A stretch of DNA of 64,000 nt from Haloglycomyces albus DSM 45210 (GTDB taxonomy: Bacteria; Actinomycetota; Actinomycetes; Mycobacteriales; Micromonosporaceae). The notes under the pieces were generated by a model, which saw only the letters and a program-made list of their open reading frames with translations, ran no database searches and was not told the DNA's origin. Positions 1 through 64,000 of this stretch are shown here, one piece after another. The stretch is from the NCBI RefSeq assembly GCF_000527155.1, contig NZ_AZUQ01000001.1:2353615-2417614 (forward strand). Reading direction: 5' to 3'. Positions within the stretch are counted from its first letter, which is position 1; every line of letters begins with the position of its first letter. A program made the position numbers and the translations under genes.

Positions 1-206
<206 letters not shown>

Positions 207-224
207 TTTTTCTCTATGCGAGGT

Positions 225-1163
225 TTAGGAACTCTGTTCTTCGTCCTCGCTGCTTTCATCGCTGGGTTCGCTCGGTTCCGGCTCGGTGTCGTCCTCCGGC
301 ACGTCCTCCGACTCCTCGGGTGTTTCAGGCTCGTCGGAGGTTGATTCCTCTGGAGACTCGGTGGGTTCGTCCTCCGGGGTCCCGGAATCGTTCGCCTCAG
401 GGGAGTCGGTATTCTCCGCATCCGTCTCGCTGTCGGCGTCTTCCTCAGGGACAACGTCTTCCGGAACAGCACCGCCTGGATCGTCGTATGGCGCCTCGTC
501 CTGTTCGGCGGGGGCGCTTTCCGGCGGTGCGCTGTTGTCGCCGTAGTAACGACTGACGTTTCCAGTGGCGACTTGGCCGACGATCGACAATATGATCATG
601 GTGAGAACGAACACCACGGCCGAAGAGATGGCGGCCGTCAGCGTGGTCCGTTTCCAGCGCTTGCTCTGTTTGTCGGTCGAATCGAATTCGGCGAGCGGCG
701 GCATTTTCCGCGTTTCGGTGAGGGGAGCCGGTGTTTCGGGAACGACCGGAATCACCGACACCTGAGTCGCGTCCAGGTCGGAGTCGTCGGCGTAGCGAAT
801 TGCCACCGGATACGTGGCGCTGGCGGTAGGTCCGTCGCCGGTATGGGACGCCGGGTTTGAGCGACGTAGAGAGTTCAACTGGGTGACCTGCGCCTTGACC
901 TTGGCGTGGGTCGAGCGCATGGCACGCAGTATGAATACGGAACCGACAGTGGCGCACACACTGAGAATCGCGGTTCCGGTGACTGTCCCCCACAATCCGA
1001 GCCCTTTGGCCACCACGGCTCCTAGGGTCGAGGCGGCGGTCGCGGCCGCTATCTGCCCCAAGCTCAGCGACGTATCGCCGCTTCTATGAGTCCGAGTGCG
1101 GTTAACGGTGGCCGGCTGTGGGGTAATGGTTGGTGTCTGTTTTTCAGCCTGCTGTACAGCCAC
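225..1163 (-). CDS. Membrane protein with acidic C-terminal tail, paralogue of the next gene
   Basis: 312 residues if started at the GTG at 1163, which follows GGAGGG at a good distance. An ATG at 1178 is in frame but has no ribosome site. The N-terminal third has a long weakly hydrophobic stretch (about residues 35-80, with ASTLGAVVAKGLGLWGTV, GTAILSVCATVGSVFILRAM), followed by a basic linker. A clear transmembrane helix follows at about 183-205 (AAISSAVVFVLTMIILSIVG). The last about 90 residues are almost only Glu, Asp, Ser, Pro and Thr, so this tail is probably disordered and likely outside the membrane. The hydrophobic N-terminal block closely matches the protein encoded at 1574-2266. I do not recognise a named family and assign no function. 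It is convergent with dapB. Confidence 0.7.
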   Translation of the reverse strand: MAVQQAEKQTPTITPQPATVNRTRTHRSGDTSLSLGQIAAATAASTLGAVVAKGLGLWGTVTGTAILSVCATVGSVFILRAMRSTHAKVKAQVTQLNSLRRSNPASHTGDGPTASATYPVAIRYADDSDLDATQVSVIPVVPETPAPLTETRKMPPLAEFDSTDKQSKRWKRTTLTAAISSAVVFVLTMIILSIVGQVATGNVSRYYGDNSAPPESAPAEQDEAPYDDPGGAVPEDVVPEEDADSETDAENTDSPEANDSGTPEDEPTESPEESTSDEPETPEESEDVPEDDTEPEPSEPSDESSEDEEQSS

Positions 1164-1573
1164 GAGCCCTCCTGGCATAAGTCAATGAGGTGGTGGTATG
1201 GACGTGGAAGGTGGTCTGGACATGGAATGTGTCCCGGCTCGAGTGGCATTGAGACCGGTGAGATGACGAGTGATCGTCTCCGTGAACGGATCCTGTCGGT
1301 AGACCGTGAAGATGGGGTTCCCCCGATGGCGAGTATTCAATTATGGGTATACATGGAGTCGGAGAATCAATGAGACGATCCATGCCCGAACTCCAATGGT
1401 CACAGTTCACGCATCAGGATGCTACCCATTGTGTGAAGTATTACGATTTGATATCAACCGTATTACGATACTTTACCGCCTGCTACACACGAGCATTCAC
1501 TCGGGTGGGCATAGTCCCCTTGATGCGGCACTACATTGTGCAACACGCTATTGACCAAGGGTATTCCGTGGAT
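1164..1573. other. 410-bp gap without a recognised gene
   Basis: Open frames cross this gap on both strands, but they are rich in His, Arg and Cys, lack ribosome sites and resemble nothing I know. The stretch at about 1194-1242 contains a short tandem-like motif (ATGGACGTGGAAGG then CTGGACATGGAATG). The segment at about 1425-1570 is noticeably more A/T-rich and could hold the promoter of the minus-strand gene to its left. I see no terminator hairpin. Confidence 0.4.
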
Positions 1574-2266
1574 TTATTCCTCCACCGGGCTCGGCGACGG
1601 GCTCGGAGAGGGAGACGGGGAAGGCGACGGTGAGGGTGAGGGCGATATGGAAGGTGAGGGCGACGGGCTGATCGAAATGCTGGGTTCGGCCGTCGGGGTC
1701 TCGGTCGGGGATTCGGTGGGAGACGGTGAGGCGGTTTGGGGAGGGGGCTCAGCGGTCGGCGGATTGATCGTGACCGTCACCCGGGGTGGAGTAACGTAAC
1801 GATCCCCTTGGCCGGTGAACACCCCGAGCAGGAGGAGTGCGCCCATGGTGATGGCGAAGACGATGACACTGGCAATGGCGGTGCTGACCAACAGGCGTTT
1901 ACGGGAGGAGGATTTGTGTACGTATTCGTGGGACGTGGCTTTAAAGGTGGGTATGACATTCGTGCGCTCGTCATCCGCTTCTGCGGTGGCTTCGGTTTCG
2001 GTGGAGTCCTGTTCGGTTACCCGAATACGCTCGTGAGCGCGTCGCATGGCACGCAGGATCAGTACCGATCCAATGGTGGCGACCAGACTCAGAATCGCGG
2101 TACCCCAGACGGTTCCCCAGGCACCGAGGTAACGGATGATCAACGCTCCCAAAGTGGAGGCACCGGCGGCGGCGATGACCTGTCCCACCGTGACCTTGGT
2201 TTCGGACTCGTCGGGTTCTTCCGCGGGTTTCTTTCCTCGTGTGCTCCCGCTGCGATAAAGCTCCAT
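1574..2266 (-). CDS. Membrane protein with Ser-Pro repeat tail, paralogue of the 225-1163 gene
   Basis: 230 residues from the ATG at 2266. This start lies one base after the stop of the upstream lipoprotein gene and has AGGG ahead of it; the longer frame to 2338 would overlap that gene. The N-terminal hydrophobic block (VTVGQVIAAAGASTLGALII, then LGAWGTVWGTAILSLVATIG, then LILRAMRRAHE) matches the neighbouring paralogue nearly position for position. A second membrane helix follows (IASVIVFAITMGALLLLGVF). The C-terminal 60 residues are a Pro/Ser/Thr low-complexity tail with about 14 SP units. It is probably anchored with the tail outside. It is likely co-transcribed with the LppM-like lipoprotein. 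Function unknown. Confidence 0.72.
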   Translation of the reverse strand: MELYRSGSTRGKKPAEEPDESETKVTVGQVIAAAGASTLGALIIRYLGAWGTVWGTAILSLVATIGSVLILRAMRRAHERIRVTEQDSTETEATAEADDERTNVIPTFKATSHEYVHKSSSRKRLLVSTAIASVIVFAITMGALLLLGVFTGQGDRYVTPPRVTVTINPPTAEPPPQTASPSPTESPTETPTAEPSISISPSPSPSISPSPSPSPSPSPSPSPSPSPVEE

Positions 2267-2267
2267 G

Positions 2268-2954
2268 TTAGAAGCCCTGTCCCGGTTTACGCAGGGAGTA
2301 CCGGCTGAGGCGATGCAATTGCCATGCCCATAGGGCACCGAGCACCGCGATGGACAGGGACAATGCGATGAGGGTGATGCGACCGCCGTCGAACTGCACT
2401 GCCCGGGCGTGGAGACGGTATTCCTGACCCGGTTCCAGAACCCAGGTGACCGTTCGGCCTTCCAGCGTTCCGTTGTGTTCGGCTACGTTGGCGGGAAAGG
2501 TGACCGCAACCTGGTAATTCAGGCCGGGGGGTAGCGTGGCGGTCGAATCGTGCTTGAGATTCCAATAGCCTTCGGCCACCCAGGTGCGCTCGCTTCTACT
2601 GACCGATAGATTGCCCATTTCGTTGGTGATGAACGGATGCATGGCATCGATCGGTATATTGTGGAACGACACGCGCTGTCCTACCAATCCGTGGCGGTGA
2701 ATCGATTCCCGGTGCTGGTAGGGAACGGACTCGATAACTCCGTTGACGAAACCGTTGAATTGTCTCGGCGTCATTTCGGAATCGTTCACACTGGTCTGTT
2801 GCCACAGGTCTCCGTCCCACATCACCGTGATCGAGCCGCTGGCGGTGTTGTCCGCGCGCAGGTCGACGGCAGCGTTGGCGTGAACGCACGCGGTCAGAGC
2901 GAACACGAGCCCCAACGTCATCGTGAGCGCGGCGTAGCGGCGTGGGAGAGACAT
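2268..2954 (-). CDS. LppM-like lipoprotein with C-terminal membrane helix
   Basis: 228 residues. The N-terminus is a lipoprotein signal peptide: basic MSLPRRY, a hydrophobic stretch, then the lipobox LTAC with the acylated Cys at 23. The mature part begins CVHANAAVDLRADNTASGSI, which resembles the start of the LppM domain of mycobacterial LppM (Rv2171). A second membrane helix lies near the C-terminus (ITLIALSLSIAVLGALWAWQ), followed by a basic cytoplasmic end, as in LppM relatives. The start ATG has no Shine-Dalgarno; a -10-like TAATCT ends 6 nt upstream, so the mRNA may be leaderless. The next gene starts one base after this stop, indicating an operon. The family call is from memory of the LppM N-terminus; the molecular role is unknown. 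Confidence 0.72.
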   Translation of the reverse strand: MSLPRRYAALTMTLGLVFALTACVHANAAVDLRADNTASGSITVMWDGDLWQQTSVNDSEMTPRQFNGFVNGVIESVPYQHRESIHRHGLVGQRVSFHNIPIDAMHPFITNEMGNLSVSRSERTWVAEGYWNLKHDSTATLPPGLNYQVAVTFPANVAEHNGTLEGRTVTWVLEPGQEYRLHARAVQFDGGRITLIALSLSIAVLGALWAWQLHRLSRYSLRKPGQGF

Positions 2955-2960
2955 GACATG

Positions 2961-2966
2961 AGATTA
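2961..2966 (-). promoter_or_regulatory. Putative -10 element of a leaderless transcript
   Basis: On the minus strand the hexamer TAATCT is followed by exactly 6 nt and then the ATG of the LppM-like gene. No ribosome-binding purine run is present. The -35 match upstream is weak. Confidence 0.4.
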
Positions 2967-3078
2967 AATCCAAATCATCCCGTGATGTCGCGAATTCGCC
3001 AGACCGCGTTATTGGATTCGTGTTCGATGCGAAAGTTCTGAGGTAGACCGCCGTCGAGCGTTCCTGGTGTAATTCCTC

Positions 3079-3084
3079 TATGCT
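3079..3084 (+). promoter_or_regulatory. Putative -10 element TATGCT of a leaderless transcript
   Basis: TATGCT is followed by 6 nt and then the ATG at 3091, with no Shine-Dalgarno between. The expected transcription start would fall on the start codon. The -35 is not obvious. Confidence 0.5.
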
Positions 3085-3090
3085 GTAGGC

Positions 3091-3570
3091 ATGTCGTTGA
3101 GTACCGTACCGGAGACCGACACCTCGCAGTCTCGTTCTGATCAGCCCTCGCAGCGTGGATTCTGGCGAGGCTGGATGGGGCCGGTCGCGGTTCTGGCCGG
3201 TTTTGTCGTGGCGGCCGGGGCGGTTCTGTGGATCGATCCGACCGACGACGTCGGCCCGACGACGTGTCTGTTTAAAATGATGACCGGTTTCGACTGCCCG
3301 GGGTGTGGTGGAACGAGGGCCTTCTACTACGCGTTGACGCTGGACATACCTGAGGCGGCGCGTCACCATGCGATTGCGGTGTTCGCCGCCCCGTTCTTGG
3401 TATGGATGTTCGCTACCTGGGCCGGGCCGCGTTTGTTTCCCCGCCTACGCTGGAATGTACCGCGATTGCGAATGACTCCGGCCGTTATCGGTTGGTTCTT
3501 TGGTGCCTGGGGGTTGTACTGGGTATTGCGGAATCTGCCCTTCGAACCCTTTAGCCTCCTGTACGTCTAG
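3091..3570 (+). CDS. DUF2752 family membrane protein
   Basis: 159 residues. After a polar N-terminus comes a membrane helix (PVAVLAGFVVAAGAVLWI). Then comes the family signature: a Cys in TTCLFKMMTGFDCPGCGGTR, followed by helices around HHAIAVFAAPFLVWMFATWA and VIGWFFGAWGLYWVLRNLP. The C-P-x-C-G-x-T-R arrangement is characteristic of DUF2752, a small integral membrane family common in actinobacteria and without a known activity. The Cys pair could bind a metal or form a disulfide, but that is speculation. It stands alone between divergent and convergent neighbours. Confidence 0.82.
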   Translation: MSLSTVPETDTSQSRSDQPSQRGFWRGWMGPVAVLAGFVVAAGAVLWIDPTDDVGPTTCLFKMMTGFDCPGCGGTRAFYYALTLDIPEAARHHAIAVFAAPFLVWMFATWAGPRLFPRLRWNVPRLRMTPAVIGWFFGAWGLYWVLRNLPFEPFSLLYV

Positions 3571-3579
3571 CGTGTGCCA

Positions 3580-4395
3580 TCAAGCCCGTACCGAACGGTG
3601 CAGGTGGATGTCTCCCGACAGCGAGCGGGCGTTGATCTCTACGTTCTTGCCGTCCTCGCTCGGTCGAGGCGAGGTGTCTCCGGCGGCGAGGTCGCTGATG
3701 ACCGAACCGGCCTTCGCGTCCAAGTCCATCCATATGTCCGTGCCCGGAACGACGCCGATGTCGATGGAGCCGGAGACGGTCTTGGTGTTCACCACGCCGT
3801 GGGAGACCGCTTCCAGGTCGATGGAACCGGACACCGTTTTGGCCTTGATCGAGGAGTCGGCGCGGTAGACGGTCGCGGTTCCGGAAACGGTGTTGATGCT
3901 GAGTTCACCGCCGACGTGATTGATGTCGACCGATCCCGAGGCGGTGTTCACGCGAACGTCGTCCGAAGCGTTTTGGATGTTGATGCTTCCCGAGGCCGTG
4001 GTGGCGCGCACGGTCTGTGCCTGCTCTATTTCGATCTGCCCGGCGGCCGTGTGTGCGGCGACGGGACCCATCCGTCCCAGCGTGTAGAGCGGTGCGGAGG
4101 CCGATTTCAGGCTGATGTCGGAACCGAACGGCACCTTGACGTCGATGTGGACGGCGATGTTCTTTTTGAAAAACCAGTTGCTTTGTTTTTCCGGGGCGAC
4201 GATCCGAAGGTGGTTGGAATCGAAGTCGACCTTGGCCAAATCGGCCGCGTCGTCACCGGAATCGCTGGTGCGGGCCGCCCGGATCTCGACGAAAACGGTA
4301 TCGGAGTCGTGTCCGGTAACGGTGGCGGATCCATCGGCCAGGGTGATGGACGCGGTTATGGGCCCATCGGCTTCGAATTCGGTGTACTCATTCAT
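3580..4395 (-). CDS. DUF4097 family beta-strand-repeat protein
   Basis: 271 residues. From about residue 110 to the end it consists of regular repeats of about 20 residues with the pattern (T/A)(x)SGSI(D/N)I(x)(x)(V/A), for example RATTASGSINIQNASDDVRV and KTVSGSIDLEAVSHGVV. This is the right-handed beta-helix pattern of DUF4097 (putative adhesin) proteins. No signal peptide or membrane helix is visible, so it is probably cytoplasmic. The upstream ribbon-helix-helix gene ends 45 bases before this start and the two are probably one operon. In actinobacteria I recall this pairing as common. The role is unknown; an anti-regulator or a partner of the DNA-binding protein is possible. Confidence 0.85.
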   Translation of the reverse strand: MNEYTEFEADGPITASITLADGSATVTGHDSDTVFVEIRAARTSDSGDDAADLAKVDFDSNHLRIVAPEKQSNWFFKKNIAVHIDVKVPFGSDISLKSASAPLYTLGRMGPVAAHTAAGQIEIEQAQTVRATTASGSINIQNASDDVRVNTASGSVDINHVGGELSINTVSGTATVYRADSSIKAKTVSGSIDLEAVSHGVVNTKTVSGSIDIGVVPGTDIWMDLDAKAGSVISDLAAGDTSPRPSEDGKNVEINARSLSGDIHLHRSVRA

Positions 4396-4440
4396 GGTTA
4401 TTCCCTTTGCTGATGTGTGTGAGCGGTCATGGGTCGCGTA

Positions 4441-4929
4441 TTAGGCCCGTGCGTAGCCGGTGACGCGTTGACTGTGCTTGGCGCCGCGTTGCGGTCCCGA
4501 GCCGCGTGAATGTACGGCGCCGTTGACCGCTCGTACCAGCCAGGCATTGACGGATATGCCGGAGTTCGCGGCCGCGGCCTCCACATCCTCCTTGAGCGAT
4601 TCGGGTAGTCGTAGCGTGATTCGGGAGACGTCGTCGTCGCTGGGTGGTGTCGGTGGAACTTCTGCCACGTCGGTTTCGACGTTGTTTATGGTGAAGCTGA
4701 CGTCTTTACCTCGGATCTTGAGGTCGACCGAAGCATCCGACCCTGCCTTGTCGAGATCGTCGGTGATCTCGGCGGCGGCCTCGGAGAGAGCCTCCATCAA
4801 GGCAAGACGTGCACCGGAGTCGAGAGCCTCGGCCAAGAGTTCGGCGGTCTGTGCGGCATCGTCACCCGCCGGCGCGGCAGCGGCTGTGAGGCTGCGGCGC
4901 AGTGAGTCGATGTACGGTGTCAAATCCAT
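4441..4929 (-). CDS. Ribbon-helix-helix DNA-binding protein (HicB/Arc-like C-terminus)
   Basis: 162 residues. The N-terminal 60 residues look helical (LTPYIDSLRRSLTAAA and an Ala-rich continuation). The C-terminal region at about residues 104-140 carries a ribbon-helix-helix motif: strand SRITLRLPESLKEDVEAAA followed by NSGISVNAWLVRAVNGAV. That is the layout used by Arc, CopG and HicB-type DNA binders. No toxin is adjacent, so an ordinary autoregulator is more likely than a toxin-antitoxin antitoxin. The promoter ahead of it contains a perfect 7-bp inverted repeat between -35 and -10, a good candidate for its own operator. The start codon has no ribosome site and lies 6 nt after the -10. Confidence 0.75.
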   Translation of the reverse strand: MDLTPYIDSLRRSLTAAAAPAGDDAAQTAELLAEALDSGARLALMEALSEAAAEITDDLDKAGSDASVDLKIRGKDVSFTINNVETDVAEVPPTPPSDDDVSRITLRLPESLKEDVEAAAANSGISVNAWLVRAVNGAVHSRGSGPQRGAKHSQRVTGYARA

Positions 4930-4935
4930 GACGCC

Positions 4936-4964
4936 ATAATGACATCATATTTGATGTCTGTCAA
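4936..4964 (-). promoter_or_regulatory. Promoter with palindromic operator in the spacer
   Basis: Reading the minus strand: -35 TTGACA at 4964-4959 (perfect consensus), a 17-bp spacer, -10 CATTAT at 4941-4936, then 6 nt and the ATG at 4929. The perfect inverted repeat GACATCA-(4 nt)-TGATGTC at 4941-4958 fills the spacer and touches the -10. A dimeric repressor bound there would exclude RNA polymerase. The RHH protein encoded directly downstream is the natural candidate, by inference. Confidence 0.65.
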
Positions 4965-5261
4965 GTCCAGCGGGCGAAACCGAACGTTCCGTCGTGCTGA
5001 TGTCACGGTACTCGAGTTGAAACACGGTCAAGCGAATGTTGGACGCCCAGGGTGGAGAACTGAAAACCGGTGGTAAACGGGTGCGCGGCCGCAGGTGGAG
5101 TGGAAGGGGTCGTCGCACGCCGGTGAGTGCTGGCTCTCGCGGGTTCAGAGGGTAGAGTCATTAGTCGAAGGACCACGGTGACCAGGCCCGGGTGGTGCTA
5201 CGACGGCAAGCGTAGGCCCGGATCGGCCTAGGTACGGCGATAATACAAGGGGGACACTTCC
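4965..5261. other. Upstream region of thyX, no gene
   Basis: About 300 bases separate the divergent RHH gene and thyX. I see no convincing ORF. Near the right end, GCGATAATAC (about 5237-5246) could be a -10 for thyX. The thyX ribosome site is the AAGGGGG just after it. No hairpin terminator is expected between divergent genes and I see none. Confidence 0.4.
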
Positions 5262-6014
5262 ATGACAGAGATTGCACCGCTCAATGTTCGGCTCATCGCC
5301 TGGACGCATTTCGAACCGCCGGAGGACGTGCCGTGGGAGGCCGACGCCGAGGGCGGCCAGGCTCTCGCGGAATTCGCCGGACGTGCCTGCTATCAGTCCT
5401 GGAAGAAACCCAACCCTAAAACCGCGACCAATACCGGCTACCTTGATCATATTATGCGTGTGGGTCACCTGTCGGTCTTGGAGCACGGCAGTGTCTCCTT
5501 CTATTTGACCGGAATTTCACGGTCGCTCACCCACGAGCTGATTCGCCACCGGCACTTCTCCTATTCGCAGCTGTCGCAGCGTTATGTTCCCGAACGGGAC
5601 GCCCAAATGGTCGAGCCCGACGTGATCGCCGACGACCCGGAGCTGCATCAGAAGTTTCTCGACGCCGCCGAAGCGAGCCAGAAAGCCTATACCGAACTGC
5701 TCGAAGGGCTGGAGAAGAAATTCGCGGATGTGGAGAACCGGACGCTGCGTCGCAAGCAAGCGCGCCAGGCTGCACGGGCGATTCTTCCCAACGCGACTGA
5801 GACTCGTATGGTGGTAACAGGCAATTACCGTGCTTGGCGTCACTTCATCGCGATGCGGGCGAGCGAGCACGCCGACGTGGAAATTCGGGCCATGGCGATC
5901 GAGTGCCTGCGCCAGCTGCAGGACAAGGCCCCCAATGTGTTCGCTGATTTCACCATCACCGAACTCGAGGATGGAACCGAAGTGGCATCGTCTCCGTATG
6001 TCACGGAGGGGTAG
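5262..6014 (+). CDS. thyX: Flavin-dependent thymidylate synthase ThyX
   Basis: 250 residues, the usual ThyX length. The ThyX signature [14 protein letters not shown] is at residues 95-108; the family consensus is RHRxxSxNxxSxRY-like, and its residues bind dUMP and FAD. The Ser of the second half is followed by RYVPE as expected. The C-terminal part has the [21 protein letters not shown] segment, where Arg and His residues contact dUMP. The enzyme makes dTMP from dUMP using methylenetetrahydrofolate and reduced FAD. An AAGGGGGA ribosome site precedes the ATG. It sits directly before dapA, as in mycobacteria. No thyA is seen in the window. Confidence 0.97.
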
Positions 6015-6085
6015 AATCCGCCGAATTCCCCGTGGAAAAATGTTGAAGGTGGCCCCGTGGGGCGGCCACAATTGAGGTAGTTGTG

Positions 6086-6176
6086 ACTGGTCAGGTAGTG
6101 GAGCTTCGAGCGATAAGACGGTAACGTCAGAGCTGGAATGGACCGGGTCGGACGGCCTGGTAGTGACCTGACCAGT
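6086..6176. repeat. Long-range inverted repeat between thyX and dapA
   Basis: ACTGGTCAGGT (6086-6096) is a perfect complement of ACCTGACCAGT (6166-6176), leaving a 69-nt interior that has further short complementary pieces. It could close a structured leader of the dapA transcript. Just upstream (about 6047-6068) a shorter hairpin, GTGGCC...GGCCAC, may terminate thyX. It does not look like a lysine riboswitch. Confidence 0.45.
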
Positions 6177-6249
6177 AGCGTTGGTTCGTTCGCGTCCCTC
6201 CGGTGGGTAGCCTCCGGTGCGGGCGCCTAACTAGTATTGGTGAAAAAGT

Positions 6250-7146
6250 ATGCGTAATGTGACGCGCCCCTTCGGGCGGACATTGGTTGCCATGATCACG
6301 CCGTTTACCCGTTCCGGAGAGCTGGATGTGCCGGGGGCGGCGGAATTGGCCAGGTATCTGGTGGATGACCAAGGTTGTGACGGTTTGGTGCTCAACGGCA
6401 CGACCGGTGAATCCCCGACGACCACTGACGCCGAGAAGGTTCAGCTCATCGAAACCGTGGTCGACGCGGTGGGAGATCGTGCTCATATCGTGTCCGGAGC
6501 GTCCACGAACAATACTGCGCATTCCATCGAACAGGCCAAGGCCGCTGAGAAGGCCGGAGCCAACGGTTTGCTGCTGGTGACGCCGTACTACTCGCAGCCG
6601 CCTCAAGACGGTGTGGAAGCGCATTTCAAGGCGATCGTCGACTCCACCGATCTGCCCGCCATGCTGTACGACATTCCGATACGCACGGGTATCACCCTTA
6701 CTCCCTACACCTATGACATTTTGGCAAAACACCCGCAGATCGTGGCGGTCAAAGACGCCACGCACGATATTCGTTTTACGCAACGTGTTCGTGTGGACAC
6801 CGGCCTGGCGGTATACTGTGGTGTCGATTCGTTGAATCTTCCGGCGTATTCCACCGGTCAGGTCGGCGTGGTCAGCGTCATCGCCCACCTGGTTGGCAAG
6901 CACATCAATACGATGTTCGACGCTTACGACAAAGGCGAGACGGATCGCGCGCTGGCGGTGTCCGACGGTCTGCTGCCTGCGTTGCATGCCTTGCAGGGTC
7001 CGGCCCAGGGGGTAGTCGCGGTGAAGGCGGCATTGAAGGCGAAGGGCCTTCCCGCCGGTGATCCGCGTATGCCTTTGCCGCCCGCCGATGCGCCGACCGT
7101 TGAGCTTATTAAACAGAATCTGGCGCTGGTGGAGGAAAACCTGTGA
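6250..7146 (+). CDS. dapA: 4-hydroxy-tetrahydrodipicolinate synthase
   Basis: 298 residues, standard DapA length, TIM-barrel aldolase class I. The Schiff-base lysine is K168 in VAVKDATHD. The catalytic tyrosine is Y140 in LYDIPIRTG, and the substrate motif GTTGESPT follows LVLNG near residues 48-57. It condenses pyruvate with aspartate semialdehyde, the first committed step to diaminopimelate. The start ATG follows a poor ribosome site; the alternative is none nearby. Its stop overlaps the GTG of rnj (GTGA), so the two are translationally coupled, as in mycobacteria. Confidence 0.97.
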   Translation: MRNVTRPFGRTLVAMITPFTRSGELDVPGAAELARYLVDDQGCDGLVLNGTTGESPTTTDAEKVQLIETVVDAVGDRAHIVSGASTNNTAHSIEQAKAAEKAGANGLLLVTPYYSQPPQDGVEAHFKAIVDSTDLPAMLYDIPIRTGITLTPYTYDILAKHPQIVAVKDATHDIRFTQRVRVDTGLAVYCGVDSLNLPAYSTGQVGVVSVIAHLVGKHINTMFDAYDKGETDRALAVSDGLLPALHALQGPAQGVVAVKAALKAKGLPAGDPRMPLPPADAPTVELIKQNLALVEENL

Positions 7147-8834
7147 GTCTAACGCGACCGAAGAATCTTGCCGCACCGTCCGAATTGGCTCCCGGAGGGT
7201 TGCGCGTCGTTCCTCTGGGGGGACTGGGCGCGATCGGTCGTAACATGACCCTCTTCGAGCATGAGGGTCGTCTTCTGATTGTGGACTGCGGAGTGCTGTT
7301 TCCCGATGTGGATCAGCCCGGGGTGGATTTGATTCTGCCGGACTTCTCACCGATTCTGGATCGGCTCGACGACATTGAAGCCATCGTGGTCACTCACGGC
7401 CACGAGGATCATATCGGTGGTATTCCATACCTGTTGAAACATAAAAACGACATTCCTCTGGTCGGGTCGCAGTTCTCGATCTCGCTCGTTGAGGCGAAGC
7501 TGAGAGAGCACCGCATCAAGCCGACCACCACGATCGTCACCGAGGACGACACCCTGGACCTTGGTCCGTTCGGGCTGGAGTTTCTAGCGGTCAACCACTC
7601 GATTCCGGACGCTTTGGCGGTCGCGATTCGTACCTCTGCCGGTTTGGCCCTGCACACCGGGGACTTCAAAATGGACCAGTTGCCGCTGGACGGCCGCATT
7701 ACCGACCTGGCCGGCTTCGGTCGTTTGGGCCGTGAAGGTGTGGACCTGCTCCTGTCCGATTCCACGAACGCGGAGACGCCTGGTTTCGTGACGTCGGAAC
7801 GTGAAATCGGACCGGTCATCGACGACATGTTCGACGGGGTGCAGGGGCGTATCATCGTCGCCTCGTTCGCCAGCCACGTGCACCGCGTGCAGCAGATCTT
7901 CGACGCCGCGCACAATCACGGCCGGAAGGTCGCCTTCGTGGGCCGTTCCATGGTGCGCAACATGGGGATCGCCCAGGACCTTGGCTTGTTGCGGGTTCCC
8001 GAGGGGCTTCTGGTCAGCATGGATCGGGCGGTGGATCTGCCCAACGACGAGGTCGTCTTCATGTCGACCGGTTCGCAGGGCGAACCGATGAGTGCCTTGG
8101 GACGCATGGCCTCCGGTGACCACCGGCATATCACCATCGAGCCCGACGACACGATCATTCTGGCCTCGTCGCTGGTACCGGGCAATGAGACCGCCGTCTA
8201 TGGTGTGATCAACCGTCTTGCCATGACCGGGGCTACGGTGATCCACAAGGGTGTGGCCAAGGTGCACGTCTCGGGGCACGCGCCGGCCGGTGAGTTGCTG
8301 TACGTGCTCAATACCGTGAAGCCGTCCAACGTCATTCCAATCCACGGAGAGGCACGCCATCTACAGGCGCACGCGCGTTTGGCGACGCAGTCCGGAGTGG
8401 AAGAGGATCAGGTGATCGTGGCGGAGAACGGTGACGTCATCGATCTGATCGACGGTAAGGCGGAGCTGGTCGGGCATGTCGACAACAAACTCGTTTACGT
8501 GGACGGTCTTTCCGTGGGCGACGTGGTCGAGCCCGTTCTGCGGGAACGTCGCGTGCTCGGAGACGGGGGATTCATCTCGGCGACGGTAGTGATCGATTCG
8601 GAGAACGGCAAGGTCGTCGGTGGCCCCACGATCTCGGCCAAAGGCTTCTCCAACGATCCACGTGCCTTTGACGAGGTTTTGCCGTTGATCAACAGTGCGA
8701 TGGAAAAGGCGGCCCGTGACGACGTCCTCGATCCGCACCGTCTGCAACAGATCATGCGTCGAACGGTGGGGAAGTGGGTCAACGACACCTATCGGCGGCG
8801 CCCCATGATCGTTCCGCACGTGCTGGAGGTTTAA
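7143..8834 (+). CDS. rnj: Ribonuclease J
   Basis: 563 residues. It is a metallo-beta-lactamase/beta-CASP nuclease. The zinc motif HGHEDH is at 85-90 within VVTHGHEDHIGGIPYLL. Further ligands lie in ALHTGDFKMD and LLSDSTNA, and the beta-CASP region includes SFASHVHR, FVGRSM, STGSQGE and the terminal HVSGHAPAGE and IPIHGEARH motifs. RNase J performs 5' exonuclease and endonuclease processing of mRNA and rRNA. The GTG start overlaps the dapA stop by 4 bases. A strong bidirectional hairpin follows 17 bases after the stop. Confidence 0.96.
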   Translation: MSLTRPKNLAAPSELAPGGLRVVPLGGLGAIGRNMTLFEHEGRLLIVDCGVLFPDVDQPGVDLILPDFSPILDRLDDIEAIVVTHGHEDHIGGIPYLLKHKNDIPLVGSQFSISLVEAKLREHRIKPTTTIVTEDDTLDLGPFGLEFLAVNHSIPDALAVAIRTSAGLALHTGDFKMDQLPLDGRITDLAGFGRLGREGVDLLLSDSTNAETPGFVTSEREIGPVIDDMFDGVQGRIIVASFASHVHRVQQIFDAAHNHGRKVAFVGRSMVRNMGIAQDLGLLRVPEGLLVSMDRAVDLPNDEVVFMSTGSQGEPMSALGRMASGDHRHITIEPDDTIILASSLVPGNETAVYGVINRLAMTGATVIHKGVAKVHVSGHAPAGELLYVLNTVKPSNVIPIHGEARHLQAHARLATQSGVEEDQVIVAENGDVIDLIDGKAELVGHVDNKLVYVDGLSVGDVVEPVLRERRVLGDGGFISATVVIDSENGKVVGGPTISAKGFSNDPRAFDEVLPLINSAMEKAARDDVLDPHRLQQIMRRTVGKWVNDTYRRRPMIVPHVLEV

Positions 8835-8851
8835 AGCGCCGAGTTATCGTA

Positions 8852-8885
8852 ATGGCCCTGGAATTCTTCGCAATTCCAGGGCCAT
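8852..8885. terminator. Hairpin terminator between rnj and a convergent gene
   Basis: A 14-bp perfect stem (8852-8865 with 8872-8885) has a 6-nt loop CTTCGC. It lies between the rnj stop and the stop of the minus-strand membrane-protein gene, so it can serve both. There is no long U tract; AT-rich bases follow on the right side. Confidence 0.75.
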
Positions 8886-8889
8886 AATT

Positions 8890-9687
8890 CTATTGCGGTG
8901 GGTTTTGGTTGGGTTGCATGGTCACCGTCGGCTGATTGGGGCCGCCGCCGGTCACCGGCCCGTAGTATGGTCCCTGGTTCTGCTGGGGCTGCATCTGCAG
9001 TTTTAGATCCATGAGGAACGTGGAGGCCGCGAGCGCGATGGAGCCGAACATGACGAAGTAGAAGCCGCCCCCGACCGAGACGCTGATGTCCACCTCGTCT
9101 TGGTCCTGCTGCAGAAAGTCGACCATATGGGAGGCCTCGGCCATGGGAATGTAGGCGGCGGCGATGCTCAGGACCGCCAGAAAGACCGCAGCGGCACGGA
9201 CCGGCCATTTGATTCGATCGAAGCGGGTTGCGGCCGCGATGACGGCGAGAACCAGGAACGGCAGGATGATCAGGCTCTTGTTTTCGAATCCACCCGAAGC
9301 GGCATAAGGGATGGAGTAAATGGAGAACATGCCTCCCGATTCACTGAGATCCTCCGTGTCGACCTCGACGATGGGGAGGATGAGTCCCACTGCCAGGAGG
9401 ATGAGTCCGAGGGCGGCGACGATGAGCCCCAGGATCATGCCCAGCGGCGGTTCGGGTTTCGACATCGCGGGAGCGGGTGGAGGCATGGCCGGGGGTGGCG
9501 GGGGCGGCGCCGAGTGCGGCGGTTGCTGCTCACTTGGGCTGCTGGGTTGAGACGAGCCTTGGTCGGTCGGCGGGGTCATGTCCGGCGCGAAGGAGACCTT
9601 GTCGGCATCGGAATCGGGTATGGAGTCGTCCCCGGATTGATTGCCGTGTTCCGGAGGCCCCGAGGGAGACGGGTTTGAATGTGTCAT
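8890..9687 (-). CDS. Pro-rich four-helix membrane protein
   Basis: 265 residues from the ATG at 9687, which has GGTGGGG upstream. A longer open frame to 10542 is antisense to the SDR gene and is not used. The first 95 residues are polar, with Pro/Gln/Ser runs (PPHSAPPPPPPAMPPPAPAM). Four hydrophobic segments follow, for example MILGLIVAALGLILLAVGLI, LIILPFLVLAVIAAAT, AAVFLAVLSIAAAYIP and FYFVMFGSIALAASTFLM. The C-terminus is Gln/Pro/Gly-rich again. Such Pro-rich membrane proteins are frequent in actinobacteria. I recognise no family and infer no function. Confidence 0.75.
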   Translation of the reverse strand: MTHSNPSPSGPPEHGNQSGDDSIPDSDADKVSFAPDMTPPTDQGSSQPSSPSEQQPPHSAPPPPPPAMPPPAPAMSKPEPPLGMILGLIVAALGLILLAVGLILPIVEVDTEDLSESGGMFSIYSIPYAASGGFENKSLIILPFLVLAVIAAATRFDRIKWPVRAAAVFLAVLSIAAAYIPMAEASHMVDFLQQDQDEVDISVSVGGGFYFVMFGSIALAASTFLMDLKLQMQPQQNQGPYYGPVTGGGPNQPTVTMQPNQNPPQ

Positions 9688-9779
9688 GTCCCCACCATAC
9701 TGGACGGGGACTCCGGGCAACCGTATGATTGCGTGAAACACCGTCACGTCGTTGGGAAGTGCCGACGAACGTCGCCGTG

Positions 9780-10484
9780 TTACTTCTTTGGTGTGGACAT
9801 CGACAATGGATTCGGCGGTGCGACACGGACGTCCTCGAAAACCAGGTCGGCGGGAGAGTCCACCAGGGCGATGATCGAGTCGGCGATGCTGTCGACACTG
9901 GTGGCGCGGGCAGGATCGTACTTCGCTCCGAGGTCGTCGCGAACCTGACGCTGCATGTCGGTGTCGAAATGGGAGGGATACAGGCTCGAAACCCGCACTC
10001 CGTGAGGTCGTTCCTCCGCTCGTAGGGAATCGGCGACCGCTTTCAGCGCATGCTTGGACGCCGCATACGAGGCCCATACCGGACCGGCGGAGAGTCCCGC
10101 TCCGGAATTGACGAACAGAATATGCCCCTTCGATTCTCGCAGGCGAGGCAAGAGCACTCGAGTCAACTCCACGGGAGCCAGTACATTGACGTCCAGAGAC
10201 TGACGCCACTGTTCCAAACCTTGTTCGGCGAGTGAACCGATATGGGCCACACCGGCATTGTGAATGAGAATGTCCACCTCGTCCACATCGGCTTGCTGTA
10301 CGGCACCGGCTATCGTCGTGGCGTCCGACAGATCCGCCACAATGGTCGTATCGACGTCCAGGTCTTCCACAGACGAGTCGTTCCGTACCACCGGAACCAC
10401 CCGGTCGCCGTGAGCGATGAATTTTTCCGCCAGCGCACGACCCAAACCGCGTCCGGCGCCTGTAATCACTACTGTTTTTCCCAC
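9780..10484 (-). CDS. SDR-family oxidoreductase
   Basis: 234 residues, a classical short-chain dehydrogenase. The N-terminal Rossmann motif is TGAGRGLG (about 8-15), then a D-L pair in VADLSD. NAG is in LIHNAGVAH, the catalytic Ser is in FVNSGAGLSAG and YAASK is the active-site Tyr/Lys. The lack of an acidic residue after beta-2 (VVRNDSS) suggests NADPH, by inference. The substrate is unknown. The mycobacterial homologue (Rv2750) occupies the same place beside ftsK. It is divergent from ftsK with about 60 bases between. Confidence 0.92.
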   Translation of the reverse strand: MGKTVVITGAGRGLGRALAEKFIAHGDRVVPVVRNDSSVEDLDVDTTIVADLSDATTIAGAVQQADVDEVDILIHNAGVAHIGSLAEQGLEQWRQSLDVNVLAPVELTRVLLPRLRESKGHILFVNSGAGLSAGPVWASYAASKHALKAVADSLRAEERPHGVRVSSLYPSHFDTDMQRQVRDDLGAKYDPARATSVDSIADSIIALVDSPADLVFEDVRVAPPNPLSMSTPKK

Positions 10485-10546
10485 GTCTGTACTTTAACGC
10501 CCAACTCCGCAGCAAGTCTTCCATTGTGAGGGTTATCCTCAATTAC

Positions 10547-13153
10547 ATGGCCGGAACCTCACGTGCCCGTAAGACTACGGCGAAGAAGCGATCGCGCACC
10601 ACGCGATCGAGTGCACGACGCTCCACGAACACACGTCGCACTCCACCGAGGCAGAGCGGCGGAGCCAAAAAGCGGACCACCGCACGCCGTTCCTCCACGG
10701 CGGGGCGCACGAAAAGGACCCCCGCGCAGAAGCGGGCCGCCAAACAACGTCGTGCCGATATGATTCCCGGACCGCTCGAAGCCGGAGGTATGGCGGCACG
10801 GGGAATTTGGAGCGGAACCGCCCGCGCCACCGGGTGGCTCGCCCGTTCGGTGGGACAGGAAGCCGCCAGCGCGCGCGAGTTGGACCCCGAATTCCGACGT
10901 GACGGTTTGGGGCTCATCTGGATCGCGCTCGGCATTGTGTTGGGCGCGGCCGTATGGTTCGACGTCACCGGCGTGGCGGGCAAGTACTTTTCCTTCGGTT
11001 TGGAATGGCTCATGGGCTTGGCCACCCGCGTGTTGCCGGTCCTCTTGGCGTTGTGGGGAGTCAAACTCATGCGTCAAGCACCTCCCGAGGAAGGACACGG
11101 ACGCTCTCTGGTCGGCTGGATCGCCATGTGGGCCGCCTGCCTCGGCCTACTGCATCTCATTGACGGCCAACCCACCGCCATGAGTGACCGTATGGAGGCG
11201 GGCGGACAGCTCGGCTGGATCATCGGTGGAGCGCTGTCCTTCGGAGTCTCGGCCTGGGTGGCGGTGCCTTTGCTCGTGCTGCTGCTGTTTTTCGGCGTAT
11301 TGGTCGCCACGGCCACGCCGGTCGCCGAGATCCCGGCACGTCTGGCGTCGTTGTGGGCCTTGGCGACCGGAAAGGTTCCCGACTATTCCGGAGCGTCGGA
11401 AACGCGCGATGCGGACCCGCCGGATACTCCCAAGAAGTCAAAACGGCGTCGTCCCACCAAATCCGAAACACAGGACACCGTGGTCATGAGCGAGGAGGAC
11501 GAGCCCTCCGGGCCACCACGGTTGAAACCACAGGAGGTACCCCAGCTCAACGACGATCCGATCGATGTGGCGGAGGAAGCCGGTACCGGAAGTGCCGATT
11601 CGGCGGCGGTCATCATGCCCGAGAAAGCCCCCGAACCGCCTACCGCGTCCGCGCCGTTGGTCAACGAGGTGGATTCGGAGGGTACGTACGAGACGCCCTC
11701 GCTCGACCTCCTGACGGTCGGCCCGGCCGCCAAGAAACGCTCGAAGGCCAACGAAACCGTCATCGCCTCACTTCAAGAGGTCTTTGAACAGTTCAAAGTA
11801 GACGCCGCGGTTACCGGATTTACGCGTGGACCCACGGTGACACGCTACGAAGTGGAACTCGGCCCGGCGGTGAAGGTCGAACGTGTTCTGCAGCTGTCGA
11901 AGAACATCGCCTACGCGGTCAAAAGCGCCGATATCCGTATCATCAACCCGATCCCCGGGAAAAGCGCCGTCGGTGTGGAAATCCCCAATACCGACCGGGA
12001 AAACGTCGCCCTGGGAGACGTGCTGCGCTCGCGGCAGGCACGCGACGACCAACACCCCCTCGTGACCGGGCTGGGCAAGGACATCGAAGGCGGCTTCGTG
12101 CTGTCCAACCTGACCAAGGCTCCGCACATGCTCATCGCCGGAGCGACCGGGTCGGGTAAATCCAGCTGCATCAACTCGATCCTCATGTCACTGTTGACCC
12201 GTGCGACCCCGGACGAGGTGCGTGTCCTGTTGGTGGACCCCAAACGCGTCGAGCTCAGTTCCTATGAGGGCATTCCCCATCTGGTGCATCCCATCGTCAC
12301 CAACCCGAAGAAGGCCGCCGACGCGTTGAACTGGGTGGTCAAGGAAATGGACCAGCGTTACGAAGACCTCGCCGGAGCCGGAGTGCGGCACATCGAGGAG
12401 TTCAACAAAAAGGTCGACGCCGGAGAGCTGGAAACCATGCCCGGCAGTGACCGTCCCGCCCGCAAACACCCCTACCTCCTGGTCATCGTCGATGAGTTGG
12501 CCGATCTGATGATGGTGGCGGCACGGGACGTCGAGGAAGCCGTGGTCCGTATCACGCAGCTGGCCCGAGCGGCGGGCATCCACCTCATCCTGGCGACACA
12601 ACGCCCCTCGGTGGACGTCGTGACCGGACTGATCAAGGCCAATGTGCCCTCGCGGCTGGCCTTCTCCACCTCGTCCCTGGCCGACAGCCGAGTCATCCTG
12701 GACCAGCCGGGAGCCGAGAAACTGGTCGGTCGCGGAGACGGGCTCTTCCTCCCCATGGGTGCGGCCAAACCCGAGCGTATCCAAGGGTCCTGGGTCGGAG
12801 ACGCCGAAATCGACGCCGTGGTCGCCCATGCCAAACAGCAGATGACCCCGCAATACATCGAAGAGGTCACCGCGAGCGCATCGGCCAAGAAGGACATCGA
12901 CCCGGATATCGGCGGTGATCTCGACGTGCTCTGTCAGGCCGTCGAGCAGGTCGTGACCACGCAATTCGGATCGACATCGATGCTGCAACGTAAACTACGT
13001 GTCGGGTTCGCCAAGGCGGGCCGCCTGATGGACCTCATGGAAACGCGAGGCGTCGTCGGCCCCTCCGAAGGTACCAAGGCCCGAGACGTCCTGGTGAAAC
13101 CGGATGACCTGGACGGGGTCATCGCTTCGTTGAGAGGAGAACCCACCCCATGA
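10547..13153 (+). CDS. ftsK: DNA translocase FtsK/SpoIIIE
   Basis: 868 residues from the ATG at 10547; a GTG 21 bases earlier is in frame but adds MRVILNY, which is unlike the family. The N-terminus is very basic, then four membrane helices (about residues 125-270, e.g. WIALGIVLGAAVWFDV, VPLLVLLLFFGVLVA). A Pro/Asp/Glu-rich linker follows, then the alpha/beta motor: Walker A GATGSGKSS at about 532-540, Walker B LLVIVDELADLMM, and LILATQRPSVDVVTG. The C-terminal winged-helix gamma domain (STSMLQRKLRVGFAKAGRLM) reads directional chromosome sequences. FtsK pumps DNA at the division septum. Its stop overlaps the next gene (ATGA). Confidence 0.96.
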   Translation: MAGTSRARKTTAKKRSRTTRSSARRSTNTRRTPPRQSGGAKKRTTARRSSTAGRTKRTPAQKRAAKQRRADMIPGPLEAGGMAARGIWSGTARATGWLARSVGQEAASARELDPEFRRDGLGLIWIALGIVLGAAVWFDVTGVAGKYFSFGLEWLMGLATRVLPVLLALWGVKLMRQAPPEEGHGRSLVGWIAMWAACLGLLHLIDGQPTAMSDRMEAGGQLGWIIGGALSFGVSAWVAVPLLVLLLFFGVLVATATPVAEIPARLASLWALATGKVPDYSGASETRDADPPDTPKKSKRRRPTKSETQDTVVMSEEDEPSGPPRLKPQEVPQLNDDPIDVAEEAGTGSADSAAVIMPEKAPEPPTASAPLVNEVDSEGTYETPSLDLLTVGPAAKKRSKANETVIASLQEVFEQFKVDAAVTGFTRGPTVTRYEVELGPAVKVERVLQLSKNIAYAVKSADIRIINPIPGKSAVGVEIPNTDRENVALGDVLRSRQARDDQHPLVTGLGKDIEGGFVLSNLTKAPHMLIAGATGSGKSSCINSILMSLLTRATPDEVRVLLVDPKRVELSSYEGIPHLVHPIVTNPKKAADALNWVVKEMDQRYEDLAGAGVRHIEEFNKKVDAGELETMPGSDRPARKHPYLLVIVDELADLMMVAARDVEEAVVRITQLARAAGIHLILATQRPSVDVVTGLIKANVPSRLAFSTSSLADSRVILDQPGAEKLVGRGDGLFLPMGAAKPERIQGSWVGDAEIDAVVAHAKQQMTPQYIEEVTASASAKKDIDPDIGGDLDVLCQAVEQVVTTQFGSTSMLQRKLRVGFAKAGRLMDLMETRGVVGPSEGTKARDVLVKPDDLDGVIASLRGEPTP

Positions 13154-13539
13154 CCAAAGCGGAACGCGGAATCGAAGGAGCCATCGCCGACGCACAGCGG
13201 CGTGGAGAATTCGACAACCTACCCGGCGCGGGGAAACCCTTGCCGCAGGATTCCGAATCCTATGGCGAGGACTGGTGGTTGAAGCAGAAGAGTACCCGGG
13301 AAAACATCGGTGCCGACGCCTTGCCCACCACCATCAAGCTCGCCCGTGAACTCGACGCACTCGACGACACTCTCGCAGGGCTTTCCACCGAAACCCGGGT
13401 ACGAAAATACCTGGACGACCTCAACACGCGACTGAAGAAGGCCCTCATGTTCCCCGGCGACGGGCCACCCCTCCGGCGTGGACTCGTGCAGGTGGACGAG
13501 GCCGTCGACGCCTGGCGCTCCCAGCGACGCGACGCCTGA
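13150..13539 (+). CDS. DUF1992 (DnaJ-homologue subfamily C28-like) protein
   Basis: 129 residues. It opens with the conserved DUF1992 pattern: AERGIEGAIADAQRRGEFDN LPGAGKPL, then WWLKQK and IGADALP, which match the domain shared with eukaryotic DNAJC28. The rest is helical and charged (TRVRKYLDDLNTRLKKAL). There is no J domain, so a chaperone role is not implied. The ATG overlaps the ftsK stop by 4 bases, so it is translated with ftsK. Molecular function is unknown. Confidence 0.88.
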   Translation: MTKAERGIEGAIADAQRRGEFDNLPGAGKPLPQDSESYGEDWWLKQKSTRENIGADALPTTIKLARELDALDDTLAGLSTETRVRKYLDDLNTRLKKALMFPGDGPPLRRGLVQVDEAVDAWRSQRRDA

Positions 13540-13570
13540 GGCCGCCCCTGAGCCGGCGAGTCGACCGGGT

Positions 13571-13627
13571 GGCGGAGGTGCACATCACTCTCTAGTCGTG
13601 GAGTGAAAGGTAATGCACCTCGCCGCC
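13571..13627. terminator. Nested hairpin before rimO
   Basis: The outer arms are GGCGG(-)AGGTGCA at 13571-13582 and TGCACCTCGCCGCC at 13614-13627, pairing with a 2-nt bulge. Inside, TCACTC (13585-13590) pairs with GAGTGA (13601-13606). There is no U tract. It may end the ftsK-DUF1992 transcript. Confidence 0.45.
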
Positions 13628-13659
13628 TCGGCCCCCGGCAAAGTCCCCACGATGGTCGG

Positions 13660-13665
13660 TAGAAT
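13660..13665 (+). promoter_or_regulatory. Putative -10 TAGAAT of rimO
   Basis: TAGAAT stands 7 nt before the GTG start at 13673 with no Shine-Dalgarno, compatible with leaderless transcription. The -35 is not evident. Confidence 0.4.
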
Positions 13666-13672
13666 CTGACTG

Positions 13673-15121
13673 GTGTCAGCAGTGGATGAAAACTCACGAA
13701 AAGTATCGGTCGTCACCCTAGGATGCGCTCGCAATGAAACCGACTCCGAAGAGTTGGCGGCGCGTCTGGACCAGGGTGGGTGGTCGCTCACCGAGGAAAG
13801 CGACGACGCCGATGTCATCATGGTGAATACCTGCGGTTTCATCGAGCAGGCCAAGACCGAATCGATCGACACGCTTCTGGCGGCGTCCGACACCGGCAAG
13901 AAGGTCGTCGCTACCGGCTGCATGGCACAGCGTTACGGTGACGAACTGGCCGGATCGCTGCCGGAAGCCGACGCCGTTCTCGGTTTCGACCATTATCCTC
14001 GCATCGCCGAACGGCTGGATCAGGTCCTCGCCGGGGAGACGGTCACCTCGCATCGACCCACCGACCGGCGCAAGATGCTCCCGGTCAGTCCGGTACAGCG
14101 CCAGGACAACGACACGGTCGTCCCAGGCCACAGCCGGGAAAGCCAGGCCGACTCCGCGGCCGTCGACCAATCGGCGCCGGCCCACCTCACCGTCATGCGT
14201 CGACGGCTCAGCAGCGGACCGGTGGCCAACTTGAAGATCGCCTCAGGTTGCGATCGACGCTGCACCTTCTGCGCCATCCCCAGCTTCCGTGGCTCGTTCA
14301 TCTCCCGTCATCCCGATGAGATCGTCGCCGAGGCGGAGTGGCTCGCCTCCGACGGCGTCCGTGAACTCAACCTTGTCAGTGAGAACACCACGTCCTACGG
14401 TAAGGACCTGGGCGACCCCGACGCGCTGGTGGGCGTATTGAAGCGCCTCGCCGACATTGACGGGATTGAGTGGATACGGCTGTCGTACCTGCAGCCGGCC
14501 GAACTGCGCCCGGCGCTGATTACGGCAATGGGAACGATAGACCAGGTCGTTCCCTATTACGATCTGTCGTTCCAGCATTCCGCATCGGAGGTACTGCGGC
14601 GGATGCGGCGTTTCGGTTCCACCGAGACCTTCTTGGCGCTTCTCGATCAAATTCGCTCCTATGACCCGAACGCGGGAGCCCGCACGAACGTCATCGTCGG
14701 CTTCCCCGGCGAGACGGAGGCCGACGTCGACGAATTGGCGGATTTCCTGGATCGGGCCCAGCTGGATGCCACCGGAGTATTCGCCTACTCTGACGAAGAC
14801 GGGACCGCCGCCGTCGAACTCGACGGTCACGTGGACCAAGACGTCGTCGACGAACGTGTCAGCCGCATATCGGCATTGGTCGACGAGCTGGTCACCCAGC
14901 GCGCGGCGGAGCGTATCGGTGAGACCGTCGACGTGCTGGTGGAATCGGTCGCCGACGACGGTGTCGACGGGCGGGCGGCGCATCAGGCCCCCGAGGTGGA
15001 CGGAACGACCGCGCTGGTGGGCGATGTCGACGATCTTCGGGTGGGCGATATGGTTACGGCACAAGTTGTAGACGCCTACGGTGTAGATCTGACCGCTGAA
15101 GTAATCGAGGTTTCTCGGTGA
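13673..15121 (+). CDS. rimO: Ribosomal protein S12 methylthiotransferase RimO
   Basis: 482 residues. It has the N-terminal MTTase (UPF0004) domain with Cys residues in TLGCARNETDSE, VNTCGFIEQA and TGCMAQRYG binding one Fe-S cluster. The radical-SAM motif CDRRCTFC (C-x3-C-x2-C) lies after SG, near residue 197, and is followed by IPSFRGSFISR. The core continues to NVIVGFPGETE, and a C-terminal TRAM domain binds the substrate. RimO methylthiolates an Asp of ribosomal protein S12. An unusual polar insertion of about 40 residues (QRQDNDTVVPGHSRESQADS region) separates the two domains. The GTG start has no ribosome site. Its stop overlaps pgsA (GTGA). RimO rather than MiaB fits the TLGCARN form and the pgsA neighbour. 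Confidence 0.95.
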   Translation: MSAVDENSRKVSVVTLGCARNETDSEELAARLDQGGWSLTEESDDADVIMVNTCGFIEQAKTESIDTLLAASDTGKKVVATGCMAQRYGDELAGSLPEADAVLGFDHYPRIAERLDQVLAGETVTSHRPTDRRKMLPVSPVQRQDNDTVVPGHSRESQADSAAVDQSAPAHLTVMRRRLSSGPVANLKIASGCDRRCTFCAIPSFRGSFISRHPDEIVAEAEWLASDGVRELNLVSENTTSYGKDLGDPDALVGVLKRLADIDGIEWIRLSYLQPAELRPALITAMGTIDQVVPYYDLSFQHSASEVLRRMRRFGSTETFLALLDQIRSYDPNAGARTNVIVGFPGETEADVDELADFLDRAQLDATGVFAYSDEDGTAAVELDGHVDQDVVDERVSRISALVDELVTQRAAERIGETVDVLVESVADDGVDGRAAHQAPEVDGTTALVGDVDDLRVGDMVTAQVVDAYGVDLTAEVIEVSR

Positions 15122-15690
15122 GCACACATCCCCGACCGGTATCGGTGTGGAATATCGCCAATGCCATTACCGTCGCGCGAATCGCGCTGATCCCGCTGTT
15201 CGTCTATATCGTCGTTCAATCGGGTATGGACGACGCCAAGCTCCAAATCATCGCGACCGCGGTGTTTCTCATCGCCTCCCTTACCGATTTTCTGGACGGT
15301 TGGCTGGCGCGTTCGCGCGGATTGGTGACGTCGTTCGGTAAGCTCGCCGATCCGATCGCGGACAAGGCGTTGATCGGGGCCGCGCTTATTCTGTTCAGTT
15401 TTTACGAGGTACTCCCGTGGTGGGTAACGGTTATTATTCTGGTTCGTGAACTGGGAATAACCGGACTACGCATGGCTGTTTTGAGACATGCGGTGATTCC
15501 GGCGGGTAGCGGTGGTAAAGCCAAGACTGTTTTTCAGATCTCCGCTGTGGCCTGGTATTTGTTCCCTTGGCCCGAGCCGATTGACATGCTGGGGCCGATA
15601 TTGATGGCTATAGCGTTCGTACTGACGGTATTCACCGGACTGGACTATCTCTGGAAAGCCTGGAAAGTGTCTGGACGCAATGTCGGGTAA
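15118..15690 (+). CDS. pgsA: CDP-diacylglycerol-glycerol-3-phosphate 3-phosphatidyltransferase
   Basis: 190 residues, an integral membrane CDP-alcohol phosphotransferase. The catalytic signature DG(x2)AR(x8)G(x3)D(x3)D is present as DGWLARSRGLVTSFGKLADP followed by IAD. About five or six membrane helices are visible (LIPLFVYIVVQ, IIATAVFLIASL, ALILFSFYEVLPWWVTVIIL, ILMAIAFVLTVFTGL). It makes phosphatidylglycerophosphate for PG and cardiolipin. The position after rimO and before clgR matches the actinobacterial PgsA. The related inositol enzyme is possible but usually lies elsewhere. The GTG overlaps the rimO stop. Confidence 0.92.
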   Translation: MSTHPRPVSVWNIANAITVARIALIPLFVYIVVQSGMDDAKLQIIATAVFLIASLTDFLDGWLARSRGLVTSFGKLADPIADKALIGAALILFSFYEVLPWWVTVIILVRELGITGLRMAVLRHAVIPAGSGGKAKTVFQISAVAWYLFPWPEPIDMLGPILMAIAFVLTVFTGLDYLWKAWKVSGRNVG

Positions 15691-15740
15691 ACGCGCTAGT
15701 CTATAAAGCAACACTCAAATTGACAGACTTGGAGGACGCG

Positions 15741-16175
15741 ATGGTCTTGATGAGGGAAATGCTTGGACAGACCCTTCGACGACGTCGCCGTGCCCAAAGG
15801 CGGACCCTGCGCGAGGTTTCCAAAGACGCGAACGTGAGTCTGGGGTACCTCTCCGAAATCGAAAGAGGTCACAAGGAACCGTCCAGCGAGCTGCTCTCGT
15901 CGGTTTGCGGCGCACTCCAAGTGAAACTCAGCGAGGTCCTAGCGGATGTCACCCGTGAAGTCTCCAGGGCCGAACGCGACGATCACGTGGAAACGGACGC
16001 CACACAGGTTCGGGTGCTGCCTCGTCCGCAGCTGCCCGCCACCGAGCACCGTCGCCCTCTGGGTGGCGGCGACAAGCACGCTCGGCCCAAGGGTTCTTCC
16101 GTGCCGGTGAATTCGTCTCACAAGCGAACGACGGGTGGCGAAGTGACCAATTCGGTGCTGGAGTCGATCGGCTGA
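15741..16175 (+). CDS. clgR: ClgR-type XRE transcriptional regulator
   Basis: 144 residues from the ATG at 15741, preceded by GGAGG at ideal spacing. An in-frame TTG at 15720 is less likely. The helix-turn-helix region (about 14-65: LRRRRRAQRRTLREVSKDAN, LGYLSEIERGHKEPSSELL) is very similar to ClgR of mycobacteria and streptomycetes. ClgR activates clp protease genes and, in mycobacteria, its own operon with pspA. The tail is polar. It ends LESIG and lacks the Ala-Ala end reported to make streptomycete ClgR a Clp substrate. pspA follows 276 bases later. Confidence 0.9.
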   Translation: MVLMREMLGQTLRRRRRAQRRTLREVSKDANVSLGYLSEIERGHKEPSSELLSSVCGALQVKLSEVLADVTREVSRAERDDHVETDATQVRVLPRPQLPATEHRRPLGGGDKHARPKGSSVPVNSSHKRTTGGEVTNSVLESIG

Positions 16176-16451
16176 CCGTAATCGGGCGTCGACTCCGCCT
16201 CGAGGCTTGCACTGGGGCGTACTAGAATCGGGTATTGACCTGTGCGTGAGGCCGCTACGGCGGTCTCTACAATTAGTTGTGGTTATCCTTGAACGTACTG
16301 CGGTAGCGAGGATGGCTCACCCTGGAAACAGGACCTATCTCGTCTCTAGTTGCGCAGCGGCCCGAGCTGATTCACACTGGAAACAGGTGGGGAACGTTTG
16401 CAAACCTTATTAAAGCGTCGGCGTAGAGTAAACCACCGGAAGGACCCAATA
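16176..16451 (+). promoter_or_regulatory. Regulatory region ahead of pspA
   Basis: This gap has several palindromic pieces. CTGGAAACAGG occurs twice (16322-16332, 16377-16387; 55 bp apart), each an inverted repeat around GAAA. GTTTGCAAAC at 16396-16405 is a perfect 10-bp palindrome. GGGAAC (16390-16395) next to it resembles the GGAAC -35 of SigE-type promoters, but I do not find the matching GTT -10 at the right distance. GCCGCTACGGCGG near 16252 has CGC/GCG half-sites like ClgR boxes, but with a 4-bp rather than 5-bp centre. Confidence 0.4.
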
Positions 16452-17321
16452 ATGGCCAATCCGTTCGTTAAGGGCTGGAAGTATCTAATGGCGCTGTTCG
16501 GCGCGAAAATCGATGAACACGCCGACCCCAAGATTCAAATCCAGCAAGCCATTGAAGAGGCACAGAAGCAGCACCAGACCTTGGTCAGCCAGGCTGCCTC
16601 CGTATTGGGAAACCAGCGTCAGCTGGAGATGAAGCTGAACCGTCAGATGGAAGAGGTCGAGCGCCTCCAATCGCAGGCTCGCCAGGCGTTGGTCCTTGCC
16701 GACAAAGCCCGTGCCGACGGGGACGAGAGCAAAGCCCGCGAGTTCGAAAACACCGCTGAAGTGCTCGCCGGTCAATTGGTGTCCACCGAACAGTCGCTGG
16801 AAGACCTGAAGGTCATGCACGACCAGGCCCTTCAAGCGGCGGACCAGGCGAAGGAAGCGGTGGAGAACAACCAGAAGATGCTGCAGCAGAAGCTGCAGGA
16901 GCGCACCAAGCTCATGGGGCAGCTCGAACAGGCCAAAATGCAGGAGACGATCGCTTCGTCGTTGGAATCGATGTCCAGCACCGCCGGTGGTGGCAGCACG
17001 CCCGACTTCGGCGAGGTGCGCGACAAGATCGAATCGCGCTACTCCACGGCCATGGGGCGTGCCGAATTGGCGAGCAACAGTGTGGAAGGCCGCATGATGG
17101 AGGTCGAGAAGGCCTCCCAAGACATGGCGGGTGTCTCGCGACTCGATCAGATTCGTGCCTCCATGGAAGGCGACAAGCTCTCCGGTTCGGCCTCGGAATC
17201 GAAGGGGGCCGAAGAGAAGCCAGCGGCCGAGGGGAAGGACTCGTCGGTCACCAACGCTCGTTTGGCCGATATCCGCGCCTCGATGGACGACGGTGGAGAG
17301 GCCGACACCGCGAAAAGCTAG
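16452..17321 (+). CDS. pspA: PspA/IM30 family envelope-stress protein
   Basis: 289 residues from the ATG at 16452, with GGAAGGA upstream; the longer frame to 16398 starts in the leader. It begins [20 protein letters not shown], with amphipathic character, and continues with [16 protein letters not shown]. These match the mycobacterial 35-kDa antigen (Rv2744c) closely. Most of the protein is a long heptad-rich coiled coil (about residues 25-190) typical of PspA, which polymerises on damaged membranes. The C-terminal third carries (S)[10 protein letters not shown] and a related [13 protein letters not shown] repeat. It sits next to clgR, as in mycobacteria, implying shared envelope-stress control. 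A classical terminator follows. Confidence 0.95.
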
Positions 17322-17383
17322 AGTCGGCGACACGGCTTGCCGACGTCAGCGTTTCCGCAGCGAGCCGTGGAACCGAGCCCGAC

Positions 17384-17412
17384 GGACCGGTGGGCCAAAC
17401 CGGTCCTTTTTT
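17384..17412 (+). terminator. Rho-independent terminator of pspA
   Basis: GGACCGGT (17384-17391), a 7-nt loop, ACCGGTCC (17399-17406), then six T residues (17407-17412). This is the only textbook hairpin plus U tract I found in the window. Confidence 0.9.
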
Positions 17413-17468
17413 CGTGTGCGGAACTCCCGTCTCAGCCGTGGGTAGGACGTCGTGACCGCCCCCTGCGG

Positions 17469-17474
17469 TACGCT
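17469..17474 (+). promoter_or_regulatory. Putative -10 TACGCT of the reductase-herA operon
   Basis: TACGCT is followed by 6 nt and GTG at 17481, with no ribosome site, suggesting a leaderless operon mRNA. The -35 is unclear. Confidence 0.45.
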
Positions 17475-17480
17475 GGCGTG

Positions 17481-18215
17481 GTGCACAAGCTACCTACCCT
17501 GAACCGGCTGGACGGGCTGACCGACGATGAACTGCGCGAGGCCTATCGACCCCCGAAGGAATCCTGGTTGCGGGTGAACTTCGTGTCGTCGGCCGACGGA
17601 GCCGCCACCCTCGACGGAGTCAGCGGCGGCCTGTCGGGACAGGAGGACAAGCGGGTTTTCAAGCTTCTACGCGCCGGCTGTGACGTCCTGCTGGCGGGAA
17701 TGGGAACCGTGTCGGCCGAGAACTACGGCCCCCTGTTGTTGAGTTCCGAGCGGCGGCAGTGGCGGCTCGCCCAAGGGAAACCCGAGTATCCCGTCATGGC
17801 GGTGGCGAGCGCTTCGGCAGGTTTGAGCCCGACGGCGTCGCTGATCACCGATGCCCCACGTACTCCGATCGTCGTCTGTGCCGCCGACGCACCGGCATCA
17901 CGCCTTTCCGCGCTCCGTGAGGTCTGCGACGTGATCGCCGTCGGTAGGGGCGCGATCGACTATCAGTCCGCGATCGCACACTTGCGTGAACGCGGACTGC
18001 GGCATGTCCTCAGCGAGGGTGGACCGCGCGTTTTCGGTGATCTTGTGGCCGCCGGACTGGTCGACGAGTTGGACGTCACCTATTCGCCCTTGTTGGTGGG
18101 CGCGGGGCCCGACCGGATAGCTGCGGGAACGCCCGCGAAGGCGACGAATTCCATGCGACTGGCCCACGCCCTGGAAGCCAACGGTAATTTGATCTGCCGA
18201 TATCTGTCACAATGA
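17481..18215 (+). CDS. RibD C-terminal-domain (pyrimidine reductase-like) protein
   Basis: 244 residues from the GTG at 17481; the open frame reaches back to 17337 but crosses the pspA terminator. It has a dihydrofolate-reductase-like fold of the RibD C-terminal family: VNFVSSADGAATLDGVSG near the start, VLLAGMGTVSAENYGPLL in the middle and HVLSEGGPRVFGDLVAAGLV, where the EGGP loop binds NADPH, in the last third. Such stand-alone proteins are annotated as pyrimidine reductase family members; the real substrate is unknown. Its stop overlaps the ATG of herA (ATGA), so it heads the end-resection operon. Confidence 0.85.
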   Translation: MHKLPTLNRLDGLTDDELREAYRPPKESWLRVNFVSSADGAATLDGVSGGLSGQEDKRVFKLLRAGCDVLLAGMGTVSAENYGPLLLSSERRQWRLAQGKPEYPVMAVASASAGLSPTASLITDAPRTPIVVCAADAPASRLSALREVCDVIAVGRGAIDYQSAIAHLRERGLRHVLSEGGPRVFGDLVAAGLVDELDVTYSPLLVGAGPDRIAAGTPAKATNSMRLAHALEANGNLICRYLSQ

Positions 18216-19930
18216 CGCTCATGAGTGAAGCCATCGGACGAGTACTGGGGACCGAGGACGCCACTCCGCTGTCGTTCTGGACAGCGGTGGAATCCACCGC
18301 TTACGCACAACTCGACGATGTGCTGATCACCGAACGCGAGGTACCCGAGGTGGGGACGGTGCGGATCTCCGGCGTGGTGACCGCGGTTCGCAGCCGTCAC
18401 GAAGGGGCCCAGTTCGACTCGGACGTGTTCGACATCAGTGAAGGGCATCTTCCCGCCCAGGTGCAGGAGGCCGCCGAAGTCACCGTGACTCGGGTGGAGC
18501 CGGAGATCTTCGTTCCGCCGCTTCCCGGAGCGGTCGTCTCCCGAGCGGCCGCCGACGACCGCGATCGGGCCCTGTACTTTGACGGGATGGAACATCGTGT
18601 GCCCCTGGGATTCTCACGCGACGGCCATCCGGTGTTTCTGAACGCCGACTTCCTCACCGGGAAACGCGGTGCCCACGTGTCGATTTCCGGCGTCAGCGGG
18701 GTGGCGACCAAAACCTCCTTCGCCACGTGGCTTCTGTACTCCCTGTTTCGTTCCAAGGCGCTCGAAGGGGAGGCGGCCAACACCAAGGCCCTCATATTCA
18801 ACGTCAAGGGAGAGGACCTTCTTCTCCTCGACCACCCCAACAGCAAATTGGACGACGCCACCGGTGAACAGTACCACCGTTTGGGCCTCACGCCCGGACC
18901 GTTTCCGTCCGTGCGGGTCGACGCTCCGCCCCGAATCGGGGACCCGAAGGGCGTCCCGGACGTGGCCTGCCGCTCCACAGGTGTGGCACCGCTGTACTGG
19001 AGTCTGGCGGAATTCTGCACCGAAGGACTCCTGCCTTTCGTATTCGCCGACGCGGACGACGACCGGCAGCAGTACACCATGGTGGTCAACCAGGTCACCG
19101 CCCGTCTGCGCAAAGAGGCACGCCCGAAGGACAACGGCGCGGTCGCTCTGGACGGAGAACTGCTGACCAGTTACGACCACCTGGTGGACTTCATCTGCGA
19201 GCGGCTCTCCGACGAAGCCGAACGCGGCCAATGGGCGGGAACGGCCGTCGGACTCGGAACGATCAGTGCGTTCATTCGACGTTTGGTCGCCAGCCGTCGT
19301 GACCTGTCGCGAATCGTGCGTGGCGACCTGTCTCCGCCCGCCGAAGACGAATCGCCCGCCCAAGTACGCGTGGTGGATCTGCACAATCTTCCCGACCGGG
19401 CCCAGCGATTCGTTGTCGGAGTGACGCTTCGCGCCGAATTCGAGCGAAAGGAAAAGTCCGGCACGGCTCGACCGCTGCAGTTCATCGTGCTCGACGAACT
19501 GAACAAGTACGCTCCACGGGACGGGTCCAGCCCCATCAAGGACCTTCTCCTCGACATCGCCGAACGTGGGCGCTCGCTGGGTATCGTTCTCATCGGTGCG
19601 CAACAGACGGCCTCGGAAGTGGAGCGGCGGGTGGCGGCCAACTCCGCCGTTCGCGTCGTGGGTCGTTTGGACGCCGCCGAAGCGACCCGACCCGAGTACG
19701 GATTCCTGACCCACGCGCAGCGGGGACGGGTGCTGATGGCGAAACCGGGAACCATGTTCGTGGCACAGCCGGAACTCCCCGTTCCCTTGGTGGTGGGATT
19801 CCCGTTCCCGTCCTGGGCGACTCGTCCGGAAGAAGCGGGCCCGCCACCGGCGGGTACCGGTGCGTCGGTGACCGCCGCCCGCGATCCCTTCGAACTGGCC
19901 GCTGACGATGACGACGACATTCCGTTCTAA
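18212..19930 (+). CDS. herA: HerA-like ATPase with SSB-type C-terminal tip
   Basis: 572 residues. The N-terminus looks like a HAS-barrel (IGRVLGTEDATPLSFWTAV, then VGTVRISGVVTAVRSRHEG). The ATPase core follows: a P-loop-like GVSGVATKTS at 160-169, a Walker B FIVLDELNKYAP near 426-436, and LIGAQQTASEVERRVAANSA near 455-475, the Q-rich motif of HerA/FtsK-type translocases. The P-loop lacks the usual Gly before Lys, so ATP binding should be checked. The last residues are DDDDDIPF, matching the SSB C-terminal tip. HerA is the hexameric DNA pump that works with NurA in archaeal end resection. The gene overlaps the upstream reductase and is followed 14 bases later by sbcD. Confidence 0.85.
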   Translation: MTLMSEAIGRVLGTEDATPLSFWTAVESTAYAQLDDVLITEREVPEVGTVRISGVVTAVRSRHEGAQFDSDVFDISEGHLPAQVQEAAEVTVTRVEPEIFVPPLPGAVVSRAAADDRDRALYFDGMEHRVPLGFSRDGHPVFLNADFLTGKRGAHVSISGVSGVATKTSFATWLLYSLFRSKALEGEAANTKALIFNVKGEDLLLLDHPNSKLDDATGEQYHRLGLTPGPFPSVRVDAPPRIGDPKGVPDVACRSTGVAPLYWSLAEFCTEGLLPFVFADADDDRQQYTMVVNQVTARLRKEARPKDNGAVALDGELLTSYDHLVDFICERLSDEAERGQWAGTAVGLGTISAFIRRLVASRRDLSRIVRGDLSPPAEDESPAQVRVVDLHNLPDRAQRFVVGVTLRAEFERKEKSGTARPLQFIVLDELNKYAPRDGSSPIKDLLLDIAERGRSLGIVLIGAQQTASEVERRVAANSAVRVVGRLDAAEATRPEYGFLTHAQRGRVLMAKPGTMFVAQPELPVPLVVGFPFPSWATRPEEAGPPPAGTGASVTAARDPFELAADDDDDIPF

Positions 19931-19944
19931 GAGGGAAGGCTGAC

Positions 19945-21102
19945 ATGCGGATACTGCACACGTCCGATTGGCATGTGGGAGTGAGTTTGAAGGGGCGTGC
20001 GCGTCTCGACGAACAGCGGCGAGTCTTCAGCGAGATCGTCGACGTCGCACGGGAGAAAAAACCCGACCTTGTCATCGTGGCCGGTGACCTGTACGATTCC
20101 GCCTCTCCCTCGTCGGCGGCGCAGAAGGTGCTGACCTCCGCGCTGTCGGCACTGCGCTCGACGGGAGCCGAAGTCGTCGCCGTGGCGGGCAACCACGATA
20201 ACGGACCGGGGCTGGAGGCCCTGCGAACGTGGGCCCATGCGGCGGGGATCCATCTGCGTGGCCGTATCACCAGTGCCGACGACCACATCATTGCCTCGCA
20301 GACCGCGAGCGGGGAAGAGTGGGTGCTGGCCGCCTTGCCGTTCGTTTCGCAACGGTACGCCGTGCGGGCGGCGGAAATGTTCGAACTGTCGGCGGCGGAA
20401 ACGGAATCGGGATACGCCGATCACCTACGGCGTCTAGTCGTCCGCCTGTCACAGTCGTTCCGTGACGACGCGGTGAATCTCTTTACCGGACACCTCACCG
20501 TCGTCGGCGGTACGACCGGCGGCGGCGAACGTGAAGTACACACCGTAGCCGACTATGCGGTGCCCGCCTCCATTTTTCCCAGCTCTACGTCCTATGTGGC
20601 ATTGGGGCACCTGCACAAGGCACAGACGATATCCGGGCCGTGTCCGATTCGGTATTCGGGCGGACCGGTCATGGTGAACTTCGGGGAGGAAAGCTACCGC
20701 CCGTCCGTTTCGATCGTCGATGTCACCGCCGATACGCCCGCCAAAGTGGAAACGGTCGACATCGACGCCGCCGTGCCCTTCCAAACCGTGCGGGGAACGG
20801 TCGATAAGTTGCGGGAGGCCACGGTTGACGATAAGGCCTTCCTGCGAGTGTTCGTAGAGGAGCCCGCTCGAGCCGGTCTGCGCGGAGAGGTCGCCGAACT
20901 GTTCCCCGACGCCGCCCAGGTCCACATTCAGCCTCCGGTAACGGGAACCGACGAACCGCCCGCCTCCCGTCGACTCGGACGTAGTCCCGCCGAGCTGTTC
21001 AGCACCTACCTCGACGAAAGCGGGCACGATGATCCGGCGGTACTGGAGTTGTTCAACGAACTCTACGCCGACGCCCAGACCAACCCGGGAGAGGACGACT
21101 GA
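19945..21102 (+). CDS. sbcD: SbcD/Mre11-type DNA double-strand-break nuclease
   Basis: 385 residues. All phosphoesterase motifs are visible: D8 and H10 in HTSDWHVG, D48 in VIVAGDLYDS, N83-H84 in VAGNHDNG, a His in LFTGHLTV and GHLHKAQ. The two-metal centre cuts DNA ends and hairpins in complex with SbcC. The C-terminal capping region is of normal length. An AGGGAAGG ribosome site precedes the ATG. The stop overlaps sbcC by one base (TGATG). In this operon it corresponds to archaeal mre11. Confidence 0.95.
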   Translation: MRILHTSDWHVGVSLKGRARLDEQRRVFSEIVDVAREKKPDLVIVAGDLYDSASPSSAAQKVLTSALSALRSTGAEVVAVAGNHDNGPGLEALRTWAHAAGIHLRGRITSADDHIIASQTASGEEWVLAALPFVSQRYAVRAAEMFELSAAETESGYADHLRRLVVRLSQSFRDDAVNLFTGHLTVVGGTTGGGEREVHTVADYAVPASIFPSSTSYVALGHLHKAQTISGPCPIRYSGGPVMVNFGEESYRPSVSIVDVTADTPAKVETVDIDAAVPFQTVRGTVDKLREATVDDKAFLRVFVEEPARAGLRGEVAELFPDAAQVHIQPPVTGTDEPPASRRLGRSPAELFSTYLDESGHDDPAVLELFNELYADAQTNPGEDD

Positions 21103-23531
21103 TGCGACCCATCCGTTTGGATCTCAACGGTTTCGGTTCCTACGCCGACACCACGACGCTCGACTTCAGCGACGTCGAATTCTTCGCCCTCACCGGACCG
21201 ACAGGAGCGGGAAAATCCACCGTTCTGGACAGCATCTGCTTCGCCCTTTATGGACGGACTCCCCGACTGAAAGGCAAACTCGACTTCACCATCGCACCGT
21301 CGGCGACCGAAGGGAGCGTACGGTTCGTATTCGCCGCAGGGGCCAACCGTTACGTTCTCACCCGCACCCTTCGGCGCTCCAAACAAGGGCAAGTGAAGAC
21401 CCAGAACGCGGGCATCGAACGTCTGCCCGCCGATGTCGACGTCACCGACGCGAACGAACTCACCTCCGGCCTGGGCACCCCGCTGGCCACGGGGGCCAAT
21501 AAGGTGAACACCGTGGTGGAAAAGATCATCGGTCTGCCGTTCGAGCAGTTCACCAAATCGGTGCTGCTGCCGCAGGGCGAGTTCGCTCAGTTTCTCCACG
21601 CCACCGCCGCCGAACGACGTAACATCCTGGAAAACCTCCTCGGACACGGTGTCTACGCTGACATTCAACGCAAAGCCGCCGCGCGACGCGATCACGCCGA
21701 TACGACTCGTAAAACTCTCGACGCTCAGCTGGCCAAGATACCCACCGTCGGCGACGCCGACCTCTCCCACGCGGAAGGAAAGGTCACCGAACTCGACGAC
21801 CTCTCCCACACCGTTCGACAACGTGCCGAGGAACTCGACAACCTCACCACGACGGTCACCAACCTGCGTGAGCGGCTCACGGCCCTGGACGCGGATCTCT
21901 CCCACCTGACCTACGTCAAACGTCCTCACGGACTGGACGACCTGACCGAACGATTCAACGACGCGGCGGAAAAGGTCGCGGCCAAAGCCGCCGATGTGGA
22001 AAACGCCGAGGCCGACGACGAACGCCTCCGTGAGGAGCTGGCCGGGCTCAATCTCGCCGTCATCACCCGCCGCATCGACGCCTGGCACCAGCTGCACGAA
22101 TGCGAAAACAATATCAACCTGGGCACCGAAATGGTCGATGCGCTCAAGGGTGAAATCTCCGAACAGCGCGAACTGGTCGACGCTGCCCGCGAAGAGGTCG
22201 ACGTCCAGACGCAGCAGGTTGAACAGGCCCGCCTGGTCGACTTCGCGGGAAGTCTCCGTGATCAACTCGCGGAAGGATACCCGTGCCCCGTTTGCGATCA
22301 GGAAGTCGACCGCCTACCCAAACGCGACATCAACCACGCCCTCCATGACGCCCAGCAGGCAGTCGGCCTGGCCAAACAGGAACTCGAAGACGCCGAGAAG
22401 AACCTACAGAGCAATGAATCCAAGCTCATCACCTATGAAACCCGGCTGAACGAGCGACTGGCGGAACAAAAACGCCTCAAACGCAAACTCGCCGAAGCGC
22501 CCGACCTCGCACAATTGCAAGAGCAACAGGAACGCGCCGAAGCCGCAGACAGCCGACTGAAAGCCAGTTCCACGACGCTCGCAACGGCCCGTAAAGCCCT
22601 CCGCGCCGCACAAAAACGCCGCGACACGATCGAAAACGAGCATCAAAACGCGTGGCACGACTTCCGTCACGCCCGCGATCAAGTGGCGGGACTCAACCCG
22701 CCGGTCGCCCCCGACGACCTCCACACGGCCTGGGGCGAATTGGTCGACTGGGCGAAAGCACGCCACGCCGACACCCGGGCGGCACGGGACGAGGTCCAAC
22801 GCGAGCTGGCGGCGTCCGACGACCGTGCCGGAGCTCTGCGGCGCGATATGGCCGGAGCGCTCGCGGAAGTGGGAGTGAAGGCCCCGACCGGCGGGACGGG
22901 GACCGATTACATCACCGCGCATCTGGAGGCGACCAAGGACGCACGTTTCCGCCTCGACGGACTGCGGGAATCGCGGCAGCGCCGGGTGGACTTGGAGTCG
23001 GAGATCGGTCGGCATGTCCGCGAATGGGAAGTGGCCAAGGCCCTGGCCGATCACTTGAAGGCCAATCGCTTTACCGGGTGGCTGCTCAGCGAGGCCCTCG
23101 ATGAGCTGGTGCTGGGTGCGTCGCAGACGTTGAATCGCATCAGTAACGGGCAGTACGATCTGGTGCGGCGCGACAACGAATTCTGGGTCATCGACCACCA
23201 TGACGCGGATTTGGCGCGACCGGTACGGTCGCTTTCCGGCGGTGAGACGTTCGCGGCTTCGCTGTCGCTCGCTCTGGCCCTGTCGGATCAGTTGGCGGCC
23301 ATGGCTTCCGGCGGAACGGCCCTGGAATCGATCCTTCTCGACGAGGGATTCGGCACCCTGGACCCCGACAGTCTCGACGCCGTGGCGACCACTCTGGAAG
23401 CTTTGACCACCGATTCGAACCGCATGGTCGGGGTCGTGACTCACGTGGCGGACCTGGCCAATCGAGTACCGGTACGCTACGAGGTCACTAAGGGCGTACG
23501 CGGTTCACGAGTCGAGAAGCTGGTGAACTGA
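21102..23531 (+). CDS. sbcC: SbcC/Rad50-type SMC ATPase
   Basis: 809 residues, shorter than E. coli SbcC (about 1050) and nearer to archaeal Rad50. Walker A GPTGAGKST is at 32-40. The zinc-hook CPVC is at 395-398, at the middle of two charged coiled-coil arms. The ABC signature is RSLSGGETFAAS and the Walker B LDEGFGTLD is near the C-terminus. The protein binds DNA ends as a dimer and controls SbcD. The two halves of coiled coil are short, implying short arms. It overlaps sbcD at the start and nurA at the end by one base each, indicating tight coupling. Confidence 0.95.
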   Translation: MRPIRLDLNGFGSYADTTTLDFSDVEFFALTGPTGAGKSTVLDSICFALYGRTPRLKGKLDFTIAPSATEGSVRFVFAAGANRYVLTRTLRRSKQGQVKTQNAGIERLPADVDVTDANELTSGLGTPLATGANKVNTVVEKIIGLPFEQFTKSVLLPQGEFAQFLHATAAERRNILENLLGHGVYADIQRKAAARRDHADTTRKTLDAQLAKIPTVGDADLSHAEGKVTELDDLSHTVRQRAEELDNLTTTVTNLRERLTALDADLSHLTYVKRPHGLDDLTERFNDAAEKVAAKAADVENAEADDERLREELAGLNLAVITRRIDAWHQLHECENNINLGTEMVDALKGEISEQRELVDAAREEVDVQTQQVEQARLVDFAGSLRDQLAEGYPCPVCDQEVDRLPKRDINHALHDAQQAVGLAKQELEDAEKNLQSNESKLITYETRLNERLAEQKRLKRKLAEAPDLAQLQEQQERAEAADSRLKASSTTLATARKALRAAQKRRDTIENEHQNAWHDFRHARDQVAGLNPPVAPDDLHTAWGELVDWAKARHADTRAARDEVQRELAASDDRAGALRRDMAGALAEVGVKAPTGGTGTDYITAHLEATKDARFRLDGLRESRQRRVDLESEIGRHVREWEVAKALADHLKANRFTGWLLSEALDELVLGASQTLNRISNGQYDLVRRDNEFWVIDHHDADLARPVRSLSGGETFAASLSLALALSDQLAAMASGGTALESILLDEGFGTLDPDSLDAVATTLEALTTDSNRMVGVVTHVADLANRVPVRYEVTKGVRGSRVEKLVN

Positions 23532-24436
23532 TGCGGATCACCGTAGACGCGTGGGACCCTTCCTTCGCCGACGGTTCCGAGTCGCCGGGAGCGGCCGGTG
23601 CGGCGGAATTGGAGGTCAATGTCGAACGTCCGGGTGCGGACTGGGCACCGATCACTCCCACCGCGCCGGGGCCGAACCGAGTGGCCGTCGTCGACGGGGT
23701 GCGACGTCTCGACGCCCGGGTGGAACTGTCCGACTCGGAGGGACGGTGGCCCGGGCTGTGCGTGTCCTGGGCGGCGGGGCTGGTAACCTGCGACTTCGCG
23801 GCCGCCCACTCAGAGGTGTCGACCACTCGGGTTCAACGCGGGCTGTTCAGTCCGGTTGATCCGGAGCGGGAACTGGGACCGTATCCGTATTTCCCCATCA
23901 AAAGCGACGACACCGCCGAGTTGATCGCGGCCTCGCAGAACGCGATGTCCGCTCTGGAAGCGGAGATCGCCCTCAACGCGGAAGAAACGGATCTGGCCGT
24001 ATTGGACGGAACCCTGCGGGGACGGCGGCACGCGGACAGAGCGATCGGATACATTAAAAGTCATCAGCGTTCCTATTTGCCCGCCGACCTCAATCCGATC
24101 GTGGAACAACTTCAACCGGCACAACGCACTCCGGTCTTCCAATTGACCACCACCTGGCCACGCTACTGCGCCTATTTGCGCCTGCCCGGAGTAACGCCCT
24201 ACGGGTGGAACGGCATTGCCCGGCTGGAGGCGGCCGACCACGGTCAGGCCGACGATGCGGCGGAGGCGATCCGACTGGTGAACTCCGCTGCCGCCGTTCT
24301 GCCTCGGCTCGCCTCTTCCAGCCATAAGGATCCGCGTGCGCCGCAGAACCTCACTCCCATCGCGGGTCTGGAACGGCGCTTGAAACATCTCATGGGAGAT
24401 CCGCGAATCCTGTTGCGCACCATTCGGCGTGCGTGA
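23531..24436 (+). CDS. nurA: NurA-like nuclease
   Basis: 301 residues. Weak sequence identity is expected in this family, but the motif order fits NurA. D55 is in VAVVDGVRR, near the N-terminus. D159 is in LAVLDGTLRG. A Lys (K176) is in AIGYIKSHQRSYL, and a later segment (YCAYLRLPG, YGWNGIARLEAAD) resembles the C-terminal strand motif. NurA is a manganese-dependent 5'-3' nuclease threaded by HerA. The placement directly after sbcC, with a one-base overlap, in a herA operon strongly supports the assignment. It was assigned by motifs and context, not by a search. Confidence 0.78.
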   Translation: MRITVDAWDPSFADGSESPGAAGAAELEVNVERPGADWAPITPTAPGPNRVAVVDGVRRLDARVELSDSEGRWPGLCVSWAAGLVTCDFAAAHSEVSTTRVQRGLFSPVDPERELGPYPYFPIKSDDTAELIAASQNAMSALEAEIALNAEETDLAVLDGTLRGRRHADRAIGYIKSHQRSYLPADLNPIVEQLQPAQRTPVFQLTTTWPRYCAYLRLPGVTPYGWNGIARLEAADHGQADDAAEAIRLVNSAAAVLPRLASSSHKDPRAPQNLTPIAGLERRLKHLMGDPRILLRTIRRA

Positions 24437-24570
24437 CATTTTTGTTATAAATAAGCGTTCGAACCGCAACCATCCTTGGTATCTCAGACGTCTAGCCACA
24501 TAGAACAACCGTCGACGTCCCCTCGCGTTTCCGCGGCTGGGCGTTCTATTCATTACCGAGGAGATTTTTC

Positions 24571-25620
24571 ATGGTCAGAGCGCAGCGTTCCCCCTGGTGG
24601 GCACATGCTCTCGTGTGGGTCGGTGCCGTGACGTTCCTTTTGGCGGGGACCACCGCCGCACTGACCCATCTCACCGATTCACTGGTGGAGGAGACGATTC
24701 CCGATGAGAACTTTCTGGGCGATGACCGGGCCGAGATGGACACCGAGAACATCTCCGGTCCGCTGAATTTTCTCGTCGTGGGCCGAGATAAGGACGAGAA
24801 CGGTGTGACCCGTACCGACACGCTCATCATCGTGCACATCAACGCCGAGTTGGATACGGCGTCGATGATTTCCGTGCCACGTGACTTGTGGATCGAAATC
24901 GCGGATTGCGGGAACGGATCTCCGTGCGTGGACAAGATCAACAGCGCCGCCACCAAGTTTTCCGAGGAGAAGCGGCAGGTGCAGAACATTACGGATACGC
25001 TCTACAATCTGACCGGCCTGCGCTTCAACGGTCTGGCCATCGCCAACTTCGAGGGGTTCCTCGACCTGATCGAGGTGGTCGGGGAAGTCGAGCTCTGCCC
25101 GTGGCATGAGATCACCACCGACCACACCGGTCAGACCTTCCCCGGGGAATGCCGCTATTACGGTAAGGACGACGCGCTGGAGATCGTGCGAGAGCGCAAA
25201 GCGTGGAGCGAGCCGGAGGACTATCGGGAAGGTCGCGGAGGAGACTACGGGCGGCAGGCCATGCAGCAGCAGGCCATCATGTCGATTCTCAAGGAGGCCA
25301 AAAAACAGGGCTACCATACGAACCCTGGGAAGGCCATCGAAATTTTGGAGGAAATCGGGGAAAACCTGGTATTCGATCGAGGTGGGATGAAGTTGACCGA
25401 CTTGATCCTCTCGCTCAGCGATATCGACCCCGACGGTATTCAGCGGGTGCGTATTCCCAGTACGACGTCCAGCGTCATGGTGAACGGGAATCCGACCTCG
25501 ATTGAAATCATGAGTGAAGAGCAGGGGCATGTGGAGACGGCCGACAATCTGTGGCGCTCCGTGGAAAACGACACCGTAGACGAATGGATCGGCGACAACC
25601 CCGAGTGGGTCCACTCCTAG
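24571..25620 (+). CDS. LytR-CpsA-Psr (LCP) family cell-wall ligase
   Basis: 349 residues. There is one N-terminal membrane helix (ALVWVGAVTFLLAGTTAAL), then the extracellular LCP domain. Conserved elements are FLVVGRDKD, the Arg-Asp in TRTDTLIIVH and VPRDLWIEI, which bind the pyrophosphate of polyprenyl-linked substrates. The Cys pairs (CGNGSPC, CPWHE...GEC) may form disulfides. LCP proteins attach wall polymers such as arabinogalactan or teichoic acids to peptidoglycan. The ATG is preceded by GAGGAGA. No glycosyltransferase genes are adjacent, so the exact polymer is unknown. Confidence 0.92.
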   Translation: MVRAQRSPWWAHALVWVGAVTFLLAGTTAALTHLTDSLVEETIPDENFLGDDRAEMDTENISGPLNFLVVGRDKDENGVTRTDTLIIVHINAELDTASMISVPRDLWIEIADCGNGSPCVDKINSAATKFSEEKRQVQNITDTLYNLTGLRFNGLAIANFEGFLDLIEVVGEVELCPWHEITTDHTGQTFPGECRYYGKDDALEIVRERKAWSEPEDYREGRGGDYGRQAMQQQAIMSILKEAKKQGYHTNPGKAIEILEEIGENLVFDRGGMKLTDLILSLSDIDPDGIQRVRIPSTTSSVMVNGNPTSIEIMSEEQGHVETADNLWRSVENDTVDEWIGDNPEWVHS

Positions 25621-25696
25621 CGGCTCGCGGTGCCGAGGTGATCGGGTGTCGACGCGGCGATGATTATCGGCCGTTGAGAATTCATCCTCCCATAGG

Positions 25697-25725
25697 TTGA
25701 CATCAATACGTATGGCAATCATAGT
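25697..25725 (+). promoter_or_regulatory. Sigma-A-type promoter of the amidase gene, with inverted repeat
   Basis: TTGACA (25697-25702), a 17-bp spacer, CATAGT (25720-25725). GTTTCA (25724-25729) and TGAAAC (25741-25746) form an inverted repeat just after the -10, where an operator would block initiation or a leader hairpin would form. Confidence 0.6.
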
Positions 25726-25764
25726 TTCAGATGTATAGTTTGAAACCCACATCGAGGGGGAGAA

Positions 25765-26445
25765 GTGAAATCAACCCAAGGTATCGCGCTGTCACGGCGC
25801 GGACTCTTCCAAGCCGGGACGGCCGTCGCGGCGGGAGCCGCCCTGTCGGCGGCCTGGCCCGACGCTGCCGCGGCGAGTGACGAACCCACCCTGCTGTACG
25901 GACGAGCCGTCTGGAACGCGCGCCCGCCGAGCTCACCGGTGTCGATCATTTCGGCCCCCGATACGATCGTCATACATCACGCCGTATGGCCCAACACCAT
26001 GGACTTCTCCCTCGATCGAGCAGCCCAGGTGTCACGCGAGATTCAAGATCTCCACATGGACCAGAACGGTTGGCGCGACTCGGGCCAGCAACTGACCGTG
26101 GGACGTGGCGGCCACGTCATGGAGGGACGACACCGCTCTTTTGAGGCCATCCGCTACGGCCAGAACGTCCACGGAGCCCACGTCGGGGGACACAACCACC
26201 ACACCATCGGAATCGAAAGCGAAGGTACCTACACCGACGCCGACACCATCATCCCCAGCGGACAATTCGGTTCCCTCGTCCAGACCTGCTCCTGGCTGTG
26301 CCAACAGTACGGACTCAACCCCTACCACGCCATTGCCGGACACCGCGACTTCAACAACACCATCTGCCCGGGAGACGCACTCTACCAACGACTCCCCGAA
26401 CTGCGGCAGCGTACCGCTCAGCACATGGAACAACACGGACGCTGA
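25765..26445 (+). CDS. TAT-exported N-acetylmuramoyl-L-alanine amidase (PGRP/amidase_2)
   Basis: 226 residues. A twin-arginine signal (SRRGLFQAG, Arg 11-12) precedes a hydrophobic Ala-rich stretch and a likely AAAAS cleavage region. The mature domain has amidase_2 zinc ligands: His in VIHHAVWP, His in the HNHHTIGIESEG area and His in AGHRDFNNTICPG. The last motif also has the Cys seen in peptidoglycan-recognition proteins. It would cut the bond between muramic acid and the peptide outside the cell. The GTG start is preceded by GAGGGGGAGAAG. It is separated from the LCP gene by its own promoter. Confidence 0.9.
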   Translation: MKSTQGIALSRRGLFQAGTAVAAGAALSAAWPDAAAASDEPTLLYGRAVWNARPPSSPVSIISAPDTIVIHHAVWPNTMDFSLDRAAQVSREIQDLHMDQNGWRDSGQQLTVGRGGHVMEGRHRSFEAIRYGQNVHGAHVGGHNHHTIGIESEGTYTDADTIIPSGQFGSLVQTCSWLCQQYGLNPYHAIAGHRDFNNTICPGDALYQRLPELRQRTAQHMEQHGR

Positions 26446-26476
26446 AGCGGCGCATCGTCGTCAACTCGCTATAAGG

Positions 26477-26512
26477 AAAAGTGGGACCGCCTCTCAAGGG
26501 AGGCGGTCCCAC
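26477..26512 (-). terminator. Terminator of gltX (minus strand)
   Basis: A 13-bp perfect stem (26481-26493 with 26500-26512) has a 6-nt loop. Reading the minus strand it is followed by TTTT (26480-26477), so it fits gltX best. It could also stop the amidase transcript. Confidence 0.8.
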
Positions 26513-26596
26513 TCAACGATTACTCAGCGACGGTGTCCACGGCTCGTTCACCGGGATGAATACGGTCTTCTCCGCGACCGTCGCACTGCCAACCGT

Positions 26597-28066
26597 TTAC
26601 AGCGTCGCACGGGCATCGCGGAGGCGCTGTAGGCTGACGTCCCGGCCCAACAGCTCCATCGACTCGAACAGAGGCGGCGACACCGTCTTTCCCGATACGG
26701 CGACCCGCAACGGTGTGAAGGCCTTGCGCGGTTTCAGCTCCATGCGTTCCACCAACGCCGTCTTCAAAACGGATTCGATGCCGTCGGTTCTCCAGTCGTC
26801 GAGGCCCTCCAGGGCGTTGATGGAGGCGTCCAGTACAGCGTCGGAGCCCTCCTTGAAACCCTTCTTCACACTTCCGGCCTCCATCTCGAAGTCCTGACCG
26901 GCGAAGAAGAACCGCATCATCTCCGCGGCCTCGCCCAAGTTCGCGCAGCGTTCCTGCACCATCGGCATCGCGGAACGGACGATGTACATCTGAGCGTCGG
27001 TCGGCTCGTCCGGAAGCAAGCCGCGGTTCCGGAGGAACGGTACAGTCTGCTCCACCAGCTGTTCGGTGTCGGCGGCGCGGAAATGATCCGAACAGATCGC
27101 CCGGAACTTCTTCTCGTCGAACCGAGCCGGGTTGCTCTTGACGTCGTGCAGATCGAAGGACTTCAAGAACTCACTCACCGTGAACACGTCACGATCGGGA
27201 CCGATCGCCCAGCCCAAGGTGGCCACGTAGTTGAGAACGCCTTCAGGGAGGTAGCCCTCGTCCTTGTACAACAACAGGTTCGAACGGGGGTCACGCTTCG
27301 ACATCTTCTTGCCGCGTTCATCGGTGATCAACGGCAAATGCGCGTATTCGGGGACGCCGTCGGCGATGCCCAGATCGGTCAACGCGCGCCACAGCACGAT
27401 CTGGCGTGGAGTGGACGGCAAGAGGTCCTCGCCGCGAACCACCACATTGACCTTCTGCATGGCGTCGTCAAGCGGATTGGTCAAGGTATAGAGAGGCGAA
27501 CCGTCGCCACGGGCAATGACGTAGTCGGGGATCGTTCCCGCCGGGTACGTGACCTCCCCGCGTACGAAGTCGGTGAAGGTGATGTCCTCGTCCGGCATCC
27601 GCATCCGGTACACCGGGCGGCGTCCCTCGGCGCGGAACGCCGCCTTCTGCTCTTCGGTGAGGTCGCGGTCGTAATTGTCATATCCCAGCTGCGGGTCGCG
27701 TCCAGCGGCCTCGTGACGTGCTTTGACCTCGTCGTTAGTGGAAAAAGCCGCATAGGCGTAGCCGTTCTCCACCAGTTTGTCGATGACGTCGGAATACGAA
27801 TCGCCGCGCTCGCTCTGGCGGTAGGGGCCGTACGGACCACCGATATCGGGGCCTTCGTCCCAGCTGAGGCCCAACCAGGACAGGGCGTCCAGAAGCTGGT
27901 TGTACGATTCTTCGCTGTCCCGGGCCGCATCGGTGTCTTCAATGCGGAAAATGAACGACCCGTCGAAGTGACGGGCGTATCCCCAGGAGAACAGGCAGGT
28001 GCGCACCAGTCCTACGTGAGGGGTTCCAGTGGGGGACGGGCAAAATCGGGTACGAATATTACTCAC
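26597..28066 (-). CDS. gltX: Glutamyl-tRNA synthetase
   Basis: 489 residues. Class I synthetase signatures are present: the HIGH-like HVGL within FCPSPTGTPHVGLVRT, and KKMSKRD. The C-terminal anticodon-binding helical region has normal length. It charges tRNA-Glu; in organisms without GlnRS it also charges tRNA-Gln (not determined here). The GTG start overlaps the last 8 bases of the upstream FAH-family gene. That pairing is the same as mycobacterial Rv2993c-Rv2992c. A strong terminator follows. Confidence 0.96.
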   Translation of the reverse strand: MSNIRTRFCPSPTGTPHVGLVRTCLFSWGYARHFDGSFIFRIEDTDAARDSEESYNQLLDALSWLGLSWDEGPDIGGPYGPYRQSERGDSYSDVIDKLVENGYAYAAFSTNDEVKARHEAAGRDPQLGYDNYDRDLTEEQKAAFRAEGRRPVYRMRMPDEDITFTDFVRGEVTYPAGTIPDYVIARGDGSPLYTLTNPLDDAMQKVNVVVRGEDLLPSTPRQIVLWRALTDLGIADGVPEYAHLPLITDERGKKMSKRDPRSNLLLYKDEGYLPEGVLNYVATLGWAIGPDRDVFTVSEFLKSFDLHDVKSNPARFDEKKFRAICSDHFRAADTEQLVEQTVPFLRNRGLLPDEPTDAQMYIVRSAMPMVQERCANLGEAAEMMRFFFAGQDFEMEAGSVKKGFKEGSDAVLDASINALEGLDDWRTDGIESVLKTALVERMELKPRKAFTPLRVAVSGKTVSPPLFESMELLGRDVSLQRLRDARATL

Positions 28067-28835
28067 TTGCGACCACCTGATTTGTCAGAGTTCCAATACC
28101 GGCGACAGAGATGGACACTTTATCGCCCGCGTTCATCGGCCCGATTCCCGCCGGGGTTCCGGTGAGAACCACATCGCCGGGAAGCAGAGTCATCACCTGG
28201 GAAATATAAGCGACGATCGAGGCCGGATCGAAGACCATGCTCTTGGTGGAGTCCAACTGCCGCACCTCTTCGTTGACCTCACAGCGGATTTCGGCGTCGT
28301 GAGTGTCGAGGTCGGTCTCAACCCACGGACCGAGCGGGCAGAAGGAATCGAATCCCTTGGCGCGAGTCCATTGTCCGTCACGTTTCTGCAAGTCCCGTGC
28401 GGTGACATCGTTGGCACAAGTGTAGCCCAGAATGGCCTGCCGGGCCGCTTCTCGAGAGACTTTGCGGGCCCCCGGCAGTCCGATGACGACGGCCATTTCG
28501 GCTTCGTGCTCGATATCGTCGGCAACGGTGGGTACGGTGACCGGGTCGCCCGGTCCAACGACGGCGGTGGACGGCTTCAGAAAGAGCAGCGGTTCACTCG
28601 GTACCTCGGCACCCTGTTCTTCGGCGTGCTCGGCGTAATTTCGCCCGATGCAGACGATTTTGGACGGTATGACGGGAGCCAACAGTCGCACGTCGTCGAG
28701 GGCCCAACGTTGCCCGGTCAGCTTGACGCCGGCAAAGGGGTGGCCGTCGATTTCGGCGGCGGTGGCCCCCGGGCCGTCCCCTTCCAGACGAGCGAAGGAC
28801 ATGCCTTGTGGATGTGCGATTCGCGCTATGCGCAC
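28059..28835 (-). CDS. Fumarylacetoacetate hydrolase family protein
   Basis: 258 residues from the GTG at 28835, which follows AAGGAG at ideal distance; the longer frame to 29051 lies antisense to the membrane gene and is not used. Family motifs are IVCIGRNYAEHAEEQG, the metal-binding acidic residues of EHEAEMAVVIG, and YTCANDVTARDLQKRDGQW, ending TGTPAGIGPM. Members hydrolyse or decarboxylate beta-diketo or hydroxy-diene acids; the substrate cannot be told here. It is operonic with gltX (8-base overlap). Confidence 0.92.
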   Translation of the reverse strand: MRIARIAHPQGMSFARLEGDGPGATAAEIDGHPFAGVKLTGQRWALDDVRLLAPVIPSKIVCIGRNYAEHAEEQGAEVPSEPLLFLKPSTAVVGPGDPVTVPTVADDIEHEAEMAVVIGLPGARKVSREAARQAILGYTCANDVTARDLQKRDGQWTRAKGFDSFCPLGPWVETDLDTHDAEIRCEVNEEVRQLDSTKSMVFDPASIVAYISQVMTLLPGDVVLTGTPAGIGPMNAGDKVSISVAGIGTLTNQVVASE

Positions 28836-28876
28836 GTTATTCTCCTTATTGGTCACGATGGAGGCAGGGTGGCGCC

Positions 28877-29203
28877 CTAAATCAGTAGGAACGCTCCTGC
28901 GGTAATGGCGGTCATGAGGATCGATCCTATGACAATGCCCATGCCGAGGCGGCGAAGTCGCCCGGACAGGCCGATGGCGAAGCCGAGGCTGCAGAGGGCG
29001 GGAGTGGCGACGAGGAAGGACATGACCGTGGCACCAAGACGGACCTTCCAATCGAGATCCCCGGTCAGGAAGAAACCGAGGACGCCGGCGAGGATCCCGG
29101 TCAAAACGAAACCCGCCGCGATGCCCGCACCCATACGACGGCGTGCGTACACGGCTTGATCACCGGGTCGAGATGTTCGGTAGTTTGCTTGTGATGTCAC
29201 CAT
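28877..29203 (-). CDS. Small three-helix membrane protein
   Basis: 108 residues from the ATG at 29203; a longer frame to 29689 overlaps the GNAT gene and is spurious. After a polar start with an Arg cluster (YARRRMGAG), three hydrophobic segments are clear: AGFVLTGILAGVLGFFLT, ATVMSFLVATPALCSLGFAI and MGIVIGSILMTAITAGAFLL. I recognise no family. It lies 41 bases before the FAH gene on the same strand and may be in the same transcript. Confidence 0.75.
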   Translation of the reverse strand: MVTSQANYRTSRPGDQAVYARRRMGAGIAAGFVLTGILAGVLGFFLTGDLDWKVRLGATVMSFLVATPALCSLGFAIGLSGRLRRLGMGIVIGSILMTAITAGAFLLI

Positions 29204-29235
29204 GTCAGAATAGACCGTCAATTCATCTTGGATTA

Positions 29236-29670
29236 TTATCCCTCGGGGAGACGACGCATGCGGCGGTGCGGAATGTCGTCCTCCAAGAATTCCTCCCCTT
29301 CGGCGACGAAGCCGTGTTTTGCGTAAAACCCCAGGGCGTAGGTTTGTGAGTCCAGAATGATCGGAACGTTTCCCGCCGTCTTCAATGCCGCCTCCATGAG
29401 TTTTGCCCCGAGCCCGGTGCCACGTTGGTCGTGAGCCGTGCAGACTCGACCGATTTTCCGGCCGTCCTCGTACGGGTACACGCGTAGGTAGCCCACGACT
29501 TGATCGTTCTCTTCGGCCCAGAGGTGAACGGTGTCGGATTGGAGATCCAGCGCATCCAGATCCGGATACGGGCAGTTCTGCTCGACAACGAAAACGTCCT
29601 GCCGCAGTCGAGCGATCTGGAACACGGTTGTGGCGTTGAGATCGGCTAGGTGGGCATCGAAGACGGGCAT
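29236..29670 (-). CDS. GNAT-family N-acetyltransferase, ElaA type
   Basis: 144 residues. The ElaA-like N-terminus (LNATTVFQIARLRQDVFVVE followed by QNCPYPDLDALD) and the acetyl-CoA loop RGTGLGAKLM (the Q/RxxGxG/A motif) are clear. The C-terminus has ALGFYAKHGFVAEGEEFLED and a short His-Arg stretch. The acceptor substrate is unknown. It stands 32 bases ahead of the small membrane gene on the same strand. Confidence 0.9.
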   Translation of the reverse strand: MPVFDAHLADLNATTVFQIARLRQDVFVVEQNCPYPDLDALDLQSDTVHLWAEENDQVVGYLRVYPYEDGRKIGRVCTAHDQRGTGLGAKLMEAALKTAGNVPIILDSQTYALGFYAKHGFVAEGEEFLEDDIPHRRMRRLPEG

Positions 29671-29836
29671 GGTGGCTCAGCTTCCTCACGTCGCCTGGAT
29701 TCGGATGACCTCCAAATACTAGCGCGGTTGCCGTGACGGATCCGGGCGATCGTGGGCGATCTTGCTCATGCGGAGGAGAGCATCGACGCTCAAGTAAAGT
29801 CGACCGCCGGCACGATTCATACCGGAATTCCGTGGT

Positions 29837-30814
29837 TCAATCCTTTCGAAATCGACTTCGATAGTCGGTGGGAGTCGTATTCAACCGTCGGCGGAATGCT
29901 CGCACCAAGGTGTCGGAGCTTCCGAAGCCACTCAGACGGGCCACGCGTCCCAGTGTGTCGTCAGTGGATTCCAAACGGTTTCGGGCGATCTCCACCCGGG
30001 CGGCTTCAATGTAGGCGGCCGGGGTCGTATTCAATTCCGTCTTGAAGATTCTGGCCAGCTGACGTTCGCTGACATGAGCCCGACGAGCCAGGTCGGCTAT
30101 ATCGATGGGGCCGGTGGCGTGTTCGTGGACAAAGCGCCTCAGGTCGTCGATCCGTCGCGACGCAGAAATCGGTTCCAACGGCACACTGAACTGGCTCTGC
30201 CCGCCGGGGCGCTTCAGATACATGACCATTTGCCGAGCTATGCGCAGGGCGATGTCATCGCCGTATTCCTCGGCGACCAGAGCCAAGCTGAGGTCGAGAC
30301 AGGCAGTGACACCCGCACCAGTCCACACGTCCCCATCACGAATGAAGATGGGGTCGGGATCGACGTCGACGTTGGGGTATTCCCTGGCCAGTTGCTCCGC
30401 AGTCAACCAGTGTGTCGTCACCCGTCGCCCTTCCAGCAAACCCGCCGCTGCCAGGACGTGAGCGCCCACGCACACCGACGTCACCCGACGGGTATCGCGT
30501 GCCAGACGACGGATCCACGCGACGACCGCCGGGTCGACGTCGGCGATGGCGTGTCCGGCCGCATCGAGGTTGACGGCGCCAGGGACGACGAGTGTATCGA
30601 TCGGAGTGCCGTCCAGCTCGGCGAAGGTGCAGTCGGGGACCACAGTGACACCTGCCGCCGTGACAACGGGGTCGGCAGAGGGCGCCGCGAGGCGGACGAT
30701 GTGGCGTGACTCTACCGCTCTTTCTCGGGCGAGCAGCGAGAATACTTCCGCCGGTCCCGTCACGTCCAGCAGGTCGACATTGGGAAACAGGGCGATGACC
30801 AAGGTTTTGTGCAT
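29837..30814 (-). CDS. GlxA-type AraC regulator (DJ-1/PfpI plus helix-turn-helix)
   Basis: 325 residues from the ATG at 30814, which has GGAGG upstream; the frame extending to 30952 overlaps the divergent promoter. The N-terminal DJ-1/PfpI domain (VIALFPNVDLLDVTGPAEVF, then VTSVCVGAHVLAAAGLL with the nucleophile-position Cys) is followed by a C-terminal AraC domain (LARRAHVSERQLARIFKTE, then VARLSGFGSSDTLVRAFRRR). It is a GlxA-type regulator. It is divergent from an isochorismatase-family gene with 125 bases between, so it probably controls it. The effector is unknown. Confidence 0.92.
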   Translation of the reverse strand: MHKTLVIALFPNVDLLDVTGPAEVFSLLARERAVESRHIVRLAAPSADPVVTAAGVTVVPDCTFAELDGTPIDTLVVPGAVNLDAAGHAIADVDPAVVAWIRRLARDTRRVTSVCVGAHVLAAAGLLEGRRVTTHWLTAEQLAREYPNVDVDPDPIFIRDGDVWTGAGVTACLDLSLALVAEEYGDDIALRIARQMVMYLKRPGGQSQFSVPLEPISASRRIDDLRRFVHEHATGPIDIADLARRAHVSERQLARIFKTELNTTPAAYIEAARVEIARNRLESTDDTLGRVARLSGFGSSDTLVRAFRRRLNTTPTDYRSRFRKD

Positions 30815-30939
30815 GACCGCCTCCAAGATGACGGGACGACGATAGGGATGTCTGAATCTGCATGCTACCTGACATTGCAGACACGACGGTGCGACCATAC
30901 GCTTGGTTCTGAAACCGCAATCGAGAAGGGGTACACCAT

Positions 30940-31530
30940 ATGTCGAGCACAACTCTCCGAGATCTCAATGGACTCGAATCCACCCCGGCAAGCCTGGACG
31001 ACGCCACATTGGTCCTGATCGACTACCAAAACACCTACACCACCGGCGTCATGGAACTCGACGGCTGGAAAGAGGCACTCGAGCGCGCCTCCGCCTGTCT
31101 ACAGCAGGCCCGTCACAAGCAAACACCCGTCATTCACGTCCGACACGACGGCGGAGCCGGATCACCCTACGATCTCAGCACTCACCTCGGTGCGATTCAC
31201 GACGACGTCGCACCACGCGACGGGGAACCGGTCGTCACCAAACAGGCCCCGGACGCCTTCGTCGGTACCGATCTGGCCGAACACATCGCCGAAACCGGCC
31301 GCGACAAACTGATCGTTATCGGCTTTATGACCCATATGTGCGTCACGTTCACCAGCCAAGGTGCTTTCCTTCGTCAGTTGGCTCCCACAGTGGTCGCCGA
31401 CGCCTGCGCCACCCGGCCCTTGGAGACCGACGTGGCTCCAGTCGATTCCGCACAAATGCACGCCGGCGCGCTCGCCACGATCGGCGACCTCTACGGTGTC
31501 GTGGTGCCGCGCGTCGCCGACCTCGCATAG
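30940..31530 (+). CDS. Isochorismatase-family cysteine hydrolase
   Basis: 196 residues. The catalytic triad of the family is visible: D28 in VLIDYQN, K101 in VVTKQAPDAF and C134 in THMCVTFTSQ. Such enzymes hydrolyse isochorismate, nicotinamide, N-carbamoyl compounds or others; the substrate cannot be fixed from sequence. An AAGGGG ribosome site precedes the ATG. It is divergent from a GlxA-type regulator, a common pairing. A hairpin follows the stop. Confidence 0.9.
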   Translation: MSSTTLRDLNGLESTPASLDDATLVLIDYQNTYTTGVMELDGWKEALERASACLQQARHKQTPVIHVRHDGGAGSPYDLSTHLGAIHDDVAPRDGEPVVTKQAPDAFVGTDLAEHIAETGRDKLIVIGFMTHMCVTFTSQGAFLRQLAPTVVADACATRPLETDVAPVDSAQMHAGALATIGDLYGVVVPRVADLA

Positions 31531-31539
31531 GGAACGTCC

Positions 31540-31579
31540 CATCGGGAACCGTGTCCCGACCGTGTACCGGTTCCCGATG
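31540..31579 (+). terminator. Hairpin after the isochorismatase-family gene
   Basis: CATCGGGAACCG (31540-31551) pairs perfectly with CGGTTCCCGATG (31568-31579), 12 bp with a 16-nt loop. There is no U tract. Confidence 0.6.
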
Positions 31580-32031
31580 TTCGGCGCTGTGGCGTCCTCG
31601 ACAAGAAATGCGACATCGTCGCAATCCGCCGACATCGTCTCGATCACCTCAATGACCGAGACCTGTGGCATACGGGCCTAAGACACTATATTTCCGGTGC
31701 TCGCTCTCTCCATTAGAAAAAACTGTTCCGCCGTATTCCGGACGGTATGGTGACCGTTTCTTCGTGACAGCAGTGTGTGGCCGTCGCTCCGTACATATTA
31801 ATTCCATAAAAGACGATACGTAGATATAGTGGTGCAACGTCGGTCACTTTCAGCGGTCGCCTGTTTCGGTTCATATCATGGTTTTCCGTTGTAAGCACAG
31901 AAATGTCACTAGACTTCCGAAGCAGTGATGTTACATCGGTGAACCTACTCGTGTCGGAGCGATTCGACGAGTTCTCATGCTGGTTGAGGCAGTTCGACAC
32001 CTGGGGTTCTGCTTTGGGGGAATGGTTGACC
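31580..32031 (+). promoter_or_regulatory. 450-bp upstream region of cydA, no gene
   Basis: The open frame of cydA reaches to 31903, but the first 43 codons do not look like CydA. The segment from about 31680 to 31930 is lower in G+C than its surroundings. GATGTTACATC (31927-31937) is a perfect 5-1-5 palindrome. I do not find a clear Rex or Crp site. This is a likely long regulated leader for the oxidase operon. Confidence 0.4.
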
Positions 32032-33450
32032 ATGGATGTGCTCGAAGTCGCCCGACTGCAGTTCGGGACGACGACCGTATACCACTTTCTGTTTGTGCCC
32101 ATCACAATCGGAATGTCAATGTTGGTGGCCCTACTACAAACAATGTGGAGGGTCACCGGTAAGGACTCGTACCTCAGAGCGACCAAGTTCTGGGGCAACC
32201 TCTTTCTCATTACTCTTGCCATGGGGATTGTGACCGGGATCGTGCAGGAATTTCAGTTCGGGATGAACTGGAGCGCCTACTCTCGCTTCGTCGGAGACAT
32301 CTTCGGTGCACCACTCGCGTTCGAAGCTCTACTGGCCTTTTTCCTCGAGGCCACCTTCGCCGGGATCTGGATCTTCGGCTGGGACAAATTGAAGCCCTCC
32401 CTCCACCTCGCCTGTATTTGGATAGTCGCGTTCGGAACGGTCCTATCGGGATACTTCATTCTGGCGGCGAACGCCTTCATGCAAAACCCGGTCGGCTATG
32501 AATACAGTGAGGCCAACGGGCGTGCCGAACTCACCGACTTCGGTGCCGTACTGACCAACCCGGTGGCCTTGACGCAGTTTCCACACACCATATTCGCCTC
32601 CTGGCTGACCGCCGCCATGATCATGATCGCCGTCAGTGCCTGGCACTTCAAACGCAAGCGCGACCTCGACGTACATCGTCCGGCCCTGCGTCTGGGAGTT
32701 CTCACCAGCGTCATCGCCGGGATCGGGCTCGTCATCTCCGGTGACTCCCTGGGTAAAGTCATGACCTCCACTCAGCCGATGAAGATGGCGGCCGCCGAAG
32801 CGCTGTACAACACCACCTCGGGTGCCCCGTTCTCCGTGTTGACCGTCGGCGACATCAGCGGACAGGAACATACGCCGATTCTCGAAATCCCCGGTCTGCT
32901 GTCGTTCCTGGGAACCGGTTCGTTCGGGGCCGAAGTCCAGGGCATCAACGATCTGCAAGCGCAGTACGCCGCCCAGTACGGGCCGGGAGACTACACTCCG
33001 TACATTCCACTCACCTACTGGTCCTTCCGCGCCATGATCGGTTTCGGCATGCTCGCCGTCCTGATCGCTTTGTACGTATGGTGGCGGACGCGGCGAGGCA
33101 AGCTGCCGCAAGGCCGCCTGTTCTGGATCGTTGCCGTCTGGTCGGCCGTCCTGCCGTTCGTCGCCAATTCCACCGGATGGATCTTCACGGAAATGGGCCG
33201 TCAACCGTGGGTGGTGTTCTCCCTCATGCTCACCGAAGACGGTGTCAGTCCAACGGTGGGGGAGAGATCCGTCTGGGTGTCGTTCGTCGGATTCACCCTC
33301 GTCTACGCGATATTGGCGGTGGTCTGTATGAAACTGTTCCTCAAATACGCGAAGCTCGGTCCGCCCGATGAGGAAAAGGCCAAGGCCGGTGTCGGGGGTC
33401 CCTCCTCCGACGATGACGACAGCGATAAACCCATGGCATTCGCCTACTGA
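32032..33450 (+). CDS. cydA: Cytochrome bd oxidase subunit I
   Basis: 472 residues from the ATG at 32032, preceded by GGGGGAA. It begins MDVLEVARLQFGTTTVYHFLFVPITIGMSM, where the His is the axial haem ligand near residue 18. Further typical parts are GIVTGIVQEFQFGMNWSAYS, FFLEATFAGIWIFGW, AFMQNPVGYE and the W-G/GRQPW segment (TEMGRQPW). About nine membrane helices are visible. The Q-loop is short. It oxidises menaquinol and reduces oxygen at low tension. It begins the cydABDC operon; cydB starts 17 bases after the stop. Confidence 0.96.
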   Translation: MDVLEVARLQFGTTTVYHFLFVPITIGMSMLVALLQTMWRVTGKDSYLRATKFWGNLFLITLAMGIVTGIVQEFQFGMNWSAYSRFVGDIFGAPLAFEALLAFFLEATFAGIWIFGWDKLKPSLHLACIWIVAFGTVLSGYFILAANAFMQNPVGYEYSEANGRAELTDFGAVLTNPVALTQFPHTIFASWLTAAMIMIAVSAWHFKRKRDLDVHRPALRLGVLTSVIAGIGLVISGDSLGKVMTSTQPMKMAAAEALYNTTSGAPFSVLTVGDISGQEHTPILEIPGLLSFLGTGSFGAEVQGINDLQAQYAAQYGPGDYTPYIPLTYWSFRAMIGFGMLAVLIALYVWWRTRRGKLPQGRLFWIVAVWSAVLPFVANSTGWIFTEMGRQPWVVFSLMLTEDGVSPTVGERSVWVSFVGFTLVYAILAVVCMKLFLKYAKLGPPDEEKAKAGVGGPSSDDDDSDKPMAFAY

Positions 33451-33467
33451 AGTGAAGGAACCTCTAG

Positions 33468-34463
33468 ATGGATTTGACAACGATCTGGTTTCTCGCCATA
33501 GCGATCCTCTTCACCGGATACTTCGTCCTGGAAGGCTTCGACTTCGGCGTCGGCATGCTGCTTCCCGTCCTCGGCCGTGACGATCGCGAGCGCCGCCTGG
33601 CGATCAACACCATCGGCCCGGTATGGGACGGGAACGAAACCTGGGTAATCACCGCCGGTGGAGCCATGTTCGCGGCGTTCCCGGTGTGGTACTCGAGCTT
33701 GTTCAGCGGATTCTATCTGCTGTTGTTCCTGATTCTCATCGCACTGATCGTACGCGGAGTGGCCTTCGAATACCGTGCGAAGGGCAAGACCGAACGATGG
33801 AAGGCCACCTGGGATCGCTCGATCTTCTGGTGTTCCCTGGCAGCAAGTCTCCTGTGGGGAATGGTCGTCGGCAACATGGTGTACGGAGTGGCGCTGGACG
33901 CCGACCACTATTACGTCGGATCGTTCTGGGAGCTGTTCAACCTTCCGGCACTACTGGGCGCGGCCACCTTCGTTCTACTCTTCGCGGGTCACGGCGCGAC
34001 CTTCCTGTCACTGAAAACCAAGGGCGAGTTCTCACAGCGGGCCCACTCCCTGGCATGGAAGTTGTCCACCGTAGGAGCACTTCCGGCCGCGGTTTGGCTG
34101 GTGTGGATGCAGACCCACAGTGGCTCGGTACTGTCGGGCGTCTTCATCGCCGTCGCCGTTGCCTCTCTGCTCACGTCCATCGTGTGCAACCTGATCGGCA
34201 GGGACGGATTCTCCTTCAGTTTCACCGCCGCGACCATCGCATTCGCCTCCGCCGGGCTGTTCGCCGCCCTGTGGCCCAACGTCATGCCCTCCACGATTCA
34301 GCCGTCCTACTCCTTGACCCACGAGAACGCGGCGGCGACCGAACTGACGCTGACGATCATGAGTTGGGCGGGAGCGATATTCCTCCCGGTCGTTCTGCTC
34401 TATCAAGGCTGGACCTACTGGGTGTTCCGCAAGCGCATGAGCGTGGAGAACATACCCGCATGA
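33468..34463 (+). CDS. cydB: Cytochrome bd oxidase subunit II
   Basis: 331 residues. The N-terminal signature AILFTGYFVLEGFDFGVGML is typical of CydB, followed by RLAINTIGPVWDGNETWVIT and AFPVWYSSLFSGFYL. Eight or nine membrane helices are visible. It partners CydA. An AAGTGAAGGAACC ribosome region precedes the ATG. The stop overlaps the ATG of cydD (ATGA). Confidence 0.96.
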   Translation: MDLTTIWFLAIAILFTGYFVLEGFDFGVGMLLPVLGRDDRERRLAINTIGPVWDGNETWVITAGGAMFAAFPVWYSSLFSGFYLLLFLILIALIVRGVAFEYRAKGKTERWKATWDRSIFWCSLAASLLWGMVVGNMVYGVALDADHYYVGSFWELFNLPALLGAATFVLLFAGHGATFLSLKTKGEFSQRAHSLAWKLSTVGALPAAVWLVWMQTHSGSVLSGVFIAVAVASLLTSIVCNLIGRDGFSFSFTAATIAFASAGLFAALWPNVMPSTIQPSYSLTHENAAATELTLTIMSWAGAIFLPVVLLYQGWTYWVFRKRMSVENIPA

Positions 34464-36124
34464 CGACGACGGAAGCACCGCGCTCGCGCGGTATCGACCG
34501 GAGGTTGTTGCGGTATACGGTGGGCACCCGACGCTACATCGTACTCTCTGCGCTGTTGGGCGTCGCCACGACCGCCTGCATTATCGCCGGTGCCTGGTTG
34601 ATCGCGACCATAGTGGCAGGAGTGTTCGCGGGTAACGAGAGCTTCGGCGACGTCTCCGATTCACTGCTCGCCTTGGCGCTGGTTTTGATCGCTCGGGCCT
34701 TGGTGACGTCCGTACAGGAAAGTGCGGCACAGGCGTCGTCGTCGAGGGTGAAACGGGACCTGCGTTCCCGTGTGTTGACGTCGTTGGCGGACAATCCCAA
34801 CGACGGGCGCAACTCCGGAGAGACGGCGAACCTGCTGGTGCGAGGAATCGAGGCCCTGGACGCCTACTTTTCCCGGTACATACCGCAGTTGGTGCTGGCG
34901 ACGCTCGTTCCCCTGACGATCGTGGCGACGCTGGCGTGGGTCGACATGACCTCGGCGATCGTGGTGATGGTGACCCTACCGCTGATCCCGGTGTTCGGCA
35001 TACTGATCGGGCTCTACACGAACACCAAGGCGGAAAAACAGTGGAAGACCACCGCCTTGCTGGCTCGCCGCTTTACCGACCTGGTCGCCGGCCTGCCAAC
35101 GCTCAAGGCCTTCGGGCGGGCCGAACGGCAGTCGCGCCATCTGGAAGAGACGACGGCGACCTATCGCAAGCGCACCATGGGGCTCCTGCGCGTCGCGTTC
35201 ATGTCCGCCTTGGCGCTGGAGTTGGCGGCGTCACTGTCGGTGGCTATTGTGGCCGTCCAAATCGGAATACGTTTGATCGAAGGAAATCTGACCGGAGTCG
35301 AGGGACTGACCCTGGCGCTGTTCGTCCTCATCCTGGCACCGGAGGCGTACCTTCCCCTCCGACAAGTGGGCGTGCACTACCACGCCAGTGCCGAGGGACT
35401 GGCCGCCGCCGATGACCTGTTTCAGACCATGTCGCCGGAACGCACGCCCGGCCACGAAACTCAGAAAACCAGGCCGGTACCGGCAGCACCGCCGAACCGG
35501 GCCCCGCTGATCCACATCGATCGGGCGGTCTTCGCTTACCCGGGACGAGAACCGCTTCCCGAACTGTCCGTCACGATTCGCGGCGGGGCACTGACGGTGT
35601 TGACCGCTCCCTCGGGTGCGGGAAAATCCACCCTGTTCGCGGCCCTCCTGGGCTTCCGTTCACCGCAATCCGGACGGATCACGGTCGGCCAACGCCGCCT
35701 GGAGACGATGGACCTGTCGCAGTGGCGCGGCCGGGTCGCCTGGATGCCACAGAGGCCGGTCCTCATCGACGGGACCGTCGCCGACAACGTGCGACTGGCC
35801 GTGGCGGAAGAGACGAGTGACGCGCGGGTCGCCACGGTTCTGGAACGCGCCCAGGCGCCGGAAGCCGACCGTCTGGTCGCCGCCACGGGAACGGGCGTCA
35901 GTGCCGGGGAAGCGGCCCGCATCGCATTGGCCCGCCTTTTTCTGCGTACCGACGTTGTCGATCCGGACGTTCTCCTGCTCGATGAACCGACCGCCCATCT
36001 CGACCCCGATACCGAATCCACCGTTTTGGAGGCGTTGACCGAGTACACGCGCGGCCGAACGACCGTCGTCGCGTCGCACCGTCCGGCGCTCGCCGCCCTG
36101 GCAGATCGTGAGGTCACCTGGTGA
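34460..36124 (+). CDS. cydD: ABC transporter CydD (cytochrome bd assembly)
   Basis: 554 residues from the ATG at 34460; the frame extending to 33623 is antisense to nothing useful and runs inside cydB in another phase. There are six membrane helices in the first 320 residues, then a nucleotide-binding domain with Walker A APSGAGKST and Walker B LLLDEPTAHLD. The ABC signature is SAGEAARIALAR, departing from LSGGQ. Together with CydC it exports thiols (cysteine, glutathione in E. coli; in actinobacteria the substrate is probably another thiol) and is needed to assemble the oxidase. Confidence 0.93.
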   Translation: MTTTEAPRSRGIDRRLLRYTVGTRRYIVLSALLGVATTACIIAGAWLIATIVAGVFAGNESFGDVSDSLLALALVLIARALVTSVQESAAQASSSRVKRDLRSRVLTSLADNPNDGRNSGETANLLVRGIEALDAYFSRYIPQLVLATLVPLTIVATLAWVDMTSAIVVMVTLPLIPVFGILIGLYTNTKAEKQWKTTALLARRFTDLVAGLPTLKAFGRAERQSRHLEETTATYRKRTMGLLRVAFMSALALELAASLSVAIVAVQIGIRLIEGNLTGVEGLTLALFVLILAPEAYLPLRQVGVHYHASAEGLAAADDLFQTMSPERTPGHETQKTRPVPAAPPNRAPLIHIDRAVFAYPGREPLPELSVTIRGGALTVLTAPSGAGKSTLFAALLGFRSPQSGRITVGQRRLETMDLSQWRGRVAWMPQRPVLIDGTVADNVRLAVAEETSDARVATVLERAQAPEADRLVAATGTGVSAGEAARIALARLFLRTDVVDPDVLLLDEPTAHLDPDTESTVLEALTEYTRGRTTVVASHRPALAALADREVTW

Positions 36125-37848
36125 GAAAAAGACTTGGTTTGTCCGTCCTGTTGGGTACGGTCGCCCAGCTCAGTGCGATCGCATTGATCGCACTGTCGGC
36201 GTATCTGATTTCCCGCGCCTGGCAACAGCCGCCGATCCTGCACCTCATGGTCGTGATCACCTCGGTGCGGCTCTTCGGCACCAGTCGAGGCGTTTTTCGT
36301 TATGCCGAACGGGTCGTCAGCCACGACACGGCGTTTCGGGGGATGGAGAAACTGCGGGTGGCCATGTGGCGGAAGTTGGTCCGCCTCGCGCCCGCTCCCG
36401 TGCAGCGATCGGGACGTGCGCGGTCGACCGGTGAACGAGAGCCCTCTCTCTGGCGCAACGGCGATGTGCAGACCCGCCTCATCGACGACGTGGACGGCGT
36501 CGGGCAGCGCTGGATACGTGGCCCGCTGCCGGTCATCACGACGTTGTTGACCATGGCCGCCGCGATCGCCGTTCAGTTCGTCATCTATCCACCCGCGGGT
36601 TGGATCATGGCGGCCGCCGCGACCGGCGCGGCGGTGCTCGCTCCGGCGATGGCCGCGCTTTCGGACCGCTCCGGAGCCCGGGCCACGGCTCGGGCGCGCG
36701 CCGACCTGACCGCTGACGTACAGGCTTTTCTGGCCGGACGCGAGGAACTCGTCGCCGCTGGAACGGCCTCTCGTGCCTTGCGCGCGATGGAGCACACGCA
36801 ACGCGGCCTGTCCAAGGCGGAGACGAAGACGGCATGGACGGCGGGGCTCGCCGGTGGAAGCGTGTGGATCGCCATGGCGGTCGCCGTGGTCGGTGGTCTG
36901 TACGTTGCCGTTCCCGCCGTCGAATCCGGTCGATTGCCGGGTGTGGAGCTGGCCGTTCTCGCCCTCACGCCACTGGCCGCGTTCGAAAGCCTGCAGGCGC
37001 TCCCGCAGGCGGTCCAGGAGGCGGCTAAATCCCGTGCGAGCGGACGGCGCTTGCGGGACGTTTCCGAGTCGCCGATACCTCGACCCGACCCGGTCGACCC
37101 GATGGACGTGCCGGTCGACCCCTCCTCCGGGCCGCCCTGTCTGGAGGCGAAGAATCTACAACTGACCTGGCCGGGAGCCTCTCACTCCGCGGTGCGGGGA
37201 TTGACCTTTACCGTGCGTCCGGGGGAGCATATCGGAATTCACGGCCCGTCGGGAGCGGGTAAGTCGAGCCTGGCCGCCGCGCTGGCGGGCTTCGTCGCCT
37301 ATCAGGGGAGCCTTCGTATCGGAGGGATCGAGTATTCGGAGCTGACCGGGGACGCCGTGCGGGAGAACGTCGCATTGTGCAGTCAGGAGGCGTACGTCTT
37401 CGACGCCACGGTGGCCGAGAATCTCAAAATCGCTCGACCGGAGGCCTCGGTCGCCGAGCTGGAACGTACCCTGCGCTGGGCGGGTCTACGTGACTGGTAC
37501 GAGCAACTCGAGTCTGGACTCGACACCAGGCTGGGCGAATTCGGTAAGGAGATCTCGGGAGGAGAAAAGGGACGGATCGCCTTGGCGCGGGCGTTTCTGG
37601 CCGACCGTGAGATCGTCGTCATCGACGAGTTGGACGCTCACCTCGACGCCGCTTTGGCACGTCGGGTGTTGCGGACGGCCGTCGCGGCCTTGGAGGGTAA
37701 AACCGCGATCATCATCAGCCACCGACCGTTCCCCACAGGGGTCGTGGATCGGGTGCTGGAGCTGTCGCGGCCGGACGAAACGGTACGCCTGACTCAGAAC
37801 CGGAGTAGTAGTGACCTTTCGCTCCCGGCGGCAGGAACGACGCGGTGA
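36121..37848 (+). CDS. cydC: ABC transporter CydC (cytochrome bd assembly)
   Basis: 575 residues with a GTG start that overlaps the cydD stop (GTGA). Six membrane helices are followed by an ATPase domain: Walker A GPSGAGKSS, signature ISGGEKGRIALARAF and Walker B VVIDELDAHLD. The Walker B has ELDAH instead of the usual EPTAH. An internal stretch at 320-345 is Pro/Asp-rich. It forms a heterodimer with CydD, and the asymmetric ATP sites are a known feature of CydDC. It ends the cyd operon. Confidence 0.93.
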   Translation: MRKRLGLSVLLGTVAQLSAIALIALSAYLISRAWQQPPILHLMVVITSVRLFGTSRGVFRYAERVVSHDTAFRGMEKLRVAMWRKLVRLAPAPVQRSGRARSTGEREPSLWRNGDVQTRLIDDVDGVGQRWIRGPLPVITTLLTMAAAIAVQFVIYPPAGWIMAAAATGAAVLAPAMAALSDRSGARATARARADLTADVQAFLAGREELVAAGTASRALRAMEHTQRGLSKAETKTAWTAGLAGGSVWIAMAVAVVGGLYVAVPAVESGRLPGVELAVLALTPLAAFESLQALPQAVQEAAKSRASGRRLRDVSESPIPRPDPVDPMDVPVDPSSGPPCLEAKNLQLTWPGASHSAVRGLTFTVRPGEHIGIHGPSGAGKSSLAAALAGFVAYQGSLRIGGIEYSELTGDAVRENVALCSQEAYVFDATVAENLKIARPEASVAELERTLRWAGLRDWYEQLESGLDTRLGEFGKEISGGEKGRIALARAFLADREIVVIDELDAHLDAALARRVLRTAVAALEGKTAIIISHRPFPTGVVDRVLELSRPDETVRLTQNRSSSDLSLPAAGTTR

Positions 37849-37910
37849 CCAAGGCGCCCGTCACGTTGCGCCTCTGCCTCCGATTCCCTTCAATCAGGCA
37901 CATGAACAGT

Positions 37911-38000
37911 GTAAGTATTACTCTACTATTCTATAGTTAGAAATAATAACTACTAGATTGTATTTATTAACAATCAAGTGGTTATTATCGTCTTAAGATT
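37911..38000. other. A/T-rich island between cydC and the histidine kinase
   Basis: Bases 37921-37990 contain only 17 G/C by my count (about 24%), compared with about 60% around it. It has several short palindromes, for example AGTATTACT near 37915 and TTGT...ACAA near 37960. No ORF is credible. A promoter region or binding site for an A/T-preferring protein is possible. Confidence 0.5.
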
Positions 38001-38059
38001 ACCCTCGGTGGCCTGCCTGTCATCCGGCCTGCCTCGAACTGGATTTTCAGACGAGTTAC

Positions 38060-38065
38060 TACCAT
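38060..38065 (+). promoter_or_regulatory. Putative -10 TACCAT of the two-component operon
   Basis: TACCAT is followed by 6 nt and the GTG at 38072, with no Shine-Dalgarno. It is consistent with a leaderless start. Confidence 0.45.
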
Positions 38066-38071
38066 TGAAGT

Positions 38072-39367
38072 GTGTTCAAACTGAAGCCGCGCATTCACGC
38101 CCACCTGAGCTTTATCGCCGCGACCCTGGCGTTGCTGGTGAGCTCCGTACTTGGAGTGGTGTTGATCGCCATTGCCCTGGTATCGGGAGTTTTGGTGCTG
38201 TTTTGGGTGGGCATACCGCTGACCCTGGCCACCTTCGCGGCAGTACGAGAATGGTCGGATTGGCATCGTCGTCTGTTCAGCCTGGTCTTCGACCTCGACA
38301 TCGCCAGTCCCTACCAAGAGCCGACCGCGCGGTCCTGGGACCGGCGCCTGCTGGACCGGGTGAAACAGGCCGCGACCTGGCGAGACGCCGCGTGGCTGGG
38401 AATCAATTCAACGCTGGGTTTTCTGGTCTACGCCACTTTGCTCGCCATTTTGGTGTCCGGACTCTATTTGACCGTACATCCGATGGTGAACCTCGTCGTC
38501 GACGGAGGCCTGGCCGGGCTGGATCGTTGGGGACTGGGCGCCGACCATCCGTGGCGATCGCTCCTCACCGTTCCCGTCGGGCTCCTGCTTATCGCCAGTT
38601 GGTTGCATTGGGGGCGCCGCTTGGTGGCCTGGTATTCCCGTATCGCCGCCCTGCTCCTCGGTCCGACGCGAGCGATGCGCTTGGCACGTCGTGTCAACGA
38701 GCTCAGCAGGTCTCGTGCCGACACGGTGGAGGCGGCGGCCGCCGAACTGCGTCGCATCGAACGCGATCTCCACGATGGGGCTCAAGCTCGCTTGGTGGCA
38801 TTGGCGTTGAACCTGGGAATGGCCGAACAGATCGTTCTGAACGATCCCAAACAAGCGCGGACGATGGTACTCGAGGCTCGACAGGAAACCCAGTCGGTAT
38901 TGGCCGAGATACGTGATCTGGTCCGGGGCATCTATCCACCCGTGTTGGCCGACCGTGGACTTTCCGGCGCGCTGGAAGAGGTCGCCCTCGAGCACCCCCT
39001 GCCGGCGACCCTCATCGACCGGGCGCAAGTGTCCCTGCCGCTGCCGTTGGAGTCGGCGGTGTACTTCGCCGTCAATGAACTGCTCACGAATGTGACGAAG
39101 TATTCCCGTGCCACCGAAGTCTCCCTAACCGCCGATGTCACCGATACCGGCTACCGACTGGAGGTCACCGACAACGGGATCGGCGGTGCGGAAATGAATC
39201 CGGGCGGAGGGCTGGAAGGGATACAGCGCCGTTTGGAGGCGTTCGACGGGGAATTTCGGATTGCCAGTCCTGACGGGGGTCCGACCACCATGACGCTGGA
39301 CGTGCCCTGTACCGAGATGAAACGTTGCACGGATGCGGAGCGCGCCGGCAGCGAGTCGGCGCGCTAA
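38072..39367 (+). CDS. Membrane-bound sensor histidine kinase (NarL type)
   Basis: 431 residues. The N-terminal sensor has a helix pair near 15-50 and further helices near 110-140 and 165-185. This arrangement of a conserved membrane sensor domain is common in actinobacterial NarL-type kinases. The HisKA_3 dimerisation helix carries H234 in ERDLHDGAQARL, followed by the ATPase motifs NELLTNVTKYS (N box) and VTDNGIGGA and GGGLEGIQRRL (G boxes). The signal is unknown. The response regulator follows 79 bases downstream. Confidence 0.93.
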   Translation: MFKLKPRIHAHLSFIAATLALLVSSVLGVVLIAIALVSGVLVLFWVGIPLTLATFAAVREWSDWHRRLFSLVFDLDIASPYQEPTARSWDRRLLDRVKQAATWRDAAWLGINSTLGFLVYATLLAILVSGLYLTVHPMVNLVVDGGLAGLDRWGLGADHPWRSLLTVPVGLLLIASWLHWGRRLVAWYSRIAALLLGPTRAMRLARRVNELSRSRADTVEAAAAELRRIERDLHDGAQARLVALALNLGMAEQIVLNDPKQARTMVLEARQETQSVLAEIRDLVRGIYPPVLADRGLSGALEEVALEHPLPATLIDRAQVSLPLPLESAVYFAVNELLTNVTKYSRATEVSLTADVTDTGYRLEVTDNGIGGAEMNPGGGLEGIQRRLEAFDGEFRIASPDGGPTTMTLDVPCTEMKRCTDAERAGSESAR

Positions 39368-39446
39368 ACTGCCCATTCGAGGGCGGCGCGGGTGAGGCGA
39401 GGGATTCACCGCATCGATCGTAAAAATCAAGAACGGGAGTACTGTC

Positions 39447-40094
39447 GTGAAGGTAGTTCTGGCGGAAGACAATTCCCTGCTGCGCGAAGGGCTGATTCGC
39501 CTTCTGGAGGCGCACGACTGTGAGGTGTGTGCGGCCGTCGCCGATGGGGACGCCCTCGCCGCGGCGCTCCTGGAACACCGTCCCGATGTGGCGGTGGTGG
39601 ATATCCGTATGCCTCCTACTTACACGGACGAGGGGCTTCGCGCGGTGGTGTCGGCGCGTGACAGCCTGCCCAGTCTTCCCGTCCTGGTGCTGTCGCAATA
39701 CGTCGAACAGCTGTACGCCCGCGAACTGTTGCGTGACGGCAGGGGAGCGGTCGGGTACCTCTTGAAAGACCGTGTCGCCGACGTCGAGGAATTCATTACC
39801 GCCTTGCAGCGCGTGGCCTCGGGAGGAACCGCGATGGATCCGGAGGTCATTGCCGGATTGCTCGGGGGACAAAGTAATCGGCTCGATGCGCTCACCGCTC
39901 GTGAACAAGAGGTTCTGGCGCTCATGGCCGAAGGGCGCTCCAATGCCGCGATCGCCGCGGAACTGCACGTATCGGAAAAGGCCGTCGGTAAGCATTCGGC
40001 GAGTTTGTTTCGAAAACTGGATTTGAACCAGTCGGAGGACGACAATCGGCGAGTTCTCGCGGTCCTGGCCTATCTCGACGGGCGAACGGCCTGA
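39447..40094 (+). CDS. NarL/LuxR-family response regulator
   Basis: 215 residues. The receiver domain has the acidic pocket AEDNS, phospho-acceptor D52 in VVDIRMPPTYTDEG, a Ser/Thr in VLVLSQYVE and the Lys of YLLKDRV. The LuxR helix-turn-helix at the C-terminus (LTAREQEVLALMAEGRSNAA, then LHVSEKAVGKHSASLFRKL) is typical. It is surely the partner of the preceding kinase. The GTG is preceded by GGGAG at 39436-39440. Targets are unknown; the adjacent LPTTG gene is one possible target. Confidence 0.95.
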   Translation: MKVVLAEDNSLLREGLIRLLEAHDCEVCAAVADGDALAAALLEHRPDVAVVDIRMPPTYTDEGLRAVVSARDSLPSLPVLVLSQYVEQLYARELLRDGRGAVGYLLKDRVADVEEFITALQRVASGGTAMDPEVIAGLLGGQSNRLDALTAREQEVLALMAEGRSNAAIAAELHVSEKAVGKHSASLFRKLDLNQSEDDNRRVLAVLAYLDGRTA

Positions 40095-40224
40095 CTCCGG
40101 TCACCTCGGGATAGTGGTGATGCCGCGAGCATTCCGCACCATGGTAGTCTGCGGTATCAATTCGAGAATTATTTTTTTCTCACTGTATTTTTTTGATTTC
40201 ACACTGTCATCGAGGAGGATAGTC

Positions 40225-40950
40225 GTGTCCCCAAAGGCCGGATTCCGCTGGGCGGCAGGTGCCCTATTCGCAGCGATCGTCGCCGCTCCTTCGGCTGCGC
40301 CGGCGGAAGAGACCACTACGATTTCTATTCAGGACGATCATCGTGGAGTTGAGGCCGCCGATTTCGGTGATCAGCTGTGCGACGCCAACCAAGGTGGCGG
40401 CCCGTACGTCGGTGAGGACGTCTGGGTTTTCAACCTTCCCGGAGGTAAGCGCGACTTCATCAGCCTTACCGTCACGTTCGATACCGGTGCCGGAGAGACC
40501 ACGTTGACTCTCCCCGAAGACGGCACGATCATTGCCAACGGCGAAGGCCCGGGCAGTGGCACCAGCAAGGCTTGGGTGCGTACCGAGGCCGGATGGACCA
40601 TCAGCGCCGCTGACGCCGAGGTGACCGAAACGTCCTCTCGCGGAAAGACCGGTGACTTCTTCGTCTTGACCCACACCTGTGCGGCCGACGATGACGGCGA
40701 GGTGCCGCCGGAAGAGTCCGACGACGGAAACGGCGGAGAGGAGTCCCCTGACGACGGTTCGGGTGACGGTTCTACCGACGACGGTTCCGAGAACAACGGT
40801 GCCGACGACGAGACGAGCCCGGCCGCCGAGTCGGGCGACGAACTCCCCACTACCGGGGCCGGTTTGACCTGGGCACTGGTGGCCGGTGCCGGACTTCTGT
40901 TGGCGGGCGGATCCGCACTGTTCTTCCTGCGCGTTCGTAAGGACGCCTAA
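40225..40950 (+). CDS. LPTTG-anchored surface protein
   Basis: 241 residues from the GTG at 40225, with GAGGAGG upstream. It has a signal peptide of about 27 residues (WAAGALFAAIVAAPSAAPAE). The mature part is about 120 residues of extracellular domain, then an Asp/Gly/Glu/Ser stretch. The C-terminal sorting signal is LPTTG at 207-211, a hydrophobic helix (LTWALVAGAGLLLAGGSALF) and the basic end RVRKDA. A sortase should cut between T and G. No sortase gene is in the window. The globular part (FDTGAGETTLTLPEDGTII, then THTCAADDDGE) is not a family I recognise. Confidence 0.85.
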   Translation: MSPKAGFRWAAGALFAAIVAAPSAAPAEETTTISIQDDHRGVEAADFGDQLCDANQGGGPYVGEDVWVFNLPGGKRDFISLTVTFDTGAGETTLTLPEDGTIIANGEGPGSGTSKAWVRTEAGWTISAADAEVTETSSRGKTGDFFVLTHTCAADDDGEVPPEESDDGNGGEESPDDGSGDGSTDDGSENNGADDETSPAAESGDELPTTGAGLTWALVAGAGLLLAGGSALFFLRVRKDA

Positions 40951-40965
40951 GCGGACGGTTTGTCC

Positions 40966-42411
40966 TCAGGCGGTTATGGTGATGGTCGCCGGACCATCAC
41001 CTGACTGCCATACCGACATGATTCGTCGGTCGTCGTTCCATTCCACCGAACACGAAGCACTGCACGTCACCTCCCCGCCTTCCGCGAAGTTCTCCGGTAG
41101 ATAAAACTCGGTCGGTGCTTCGATGGACGCGTCTCTGTCGTAATCGAGAGACAGCCGCCCGTCGGGGTCATAGTCGACTGTAGAGGGAGTGCCGGCCACG
41201 GCACGTGGGTAGGCGCGGTCGAGGGTGTCGCTGAGCGGCTGGGCCGATCCTTCTTCGTCGTAGGGGCCCCAGGATCCGGGATCGCTGGACCAGTACGCCC
41301 ATCCCATGCCGGTGTCATCGGTAATGTCCACAACGGATTCGACATAGTCAAGTGCGCCCGGTGCGGTCGCGTCCAATCCGAATTCTCCGAGAATTACCGG
41401 CGCGTCCAGCCGCTGTGCGGTTCGTAGGGTGTTGTCCGTCCACGTTTCGAGGGCCGAATCGATGGCCGCGGTGCTGTCGGAATAGTTGCTTCCCAAGTCC
41501 AAGGGCAGCGGATACAGGTGGGGTGCGTATCCGATACGAGCACGTCCCTCCCTGGGGTCGTCGAATCGCGGCAGGGAGGTGGACATACCCCAATTCACCC
41601 CGACTGCTTGGGGCTCAACAAAGATCCAGCTGTCCTCGTCGGATTCGCGAATGGTGTCGATGCTGCGTCGATAGAGTTCGGCGAGTGGTCCGGTTTCGAA
41701 TTCCGTGGCCTGAAGGGTTCCACCCCATGGTTCGTTCATAATGTCGTAGGCGATCACGGCCTCCGTATCGGCGAAGTAGTCGGCGACCGAACCCCAGGCA
41801 TCGGCATAGTGGTCCATGAGGCCGTCGTCGCCCGAAGTGGTGGCCCAGAAGTTGTCAAAGGAGCGGATGACTCCGGGTTCGAGATAGTACAGTTCCCATT
41901 GCTCCAGGTCCGTATTGACCGGTAGTCCGTCGGGGTGTGTGGCCCACTCGGGTGCGCCGTTTCCGGCGACCCGGGTGCTGTTGGTATAGGGCGAATACAA
42001 GTCCTGGTGCATGTCCAGCATGACGTGATAACCCCGGTCGGCGTACCACTCGACGCGCTCGGCAACGGCGGCGAGGTAGTCCTCGTCGATGACGCCCGGT
42101 TCGGGTTCGACGGCCTGCCATTGCAGTAGATACCGCACGAAATTGGTGCCCATGTCGGCGTACTCCCGCTCGACGTCCTCTTCGGTGAGTTCGGGGAGGC
42201 CGTTGGCGCGCTTGGCCGAAGCGGCGGTATTGAATCCGTGCAGAATGAGAGAACGTCCGAATTCGTCTGTCAGATAACGACTTGCGCCGTCATTGGTCGT
42301 CATCGTGCGCACCAGCCCTCCTGTGATACCTACCGACAATGTGGTAAGTATGAGAAGTATCGACAGAAATGCGAGTGGGCGTCGGGTGCGTAGGCGGTGG
42401 AACGTCGTCAT
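40966..42411 (-). CDS. GH5 glycosidase, endoglycoceramidase-like
   Basis: 481 residues. It has an N-terminal membrane anchor or uncleaved signal (LAFLSILLILTTLSVGITGG). The (beta/alpha)8 domain has the acid-base E227 in DIMNEPWGG and the nucleophile E343 in ILGEFGLD. Other typical parts are GFNTAASAKR, VMLDMHQDLYS and GMGWAYWSSDP. The layout resembles endoglycosylceramidases in GH5. The C-terminal strand domain has a Cys pair (VTCSASCSVEW). The real substrate cannot be told. The start lies 85 bases from the divergent membrane gene. Confidence 0.85.
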   Translation of the reverse strand: MTTFHRLRTRRPLAFLSILLILTTLSVGITGGLVRTMTTNDGASRYLTDEFGRSLILHGFNTAASAKRANGLPELTEEDVEREYADMGTNFVRYLLQWQAVEPEPGVIDEDYLAAVAERVEWYADRGYHVMLDMHQDLYSPYTNSTRVAGNGAPEWATHPDGLPVNTDLEQWELYYLEPGVIRSFDNFWATTSGDDGLMDHYADAWGSVADYFADTEAVIAYDIMNEPWGGTLQATEFETGPLAELYRRSIDTIRESDEDSWIFVEPQAVGVNWGMSTSLPRFDDPREGRARIGYAPHLYPLPLDLGSNYSDSTAAIDSALETWTDNTLRTAQRLDAPVILGEFGLDATAPGALDYVESVVDITDDTGMGWAYWSSDPGSWGPYDEEGSAQPLSDTLDRAYPRAVAGTPSTVDYDPDGRLSLDYDRDASIEAPTEFYLPENFAEGGEVTCSASCSVEWNDDRRIMSVWQSGDGPATITITA

Positions 42412-42496
42412 GAGTGCGGCCTGCTTTCTAGGTATGTCGGCCCGCGTGCCGGCTGGGGCACTCGCAATGAACAGTCAACTATATATAGGGATATGC

Positions 42497-43045
42497 ATGC
42501 TAAAGGATATTATATCGCGGATTGTGCGCAATGGGGCCGCCGTGGGATCCGCGCTGACGGCAGCACTCCTCTTCATTATCGTCGGCAGCGGTTGGTTTCA
42601 GACCGCCGTTTATGCGCGGGGCGGTTATCTTGTTCCCCTAGAGGCTCTGGGGCTCCCCAACGACCTCCCGGCCCTGCGGATCTTGCCGTTGGGATACACC
42701 CCGCCGTTCGTGATGCTCATGAACACCGTCCTTGCCTTGGGAGTCGTGGTGTTCCTTGCCGTGTGGACGCATCTTTACACCCGGCGCCACCGGGAGGCAT
42801 CGGGGATTCAGCTTGGATTCGCCGTCTTCCGAGGCACGGTTGTCGCTCTGATCATCGTCAACACCGTGCGGGTCACGGCCCACAGTTTCCTCGGTGCCGG
42901 GACGCTGGAACATTACCTGTATCAGGTGGTGGGCTCGTGGATACTGGCGTGTGTGTTCGGGTTCCTGGCGGCTGTTCCGATTGCCGGAGGCGCCGTCTTC
43001 GGTCGTGAATTGTCACGCCCGTCGCGGACCTTCGACGAGAACTGA
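42497..43045 (+). CDS. Four-helix membrane protein of unknown function
   Basis: 182 residues from the ATG at 42497, which follows AGGG at 6 nt; a longer frame to 42293 enters the GH5 gene. Four hydrophobic segments are visible: AAVGSALTAALLFIIVGSGW, FVMLMNTVLALGVVVFLAVW, FRGTVVALIIVNTVRV and VVGSWILACVFGFLAAVPIA. The loop between the first two, ARGGYLVPLEALGLPNDLP, is hydrophilic. No family is recognised. It lies divergent from GH5. Confidence 0.7.
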   Translation: MLKDIISRIVRNGAAVGSALTAALLFIIVGSGWFQTAVYARGGYLVPLEALGLPNDLPALRILPLGYTPPFVMLMNTVLALGVVVFLAVWTHLYTRRHREASGIQLGFAVFRGTVVALIIVNTVRVTAHSFLGAGTLEHYLYQVVGSWILACVFGFLAAVPIAGGAVFGRELSRPSRTFDEN

Positions 43046-43079
43046 TCCACAACCGTCTGAACAGCGGCCCTAGATAAAT

Positions 43080-43097
43080 GGTAGGCCTAGCCCTACC
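43080..43097. promoter_or_regulatory. Inverted repeat upstream of the desaturase
   Basis: GGTAGG (43080-43085) and CCTACC (43092-43097) flank CCTAGC. The TAGG/CCTA half-sites vaguely recall DtxR/IdeR boxes, but the spacing is shorter than the 19-bp iron box. Low confidence as an operator. Confidence 0.3.
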
Positions 43098-43189
43098 TCG
43101 CGGAGTGGGTCCACCCTACGAAAAAGACGGGTATCGTCCCCAATGACTTTGGGCGTGAACAGGAGGAACATTGGTGTTGTCAACGAGAG

Positions 43190-44164
43190 ATGGGAAGATC
43201 AATGACGACACTGACAGAAGCACCCGCACCTCCCGCCCCACGTCGAAAAGCCAAACCGGTCTTGGGGGAGCGGCGTAACCTCTGGCACCAGAGCCTGGTG
43301 TATCTCTTTCTGCTCGTGCCTACCGCCGCGCTGGTAGCCTCCATTCCCCTCGCCTGGAGCGCCGGATGGCTGACACCTTTGGACGCGGTCTTGGCGGTCG
43401 CCTTCTTCTTCTTGACCGGTCACGGTGTGACCTTTTCGTACCACCGTATGTTGACCCACGGATCCTTCAAGGCCAATCGGCCGATCAAGATCATCTCGAC
43501 CATTCTGGCCAGCATGACCGTGCAGGGTAATGCGATCGGGTGGGTTGCCGACCACCGTCGCCACCACGCCTTTTCCGATAAGGAAGGCGATCCGCACTCC
43601 CCATGGTTGTATGGAAACGGACCGTGGGCCCTGGTGAAGGGGTTCTGGCACTCCCACATGGGCTGGATGTTCCAACGGGACAACACCACCAACATCGAAC
43701 GCTACGCGCCCGATCTGCAGCGTGACAAAGACATCGTCTGGATCTCCAAGTACTTTTGGCTGTGGACGATCCTGACCTTCCTGCTGCCGGCCGCCATCGG
43801 TGGTCTGGCGACCATGTCGTGGATGGGCGCACTCACCGCCTTCTTCTGGGCCGGTGTGGTTCGCGTGGCCGTTCTACACCACACCACGTGGTCCACCAAC
43901 TCGATTTGTCACATGATCGGGGAACGCCCCTTCAAGGCCCGTGACAAGGCCGCCAACTTCTGGCCGCTCGCCATCGTGTCCTTCGGCGAGTCCTGGCACA
44001 ATATGCACCACGCCGATCCGACCTCCGCTCGACACGGAGTGAAGCGTGGCCAGCTTGACACCACGGCGCGCATCATCTGGATCTGCGAGAAGTTCGGCTG
44101 GGTGAGCAATGTGAAATGGCCGAGCGCCGAACGGCTGTCCAAACTGGAAAAGGAAGCCGCCTAA
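43190..44164 (+). CDS. Acyl-CoA (fatty-acid) desaturase
   Basis: 324 residues. The three His boxes of membrane diiron desaturases are present: HRMLTH at 85-90, HRRHH at 122-126 and HNMHH at 270-274. Four membrane helices surround them (VYLFLLVPTAALVASI, LDAVLAVAFFFLTGHG, TILTFLLPAAIGGL and another). It inserts a double bond into acyl-CoA and would adjust membrane fluidity. The start is uncertain: ATG 43190 or ATG 43202, the latter giving MTTLTEAP. Electron-transfer partners are not adjacent. Confidence 0.93.
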   Translation: MGRSMTTLTEAPAPPAPRRKAKPVLGERRNLWHQSLVYLFLLVPTAALVASIPLAWSAGWLTPLDAVLAVAFFFLTGHGVTFSYHRMLTHGSFKANRPIKIISTILASMTVQGNAIGWVADHRRHHAFSDKEGDPHSPWLYGNGPWALVKGFWHSHMGWMFQRDNTTNIERYAPDLQRDKDIVWISKYFWLWTILTFLLPAAIGGLATMSWMGALTAFFWAGVVRVAVLHHTTWSTNSICHMIGERPFKARDKAANFWPLAIVSFGESWHNMHHADPTSARHGVKRGQLDTTARIIWICEKFGWVSNVKWPSAERLSKLEKEAA

Positions 44165-44192
44165 GCGGGTCTGAACACCGCGAAGAAATCCA

Positions 44193-44236
44193 AGCCGTGT
44201 GGCCGGGGAGCGTGATTGCTCCCCGGCCACACGGCT
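44193..44236. terminator. 19-bp perfect hairpin between convergent genes
   Basis: 44193-44211 pairs without mismatch with 44218-44236, loop GTGATT. It lies between the desaturase stop and the stop of the M3 peptidase gene, so it can end both transcripts. No U tract. Confidence 0.8.
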
Positions 44237-44258
44237 GTTCGGCGTGGTTGAGTCGATG

Positions 44259-46319
44259 CTAGTCGAGGCCGTGCCGCCGCAGAAGCGGCTCGAGTTCGGC
44301 GGGCCGTCCCCGGAATTTGACGTACGACTCCAGCGGCGGTACCGACCCGCCCTTACTGAGCAGTTCGGCGCGGAAGCGGTCGCCGTTGGCGCGATTGAGG
44401 CCGCCGTTGTCCTTGAACCATTCGACCGTGTCGGCGTCGAGGATCTCGGACCAGATATAGGAGTAGTATCCGGCGGCGTAACCTCCGGTGAAGGTGTGCG
44501 CGAAATACCCGGAACGGTACCGAGGCGCGATTTCCTCCATGTCGAGGCCGATATCGCGCAATGCCCGTTTTTCGAATTCCTCGACGACCTCGGCCGCGTC
44601 GCGACCTTCGGCCTGGGGAACCTCTTCGGGAGTCAAACGGTGCCAGACCTGATCCAAGAGGGCGGCGGCCAGATACTCGACCTTGGCGAAGCCGTGGCCG
44701 AACTCGGTGGAGGCCTTCCACTTGTTCAGTAGGTCCGTATCGGCCGCTTGGCCCGTCCGGTGATGCTTGACGTAGTTGGCGCGCACCTCCGGCCAGTGAA
44801 TCCACATCTCATTGACTTGAGAGGGATACTCCACGAAGTCGCGCGGTACGGAGGTCCCCGAGGTCTGGGGAAAACGGCAGCGCGAGAAGAGGCCGTGCAG
44901 TGCGTGCCCGAACTCGTGGAAGAGGGTGCGAACGTTGTCGGGTGTGACCAGGGCGGGCTGTCCCTCCGCAGGTTTGACGATATTGAGGTTGTTCATGATG
45001 ACCGGGGTGTCGCCGGTCAGGTCCGACTGCTTGACCAAGGGGTTCATCCAGGCTCCGCCGCGTTTGGAGTCCCGCGTGAAGTAATCGGCGCAAAACAGGC
45101 CCAGGACCGATCCGTCGGAGTCGCGTACCTCCCAGATACGGACGTCGTCGTGGTAGGCGACCAGGTCCGGGCGTTCGTGGAAGGCAAGTCCGTATTCTTT
45201 CTCGGCGGCGTAGAACACGCCGTCGCGGATGACGGTGTCGAGCTCCAGGTACGGTGTCAGGTCGTCGGGGTCGAAGCCGTACTCGGCGGCCTTGACCTGC
45301 TGGGCGTAGTACTTCCAATCCCACGCCTGTAGGGTGAAGTCCTCGCCGGAGTCCTGGATCGCCTGCTGCAGGCGATCGGCTTCAGCACGAGCGTTGCGCA
45401 TGGCGGCGGGAACCATGGCGGTCAGTCGATCCCACACCGCGCTCCCGCTACCGGCGGTAGCGTCGTCGGCGACGAAGTCGGCGTAGTCGTCGTATCCCAT
45501 GAGGCGCGCGACGCGTGCCCGCAGTCGTACGATCTCCAAGATCGCTTCGGCGTTGGCTTTACCGCGATTGACCGACGATTCCCAGACACGGCGGCGCACG
45601 TCGCGATGTCCCAGTTCCTCCAGGGCCGGCGTGGCACTGTACATCTGCATGCCAATGAGATAGCCGTCCTCGCCGCGTTCCTTGGCGGCCGCGCGCGCGG
45701 CGGCGATACCGGCTTCGCTGAGGCCCTCCAGCTCGGCGGGGTCGGATACGACCACGGCCGCGTCGTTGATGTCGGTGCGGACCTGTCGGCTGAATCCGGC
45801 GTGCAGTTCCGCCAGACGACCGTTGATCTCCTTGAGCTCGGCGCGGTCGGCTTCGTCCAGGGCGGCACCTGCCCGCCGAAAACGCGTGCGGTAGCGCTCC
45901 AGCAGGTAGAGCTCCTGTTCATCGTAATTGTGGCTGTCACGGTTCTGCCAGAGTTTCTCGATGCGATCGTAGAGTCGGCCGTCGAGAAAGATCGCGTCGT
46001 TGTGGGCGGCGAGTCGCGGGCTGAAGTCCGCTTCGACGGTTTCTCGGTCAGGATTGGTGTCGGCCGCGTTGACAGTGTAGAAGGCAAACTGAGTACGGCT
46101 CAGAATCCCGGTGTGCAGGGCTTTCTCCAAGGCGACGACGGTGTTGTCGAAGTCGGGCTCGGCCGTTTGCTCGGCGATCGCTGCGACGGCACGCGCCTGT
46201 TCTTCCATACCCTTCTCGAAGCCCTCACGGTAATGGGCGTCGGTGATCTGGTCGAAGGGCGGGATTTGGAAGGGGCGTGGCGACGGTTCCAGAAGTGGAT
46301 TGGTGGGAGTGGCGGACAT
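44259..46319 (-). CDS. M3-family metallopeptidase (peptidyl-dipeptidase Dcp type)
   Basis: 686 residues, the size of Dcp. The zinc motif HEFGH is near residue 467 (LFHEFGHALHGLFSRC), with the downstream Glu in the expected helix (YPSQVNEMWIHW). The N-terminus MSATPTNPLLEPSPRPFQIP and the FDQI(x)DAHY motif are typical of Dcp. It likely removes C-terminal dipeptides in the cytoplasm, since no signal peptide is seen. It is monocistronic, ending at the hairpin. Confidence 0.94.
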   Translation of the reverse strand: MSATPTNPLLEPSPRPFQIPPFDQITDAHYREGFEKGMEEQARAVAAIAEQTAEPDFDNTVVALEKALHTGILSRTQFAFYTVNAADTNPDRETVEADFSPRLAAHNDAIFLDGRLYDRIEKLWQNRDSHNYDEQELYLLERYRTRFRRAGAALDEADRAELKEINGRLAELHAGFSRQVRTDINDAAVVVSDPAELEGLSEAGIAAARAAAKERGEDGYLIGMQMYSATPALEELGHRDVRRRVWESSVNRGKANAEAILEIVRLRARVARLMGYDDYADFVADDATAGSGSAVWDRLTAMVPAAMRNARAEADRLQQAIQDSGEDFTLQAWDWKYYAQQVKAAEYGFDPDDLTPYLELDTVIRDGVFYAAEKEYGLAFHERPDLVAYHDDVRIWEVRDSDGSVLGLFCADYFTRDSKRGGAWMNPLVKQSDLTGDTPVIMNNLNIVKPAEGQPALVTPDNVRTLFHEFGHALHGLFSRCRFPQTSGTSVPRDFVEYPSQVNEMWIHWPEVRANYVKHHRTGQAADTDLLNKWKASTEFGHGFAKVEYLAAALLDQVWHRLTPEEVPQAEGRDAAEVVEEFEKRALRDIGLDMEEIAPRYRSGYFAHTFTGGYAAGYYSYIWSEILDADTVEWFKDNGGLNRANGDRFRAELLSKGGSVPPLESYVKFRGRPAELEPLLRRHGLD

Positions 46320-46521
46320 GATTCTCCGTTTCCGTTCCTCGCCGTCAGAGTGGACGACACATCATTCTGTGCGCATCGGCCGCTGACGGTGTCCAACGCC
46401 GGTGATGAGGCTGGCCTCCCGGCGTCGAATTGACGTTCGATTGTCTGTCTTTGAGATTAACCGGATCGAGTTTTACCGACAAGTTGTCGTCGGCGTCGCC
46501 GCTGCCATTACCATCTTCACT

Positions 46522-47331
46522 ATGCCGCAAAACGAACCCGCCGTAGCTTCGGCTGTATACGTCGCCAGTGATGTTCACGGACACTTTGATCGGTTCCGTG
46601 ACGCGCTTCGGGAGAAGGAGCTGATTGACCAGGATGATCGTTGGTGTGCGGGAGACAGTCAACTGTGGGTGCTGGGCGACCTCTTCGATCGGGGTGACGC
46701 GGGCTTGGAGACCCTGCGACTACTGCGTCGGCTCGGCACCGAGGCGGAGGCGGCGGCGGGAACCGTCGAAGTGCTTCTCGGTAATCACGAAATGCTCCTG
46801 CTGGGGTCACACCGCTTTGGTACGGACCGGTTTCAGGACTTCGACGGAAACGAGCGTCAATTTCTCCAATGGTGGATCATCAACGGCGGTCATGAAACCG
46901 ACGCCGAGGAATTGAATGCCGACGAGGTGGAGTGGTTGTTGCACCGCCCGGCGATGGCCTTGGTACGGGACACGCTTCTCGTTCATTCCGACACGGTGAG
47001 CTATGCCGAATGGGGGTCGGATGTGGACGAAGTGAACGCGACCGTTCGTGCCGAATTGGACAGTGATGATCCACAACGGTGGTGGCAGCTATTCCGGGAA
47101 CTCACCCGTAGGCATGAATTCGAGGGTGAGGCCGGGGTGGAGCGAGCCAGTGGAATTCTGGGAATCTTCGGTGGGCGATTGATCGTGCACGGGCACTCAA
47201 CGATTCCTGATACGACCGGGGTGGAGGCGGAGGAAGTGAGCGAACCTCGACGGTATGCCGACGGTTTGGTGCTCAATGTAGACGGAGGAATCTATGAGGG
47301 CGGGCCCTCGCTGGTGGTGCGACTCGAGTGA
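46522..47331 (+). CDS. Metallophosphoesterase, Ser/Thr phosphatase-like
   Basis: 269 residues from the ATG at 46522; the frame to 46402 adds residues unlike the family. Motifs are D-x-H in ASDVHGHFDRF, GDxxDRG in LGDLFDRGD, GNHE in LLGNHEML, and His residues in LLVHSDT and IVHGHST. This pattern is that of PPP-type or bis(5'-nucleosyl)-tetraphosphatase-like enzymes. The substrate is unknown. A -10-like TACCAT is 7 nt upstream, with no ribosome site. Confidence 0.88.
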   Translation: MPQNEPAVASAVYVASDVHGHFDRFRDALREKELIDQDDRWCAGDSQLWVLGDLFDRGDAGLETLRLLRRLGTEAEAAAGTVEVLLGNHEMLLLGSHRFGTDRFQDFDGNERQFLQWWIINGGHETDAEELNADEVEWLLHRPAMALVRDTLLVHSDTVSYAEWGSDVDEVNATVRAELDSDDPQRWWQLFRELTRRHEFEGEAGVERASGILGIFGGRLIVHGHSTIPDTTGVEAEEVSEPRRYADGLVLNVDGGIYEGGPSLVVRLE

Positions 47332-47826
47332 CCGTTCAGAGAATGTCACCCTTGGTGTCCAATAGTTGACAAAATTCGGTATCTCCTAGTTCTTGCCTTT
47401 CTGTCTCCGGCGTCGCATTCTGTAGGTAGAAAAACCAAATTCGTATACCGCTCACGATCCTGTCCGAGGAAGGATCGGCTACGACGGAACGCTCCCGAGC
47501 CCGCATCGGGACGGTCGTCTGACCGGGGTTCTCTCCGTCCCATGCCGATCGTTCGCGGACCCATGAACCGACCAATGGTTGCCGTCGCTTGCCATTGCGT
47601 TTGGGCTCGTATTGGACAGGACGGTTCGACGGTTCGTACCACGAGTGTGAACCGCCGTTCCGCATGCCCGTCATACCGCGGGCCGCCAACCGACACTGAC
47701 CGAGAACCGGAGCACGCTCCGGCCTCAAACGACGTCGCACCGTGGACCGCCGTTCCCGGCCTGCCGCGCGGGCGCGTCGCTGCGAACGAGAATCCGGTGA
47801 AGCCTGTGGAATCTAAAGAACAACAC
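47332..47826. other. 495-bp gap before the XRE regulator
   Basis: The reading frame of the XRE gene is open back to 47542, but its first 95 codons have no family resemblance and no internal ribosome site. TTGACA occurs at 47373-47378. I see no terminator and no other gene. Confidence 0.4.
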
Positions 47827-49047
47827 ATGGGACGCAGAGTCGCTTACTGGCGTGGGCGACGGGGGATGAGCCAGCAAGTTTTCGCCGATCAACTCGGCAA
47901 GTCAAAAAGCTGGGTCGACAAGATCGAACGGGGGGTGCGTCGCCTGGACAAATATTCGGTGATCACCGATATCGCCGCGGTACTGAAAATCGACGCCGGA
48001 CAGTTGGTCGTTACCGAACCCAAGCGCAAACCCCACCACATCAGTTGCCTGGACGAAATCGAGATCGAACGTATTCGCCAATCCTTGGAACGTTATGAGC
48101 GGCTCGGACTGTATCTGGATTCCGCCAACATCCGACCACCTGAACTTTCCACTTTGGAAAAGGACGTTCACTATGCCTGGCACGCGTACGAAAAAGGCCA
48201 TTACCCCGTCGTAACCCGTTCTTTGGTCAACCTGCTGGGGACGGCACCCATGGCGGAACAGGAGGCCACGACACCGGCCTGTGCCGCTCGTGCCGCCGAA
48301 TTGACCAGTCAGGTCTATCAGATCGCCTCCACGGTACTGCGTAAAATCGGGGAATCCTCGATGGCCTGGCTGGCCGCCGATCGAGCCATCAGCGCCGCCA
48401 ATCGGGGAAATGACGACCTCCTGATCGGTACCTCGACCACCAAAGTCGCCAACGCCCTGCGGTCCCTGGGTCGCCACGATGCCGCCCTAGACCTCAATAT
48501 TCAAGTCGCCCATGGACTTATCAGTCACAAGGGCGGTACGAAAGCCGATCCCGCCGCCAAAAGCGTATACGGAATCCTCCTTCTCCAAGGGGCGATGGCC
48601 GCCGCGCACGCCGGAGACACGGCCAGCACCCACGATCTGCTGGCGAGCGCGGAACACGCCGCCGCGATGGTGGACGAAGGCAGCAACCACTACTGGACGT
48701 CCTTCGGTCTTACCAACGTCTACCTGCACCGTGTCGCCGCCAACATCGAACTCGGCGAGGGTCATGCCGCCGTCGCCATCGCCGAAAAAATCCCTGACTC
48801 TCAATTGAACCACCTGGTGGCCGAACGTCGCGCCCATCATCATCTCGACCTCGCTCGGGCCAATCTGCAGATCGGCGATATGAAGGAGGCCGGACACAAC
48901 ATCTTGAAGGCGCAAAACATCGCGCCTTCGGAGATCATGTGCCGTCCGATGGCGATCGAGGTCGTGGAACAGATTCTCAAGCGTTACCGGGGCGAGCCGG
49001 GGACACACATTCGTCGGTTGGCGGGTGACATGGGAGTCAGTGTTTAG
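47827..49047 (+). CDS. XRE-family regulator with TPR-like C-terminal region
   Basis: 406 residues from the ATG at 47827. The helix-turn-helix is at the very N-terminus (VAYWRGRRGMSQQVFADQLG, then SKSWVDKIERGVRRLDKYS). The remaining 320 residues are helical and Ala-rich with TPR-like pairs (TLEKDVHYAWHAYEKGHYPV, STHDLLASAEHAAAMV, HLDLARANLQIGDMKEAGHN). This resembles actinobacterial regulators where a TPR-like domain senses a peptide or partner. The ligand is unknown. The true start may be the GTG at 47797. Confidence 0.82.
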   Translation: MGRRVAYWRGRRGMSQQVFADQLGKSKSWVDKIERGVRRLDKYSVITDIAAVLKIDAGQLVVTEPKRKPHHISCLDEIEIERIRQSLERYERLGLYLDSANIRPPELSTLEKDVHYAWHAYEKGHYPVVTRSLVNLLGTAPMAEQEATTPACAARAAELTSQVYQIASTVLRKIGESSMAWLAADRAISAANRGNDDLLIGTSTTKVANALRSLGRHDAALDLNIQVAHGLISHKGGTKADPAAKSVYGILLLQGAMAAAHAGDTASTHDLLASAEHAAAMVDEGSNHYWTSFGLTNVYLHRVAANIELGEGHAAVAIAEKIPDSQLNHLVAERRAHHHLDLARANLQIGDMKEAGHNILKAQNIAPSEIMCRPMAIEVVEQILKRYRGEPGTHIRRLAGDMGVSV

Positions 49048-49145
49048 CGCGTCCGCTCGAATACCTGAAAGTCGCGGAGCCAACCCTCGCGGCCGATGCT
49101 CGACACGTGCGAATCGCCCGAACCACCGTGGTTTGCGTTAAACCG

Positions 49146-49151
49146 TACAAT
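49146..49151 (+). promoter_or_regulatory. Putative -10 TACAAT of the Nif3-like gene
   Basis: TACAAT is followed by 6 nt and the GTG at 49158 without a Shine-Dalgarno. Confidence 0.55.
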
Positions 49152-49157
49152 TACCGA

Positions 49158-49988
49158 GTGCCAACCTTCGCTGAAATCACCGAGCATCTGGACACGCTGT
49201 ACCCGCGACACTGGGCCGAACCGTGGGACCGCGTCGGTCTCGTCACCGGACGCGGTGAAACCGAGGTCGCCGCAGTACACCTTGCCGTGGATCCGACGCC
49301 GGCCACCGTCGCCGAGGCCCGTCGGAACGGGGCGAACCTGATCGTCACCCATCATCCCCTCCTGTTGCGCGGCGTTTCGAGCCTCGATCCCGCCGCCGAT
49401 TTCAAAGGCGAATTGATCCACACCCTCATCGAGAACGGAATGGGGCTCTACTGCGCTCACACCAACGCCGACGTTGCCAATCCGGGCGTCTCGGACGCGC
49501 TCGCGCGGCTGCTCCATCTGCACGAACTGGAGCCTCTGCATGCCTTGAGCGGGGCGGAGCACACCGGCAGCGGCCGTGGGATCGGACGGGTCGGACACCT
49601 GCGTCGTGCGATCACGCTGGGAGAATTCAGTGCCCAAGCGGCGGCGGTCCTGCCGAGGACGAGCTGGGGTCTACGGGTCGCCGGTGACGTGAACCGCCCC
49701 GTGCGCAGGATCGCCGTATCAGGAGGCGCGGGTGACTCATATCTAAATGATGCCGCCGCCGCGGAAGTCGAGGTATATTTGACAGCCGACCTGCGTCACC
49801 ATCCAGCCTCCGAAGCCATTGACAACGGCGGCCCGGCGCTCATCGATGCCGCCCACTGGGCCACCGAACGCCCCTGGCTGGATCTGCTCGCGACGCAACT
49901 GGCCGATGTCGTCCCCACCGTTTCGGTATCCGACATCCCCACCGACCCATGGAACCACCACGTCAGCGCGGAGGCTACAGACAAGTGA
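49158..49988 (+). CDS. Nif3-like dinuclear metal-centre protein
   Basis: 276 residues from the GTG at 49158. Typical Nif3/YbgI motifs: W(D)RVGL in AEPWDRVGLVTG, the HHP metal motif in IVTHHPLLLRG, the (H)TN(A)D motif in LYCAHTNADVANPG, GxGRxG in GSGRGIGRVG and the C-terminal TADLRHHPASEA with the last metal His. The enzymatic role is unresolved in the family. It overlaps the next gene (GTGA), a pair preserved in mycobacteria (Rv2230c-Rv2229c). Confidence 0.93.
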   Translation: MPTFAEITEHLDTLYPRHWAEPWDRVGLVTGRGETEVAAVHLAVDPTPATVAEARRNGANLIVTHHPLLLRGVSSLDPAADFKGELIHTLIENGMGLYCAHTNADVANPGVSDALARLLHLHELEPLHALSGAEHTGSGRGIGRVGHLRRAITLGEFSAQAAAVLPRTSWGLRVAGDVNRPVRRIAVSGGAGDSYLNDAAAAEVEVYLTADLRHHPASEAIDNGGPALIDAAHWATERPWLDLLATQLADVVPTVSVSDIPTDPWNHHVSAEATDK

Positions 49989-50770
49989 CCCGAGTAGACT
50001 ATTTTGACCAGCGCCGCCTGCTTGAGGTGCAGGTAGCCGACACCCGAACCGCTCAACTACGTCACCGTCTGCGCCGCGTCGCCGAGGAATACGACACCGC
50101 TTCGATCGAGGCGTCGATGACCGAACTTCGCGATGGAGCGGGCGCGTTTGAAGCGCAGTACAGTGATTTGGAACGTGATCTGGAGACGGTGCGTCGTGAA
50201 CTGGTCAGCGTCGACAAACGAGCCGACGCCAACCGGGACATCATGGCGTCCGGAGACGCGCCGAAACCCGAGATGACGCGGCTGCAACGTGAACTGGAAC
50301 AGCTGAATCGACGTTACGGCGATCTCGAGGAGCGCAAGGTTCAGATCAATGAGCGCCGTGCGCAGCTGAAAAAGGCGGTCGGGTTGATCGATGAGAAACT
50401 CGTCGAACTGTCGGAGGAGAAGGAAACCCGCGAGAAGAAGCGGGTCGAGGCGGAAGCCGAGTATCGCACCGAACTCGATGGAGTCGTCACCGAGCGGGAG
50501 CGGGTCGCCGCGGCCCTCCCCGACGCCCTCATCGAACTGTACGAGAAAATTCGTTCCAAGCAGCCGGTCGGGGCCGCCGAACTGGTGGACAGTCGCTGTA
50601 GCTCCTGCCGTATCGAAAAGACGCCCAACGCTTTGAAAGCCATCGCCGAAGCCCCTGCCAATGACATCGTTCGCTGTGACGACTGCGATGCCATCCTGGT
50701 GCGTAGCGATGGCGCCGCCCGCAAGCCGCAGACGTCGGCCGACAGCGAGCTGGATGAATTCCTTAACTGA
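49985..50770 (+). CDS. Coiled-coil protein with C4 zinc ribbon
   Basis: 261 residues, starting at the GTG that overlaps the Nif3-like stop. It has a long charged coiled coil (about residues 5-180, e.g. LQRELEQLNRRYGDLEERKV). The C-terminal zinc ribbon is C-x2-C (SRCSSCRI) and C-x2-C (VRCDDCDAIL), 19 residues apart. This is the zf-RING_7 family often next to nif3. Roles in RNA or DNA metabolism have been suggested; none is shown by the sequence. Confidence 0.92.
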   Translation: MTRVDYFDQRRLLEVQVADTRTAQLRHRLRRVAEEYDTASIEASMTELRDGAGAFEAQYSDLERDLETVRRELVSVDKRADANRDIMASGDAPKPEMTRLQRELEQLNRRYGDLEERKVQINERRAQLKKAVGLIDEKLVELSEEKETREKKRVEAEAEYRTELDGVVTERERVAAALPDALIELYEKIRSKQPVGAAELVDSRCSSCRIEKTPNALKAIAEAPANDIVRCDDCDAILVRSDGAARKPQTSADSELDEFLN

Positions 50771-50956
50771 GACCTCGCTCGATTCCGAGTCGCCGTCCGT
50801 TCCGGGTATTCTGGCCGTTGGCGCCGAACGTCCGGACCGTGTGAGGCGGACGCGGTGACGGTGAATGCGGTTCAAAGGAAACCGACGTGAGTGCCTCCCG
50901 GCTTGGTCCAGAGCCTCGCATGGAAGACGACGCAACGAAACCGGAAAAGGTGAAGA

Positions 50957-52111
50957 GTGGAAAACTGGGTAATGTGGCTGGTCATTGCCATAGTAGCGAT
51001 AGCGGCGATATCCGGGTCCATCGTTTGGGCGACCCGCCGTAAACCCGAGCTTGACGACCGTCGTGACGAGGTCGACGCGGACGGCTCCGTCGCTGTGGAA
51101 GCGACCGACGAGGATACCGAAACCGTTGACGGGGACGGGGATACGGCAGAGGCGGCACCGACCGTTCAACCGGAAACACCCGAACCGACCGGCGGTCGAC
51201 TCGTTCGGCTGCGTTCCCGCCTCGCCCGATCCAATAACGTGTTCGGAAAGGGCCTTTTGGCACTCCTGTCGAGCGACAAGCTGGACGAGGAGGTCTGGGA
51301 AGAGGTCGAGGACACTTTGCTGACCGCCGACGTCGGCATCAACGCCACGATGGAGATTGTGGAGCGCCTGCGGGAGCGGGTTCAGGTACTGGGCACCCGC
51401 GATGCCGGCCAATTGCGTGGACTGTTGAAGGAAGAACTCACCGCCGCGCTCGACCCCGAACTCGATCGTTCCATTCATACCGTCGGTCAGGACGGAAAGC
51501 CCGCTCCGGTGCTCGTGGTGGGGGTTAACGGCTCCGGTAAGACGACCACCTGCGGCAAGATCGCCCGGGTACTGGTGGCCGACGGCAATTCGGTCGTGAT
51601 GGGTGCGGCCGATACGTTCCGCGCGGCGGCCACCGAACAGTTGCAGACGTGGGGCGAACGTGTCGGTGTGCCGGTCGTGCACCGTGAAGAAGGCGCCGAT
51701 CCCGCGTCGGTGGCGTATGAAGCCGTTTCCACCGCGGACGATAAGAACGCCGACGTGGTCTTGCTTGATACGGCCGGTCGTCTGCAGAACAAAACCGGCC
51801 TGATGGACGAACTGGGCAAAGTCAAGCGTGTGGTGGAGAAACGTGAGCCGATCGCGGAGACTTTGCTGGTCATCGATGCTACGACCGGTCAAAACGGTTT
51901 GAAGCAGGCGGAGGTGTTCGGGCAGGTCACCGATGTGTCCGGAGTGGTTCTCACCAAACTTGACGGCACCGCGAAAGGCGGGATCGTGATCGCCATCCAA
52001 CGTCAGCTCGGAGTGCCGGTGAAGTTGGTGGGTCTGGGAGAGGGGCCCGACGATCTGGCCCCGTTCGAAGTCGACGGTTTCGTCGACGCCTTGGTTGACG
52101 GTGACGATTAA
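50957..52111 (+). CDS. ftsY: Signal recognition particle receptor FtsY
   Basis: 384 residues. It starts with a real membrane helix (VMWLVIAIVAIAAISGSIVW), as in many actinobacterial FtsY, then an acidic linker (about 30-85), and the NG domain. G motifs are GVNGSGKTTTCGKI, the conserved DTFRAAA, DTAGRLQNK and TKLDGTAKGG. It delivers ribosome-SRP complexes to the translocon. The GTG start follows GGTGAAG. The ffh gene is not in the window. Confidence 0.96.
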   Translation: MENWVMWLVIAIVAIAAISGSIVWATRRKPELDDRRDEVDADGSVAVEATDEDTETVDGDGDTAEAAPTVQPETPEPTGGRLVRLRSRLARSNNVFGKGLLALLSSDKLDEEVWEEVEDTLLTADVGINATMEIVERLRERVQVLGTRDAGQLRGLLKEELTAALDPELDRSIHTVGQDGKPAPVLVVGVNGSGKTTTCGKIARVLVADGNSVVMGAADTFRAAATEQLQTWGERVGVPVVHREEGADPASVAYEAVSTADDKNADVVLLDTAGRLQNKTGLMDELGKVKRVVEKREPIAETLLVIDATTGQNGLKQAEVFGQVTDVSGVVLTKLDGTAKGGIVIAIQRQLGVPVKLVGLGEGPDDLAPFEVDGFVDALVDGDD

Positions 52112-52424
52112 ACTGTTGCTGAGGTGGTCTAGGAGTTCCCGGTGTATCGGGCTTGCGTTCGGCGGCTCGAGGAATGATGCGGTTGCGACGGTCTCCAGCG
52201 GAGACTCTTCCCTCCCGACACAATCATCCGGAATCGAACGGCGACGATCGTAACGGTCATCGCCTACCGGGCGCATTCGATGATCGTGTGCCCAGTACTA
52301 TCTAGAGCACTTCTCAAATGGCGATCGTACAGTAGGCGGTCGCATCGTCGGTGTAGGCGGGCGGCCACCGCTCTCCACCGCCGACGGTGACTGTGACAGA
52401 AGCGCGTACACGAGGCACGGGACA
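52112..52424. other. 313-bp gap between ftsY and a phosphotransferase gene
   Basis: I see no credible ORF, tRNA or hairpin with a U tract. CTCCAGCGGAG near 52193 could form a small hairpin. The phosphotransferase start has only a weak purine run. Confidence 0.35.
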
Positions 52425-53213
52425 GTGAGTCAAGATGAGATTCCGCTGCACGGCGGTAACACCAGCACTGTAGTTCGGTTGGGCGATACGGTTCGGCGTA
52501 ATACGGGCCCTTGGACGAACGCTGTCCATGCCCTGCTCCGGCACCTGAAAGAGAGCGGCTTCACCGGTTCACCGCAGGCCTTGGGTATCGACGAGCATAA
52601 CCGCGAAGTTTTGGAGTTCGTGGAGGGCGAGCCGGGAAAGTACCCGCTGGCACCGCACTGGACGACCGACGAGACGCTGGCCGACGTGGCGCGCATGCTA
52701 CGCGGCTTCCACGACCACCAGTACGGTTTCCGGCCTCCGCCGGGGGCGCAATGGCGCTCTATGGGAGGACCGCCGCCCGACACCGAAGTCATCTGCCACC
52801 ACGACGCCGCTCCACACAATGTCGTCCGTCGTCCGGACGGAACTTTGGCCCTCATCGACTTCGACCTGTCCAGCCCGGGTACGCGCATCTACGACGTCGC
52901 CTATTCGGCGTGGACGTGGGTACCGCTGTTCACCGATCGGGATTCCATCTCTCTGGGATGGAAGAAGCCCGACCGGGCCCGCCGGTTGCGTATCTTCGCC
53001 GACGCCTACGGCCTGACGACTCATGACCGGGGCCGGTTGATCAGAGTGGTACGCAAAAGAATCGTCGACCATATCGAAGGTATTCGCCGGCTTGCCGATT
53101 CCGGAGACCCCGTATTCGAGCGATTGGTGCGCAAGGGGCATCTCCGTCGGCCTGCTCGTGACCTACGGCTTCTCGACGCTGAACGGTATGTACTGGACGA
53201 AGCGCTGCGCTGA
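52425..53213 (+). CDS. Aminoglycoside/choline kinase-like phosphotransferase
   Basis: 262 residues. The kinase-like fold is shown by HDAAPHNVV in VICHHDAAPHNVVRR (catalytic Asp and downstream Asn) and IDFDLSSPG (metal Asp). The N-lobe has GNTSTVVRLGDTVRR. The overall pattern is APH-family. The substrate is not known; drug resistance should not be assumed. The start GTG (52425) is weakly supported. Confidence 0.88.
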   Translation: MSQDEIPLHGGNTSTVVRLGDTVRRNTGPWTNAVHALLRHLKESGFTGSPQALGIDEHNREVLEFVEGEPGKYPLAPHWTTDETLADVARMLRGFHDHQYGFRPPPGAQWRSMGGPPPDTEVICHHDAAPHNVVRRPDGTLALIDFDLSSPGTRIYDVAYSAWTWVPLFTDRDSISLGWKKPDRARRLRIFADAYGLTTHDRGRLIRVVRKRIVDHIEGIRRLADSGDPVFERLVRKGHLRRPARDLRLLDAERYVLDEALR

Positions 53214-53233
53214 CCGTATCGAGCGGCCTCGGG

Positions 53234-53851
53234 TCAGCGTAGAGTCTGCACCAATTCGACCACCAGCATTCCCGCGAAGAACAGCATCACCATCCCCGAC
53301 ACGCGATCGAACCACACCCTCCGCTGCGGGGTCAAGAAGCGACGGAACGCAGCCGCTGCTCCCGCCAGGAGAAGGAACCAGATCCACGACGCGGTGAGAG
53401 CCCCGGCCGCGAAGGCGGTGCGGCCGGCCACCTGTTGTGCGGCGATAGCGGCACCGATGACCACGACCGTGTCCAAGATGGCGTGCGGATTCAACAGGGA
53501 GACTGAGGCGGTCTTGGCGATGACGCCGCGCGGAGAGGTGACCGCCGTCGTCGTCATCCCATCGTCGGTAACCTTGGCGCGCAAAGAATCAACCGCCAGG
53601 TACACGAGGAACGCCGCCCCGCCCGCCAGTAGGATTTCACGTAGACCGGGAACGTTGCCGATCAAAACCCCGGCTCCGGCGGCCCCGAGGACGATCAGCA
53701 GCGTATCGCATATCCCGGCCGCGACGACCGCCCACAGGGCGCGGGGCATTCCCATCGTCAGACCTTGGCTGAGTACGAAAACATTCTGAGCCCCAATGGG
53801 GATGATCAAAGCAAGTCCAAGCAAAAGCCCGGTGACGTAAGTGGCGGCCAC
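53234..53851 (-). CDS. LysE-type amino-acid exporter
   Basis: 205 residues, about six membrane helices. It begins VTGLLLGLALIIPIGAQNVF, the characteristic LysE start, and has the mid-protein motif SLLNPHAILDTVVVIG. LysE exports basic amino acids in corynebacteria and ArgO exports arginine. A LysG regulator is not adjacent. It is convergent with the phosphotransferase gene, 20 bases away. Confidence 0.92.
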   Translation of the reverse strand: MAATYVTGLLLGLALIIPIGAQNVFVLSQGLTMGMPRALWAVVAAGICDTLLIVLGAAGAGVLIGNVPGLREILLAGGAAFLVYLAVDSLRAKVTDDGMTTTAVTSPRGVIAKTASVSLLNPHAILDTVVVIGAAIAAQQVAGRTAFAAGALTASWIWFLLLAGAAAAFRRFLTPQRRVWFDRVSGMVMLFFAGMLVVELVQTLR

Positions 53852-53965
53852 AGTACGATCTCCGTTAAGCGAGTCCGACGATCATTGGCCCACAAGGGAG
53901 CCGTTATGCACTCGCCCAACATATACGAGACAGACCACGGTTTCAAGACGCTGGGAATCGTCCGG

Positions 53966-54964
53966 CTAGTCGGTGGAGGCGTTCCCAAACAACTCCGAGG
54001 TCCGCAATGCCTCCTGAAGGACATTCCAGCCCGGAATCAGACCGGCCCCGTCACCGAGATTGACGTCCAGCCCCATACCGTCGCTGAAGCCCGCTTGTGC
54101 GGCCAATTTATCGATCACCGGGTGCGACGGCCGATTCGGCATGTAGCACCATTTCGGGGCGGCCAGCTGAACGTCTCGTGCCACCATGGCCGCCGCCGCA
54201 CCGGTGACCCCGTCCAGCAACACCGGAGTTCTCCGCGCCGAAGCGGTAACGATCGCCGCCGCCATGGCACCCAATTCCGCTCCCGCCACACGAGCGATGA
54301 TCTCCTCCGGTCGACGCTCGAAACCGCGATGAGCGCCCAGATGATCCCGCAACGACACGATACGATCCATCCACGCCGCGTCGTTGACGGTGCCGTCCGG
54401 GTGCACCAAGGTCGGCAGGAAATTGGTGATGTCGTTCTTCACAAACGTCGCACACACCGCAACCGCCGCCGTCTGCGCGCCGGTGCCCAGCCCGGTCATC
54501 AAGAGAACATCGTGGCCCGCGTCAATCGCCTTGTCGGCCACCTCTCGGCCCGCCAAAACGGCGTCCTCCACCTCGGCGGAATCCAACAAAGGCCCACCTT
54601 GCCCCAGAGACGGCGAGACCTCCACCAATTTCGTCGAGATTCCCGCCCGTGCGGGGGGTTCCCCGATCACCCCGTGCTGAGTCTCCACGTCGGTCATCGC
54701 CACATTGACGTCGTCCTCGGCCCCCGCGTCCCAGCCGTCCGGATAACGTCCCGCGAAAAACAGTGCTCGCGGGCGCTGAAACGGTACGGGAGCGGCCACC
54801 TCCTGAATGCGGGAGCTCCACGTCAAACCGCCCTCCCACGCGCCGAACGCCGCGGGATTCGGAGTCAGGCGCTCCAGTCGACGGCGTGCGCGCGAGGTCC
54901 ACACGCCGTTGGGAAACTTCGCCTTCAGGTCGTTAATGGGTGCAAGTTCAGTCGAATCGGTCAC
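53966..54964 (-). CDS. CobT-like nicotinate-nucleotide-dimethylbenzimidazole phosphoribosyltransferase, divergent
   Basis: 332 residues. Overall it resembles CobT, with GARAGIST-like regions, PTLVHPDGTVNDAA, GFERRPEEIIARVAGAELGA and LLDGVTGAAAAMVARDVQL. Two hallmark motifs differ: the usual GIGNTT(S/A)A is GLGTGAQTAAVA, and the C-terminal GEG(x)GA with the catalytic Glu is GDGAG, with Asp at 305. It may be a functional variant or a repurposed paralogue. No other cobalamin gene is in the window, although NrdJ requires B12. It is divergent from dapF. Confidence 0.78.
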   Translation of the reverse strand: MTDSTELAPINDLKAKFPNGVWTSRARRRLERLTPNPAAFGAWEGGLTWSSRIQEVAAPVPFQRPRALFFAGRYPDGWDAGAEDDVNVAMTDVETQHGVIGEPPARAGISTKLVEVSPSLGQGGPLLDSAEVEDAVLAGREVADKAIDAGHDVLLMTGLGTGAQTAAVAVCATFVKNDITNFLPTLVHPDGTVNDAAWMDRIVSLRDHLGAHRGFERRPEEIIARVAGAELGAMAAAIVTASARRTPVLLDGVTGAAAAMVARDVQLAAPKWCYMPNRPSHPVIDKLAAQAGFSDGMGLDVNLGDGAGLIPGWNVLQEALRTSELFGNASTD

Positions 54965-54993
54965 GCCTCAAGGTTATCTGGTCGAAAAAGCGC

Positions 54994-54999
54994 CATAAT
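54994..54999 (+). promoter_or_regulatory. Putative -10 CATAAT of dapF
   Basis: CATAAT is followed by 6 nt and the GTG at 55006, without a ribosome site, fitting the leaderless pattern. On the minus strand TAACCT (54976-54971) sits 6 nt ahead of the CobT-like GTG at 54964. Confidence 0.5.
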
Positions 55000-55005
55000 G
55001 AAGTC

Positions 55006-55833
55006 GTGACGCCAGAAGCAGAAGCCAACACGATCCCGTTCGCCAAGGGCCACGGAACGGGCAACGACTTCGTGATCATTCCCGACCCGCACCACCGCTA
55101 CGACATGAAACCCGAGGACGTGGCGCTCCTGTGCCATCGCCGCTTCGGTATCGGCGGCGACGGACTACTGCGCGTCGTCCCCGCCGGGAGCGACAGTGAC
55201 GCGGACTGGTTCATGGACTATCGCAACGCGGACGGATCGATCGCCGAAATGTGCGGCAACGGACTTCGGGTATTCGCGCGATACCTGCTGGACCAGGCTC
55301 TCGTCAGCGGCGACAGGCTCGTCATCGACACCCGAGCAGGACAGAAAATCGCCACGGTCAGCCCCGAGGGCATTCAGATCGATATGGGATCCGCCGAATT
55401 CGGACCGGCCTCCTGGACCGACGTGCACGGGTTCACCTGGACCGGGCAAGCCGTATCGATGGGAAACCCACACCTGGTCACGCAACTGGCGGAATCCGAC
55501 CGCCTCGAGGACCTGGACCTGACCCGCCCACCCCGCTTCGACCCCGACGTCTTCCCCAACGGAGTGAACCTCGAATTCGTCACCGGACACTACCCTCACG
55601 TGGCGATGCGTGTACACGAGCGCGGAGTAGGCGAGACCCTGTCCTGCGGCACCGGCGTGGCAGCCGTGGCCGCCACAGCCCTGCGACGTCACGATCCCGA
55701 CGCTACGACCGGACACGTCACCGTCGACGTACCCGGGGGACGCCTCGAAGTGGACGTGACCCCCGAATCGATTCTTCTCAGCGGCCCGGCCACGATCGTC
55801 GCCGCGGGCCGAACCGACCTGACATCCCCCTAA
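55006..55833 (+). CDS. dapF: Diaminopimelate epimerase
   Basis: 275 residues from the GTG at 55006. The two catalytic Cys are C83 (EMCGNGLR) and C214 (SCGTGVAAVAA). The N-terminal FAKGHGTGNDFVIIPD and GIGGDGLL are typical. It converts LL- to meso-diaminopimelate, the last step before peptidoglycan and lysine. The stop overlaps that of the convergent malic enzyme by 4 bases. The mycobacterial dapF is also just before hflX. Confidence 0.96.
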   Translation: MTPEAEANTIPFAKGHGTGNDFVIIPDPHHRYDMKPEDVALLCHRRFGIGGDGLLRVVPAGSDSDADWFMDYRNADGSIAEMCGNGLRVFARYLLDQALVSGDRLVIDTRAGQKIATVSPEGIQIDMGSAEFGPASWTDVHGFTWTGQAVSMGNPHLVTQLAESDRLEDLDLTRPPRFDPDVFPNGVNLEFVTGHYPHVAMRVHERGVGETLSCGTGVAAVAATALRRHDPDATTGHVTVDVPGGRLEVDVTPESILLSGPATIVAAGRTDLTSP

Positions 55834-57245
55834 AGGTCCCCGGCGCTCGCCGTCGGTGCCGCGCTCACGGCCCTCACCGACTTGGCGACGGCGGGGGCGA
55901 CCTTATTGTCGAAAACGCTGGGAATGATGTAGGTGGGGTTGACCTTGTCCGGTCCGACGCAATCGGCGATCGCATCGGAGGCGGCCAGAGCCGCGTCGTC
56001 GTTCCACGAGGTCGCCTGGGCGTCGAGGAGACCTCGGAACACCCCCGGGAACGCCAACACATTATTGATCTGGTTGGGCTGATCGCTGCGTCCGGTGGCC
56101 ACGATCGACGCATAGCGGGCCGCCTCGGCCGGGGCGATCTCCGGATCAGGATTGGCCAAAGCGAAGACGATCGGGTCGCGTTTCATTGTGGCGACGTCAG
56201 AGCCTTTGAGGATATTGGGAGCCGAGACCCCGATGAACACGTCCGAGTCCTCCACCGCTCCGGACAGATCACCGGAATAGTTGTCCTGGTTGGTGTTCTC
56301 GGCCAACCACTGCCAGGTGGCGTTGTCGGTGTCCATGCCCCGCCACAAGGCTCCTTCACGATCGACCGCCACAATGTCGCCCACACCCTTGCGCAGCAAC
56401 AGACGCATGATCGCCGTACCGGCGGCACCGGCACCGACGACGGTGACCTTGATGTCGCCGAACTCCTTACCCACCACGCGCAGCGCATTGGTGAGGGCGG
56501 CCAGGACGACGATGGCCGTGCCGTGCTGATCATCGTGGAAGACGGGAATGTTCAAACGGTCCCGAAGCCGACGCTCGATCTCAAAGCAACGTGGAGCGGC
56601 GATGTCCTCCAGATTGATGCCCCCGTACGTCGGAGCCAACGCGGACACGATGTCGACGATCTCATCGGTGTCCTGGGTGTCCAGGCACACCGGCCAGGCG
56701 TCCACATCGGCGAACTTCTTGAACAGAGCCGCTTTACCCTCCATGACCGGCATGGCGGCCTCCGGTCCGATGTTTCCCAACCCCAGTACCGCCGAACCGT
56801 CGGACACCACCGCCACGGTATTGCGTTTAATGGTCAAGCGACGCGCGTCGTCGGGATTGTCGGCGATGGCACGGCACACGCGAGCGACACCCGGGGTGTA
56901 CGCCATGGAAAGGTCGTTACGGTTTTTCAGGGGGACTTTGGACTGTACTTCGATCTTTCCGCCCAAGTGCGTCAAAAACGTCCGATCGGACACCTTCTTG
57001 ACGTCGAAATCGGGCATAGAAGTCAGTATCTCGGTCACCTGCTCGGCATGGTGAGCATCGGCGGTATCGCAGGTAAGGTCGACGACCATACGATCCACCT
57101 CGGACTCGACCACATCGAGAGCCGTTACCACGGCACCGGCTTGACCGACGACGGTGGCCAGGCGACCCGCGGCCCCTGGATCGGCTGAAAGGGCCAGACG
57201 GACGGTAATGGAAAAACCGGCACTGGGCAGACGCGCATCAGTCAT
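55830..57245 (-). CDS. NAD-dependent malic enzyme with ACT domain
   Basis: 471 residues from the ATG at 57245, with AAGGAG; the frame to 57359 is longer but has no ribosome site. The N-terminal ACT-like domain ([20 protein letters not shown]) is followed by the malic-enzyme domains: catalytic Tyr in [11 protein letters not shown], Lys in [12 protein letters not shown], metal region [12 protein letters not shown] and [10 protein letters not shown], and the NAD domain [12 protein letters not shown]. It decarboxylates malate to pyruvate. The ACT domain suggests allosteric control by an amino acid. Confidence 0.93.
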
Positions 57246-57670
57246 TGCTCTCCTTGGTAACCACGTCGGTGTACAGCGGGTCGATTGACGGTAGAGGGTC
57301 CACACCGTCGAACGCTCGCCAGGTGACCCATCCTCATAGCTGCTTGTTTCGGTCATCACCCTGGCAGAACGGTCTCAGTGGCCTATACGCGCCGCAGCGG
57401 CCCTGACGTCTCTATTGAATCGACCTTTATTGTGCCACCGACGGGCGGGGGCGGCACCTTCACGATGGCTGTGAGCAGTGCGGCTCACGAGCGGTATGTC
57501 GGGTCACACACCGTTCTCACGAGCGGAGACACGTTACCGCCGAGTCGGCGTCCCCGGCGACGGTCAAAAAGAACTCGCCAAGCCCGAAACTTCGTGCCAA
57601 GCTTATGACAATACGGCACCTGTTACGGATGGTGTCGATACAGACACGTGACTAAAGGTTGCTTAAAGAT
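57246..57670. other. 425-bp gap before hflX
   Basis: A 76-codon open frame (57378-57608) lacks a ribosome site and family resemblance. GTGCC (57595-57599) and GGCAC (57615-57619) form a small inverted repeat. No terminator or RNA gene is recognised. The hflX promoter probably lies in the last 80 bases. Confidence 0.35.
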
Positions 57671-59104
57671 ATGAGGAATATGGAATTTGAAACCCCCGGG
57701 TACGATCCCACCACCGGAGAGCTCGACCTGGAAGCCAGACAAGCGCTGCGGCGCGTCTCCGGAATCGCCTCCACCGAGTTGGTTGACGTCAACGATGCCG
57801 AATACCGGCGCTTGCGCCTGGAAAAGGTCGTCCTCGTCGGAGTATGGGCCCACGGGCGATTGGTTGACGCGGAGAACTCCATGAACGAATTGGCCGCGCT
57901 CGCCAAGACGGCCGGTTCTCTGGTTATGGATGGATTGTTGCAGCGGCGCTATAAACCGGACGCCGGAACGTACATCGGTTCGGGGAAGGTGACCGAAGTG
58001 CGCGCCGTCGTTGAGGCGAGTGGGGCCGATACCGTGATTTGCGATGGGGAACTGTCTCCCGGTCAGCTGATCGCCTTGGAAAAAGCCGTCAATGTGAAAG
58101 TCATCGATCGTACGGCGCTCATTTTGGACATCTTCGCTCAGCATGCCAAATCCTCTGAGGGTAAGGCGCAGGTCGAGCTGGCCCAGTTGCAGTATCTGCT
58201 TCCCAGACTGCGTGGTTGGGGTGAAGCCATGAGCCGTCAGGCCGGTGGTGCCAACGGCGGTGTCGGTCTGCGTGGACCCGGTGAAACCAAGTTGGAAACC
58301 GATCGTCGCCACATTCGCGCCCGTGTGGCGCGATTGCGTAAGGACTTGGCGAAGTTGGAAATCACCCGGGCGACGAAGCGGGAAACGCGCCAGCGAAACG
58401 CCGTGCCGTCGGTGGCCATTGCCGGGTACACCAACGCCGGTAAATCGAGCGTTCTGAACAGTTTGACCAATGCGGGAATCCTGGTACAGGACGCCCTTTT
58501 CGCGACTCTGGACACCTCCACGCGACGTACGGAGACGGCCGAGGGGCGGCAGTACACCATTTCCGACACGGTCGGATTTGTGCGCCATCTTCCACACCAG
58601 CTGGTCGAGGCTTTCCGATCGACCTTGGAAGAAGTGGCCGAATCGGATTTGGTGGTGCACGTCATCGACGGTTCGCATCCCGATCCGATCGGTCAGGCCG
58701 AAGCCGTACGAGAGGTATTGGCGGACGTGGGGGCCGATGACGTTCCCGAAATCGTGGTGGTGAACAAGATCGACGCGATTTCGCCCGATGCGATCATGCG
58801 GTTGCGTTCGGATTGGCCGCAGGCGCAATTCGTCTCCAGTTTCACCGGAGAAGGAATCGACAAGCTGAAGGAACGCATCGATGCCGAACTGCCCCGACCT
58901 GAGGTAGGTATGACCGCGCTCGTTCCTTATACTCGAGGCGACCTCGTTTCGCGGGTTCGGGAGCACGGTGAAATCCTGTCTCAGGAACACTTGGCGGCGG
59001 GCACGAAGGTGTCGGCACGGGTCAATGCCGCGTTGGCCGCCGAATTGGCGGAATTTACGACCGATTCTTTCGGTGACGCATCGAACGACGTTACCGACGG
59101 TTAG
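57671..59104 (+). CDS. hflX: GTPase HflX
   Basis: 477 residues from the ATG at 57671; ATG 57680 and TTG 57659 are alternatives. The N-terminal HflX domain contains the conserved GKVTEVRAVVE region and the RTALILDIFAQHA stretch, then a glycine-rich GGANGGVGLRGPGETKLETD linker. The GTPase motifs are GYTNAGKSS, DTVGFVRHLP and NKID. HflX rescues or splits stalled ribosomes under stress. It follows dapF and precedes lexA as in mycobacteria, apart from insertions. Confidence 0.95.
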   Translation: MRNMEFETPGYDPTTGELDLEARQALRRVSGIASTELVDVNDAEYRRLRLEKVVLVGVWAHGRLVDAENSMNELAALAKTAGSLVMDGLLQRRYKPDAGTYIGSGKVTEVRAVVEASGADTVICDGELSPGQLIALEKAVNVKVIDRTALILDIFAQHAKSSEGKAQVELAQLQYLLPRLRGWGEAMSRQAGGANGGVGLRGPGETKLETDRRHIRARVARLRKDLAKLEITRATKRETRQRNAVPSVAIAGYTNAGKSSVLNSLTNAGILVQDALFATLDTSTRRTETAEGRQYTISDTVGFVRHLPHQLVEAFRSTLEEVAESDLVVHVIDGSHPDPIGQAEAVREVLADVGADDVPEIVVVNKIDAISPDAIMRLRSDWPQAQFVSSFTGEGIDKLKERIDAELPRPEVGMTALVPYTRGDLVSRVREHGEILSQEHLAAGTKVSARVNAALAAELAEFTTDSFGDASNDVTDG

Positions 59105-59241
59105 TCGTCATGGGGTCGTTTGTCGGGTTCGGGGGATTTTGCGGAGGCGTCAATCTGAGTAAATCTCCGGTTTCAGTGTTATTAGTCAATGCTTCCGGGG
59201 GGTAGAGTTTGTGGCATCAGGTGTTCTGCAACACTTGACGA

Positions 59242-60846
59242 ATGCAGCCACGGCAATCACATATGCGCATCGTAGTCTCCGCGTTGCTTGTGGTGATACT
59301 GGGATTGATTGCCCAGTTGATCCCGGCGACGGGGTACGCGCAGGACGGTGAGGACGAAGCAGTATGCGACCTCAACGATGCGCGCCTCGACCGTTTGGCG
59401 GGAATCGCTCCCGCTGACAACGGTTGGTGGGTCATACCCGACGGTGAGAGTCAAGGGAATGTCACCAACCTCTACCAGGTCGGGTCGGACTGCAATGTCC
59501 ACGAGGCGATGCAGATCGACCACCGCCCCCTGGCACCTGGAAATTTGGCCCTGGACGGACAGAACCGGCTGTGGATTTCCGATGTCCGTACGCCCCAGGG
59601 AGAAGTGCGTGATTCTGGTGCGATGACGGTTTTCTCTCCCGCCACCCCCTACCAATTCGAGATGTTCCGCTTCAGCCTCCCGCAAGGAGTGGACACCTTC
59701 GACACCGCCGCGGTATCGCCGGACGGCAGCGTGCATCTTCTGGCGGCACAGGGAGATACGGTCGAGGTTTACACCGCGCCCGGTACCTATCAAGCCTGGG
59801 ACACTCCGGTGGAAAAGGTCGGTGAGCTCAACCTTGGTGCGGACGGTACGGTGCTCAGCGCCGCCTTCGATTCCACTGGAAAGAATCTGGCAGTCCGCAC
59901 CGCCAAGGGGATCCATGAGTTCGCCGTGGATACGAGCGACTGGGGATCGGCAAAGGACATCGAACCCGTGGTGACCGAGGTGCAAGGCAGTGCGTCCGAT
60001 TCCGGTTTCAATTACGACGGGGACGGGAACTTCATTACCGCTTCGCACGCCACAACCGGTGATGTCGGTAAGCTGCGGTCGGTGGCGGCCGCCGAACCCC
60101 CGGAACCGAAGGATGAGGACGCGGAGTCCGATTCCGAGGAGAGCTCTGAGGCGGCCTCGGACGACGGATCGTTCATGGGCTCGTTCTTCCAAAAATATCG
60201 CGTCACGGACATCGTCAAGTACTTGACGATCATAGCGGTTATCGGTTTTGTAGCCATGGCAAGCGGTATCTATGTCATGGTCCGCAACCGGAAGGCACGG
60301 CGTCGGGACGACGGGGACGCGGCCGACGACGATGACGACGAATGGGGTGAACGGGTCCCCGGTTCCGACCCTGCGGTGGACGCCGACGACGACCTGGTCA
60401 AGGTCGGGGTCGATTCCGGGGCTCCCGATGAGGACTTCGAACGGGTCGCCCAGAAGGGGGCCCCCGCGCAGACGCGCGGTGAGGACAAGGGCGCGGCAAA
60501 CGCCACGGGCACGGTGTACGGCGCGGGAAACGCGAGTGCGCCAAGCGGACCGGCACCGGCGAAACCGCCGGCGACCGGAAGTGTGTACGGGGGAGACGCC
60601 GCAAGCTCACGCCCGAGCGCTGCGACGTACGGGGCACCGCAGTCGGCTCCGGAACAGGCGGGCGAGACGCCACCACCTCAGGCTCCCCCTAAAGGCGGGA
60701 CGACCTACGGCAATCGGGGCAGTGGATCGGTATACGGCTCGGGATCACCGGGACGGGGCTCGGTCTACGGTTCCGGCGGTGGGCAACAGAATGCGCCCGG
60801 TTCGGTCTATGGAGGTCAGCGTCGGGATACCGACGACGAACGCTAA
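59242..60846 (+). CDS. Membrane protein with extracellular beta-rich domain and VYG-repeat tail
   Basis: 534 residues. A signal anchor is at about 10-30 (IVVSALLVVILGLIAQLIPA). The 270-residue outer part has beta-propeller-like repeats, for example RLDRLAGIAPADNGWWVIPD and LALDGQNRLWISDVRTP. It then has an acidic linker and one membrane helix (about 332-352, YLTIIAVIGFVAMASGIYVM), and a cytoplasmic tail that is acidic and later Pro/Gly-rich. The tail repeats G(S/T)VYG or (T/A)TYG seven times. The family is not recognised. The start is ATG 59242 or 59263; neither has a good ribosome site. Confidence 0.78.
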   Translation: MQPRQSHMRIVVSALLVVILGLIAQLIPATGYAQDGEDEAVCDLNDARLDRLAGIAPADNGWWVIPDGESQGNVTNLYQVGSDCNVHEAMQIDHRPLAPGNLALDGQNRLWISDVRTPQGEVRDSGAMTVFSPATPYQFEMFRFSLPQGVDTFDTAAVSPDGSVHLLAAQGDTVEVYTAPGTYQAWDTPVEKVGELNLGADGTVLSAAFDSTGKNLAVRTAKGIHEFAVDTSDWGSAKDIEPVVTEVQGSASDSGFNYDGDGNFITASHATTGDVGKLRSVAAAEPPEPKDEDAESDSEESSEAASDDGSFMGSFFQKYRVTDIVKYLTIIAVIGFVAMASGIYVMVRNRKARRRDDGDAADDDDDEWGERVPGSDPAVDADDDLVKVGVDSGAPDEDFERVAQKGAPAQTRGEDKGAANATGTVYGAGNASAPSGPAPAKPPATGSVYGGDAASSRPSAATYGAPQSAPEQAGETPPPQAPPKGGTTYGNRGSGSVYGSGSPGRGSVYGSGGGQQNAPGSVYGGQRRDTDDER

Positions 60847-60854
60847 TGGCAGGA

Positions 60855-60893
60855 GCGCCGGGTGCAGCTGAGACGTCAACGTGCACCCGGCGC
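60855..60893. terminator. Bidirectional hairpin between the VYG protein gene and lexA
   Basis: GCGCCGGGTGCA (60855-60866) pairs perfectly with TGCACCCGGCGC (60882-60893), loop of 15 nt, between two convergent stops. GGAG/CTCC extend the stem beyond a one-base bulge. Confidence 0.75.
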
Positions 60894-60935
60894 CCTCCCA
60901 CGGTGTCGGTGGATTCCCTGATTCGTTCAGAGGGT

Positions 60936-61592
60936 CTACACCTTACGCATGACCGCCACCACGCGTCCCAGAATTTCGGCGTGGGTGGCGTCAATGGGGT
61001 CGTAGAGGCGGTTGGCGGGAAGCAGCCACTGTTGTGCATTTTGTTTCTTCCAGGTCTTCACCGTCGCTTCCCCGTCGATCATCGCGGCCACGATTTCTCC
61101 GTTGAGCGCGTCGGGTTGTTGCCGAACCACCACCCAGTCACCGTCACAGATGGCTGCTTCGATCATGGAGTCGCCCTTGACCTTCAACAGAAAATGGACA
61201 CCTTCGCCGACGAACTCGGCGGGAAGCGGCATGACGTCGTAGTCACGTTCTTCGGCGAGAATCGGCTGTCCGGCGGCGATCTCGCCCACCATGGGAATGT
61301 AGCGCGGGCGGGGGTGCTGGGAGCAGCTCTGGACTCCGCCCGGAGTGTTCTGGCGGACGCCCACCGCGCGGGGGCGACCTGCCATGCGGGAGAGATATCC
61401 CTTTCGTTCGAGCTGCTTCATTTGATAAGCGACCGATGAGGCGGAGGCGAGTCCGACTTCGGCCCCGATCTCTCGAACGCTCGGCGGGTAGCCGCGATTG
61501 TTGATGAACTCCTCGATGTATTCGAGAACTTGCTGTTGGCGTCGGGTCAGTTTGCGTTTCTTGGACGGAACGATCGTGGTCTCGTCAGCCAC
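60936..61592 (-). CDS. lexA: SOS-response repressor LexA
   Basis: 218 residues. The N-terminal winged helix ([40 protein letters not shown]) binds DNA. The self-cleavage site is A107-G108 in VGEIAAGQP. The catalytic pair is S142 ([10 protein letters not shown]) and K179 (EATVKTW). RecA filaments stimulate its cleavage and release SOS genes. The GTG start (61592) follows AGGAG. A likely SOS box lies 74 bases upstream. Confidence 0.96.
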
Positions 61593-61665
61593 GTTGGACT
61601 CCTGTATGTGACATTATTGGACGGCATGTCTGATTTCGTGAATGTATCCCACTGGTGGGTTCAAG

Positions 61666-61681
61666 TCAAACATGAGTGCGA
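61666..61681. promoter_or_regulatory. SOS-box-like site upstream of lexA
   Basis: TCAAACATGAGTGCGA matches the actinobacterial LexA consensus TCGAAC-N4-GTTCGA at 10 of 12 positions. It lies in the divergent region ahead of lexA, where autoregulation is expected. Confidence 0.5.
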
Positions 61682-61974
61682 GATCGGCGTGTCGCGTTGG
61701 GTGACCCCTGTATGGCATGGCACGGTGCGAAGACATGGCGGTAGGGCGTATCGGCGACTGTATTGCCTGGCACCTCCGGGTGAGTGAGATATCCGGAGGG
61801 ATGGCGTCTACGTTAAGGTGTGGGACGGTCGTCCCGCGGCTGACACGCCAGTGTTCCCTGGTCAGCCGATCGTCATTGCCTCGAAGGTTGGAAATCCGGG
61901 GCCTGTGAACGCACTCCTATCCGATCCGGCCCGCTGCGAGGCACGGGAATTTTCTGCGCTATTCTGGAAGATAG
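61682..61974. other. Divergent lexA-nrdR upstream region, no gene
   Basis: The open frame here (up to 61818) is only an extension of the nrdR frame and lacks a ribosome site. GGTGGGTT and GTGGGACGG-type G-rich pieces occur. I see no second LexA site and no other gene. Confidence 0.35.
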
Positions 61975-61990
61975 ACACAACATCTTGTGG
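61975..61990. promoter_or_regulatory. NrdR box 1
   Basis: ACACAACATCTTGTGG agrees with the NrdR consensus ACACWATATATWGTGT at 13 of 16 positions. It lies over the expected -35 of the promoter whose -10 is TATTAT (61998-62003). Confidence 0.65.
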
Positions 61991-61997
61991 TTCGATG

Positions 61998-62003
61998 TAT
62001 TAT
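61998..62003 (+). promoter_or_regulatory. Putative -10 TATTAT of nrdR
   Basis: TATTAT lies between the two NrdR boxes. The -35 would overlap box 1. Transcription would start near 62010, leaving a leader of about 165 nt. Confidence 0.5.
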
Positions 62004-62006
62004 CAT

Positions 62007-62022
62007 TCACTAGGTGTTGGGG
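62007..62022. promoter_or_regulatory. NrdR box 2 (weaker)
   Basis: TCACTAGGTGTTGGGG matches the NrdR consensus at 10 of 16 positions. It lies 32 bp from box 1, start to start, which is about three helical turns, the typical spacing for NrdR tandem boxes. Confidence 0.5.
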
Positions 62023-62064
62023 TTTGGTCGGTTCACTCATTTGGGGGAGTCATACTGAAACACC

Positions 62065-62142
62065 CCGCTCCGGGAGGAAAACCGCACCATGATCTCAACC
62101 GGGCACTGCCCCGGGAGGGACGGGAACGGTGTTCCGGAGCGG
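62065..62142 (+). other. Structured nrdR leader
   Basis: CCGCTCCGG (62065-62073) pairs perfectly with CCGGAGCGG (62134-62142). Inside are CCGGG/CCCGG (62099-62103, 62110-62114) and GGAAC/GTTCC (62123-62127, 62131-62135); the last competes with the outer stem. Alternative structures are therefore possible. Confidence 0.45.
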
Positions 62143-62181
62143 CCGTCCAGACCAATCGCCGCAGAGGAGGGACTTCCGTGA
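62089..62181 (+). CDS. Small leader ORF overlapping nrdR
   Basis: 30 codons from the ATG at 62089, preceded by GGGAGGA (62072-62078) at about 10 nt. The stop TGA (62179-62181) overlaps the nrdR GTG (GTGA). The peptide, beginning [14 protein letters not shown], is Gly/Pro/Arg-rich with no known motif. Translation coupling to nrdR is plausible, but conservation in relatives has not been checked. Confidence 0.4.
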
Positions 62182-62642
62182 GATGTCCATACTGTCGTCA
62201 TCCCGATAACCGAGTGGTGGACTCGCGGGATGTTGAAGACGGCAAACAGATCCGCCGCCGTCGTATCTGTTTGAGCTGTGACAAGCGTTTCAACACCTTT
62301 GAGGAGTTCATCCTGGAGGTCGTCAAACGTTCGGGCACCACTGAGCCCTTCGATCGCGGACGGATCGCCCAAGGCGTACTGAAGGCATGTCAGGGCCGTC
62401 CTGTGGACAGCGACGACGTAGCCAAGCTCGCTCAGGCGGTGGAGGACGAAATCCGTTCCCGTGGTGTGGCGGTGGTGTCCAGTCACGATGTGGGTTTGGC
62501 GATCCTGAACCCGCTACGGGACTTGGACGAGGTCGCCTACCTGCGCTTCGCGAGTGTGTATCGTTCGTTCGAGTCGATCGAGGACTTCGAAACCGAGATA
62601 GCCCACCTGCGCGAACACAATCGGCCGTCCCACGCCGGATGA
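62178..62642 (+). CDS. nrdR: Transcriptional repressor NrdR
   Basis: 154 residues from the GTG at 62178, which has GGAGGGA. The zinc ribbon has C-x2-C pairs (MRCPYCRHP and ICLSCDKRF), then the ATP-cone domain ([20 protein letters not shown] and onward). NrdR represses ribonucleotide-reductase genes in response to dATP/ATP. The tandem NrdR boxes in front of it suggest autoregulation and control of nrdJ, which starts 121 bases after the nrdR stop. Confidence 0.96.
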
Positions 62643-62763
62643 CCGTCGATCCGCCTATGCCGTATCGCTGGGCGCTCCGACACACAACCGAATAGAACCG
62701 AAACACATTAAGCACAATCCCGCGATTGTTCTGCCACGTTTGAGAGGACCGAGGCTAAGTCTC

Positions 62764-64000
62764 ATGGCGAAAACAGCGAAAGCTACCACTGGTAAGAACA
62801 CCGAAAACGCCGGAAAAGGACTTCGAGTTCACCGCGTTTTCACCACCGAGGGTGTTCACCCTTATGACGAGGTCGACTGGGAGAAGCGCGATGTCGTCAT
62901 GACCAATTGGCGCGACGGCTCGGTCAACTTCCAGCAGAACGGGGTGGAATTCCCCGTGACCTGGTCGCAGAACGCCACTCAAATCGTCGCCTCGAAATAT
63001 TTCCGCGGCGCCGTCGGCACGCCCGAACGCGAATCCAGCCTCAAACAGCTCATTGATCGAGTGGTGAACGCGTATTACGTCGCCGGGAAGAAGAACGGTT
63101 ATTTCGCCGGAGCGAAGGACGCGCGGATCTTCGCCGACGAATTGACCTGGTTGCTGCTCCACCAGTACTTCAGCTTTAACTCCCCCGTCTGGTTCAATGT
63201 CGGTACGAATGCCCCGCAACAGGTGTCGGCCTGCTTTATTCTCAGCGTGGACGATTCCATGGAGGACATCCTGGATTGGTACAAAGAAGAGGGATTGATC
63301 TTCAAAGGCGGCTCGGGTTCCGGCGTCAACCTCTCCAAGATCCGTGGATCGACCGAACTGTTGTCCTCCGGCGGCAACGCCTCGGGACCCGTCAGCTTCA
63401 TGCGCGGAGCCGACGCCTCGGCCGGAACGATCAAGTCCGGCGGTGCCACGCGGCGGGCCGCCAAAATGGTCGTCCTCGACGTCGATCACCCTGACGTGGA
63501 GGAGTTCATCGACACCAAGTCCCGCGAGGAGGACAAGATCCGCGCACTGCGCGACGCCGGCTTCGACGTGGACTTGGGCGGTTCCGACGTGGTGTCCGTG
63601 CAGTATCAGAACGCGAACAACTCGGTACGCGTCTCCGACGAGTTCATGACCGCTGTGGAGAACGGTACCGAATTCGACCTGCGCAATCGTATCGATCGCA
63701 GTTCGGCCGACAAGCGCGACGCCCGCGACCTGTTCCACCGCATGGCCAAAGCCGCGTGGGAATGCGCCGATCCGGGTATTCAGTACGACGACACCATCAA
63801 CGGTTGGCACACCAACCCCAACACCGATCGCATCAACGCGTCCAACCCGTGTTCCGAGTACATGTCGCTGGACAATTCCTCGTGCAACCTGGCCAGCCTC
63901 AACCTGATGAAGTTCCTGGCCGAGGACGGCTCCTTCGACGTCGACCACTTCGTCTCCGCGGTGGAAACGGTCATCACGGCCATGGAAATCTCGATCTCCT
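62764..64000 (+). CDS. nrdJ: Vitamin B12-dependent ribonucleotide reductase (class II), N-terminal part
   Basis: At least 412 codons; it runs off the right edge without a stop. It starts at ATG 62764, after a Lys/Thr-rich tail-like N-terminus, with GLRVHRVFTTEGVHPYDEVD typical of NrdJ. Later motifs are FNSPVWFNVGT, SACFILSVDDSMEDIL, GSGSGVNLSKIRG and NPCSEYMSLDNSSCN, with the active-site Cys and Glu of the reductase. Class II enzymes use adenosylcobalamin to make the thiyl radical and work with or without oxygen. nrdR directly precedes it. Confidence 0.96.
   Translation, partial: MAKTAKATTGKNTENAGKGLRVHRVFTTEGVHPYDEVDWEKRDVVMTNWRDGSVNFQQNGVEFPVTWSQNATQIVASKYFRGAVGTPERESSLKQLIDRVVNAYYVAGKKNGYFAGAKDARIFADELTWLLLHQYFSFNSPVWFNVGTNAPQQVSACFILSVDDSMEDILDWYKEEGLIFKGGSGSGVNLSKIRGSTELLSSGGNASGPVSFMRGADASAGTIKSGGATRRAAKMVVLDVDHPDVEEFIDTKSREEDKIRALRDAGFDVDLGGSDVVSVQYQNANNSVRVSDEFMTAVENGTEFDLRNRIDRSSADKRDARDLFHRMAKAAWECADPGIQYDDTINGWHTNPNTDRINASNPCSEYMSLDNSSCNLASLNLMKFLAEDGSFDVDHFVSAVETVITAMEISIS

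Follow-up and report, generated by a model that had tools for sequence, protein, structure and literature searches.

A bacterial-type HerA-NurA and SbcCD gene cluster in Haloglycomyces albus, probably an operon for DNA-end resection

Results

The window, the whole 64-kb stretch of Haloglycomyces albus DSM 45210 DNA that was analysed, contains the cluster ribD_C-herA-sbcD-sbcC-nurA at positions 17481-24436, with all five genes on the forward strand (Table 1). The ribD_C and herA genes overlap by 4 nt, herA and sbcD are separated by 14 nt, and the sbcD/sbcC and sbcC/nurA junctions each overlap by 1 nt. These coordinates confirmed the adjacency, order and overlaps described for the last four genes by a sequence-only reading of this DNA, which included ribD_C in its coordinates and left it out of its title.

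Table 1. Genes and terminator-like sites of the cluster (positions in the window).
Feature	Position	Strand	Description
Intrinsic-terminator-like hairpin + T run	17384-17406	+	pspA/ribD_C interval; 8 pairs, TTTTTT tail; consensus scan
ribD_C	17481-18215	+	Pfam RibD_C, E 5.5e-30; pyrimidine-reductase-like (RibD C-terminal domain); opens the unit
herA	18212-19930	+	HAS-barrel/RecA-like hexameric translocase, bacterial (Deinococcus) type; 7f6d_B, E 3.2e-138
sbcD (mre11-like nuclease)	19945-21102	+	TIGR00619, 173.1 bits; motifs DxH, GDxxD, GNHD, GHxH
sbcC (rad50-like ATPase)	21102-23531	+	809 aa, CPVC hook; TIGR00618, 264.7 bits
nurA	23531-24436	+	RNase H-like nuclease, bacterial type; Pfam NurA, 7f6d_H, fold match 7f6d_G
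Intrinsic-terminator-like hairpin, T-rich tail	24411-24438	+	Spans the nurA stop; consensus scan only

The consensus scan returned 7 terminator-like sites in the region, where shuffling predicts 8.2; only their position is therefore informative. We considered read-through from a promoter ahead of the HTH regulator gene and thought it unlikely, because a terminator-like hairpin (by consensus only) separates pspA from ribD_C. The neighbors of the operon that were scanned with Pfam are ordinary (PgsA-like, HTH regulator, PspA, LCP and amidase), and no tRNA gene was detected when the window was scanned for them.

The HerA protein matched D. radiodurans HerA (7f6d_B) over residues 5-545 in a phmmer search (E 3.2e-138), whilst neither Pfam (to E 0.1) nor NCBIfam gave a match for it. 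Residues K175, D220 and D487 of D. radiodurans HerA align to K167, D202 and D428, and the Walker A, Walker B and D220 sites are all present in this full-length homolog of bacterial HerA. As read from the alignment, the contact residues D78, E80 and D81 correspond to D71, F73 and D74, so two of the three are acidic and the NurA-binding residue E80 of Deinococcus is replaced by a non-acidic phenylalanine.

The last gene product scored 24.7 bits with Pfam NurA (cut-off 21), had no NCBIfam match, and matched D. radiodurans NurA over residues 1-299 (7f6d_H, E 2.6e-15), in the same structure that was matched by HerA. Its predicted model (pLDDT 87.9) found 7f6d_G as the best fold match (E 6e-17), suggesting an RNase H-like fold in which the catalytic acids (D53 in D. 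radiodurans) are present. The acidic triad D55, E143 and D159 was invariant (56/56 rows, after 6 of 61 relatives' NurA rows had been dropped by length). The HerA-contacting motif 3 residues K299, K303, H305 and K306 of the Deinococcus protein align to R259, S263, H265 and K266, by which reading three of the four are basic. The identities proposed for HerA and NurA from motif order and position therefore hold on the Deinococcus matches and the conserved catalytic residues, and the predicted fold of the last gene is NurA-like; of the profile searches that had been suggested for these two genes, the one for NurA passed its Pfam cut-off and the one for HerA gave no Pfam or NCBIfam match.

SbcD matched TIGR00619 at 173.1 bits (cut-off 77.65), and its gene was the sole sbcD match found in the genome (E 0.001). 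SbcC scored below the TIGR00618 cut-off (264.7 against 478.5 bits), yet this model ranked top of 62 families, and Walker A, the CPVC hook, SGGE and LDEG were found. Models and motifs thus bore out the earlier naming of both proteins, and for both the bacterial models outscored the archaeal Mre11/Rad50 models.

The archaeal operon has the order herA-mre11-rad50-nurA, and the four genes lie in that order here. The description of the cluster as archaeal-type therefore stands for gene set and order; it is not supported for the kind and origin of the proteins, as the closest solved structures to HerA and NurA are the Deinococcus pair and SbcD and SbcC favor bacterial models. Trees of HerA and of NurA, built without archaeal rows, agreed in placing the H. 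albus sequence as sister of Glycomyces inside an Actinomycetes clade. Because the two trees agree, descent of both proteins within the class looks vertical.

Conservation of the order, which had been put forward as a check, was confirmed in other genomes. Of 80 named relatives, 69 showed the order herA-sbcD-sbcC-nurA, and contig ends interrupted 9 of the remaining 11. The order was also present in 17/18 herA loci of the class Actinomycetes and in 13/20 loci of a 20-locus set; the HerA proteins of the named relatives are actinobacterial, with up to 79% identity. Chance adjacency was rejected, as the order recurs across all three samples. A same-strand ribD_C gene preceded herA in 73/80 named loci. 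Protein searches found NurA in 118/121 genomes of the family Micromonosporaceae. Pfam NurA detected only 2/394 class genomes, a count that is unusable as absence: the model is insensitive in a census, because it missed genome G204, where the protein search found NurA.

Spacing varied between loci. More than 200 nt separated the sbcC and nurA matches in 15/17 Glycomyces loci, several with intervening genes, and herA and sbcD lay 0.6-4 kb apart in 6 of the 13 order-keeping loci of the 20-locus set; a single transcript is therefore not universal. Two loci of that set (L035 and L038) carry HerA without an sbcD match within 10 kb downstream.

Some copies were seen in other settings. A Streptomyces plasmid copy of the cluster adjoins JetA2/JetB2 (Wadjet), and one remnant (the sbcC end plus nurA) has BREX-like genes on one side and JetA1 on the other. 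The herA label in two plasmid records reads 'ATP-binding protein' or 'hypothetical protein', and the nurA label is the second of these.

The search for adnAB or recBCD in the same genome found an AdnA-AdnB pair, and RecC was not found. The contrast that had been implied with actinobacteria using AdnAB is thus not borne out; because the pair is encoded here, the operon is additional to AdnAB. AdnAB performs end resection, presumably the same job as the HerA-NurA/SbcCD operon, but its subunits are UvrD-type helicase-nucleases of another protein family. We take structures 6PPU and 7SJR to be AdnAB of Mycobacterium.

Upstream regions were scanned for the PafBC (RecA-NDp) promoter core, TGTCR-N11-TANNNT. 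The exact core preceded the operon in 8/20 loci of the 20-locus set, 24/79 named loci (one of the 80 having too little upstream DNA) and 1/18 class loci; with up to one mismatch the counts were 14/20, 59/79 and 4/18. The core occurred upstream of control genes at a frequency of 0.5-3%, and the class loci alone were not significant (Fisher p = 0.34 exact, 0.09 with up to one mismatch). LexA boxes (≤2 mismatches) were not enriched upstream of the operon (6 sites in 127,657 nt, compared with 65 in 895,903 nt). Judged from the PafBC core counts, DNA damage appears to induce the operon through PafBC in many relatives. No PafBC core was recognisable upstream of the operon in the window or ahead of the genome's own adnAB, the best site in each case having 2 mismatches. 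A search for PafB and PafC found two neighboring frames (389 and 346 aa) with WYL domains.

Discussion

Both HerA and NurA of H. albus are full-length homologs of the D. radiodurans HerA-NurA pair (PDB 7F6D; PMC9960219). Walker A and B, the equivalents of NurA D53, and the NurA N-terminal strand with W8 are kept, whilst one of the three acidic contact residues of HerA is changed. In contrast to Deinococcus, the pair is here united with sbcD and sbcC; to our knowledge herA-nurA has no sbcDC linkage in Deinococcus. In archaea the same four functions are described within one mre11-rad50-herA-nurA operon (Sulfolobus; PMC4351679, PMC2288612), with which the bacterial-type proteins found here contrast. 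A bacterial arrangement is also in print, as sbcD and sbcC are reported downstream of a herA homolog (hepA) in Oceanithermus profundus, which is not an actinobacterium (PMC5448004). Actinobacterial homologs have likewise been published before.

In our view this is probably a chromosomal operon for DNA-end resection in which a bacterial-type HerA-NurA is joined to SbcCD. By analogy with D. radiodurans and archaeal work, its most likely role would be 5'-end resection for recombination. SbcC-SbcD would open blocked or protein-capped double-strand ends, after which a HerA hexamer and NurA dimer would load on the DNA. Powered by ATP hydrolysis, HerA would pump duplex DNA into NurA, which would cut the 5' strand and leave a 3' tail for RecA. 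The machinery would act beside AdnAB and not as a substitute for it. A single functional complex of all four proteins, which the sequence-only reading inferred, is a possibility drawn from published archaeal and Deinococcus findings.

The two pairs might instead be mere neighbors in separate pathways, with SbcCD acting on hairpins and blocked ends and HerA-NurA elsewhere. A Thermus nurA-hepA pair described without sbcDC (PMC5448004), the two loci lacking a downstream sbcD match and the intergenic gaps in some loci fit this explanation, but gene order is kept across families, the trees of HerA and NurA (the only two built) agree, and archaeal Mre11 and HerA are reported to co-precipitate with Rad50 (PMC2288612); we regard it as unlikely, though worth serious attention. 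Less plausible still is a nuclease that acts mainly against phages or plasmids and has parts in common with repair. Known defence systems do use HerA-like ATPases with nuclease partners, HerA has weak PADLOC matches (mad8, E 9.8e-9; HerA models, E 4.3e-5 and weaker), the NurA model matches TdpAB weakly (E 2.3e-3), and the plasmid copy and the remnant lie beside defence genes. Against this, the scanned neighbors in the window form no defence-island setting, NurA is distributed like a core gene in the family, and the PADLOC matches of class-locus flanks at E 1e-20 (71 proteins, 27 families) comprised one protein for each of the 25 families listed. Recent takeover of the cluster from archaea would account for the gene set that is reported in one operon in Sulfolobus (PMC4351679), but with bacterial top structure matches, actinobacterial relatives of HerA and a position beside Glycomyces in both trees (in which no archaeal sequence was included) we find it highly improbable.

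The cellular role of bacterial HerA-NurA is disputed in the literature. Mutants of D. radiodurans and Thermus that lack nurA or herA are reported to show modest or even improved resistance to damage (PMC9960219), whilst Thermus without HepA is reported to lose UV resistance (PMC5448004). One review names Deinococcus as the only bacterium in which the system has been studied (PMC8708640). Annotation can miss the cluster, given that HerA lacks a Pfam or NCBIfam match and the plasmid records label these genes generically.

With resection as the preferred role, we tentatively propose a wider scheme, which we hold to be possible without yet favoring it: in much of the Actinomycetota a second, PafBC-induced resection machine, formed by HerA-NurA and SbcCD from one operon, may back up AdnAB, mirroring in bacteria the four-gene operon that DNA damage induces in archaea, and H. 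albus may have kept the machine whilst its damage promoter, still seen in Glycomyces relatives, has been lost or altered. With the operon conserved in many actinobacteria that are named and in culture, AdnAB encoded in the same genome here and a promoter that is probably damage-induced in many relatives, the function of bacterial HerA-NurA would become directly testable.

Identity and Layout of the Genes

The order herA-sbcD-sbcC-nurA and the overlaps or near-overlaps proposed in a sequence-only reading were borne out by the coordinates, with all genes on one strand (see table). The neighbors scanned with Pfam were ordinary: a CDP-alcohol phosphatidyltransferase, an HTH regulator and PspA on the 5' side, and an LCP protein and an amidase on the 3' side. 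As a terminator scan gave no more sites than shuffled sequence, only the positions of the hairpins are informative.

Features in the window, elsewhere in the genome and at loci of relatives
Feature	Stretch	Position	Strand	Remark
ribD_C	window	17481-18215	+	RibD-type reductase gene, first of unit; 4-nt overlap with herA
herA	window	18212-19930	+	572 aa
sbcD	window	19945-21102	+	14 nt after herA
sbcC	window	21102-23531	+	1-nt overlap with sbcD
nurA	window	23531-24436	+	1-nt overlap with sbcC
Terminator-like hairpin and T run	window	17384-17406		between pspA and ribD_C
Terminator-like hairpin	window	24411-24438		over nurA stop
Exact PafBC core	window	15681-15702		ends 17 nt before HTH regulator frame at 15720
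Weak HerA match	G000:C1 (own genome)	1800395-1800733		E 5.4e-6, in 1066-aa frame
AdnAB-like frame	L140 (own genome)	7188-10538	-	7sjr_A, E 1.4e-129
AdnAB-like frame	L140 (own genome)	4282-7404	-	6ppu_B, E 4.8e-198
Beta-carbonic-anhydrase-like gene	L055 (Glycomyces)	13232-14008		by eye
Beta-carbonic-anhydrase-like gene	L058 (Glycomyces)	15481-16359		by eye
Beta-carbonic-anhydrase-like gene	L065 (Glycomyces)	17454-18230		by eye
Beta-carbonic-anhydrase-like gene	L067 (Glycomyces)	15843-16604		by eye
Operon remnant	L179	6379-8585		end of sbcC and nurA, without herA match
herA-sbcD-sbcC-nurA	L184 (Streptomyces plasmid)	2540-15456
nurA-herA-sbcD-sbcC	L185 (cyanobacterial plasmid)	6955-13955

Pfam and NCBIfam profiles were silent on HerA, with no match in either. 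Among solved structures, phmmer matched its residues 5–545 to D. radiodurans HerA (7f6d_B, E = 3.2e-138), the next structure reaching only E = 0.01. Residues K175, D220 and D487, singled out in the D. radiodurans protein (PMC9960219), align with K167, D202 and D428, in columns where one residue makes up at least 97% of the 68 aligned rows, and two of the three acidic NurA-binding residues described there for Deinococcus HerA are retained in the alignment. With a match on the scale of the full protein and the catalytic residues in place, the HerA identity was upheld. A second, weak HerA match lies elsewhere in the genome, which is a single contig of 3,535,419 bases.

NurA passed the Pfam NurA model (24.7 bits against a cut-off of 21), and its phmmer structure matches were D. 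radiodurans NurA (residues 1–299, E = 2.6e-15) and then Thermotoga TM1739 (1zup, E = 0.065). An AlphaFold2 model of the protein (pLDDT 87.9, pTM 0.85) was best matched in a fold search by 7f6d_G of the D. radiodurans HerA-NurA structure (E = 6e-17, TM 0.70), with 1zup next; archaeal NurA was absent among the 50 of 501 matches listed. These results confirmed the gene as nurA but not the "archaeal-type" label given to the operon, as the structure matches of both NurA and HerA were led by Deinococcus. The predicted fold also has an N-terminal strand, as does bacterial-type NurA (PMC9960219). Counted on the alignment, D55 occupies the position of D53, the residue changed in a nuclease-inactive D. 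radiodurans mutant (PMC9960219). D55, E143 and D159, as well as W8 and K176, were invariant in 56/56 rows (our protein and 55 relatives, 6 of 61 relatives being left out for unusual length), and the first three probably correspond to the D-E-D triad that PMC4351679 describes in the Sulfolobus protein.

SbcD, which has a single match in the genome, exceeded the cut-off of TIGR00619. SbcC had TIGR00618 as its best match, yet under that model's cut-off, and carries Walker A, CPVC hook, SGGE and LDEG motifs; both assignments held.

AdnAB in the Same Genome

Two minus-strand frames on another stretch of the genome, overlapping by 217 nt in a mechanical frame listing, matched 7sjr_A and 6ppu_B. We read these two structure entries as AdnA and AdnB of Mycobacterium; the database listing labels them UvrD/REP or DNA helicase. 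RecC (PF04257) had no match in the genome, and among 14 controls only E. coli was positive. PDDEXK_1 was found in 121/121 family genomes. The contrast with AdnAB usage implied by the sequence-only reading was thus not sustained: as an AdnAB-like pair is present in the same genome, the operon adds to AdnAB.

Spread, Order and Descent

The closest named HerA rows, in a listing that may omit our own genome, were an Actinomycetes metagenome bin and Glycomyces (77–79%), followed by Stackebrandtia, Longispora and Actinorhabdospora (72–73%) and other Micromonosporaceae (67–69%). Conservation of the gene order was found among relatives: of 504 stretches encoding a relative, the 80 best were taken as the named loci, and 69 of these have all four genes in order on the same strand. 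All four also lie in order in 17 of 18 class herA loci, L163 being cut by the contig. Nine of the other 11 named loci reach the end of the DNA after or within sbcC, leaving L090 and L093 as true exceptions. The ribD_C gene is upstream of herA in 73/80. Gaps of more than 200 nt separate the matches of sbcC and nurA in 15 of 17 Glycomyces loci (L053–L069). In four of the Glycomyces loci inspected, a gene that by eye resembles a beta-carbonic anhydrase sits between sbcC and nurA.

NurA is present in 118/121 family genomes. HerA at E < 1e-100 was found in 21/394 genomes of the class sample, our own counted (20 near full length, one cut by a contig), and in 62/396 of the phylum sample. A further set of 20 loci, 19 from outside the class and one from the family, comprised 13 with the order, one with nurA-herA-sbcD-sbcC, four cut by contig ends and two with HerA and no sbcD match within 10 kb downstream. 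In five of the 13 (L037, L039, L040, L045 and L049), gaps of more than 0.5 kb (0.6–4 kb) separate the herA and sbcD matches.

Two loci taken for other reasons were read beside the 18 class loci. L180, from another class, had only a 30% HerA; L179, located via NurA, carries an operon remnant, with BREX-like helicase/PglZ genes on one side and JetA1 of a Wadjet system on the other. Copies were also seen on plasmids: one on a 451-kb linear Streptomyces plasmid, adjoining Wadjet JetA2/JetB2 and an ImmA/IrrE gene, and one on a cyanobacterial plasmid typed conjugative, where nurA and herA are both annotated as hypothetical.

Trees of HerA (53 rows) and NurA (42 rows), built from non-archaeal rows that included 11 of the 80 named loci, both contained an Actinomycetes clade and a family clade and placed our proteins in the same position, as sisters of Glycomyces. 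Together with the HerA listing, this placement marks the organism as Glycomyces-like. The agreement of the trees speaks for joint vertical descent of herA and nurA within the class, with losses elsewhere.

A Likely DNA-Damage Promoter Motif in Relatives

The M. smegmatis PafBC regulon contains the resection complexes RecBCD and AdnAB (PMC8223512), and the PafBC promoter consensus is tTGTCRgtg-8 nt-TannnT (PMC5656591). We searched for the core TGTCR-N11-TANNNT in the 170 nt before the unit, whose start was set at ribD_C where this gene abuts herA and at herA otherwise; one named locus had too little upstream DNA. Exact cores preceded the operon in 8/20 loci of the 20-locus set, 24/79 named and 1/18 class loci, rising to 14/20, 59/79 and 4/18 with up to one mismatch. 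Random windows (n = 2,380) gave 0.46% and 2.8%, and other genes of the same loci, possibly including the operon itself, gave 3/97, 3/558 and 1/78 exact and 7/97, 28/558 and 6/78 with up to one mismatch. For exact cores, Fisher p was 2e-5 in the 20-locus set, 3e-5 for 20 named representatives (4 exact; Stackebrandtia counted three times) and 0.34 for the class loci, values that are too small because related loci are not independent. With up to two mismatches, the full consensus occurred 21 times in 127,657 upstream nt versus 16 in 895,903 background nt. The position of the motif, before ribD_C in Glycomyces and directly before herA in Catellatospora, speaks against shared descent as its sole cause.

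Upstream of the operon in the window and before adnAB, the best sites have two mismatches. Our claim of putative PafBC control concerns the relatives and not this genome.

The sole exact core on either strand of the 64-kb window precedes an HTH regulator, for which Pfam gives HTH_3 only and which, by its position beside pgsA and pspA, is presumably ClgR. ClgR is reported to recognize this promoter class (PMC5656591).

Discussion

By homology, SbcCD would clear blocked DNA ends, a HerA hexamer would pump duplex DNA into a NurA dimer, and the dimer would remove the 5' strand to leave a 3' tail (PMC9960219); all of these functional steps are inferred for our organism. Against such a mechanism counts the modest or improved resistance reported on loss of the pair in Deinococcus and Thermus (PMC9960219), whereas a second paper reports higher UV sensitivity of Thermus without HepA and, in Oceanithermus, a herA homolog followed by sbcD and sbcC (PMC5448004). 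According to a review, work on bacterial HerA-NurA has been confined to Deinococcus, and UV co-induces the four archaeal genes (PMC8708640).

Among the titles and abstract beginnings listed, no description of the actinobacterial operon or its putative PafBC control was found, and no paper in the library searched names both NurA and Micromonospora. The operon is real, conserved and bacterial-type, and of a kind already known; it is more interesting for what becomes testable than for novelty.
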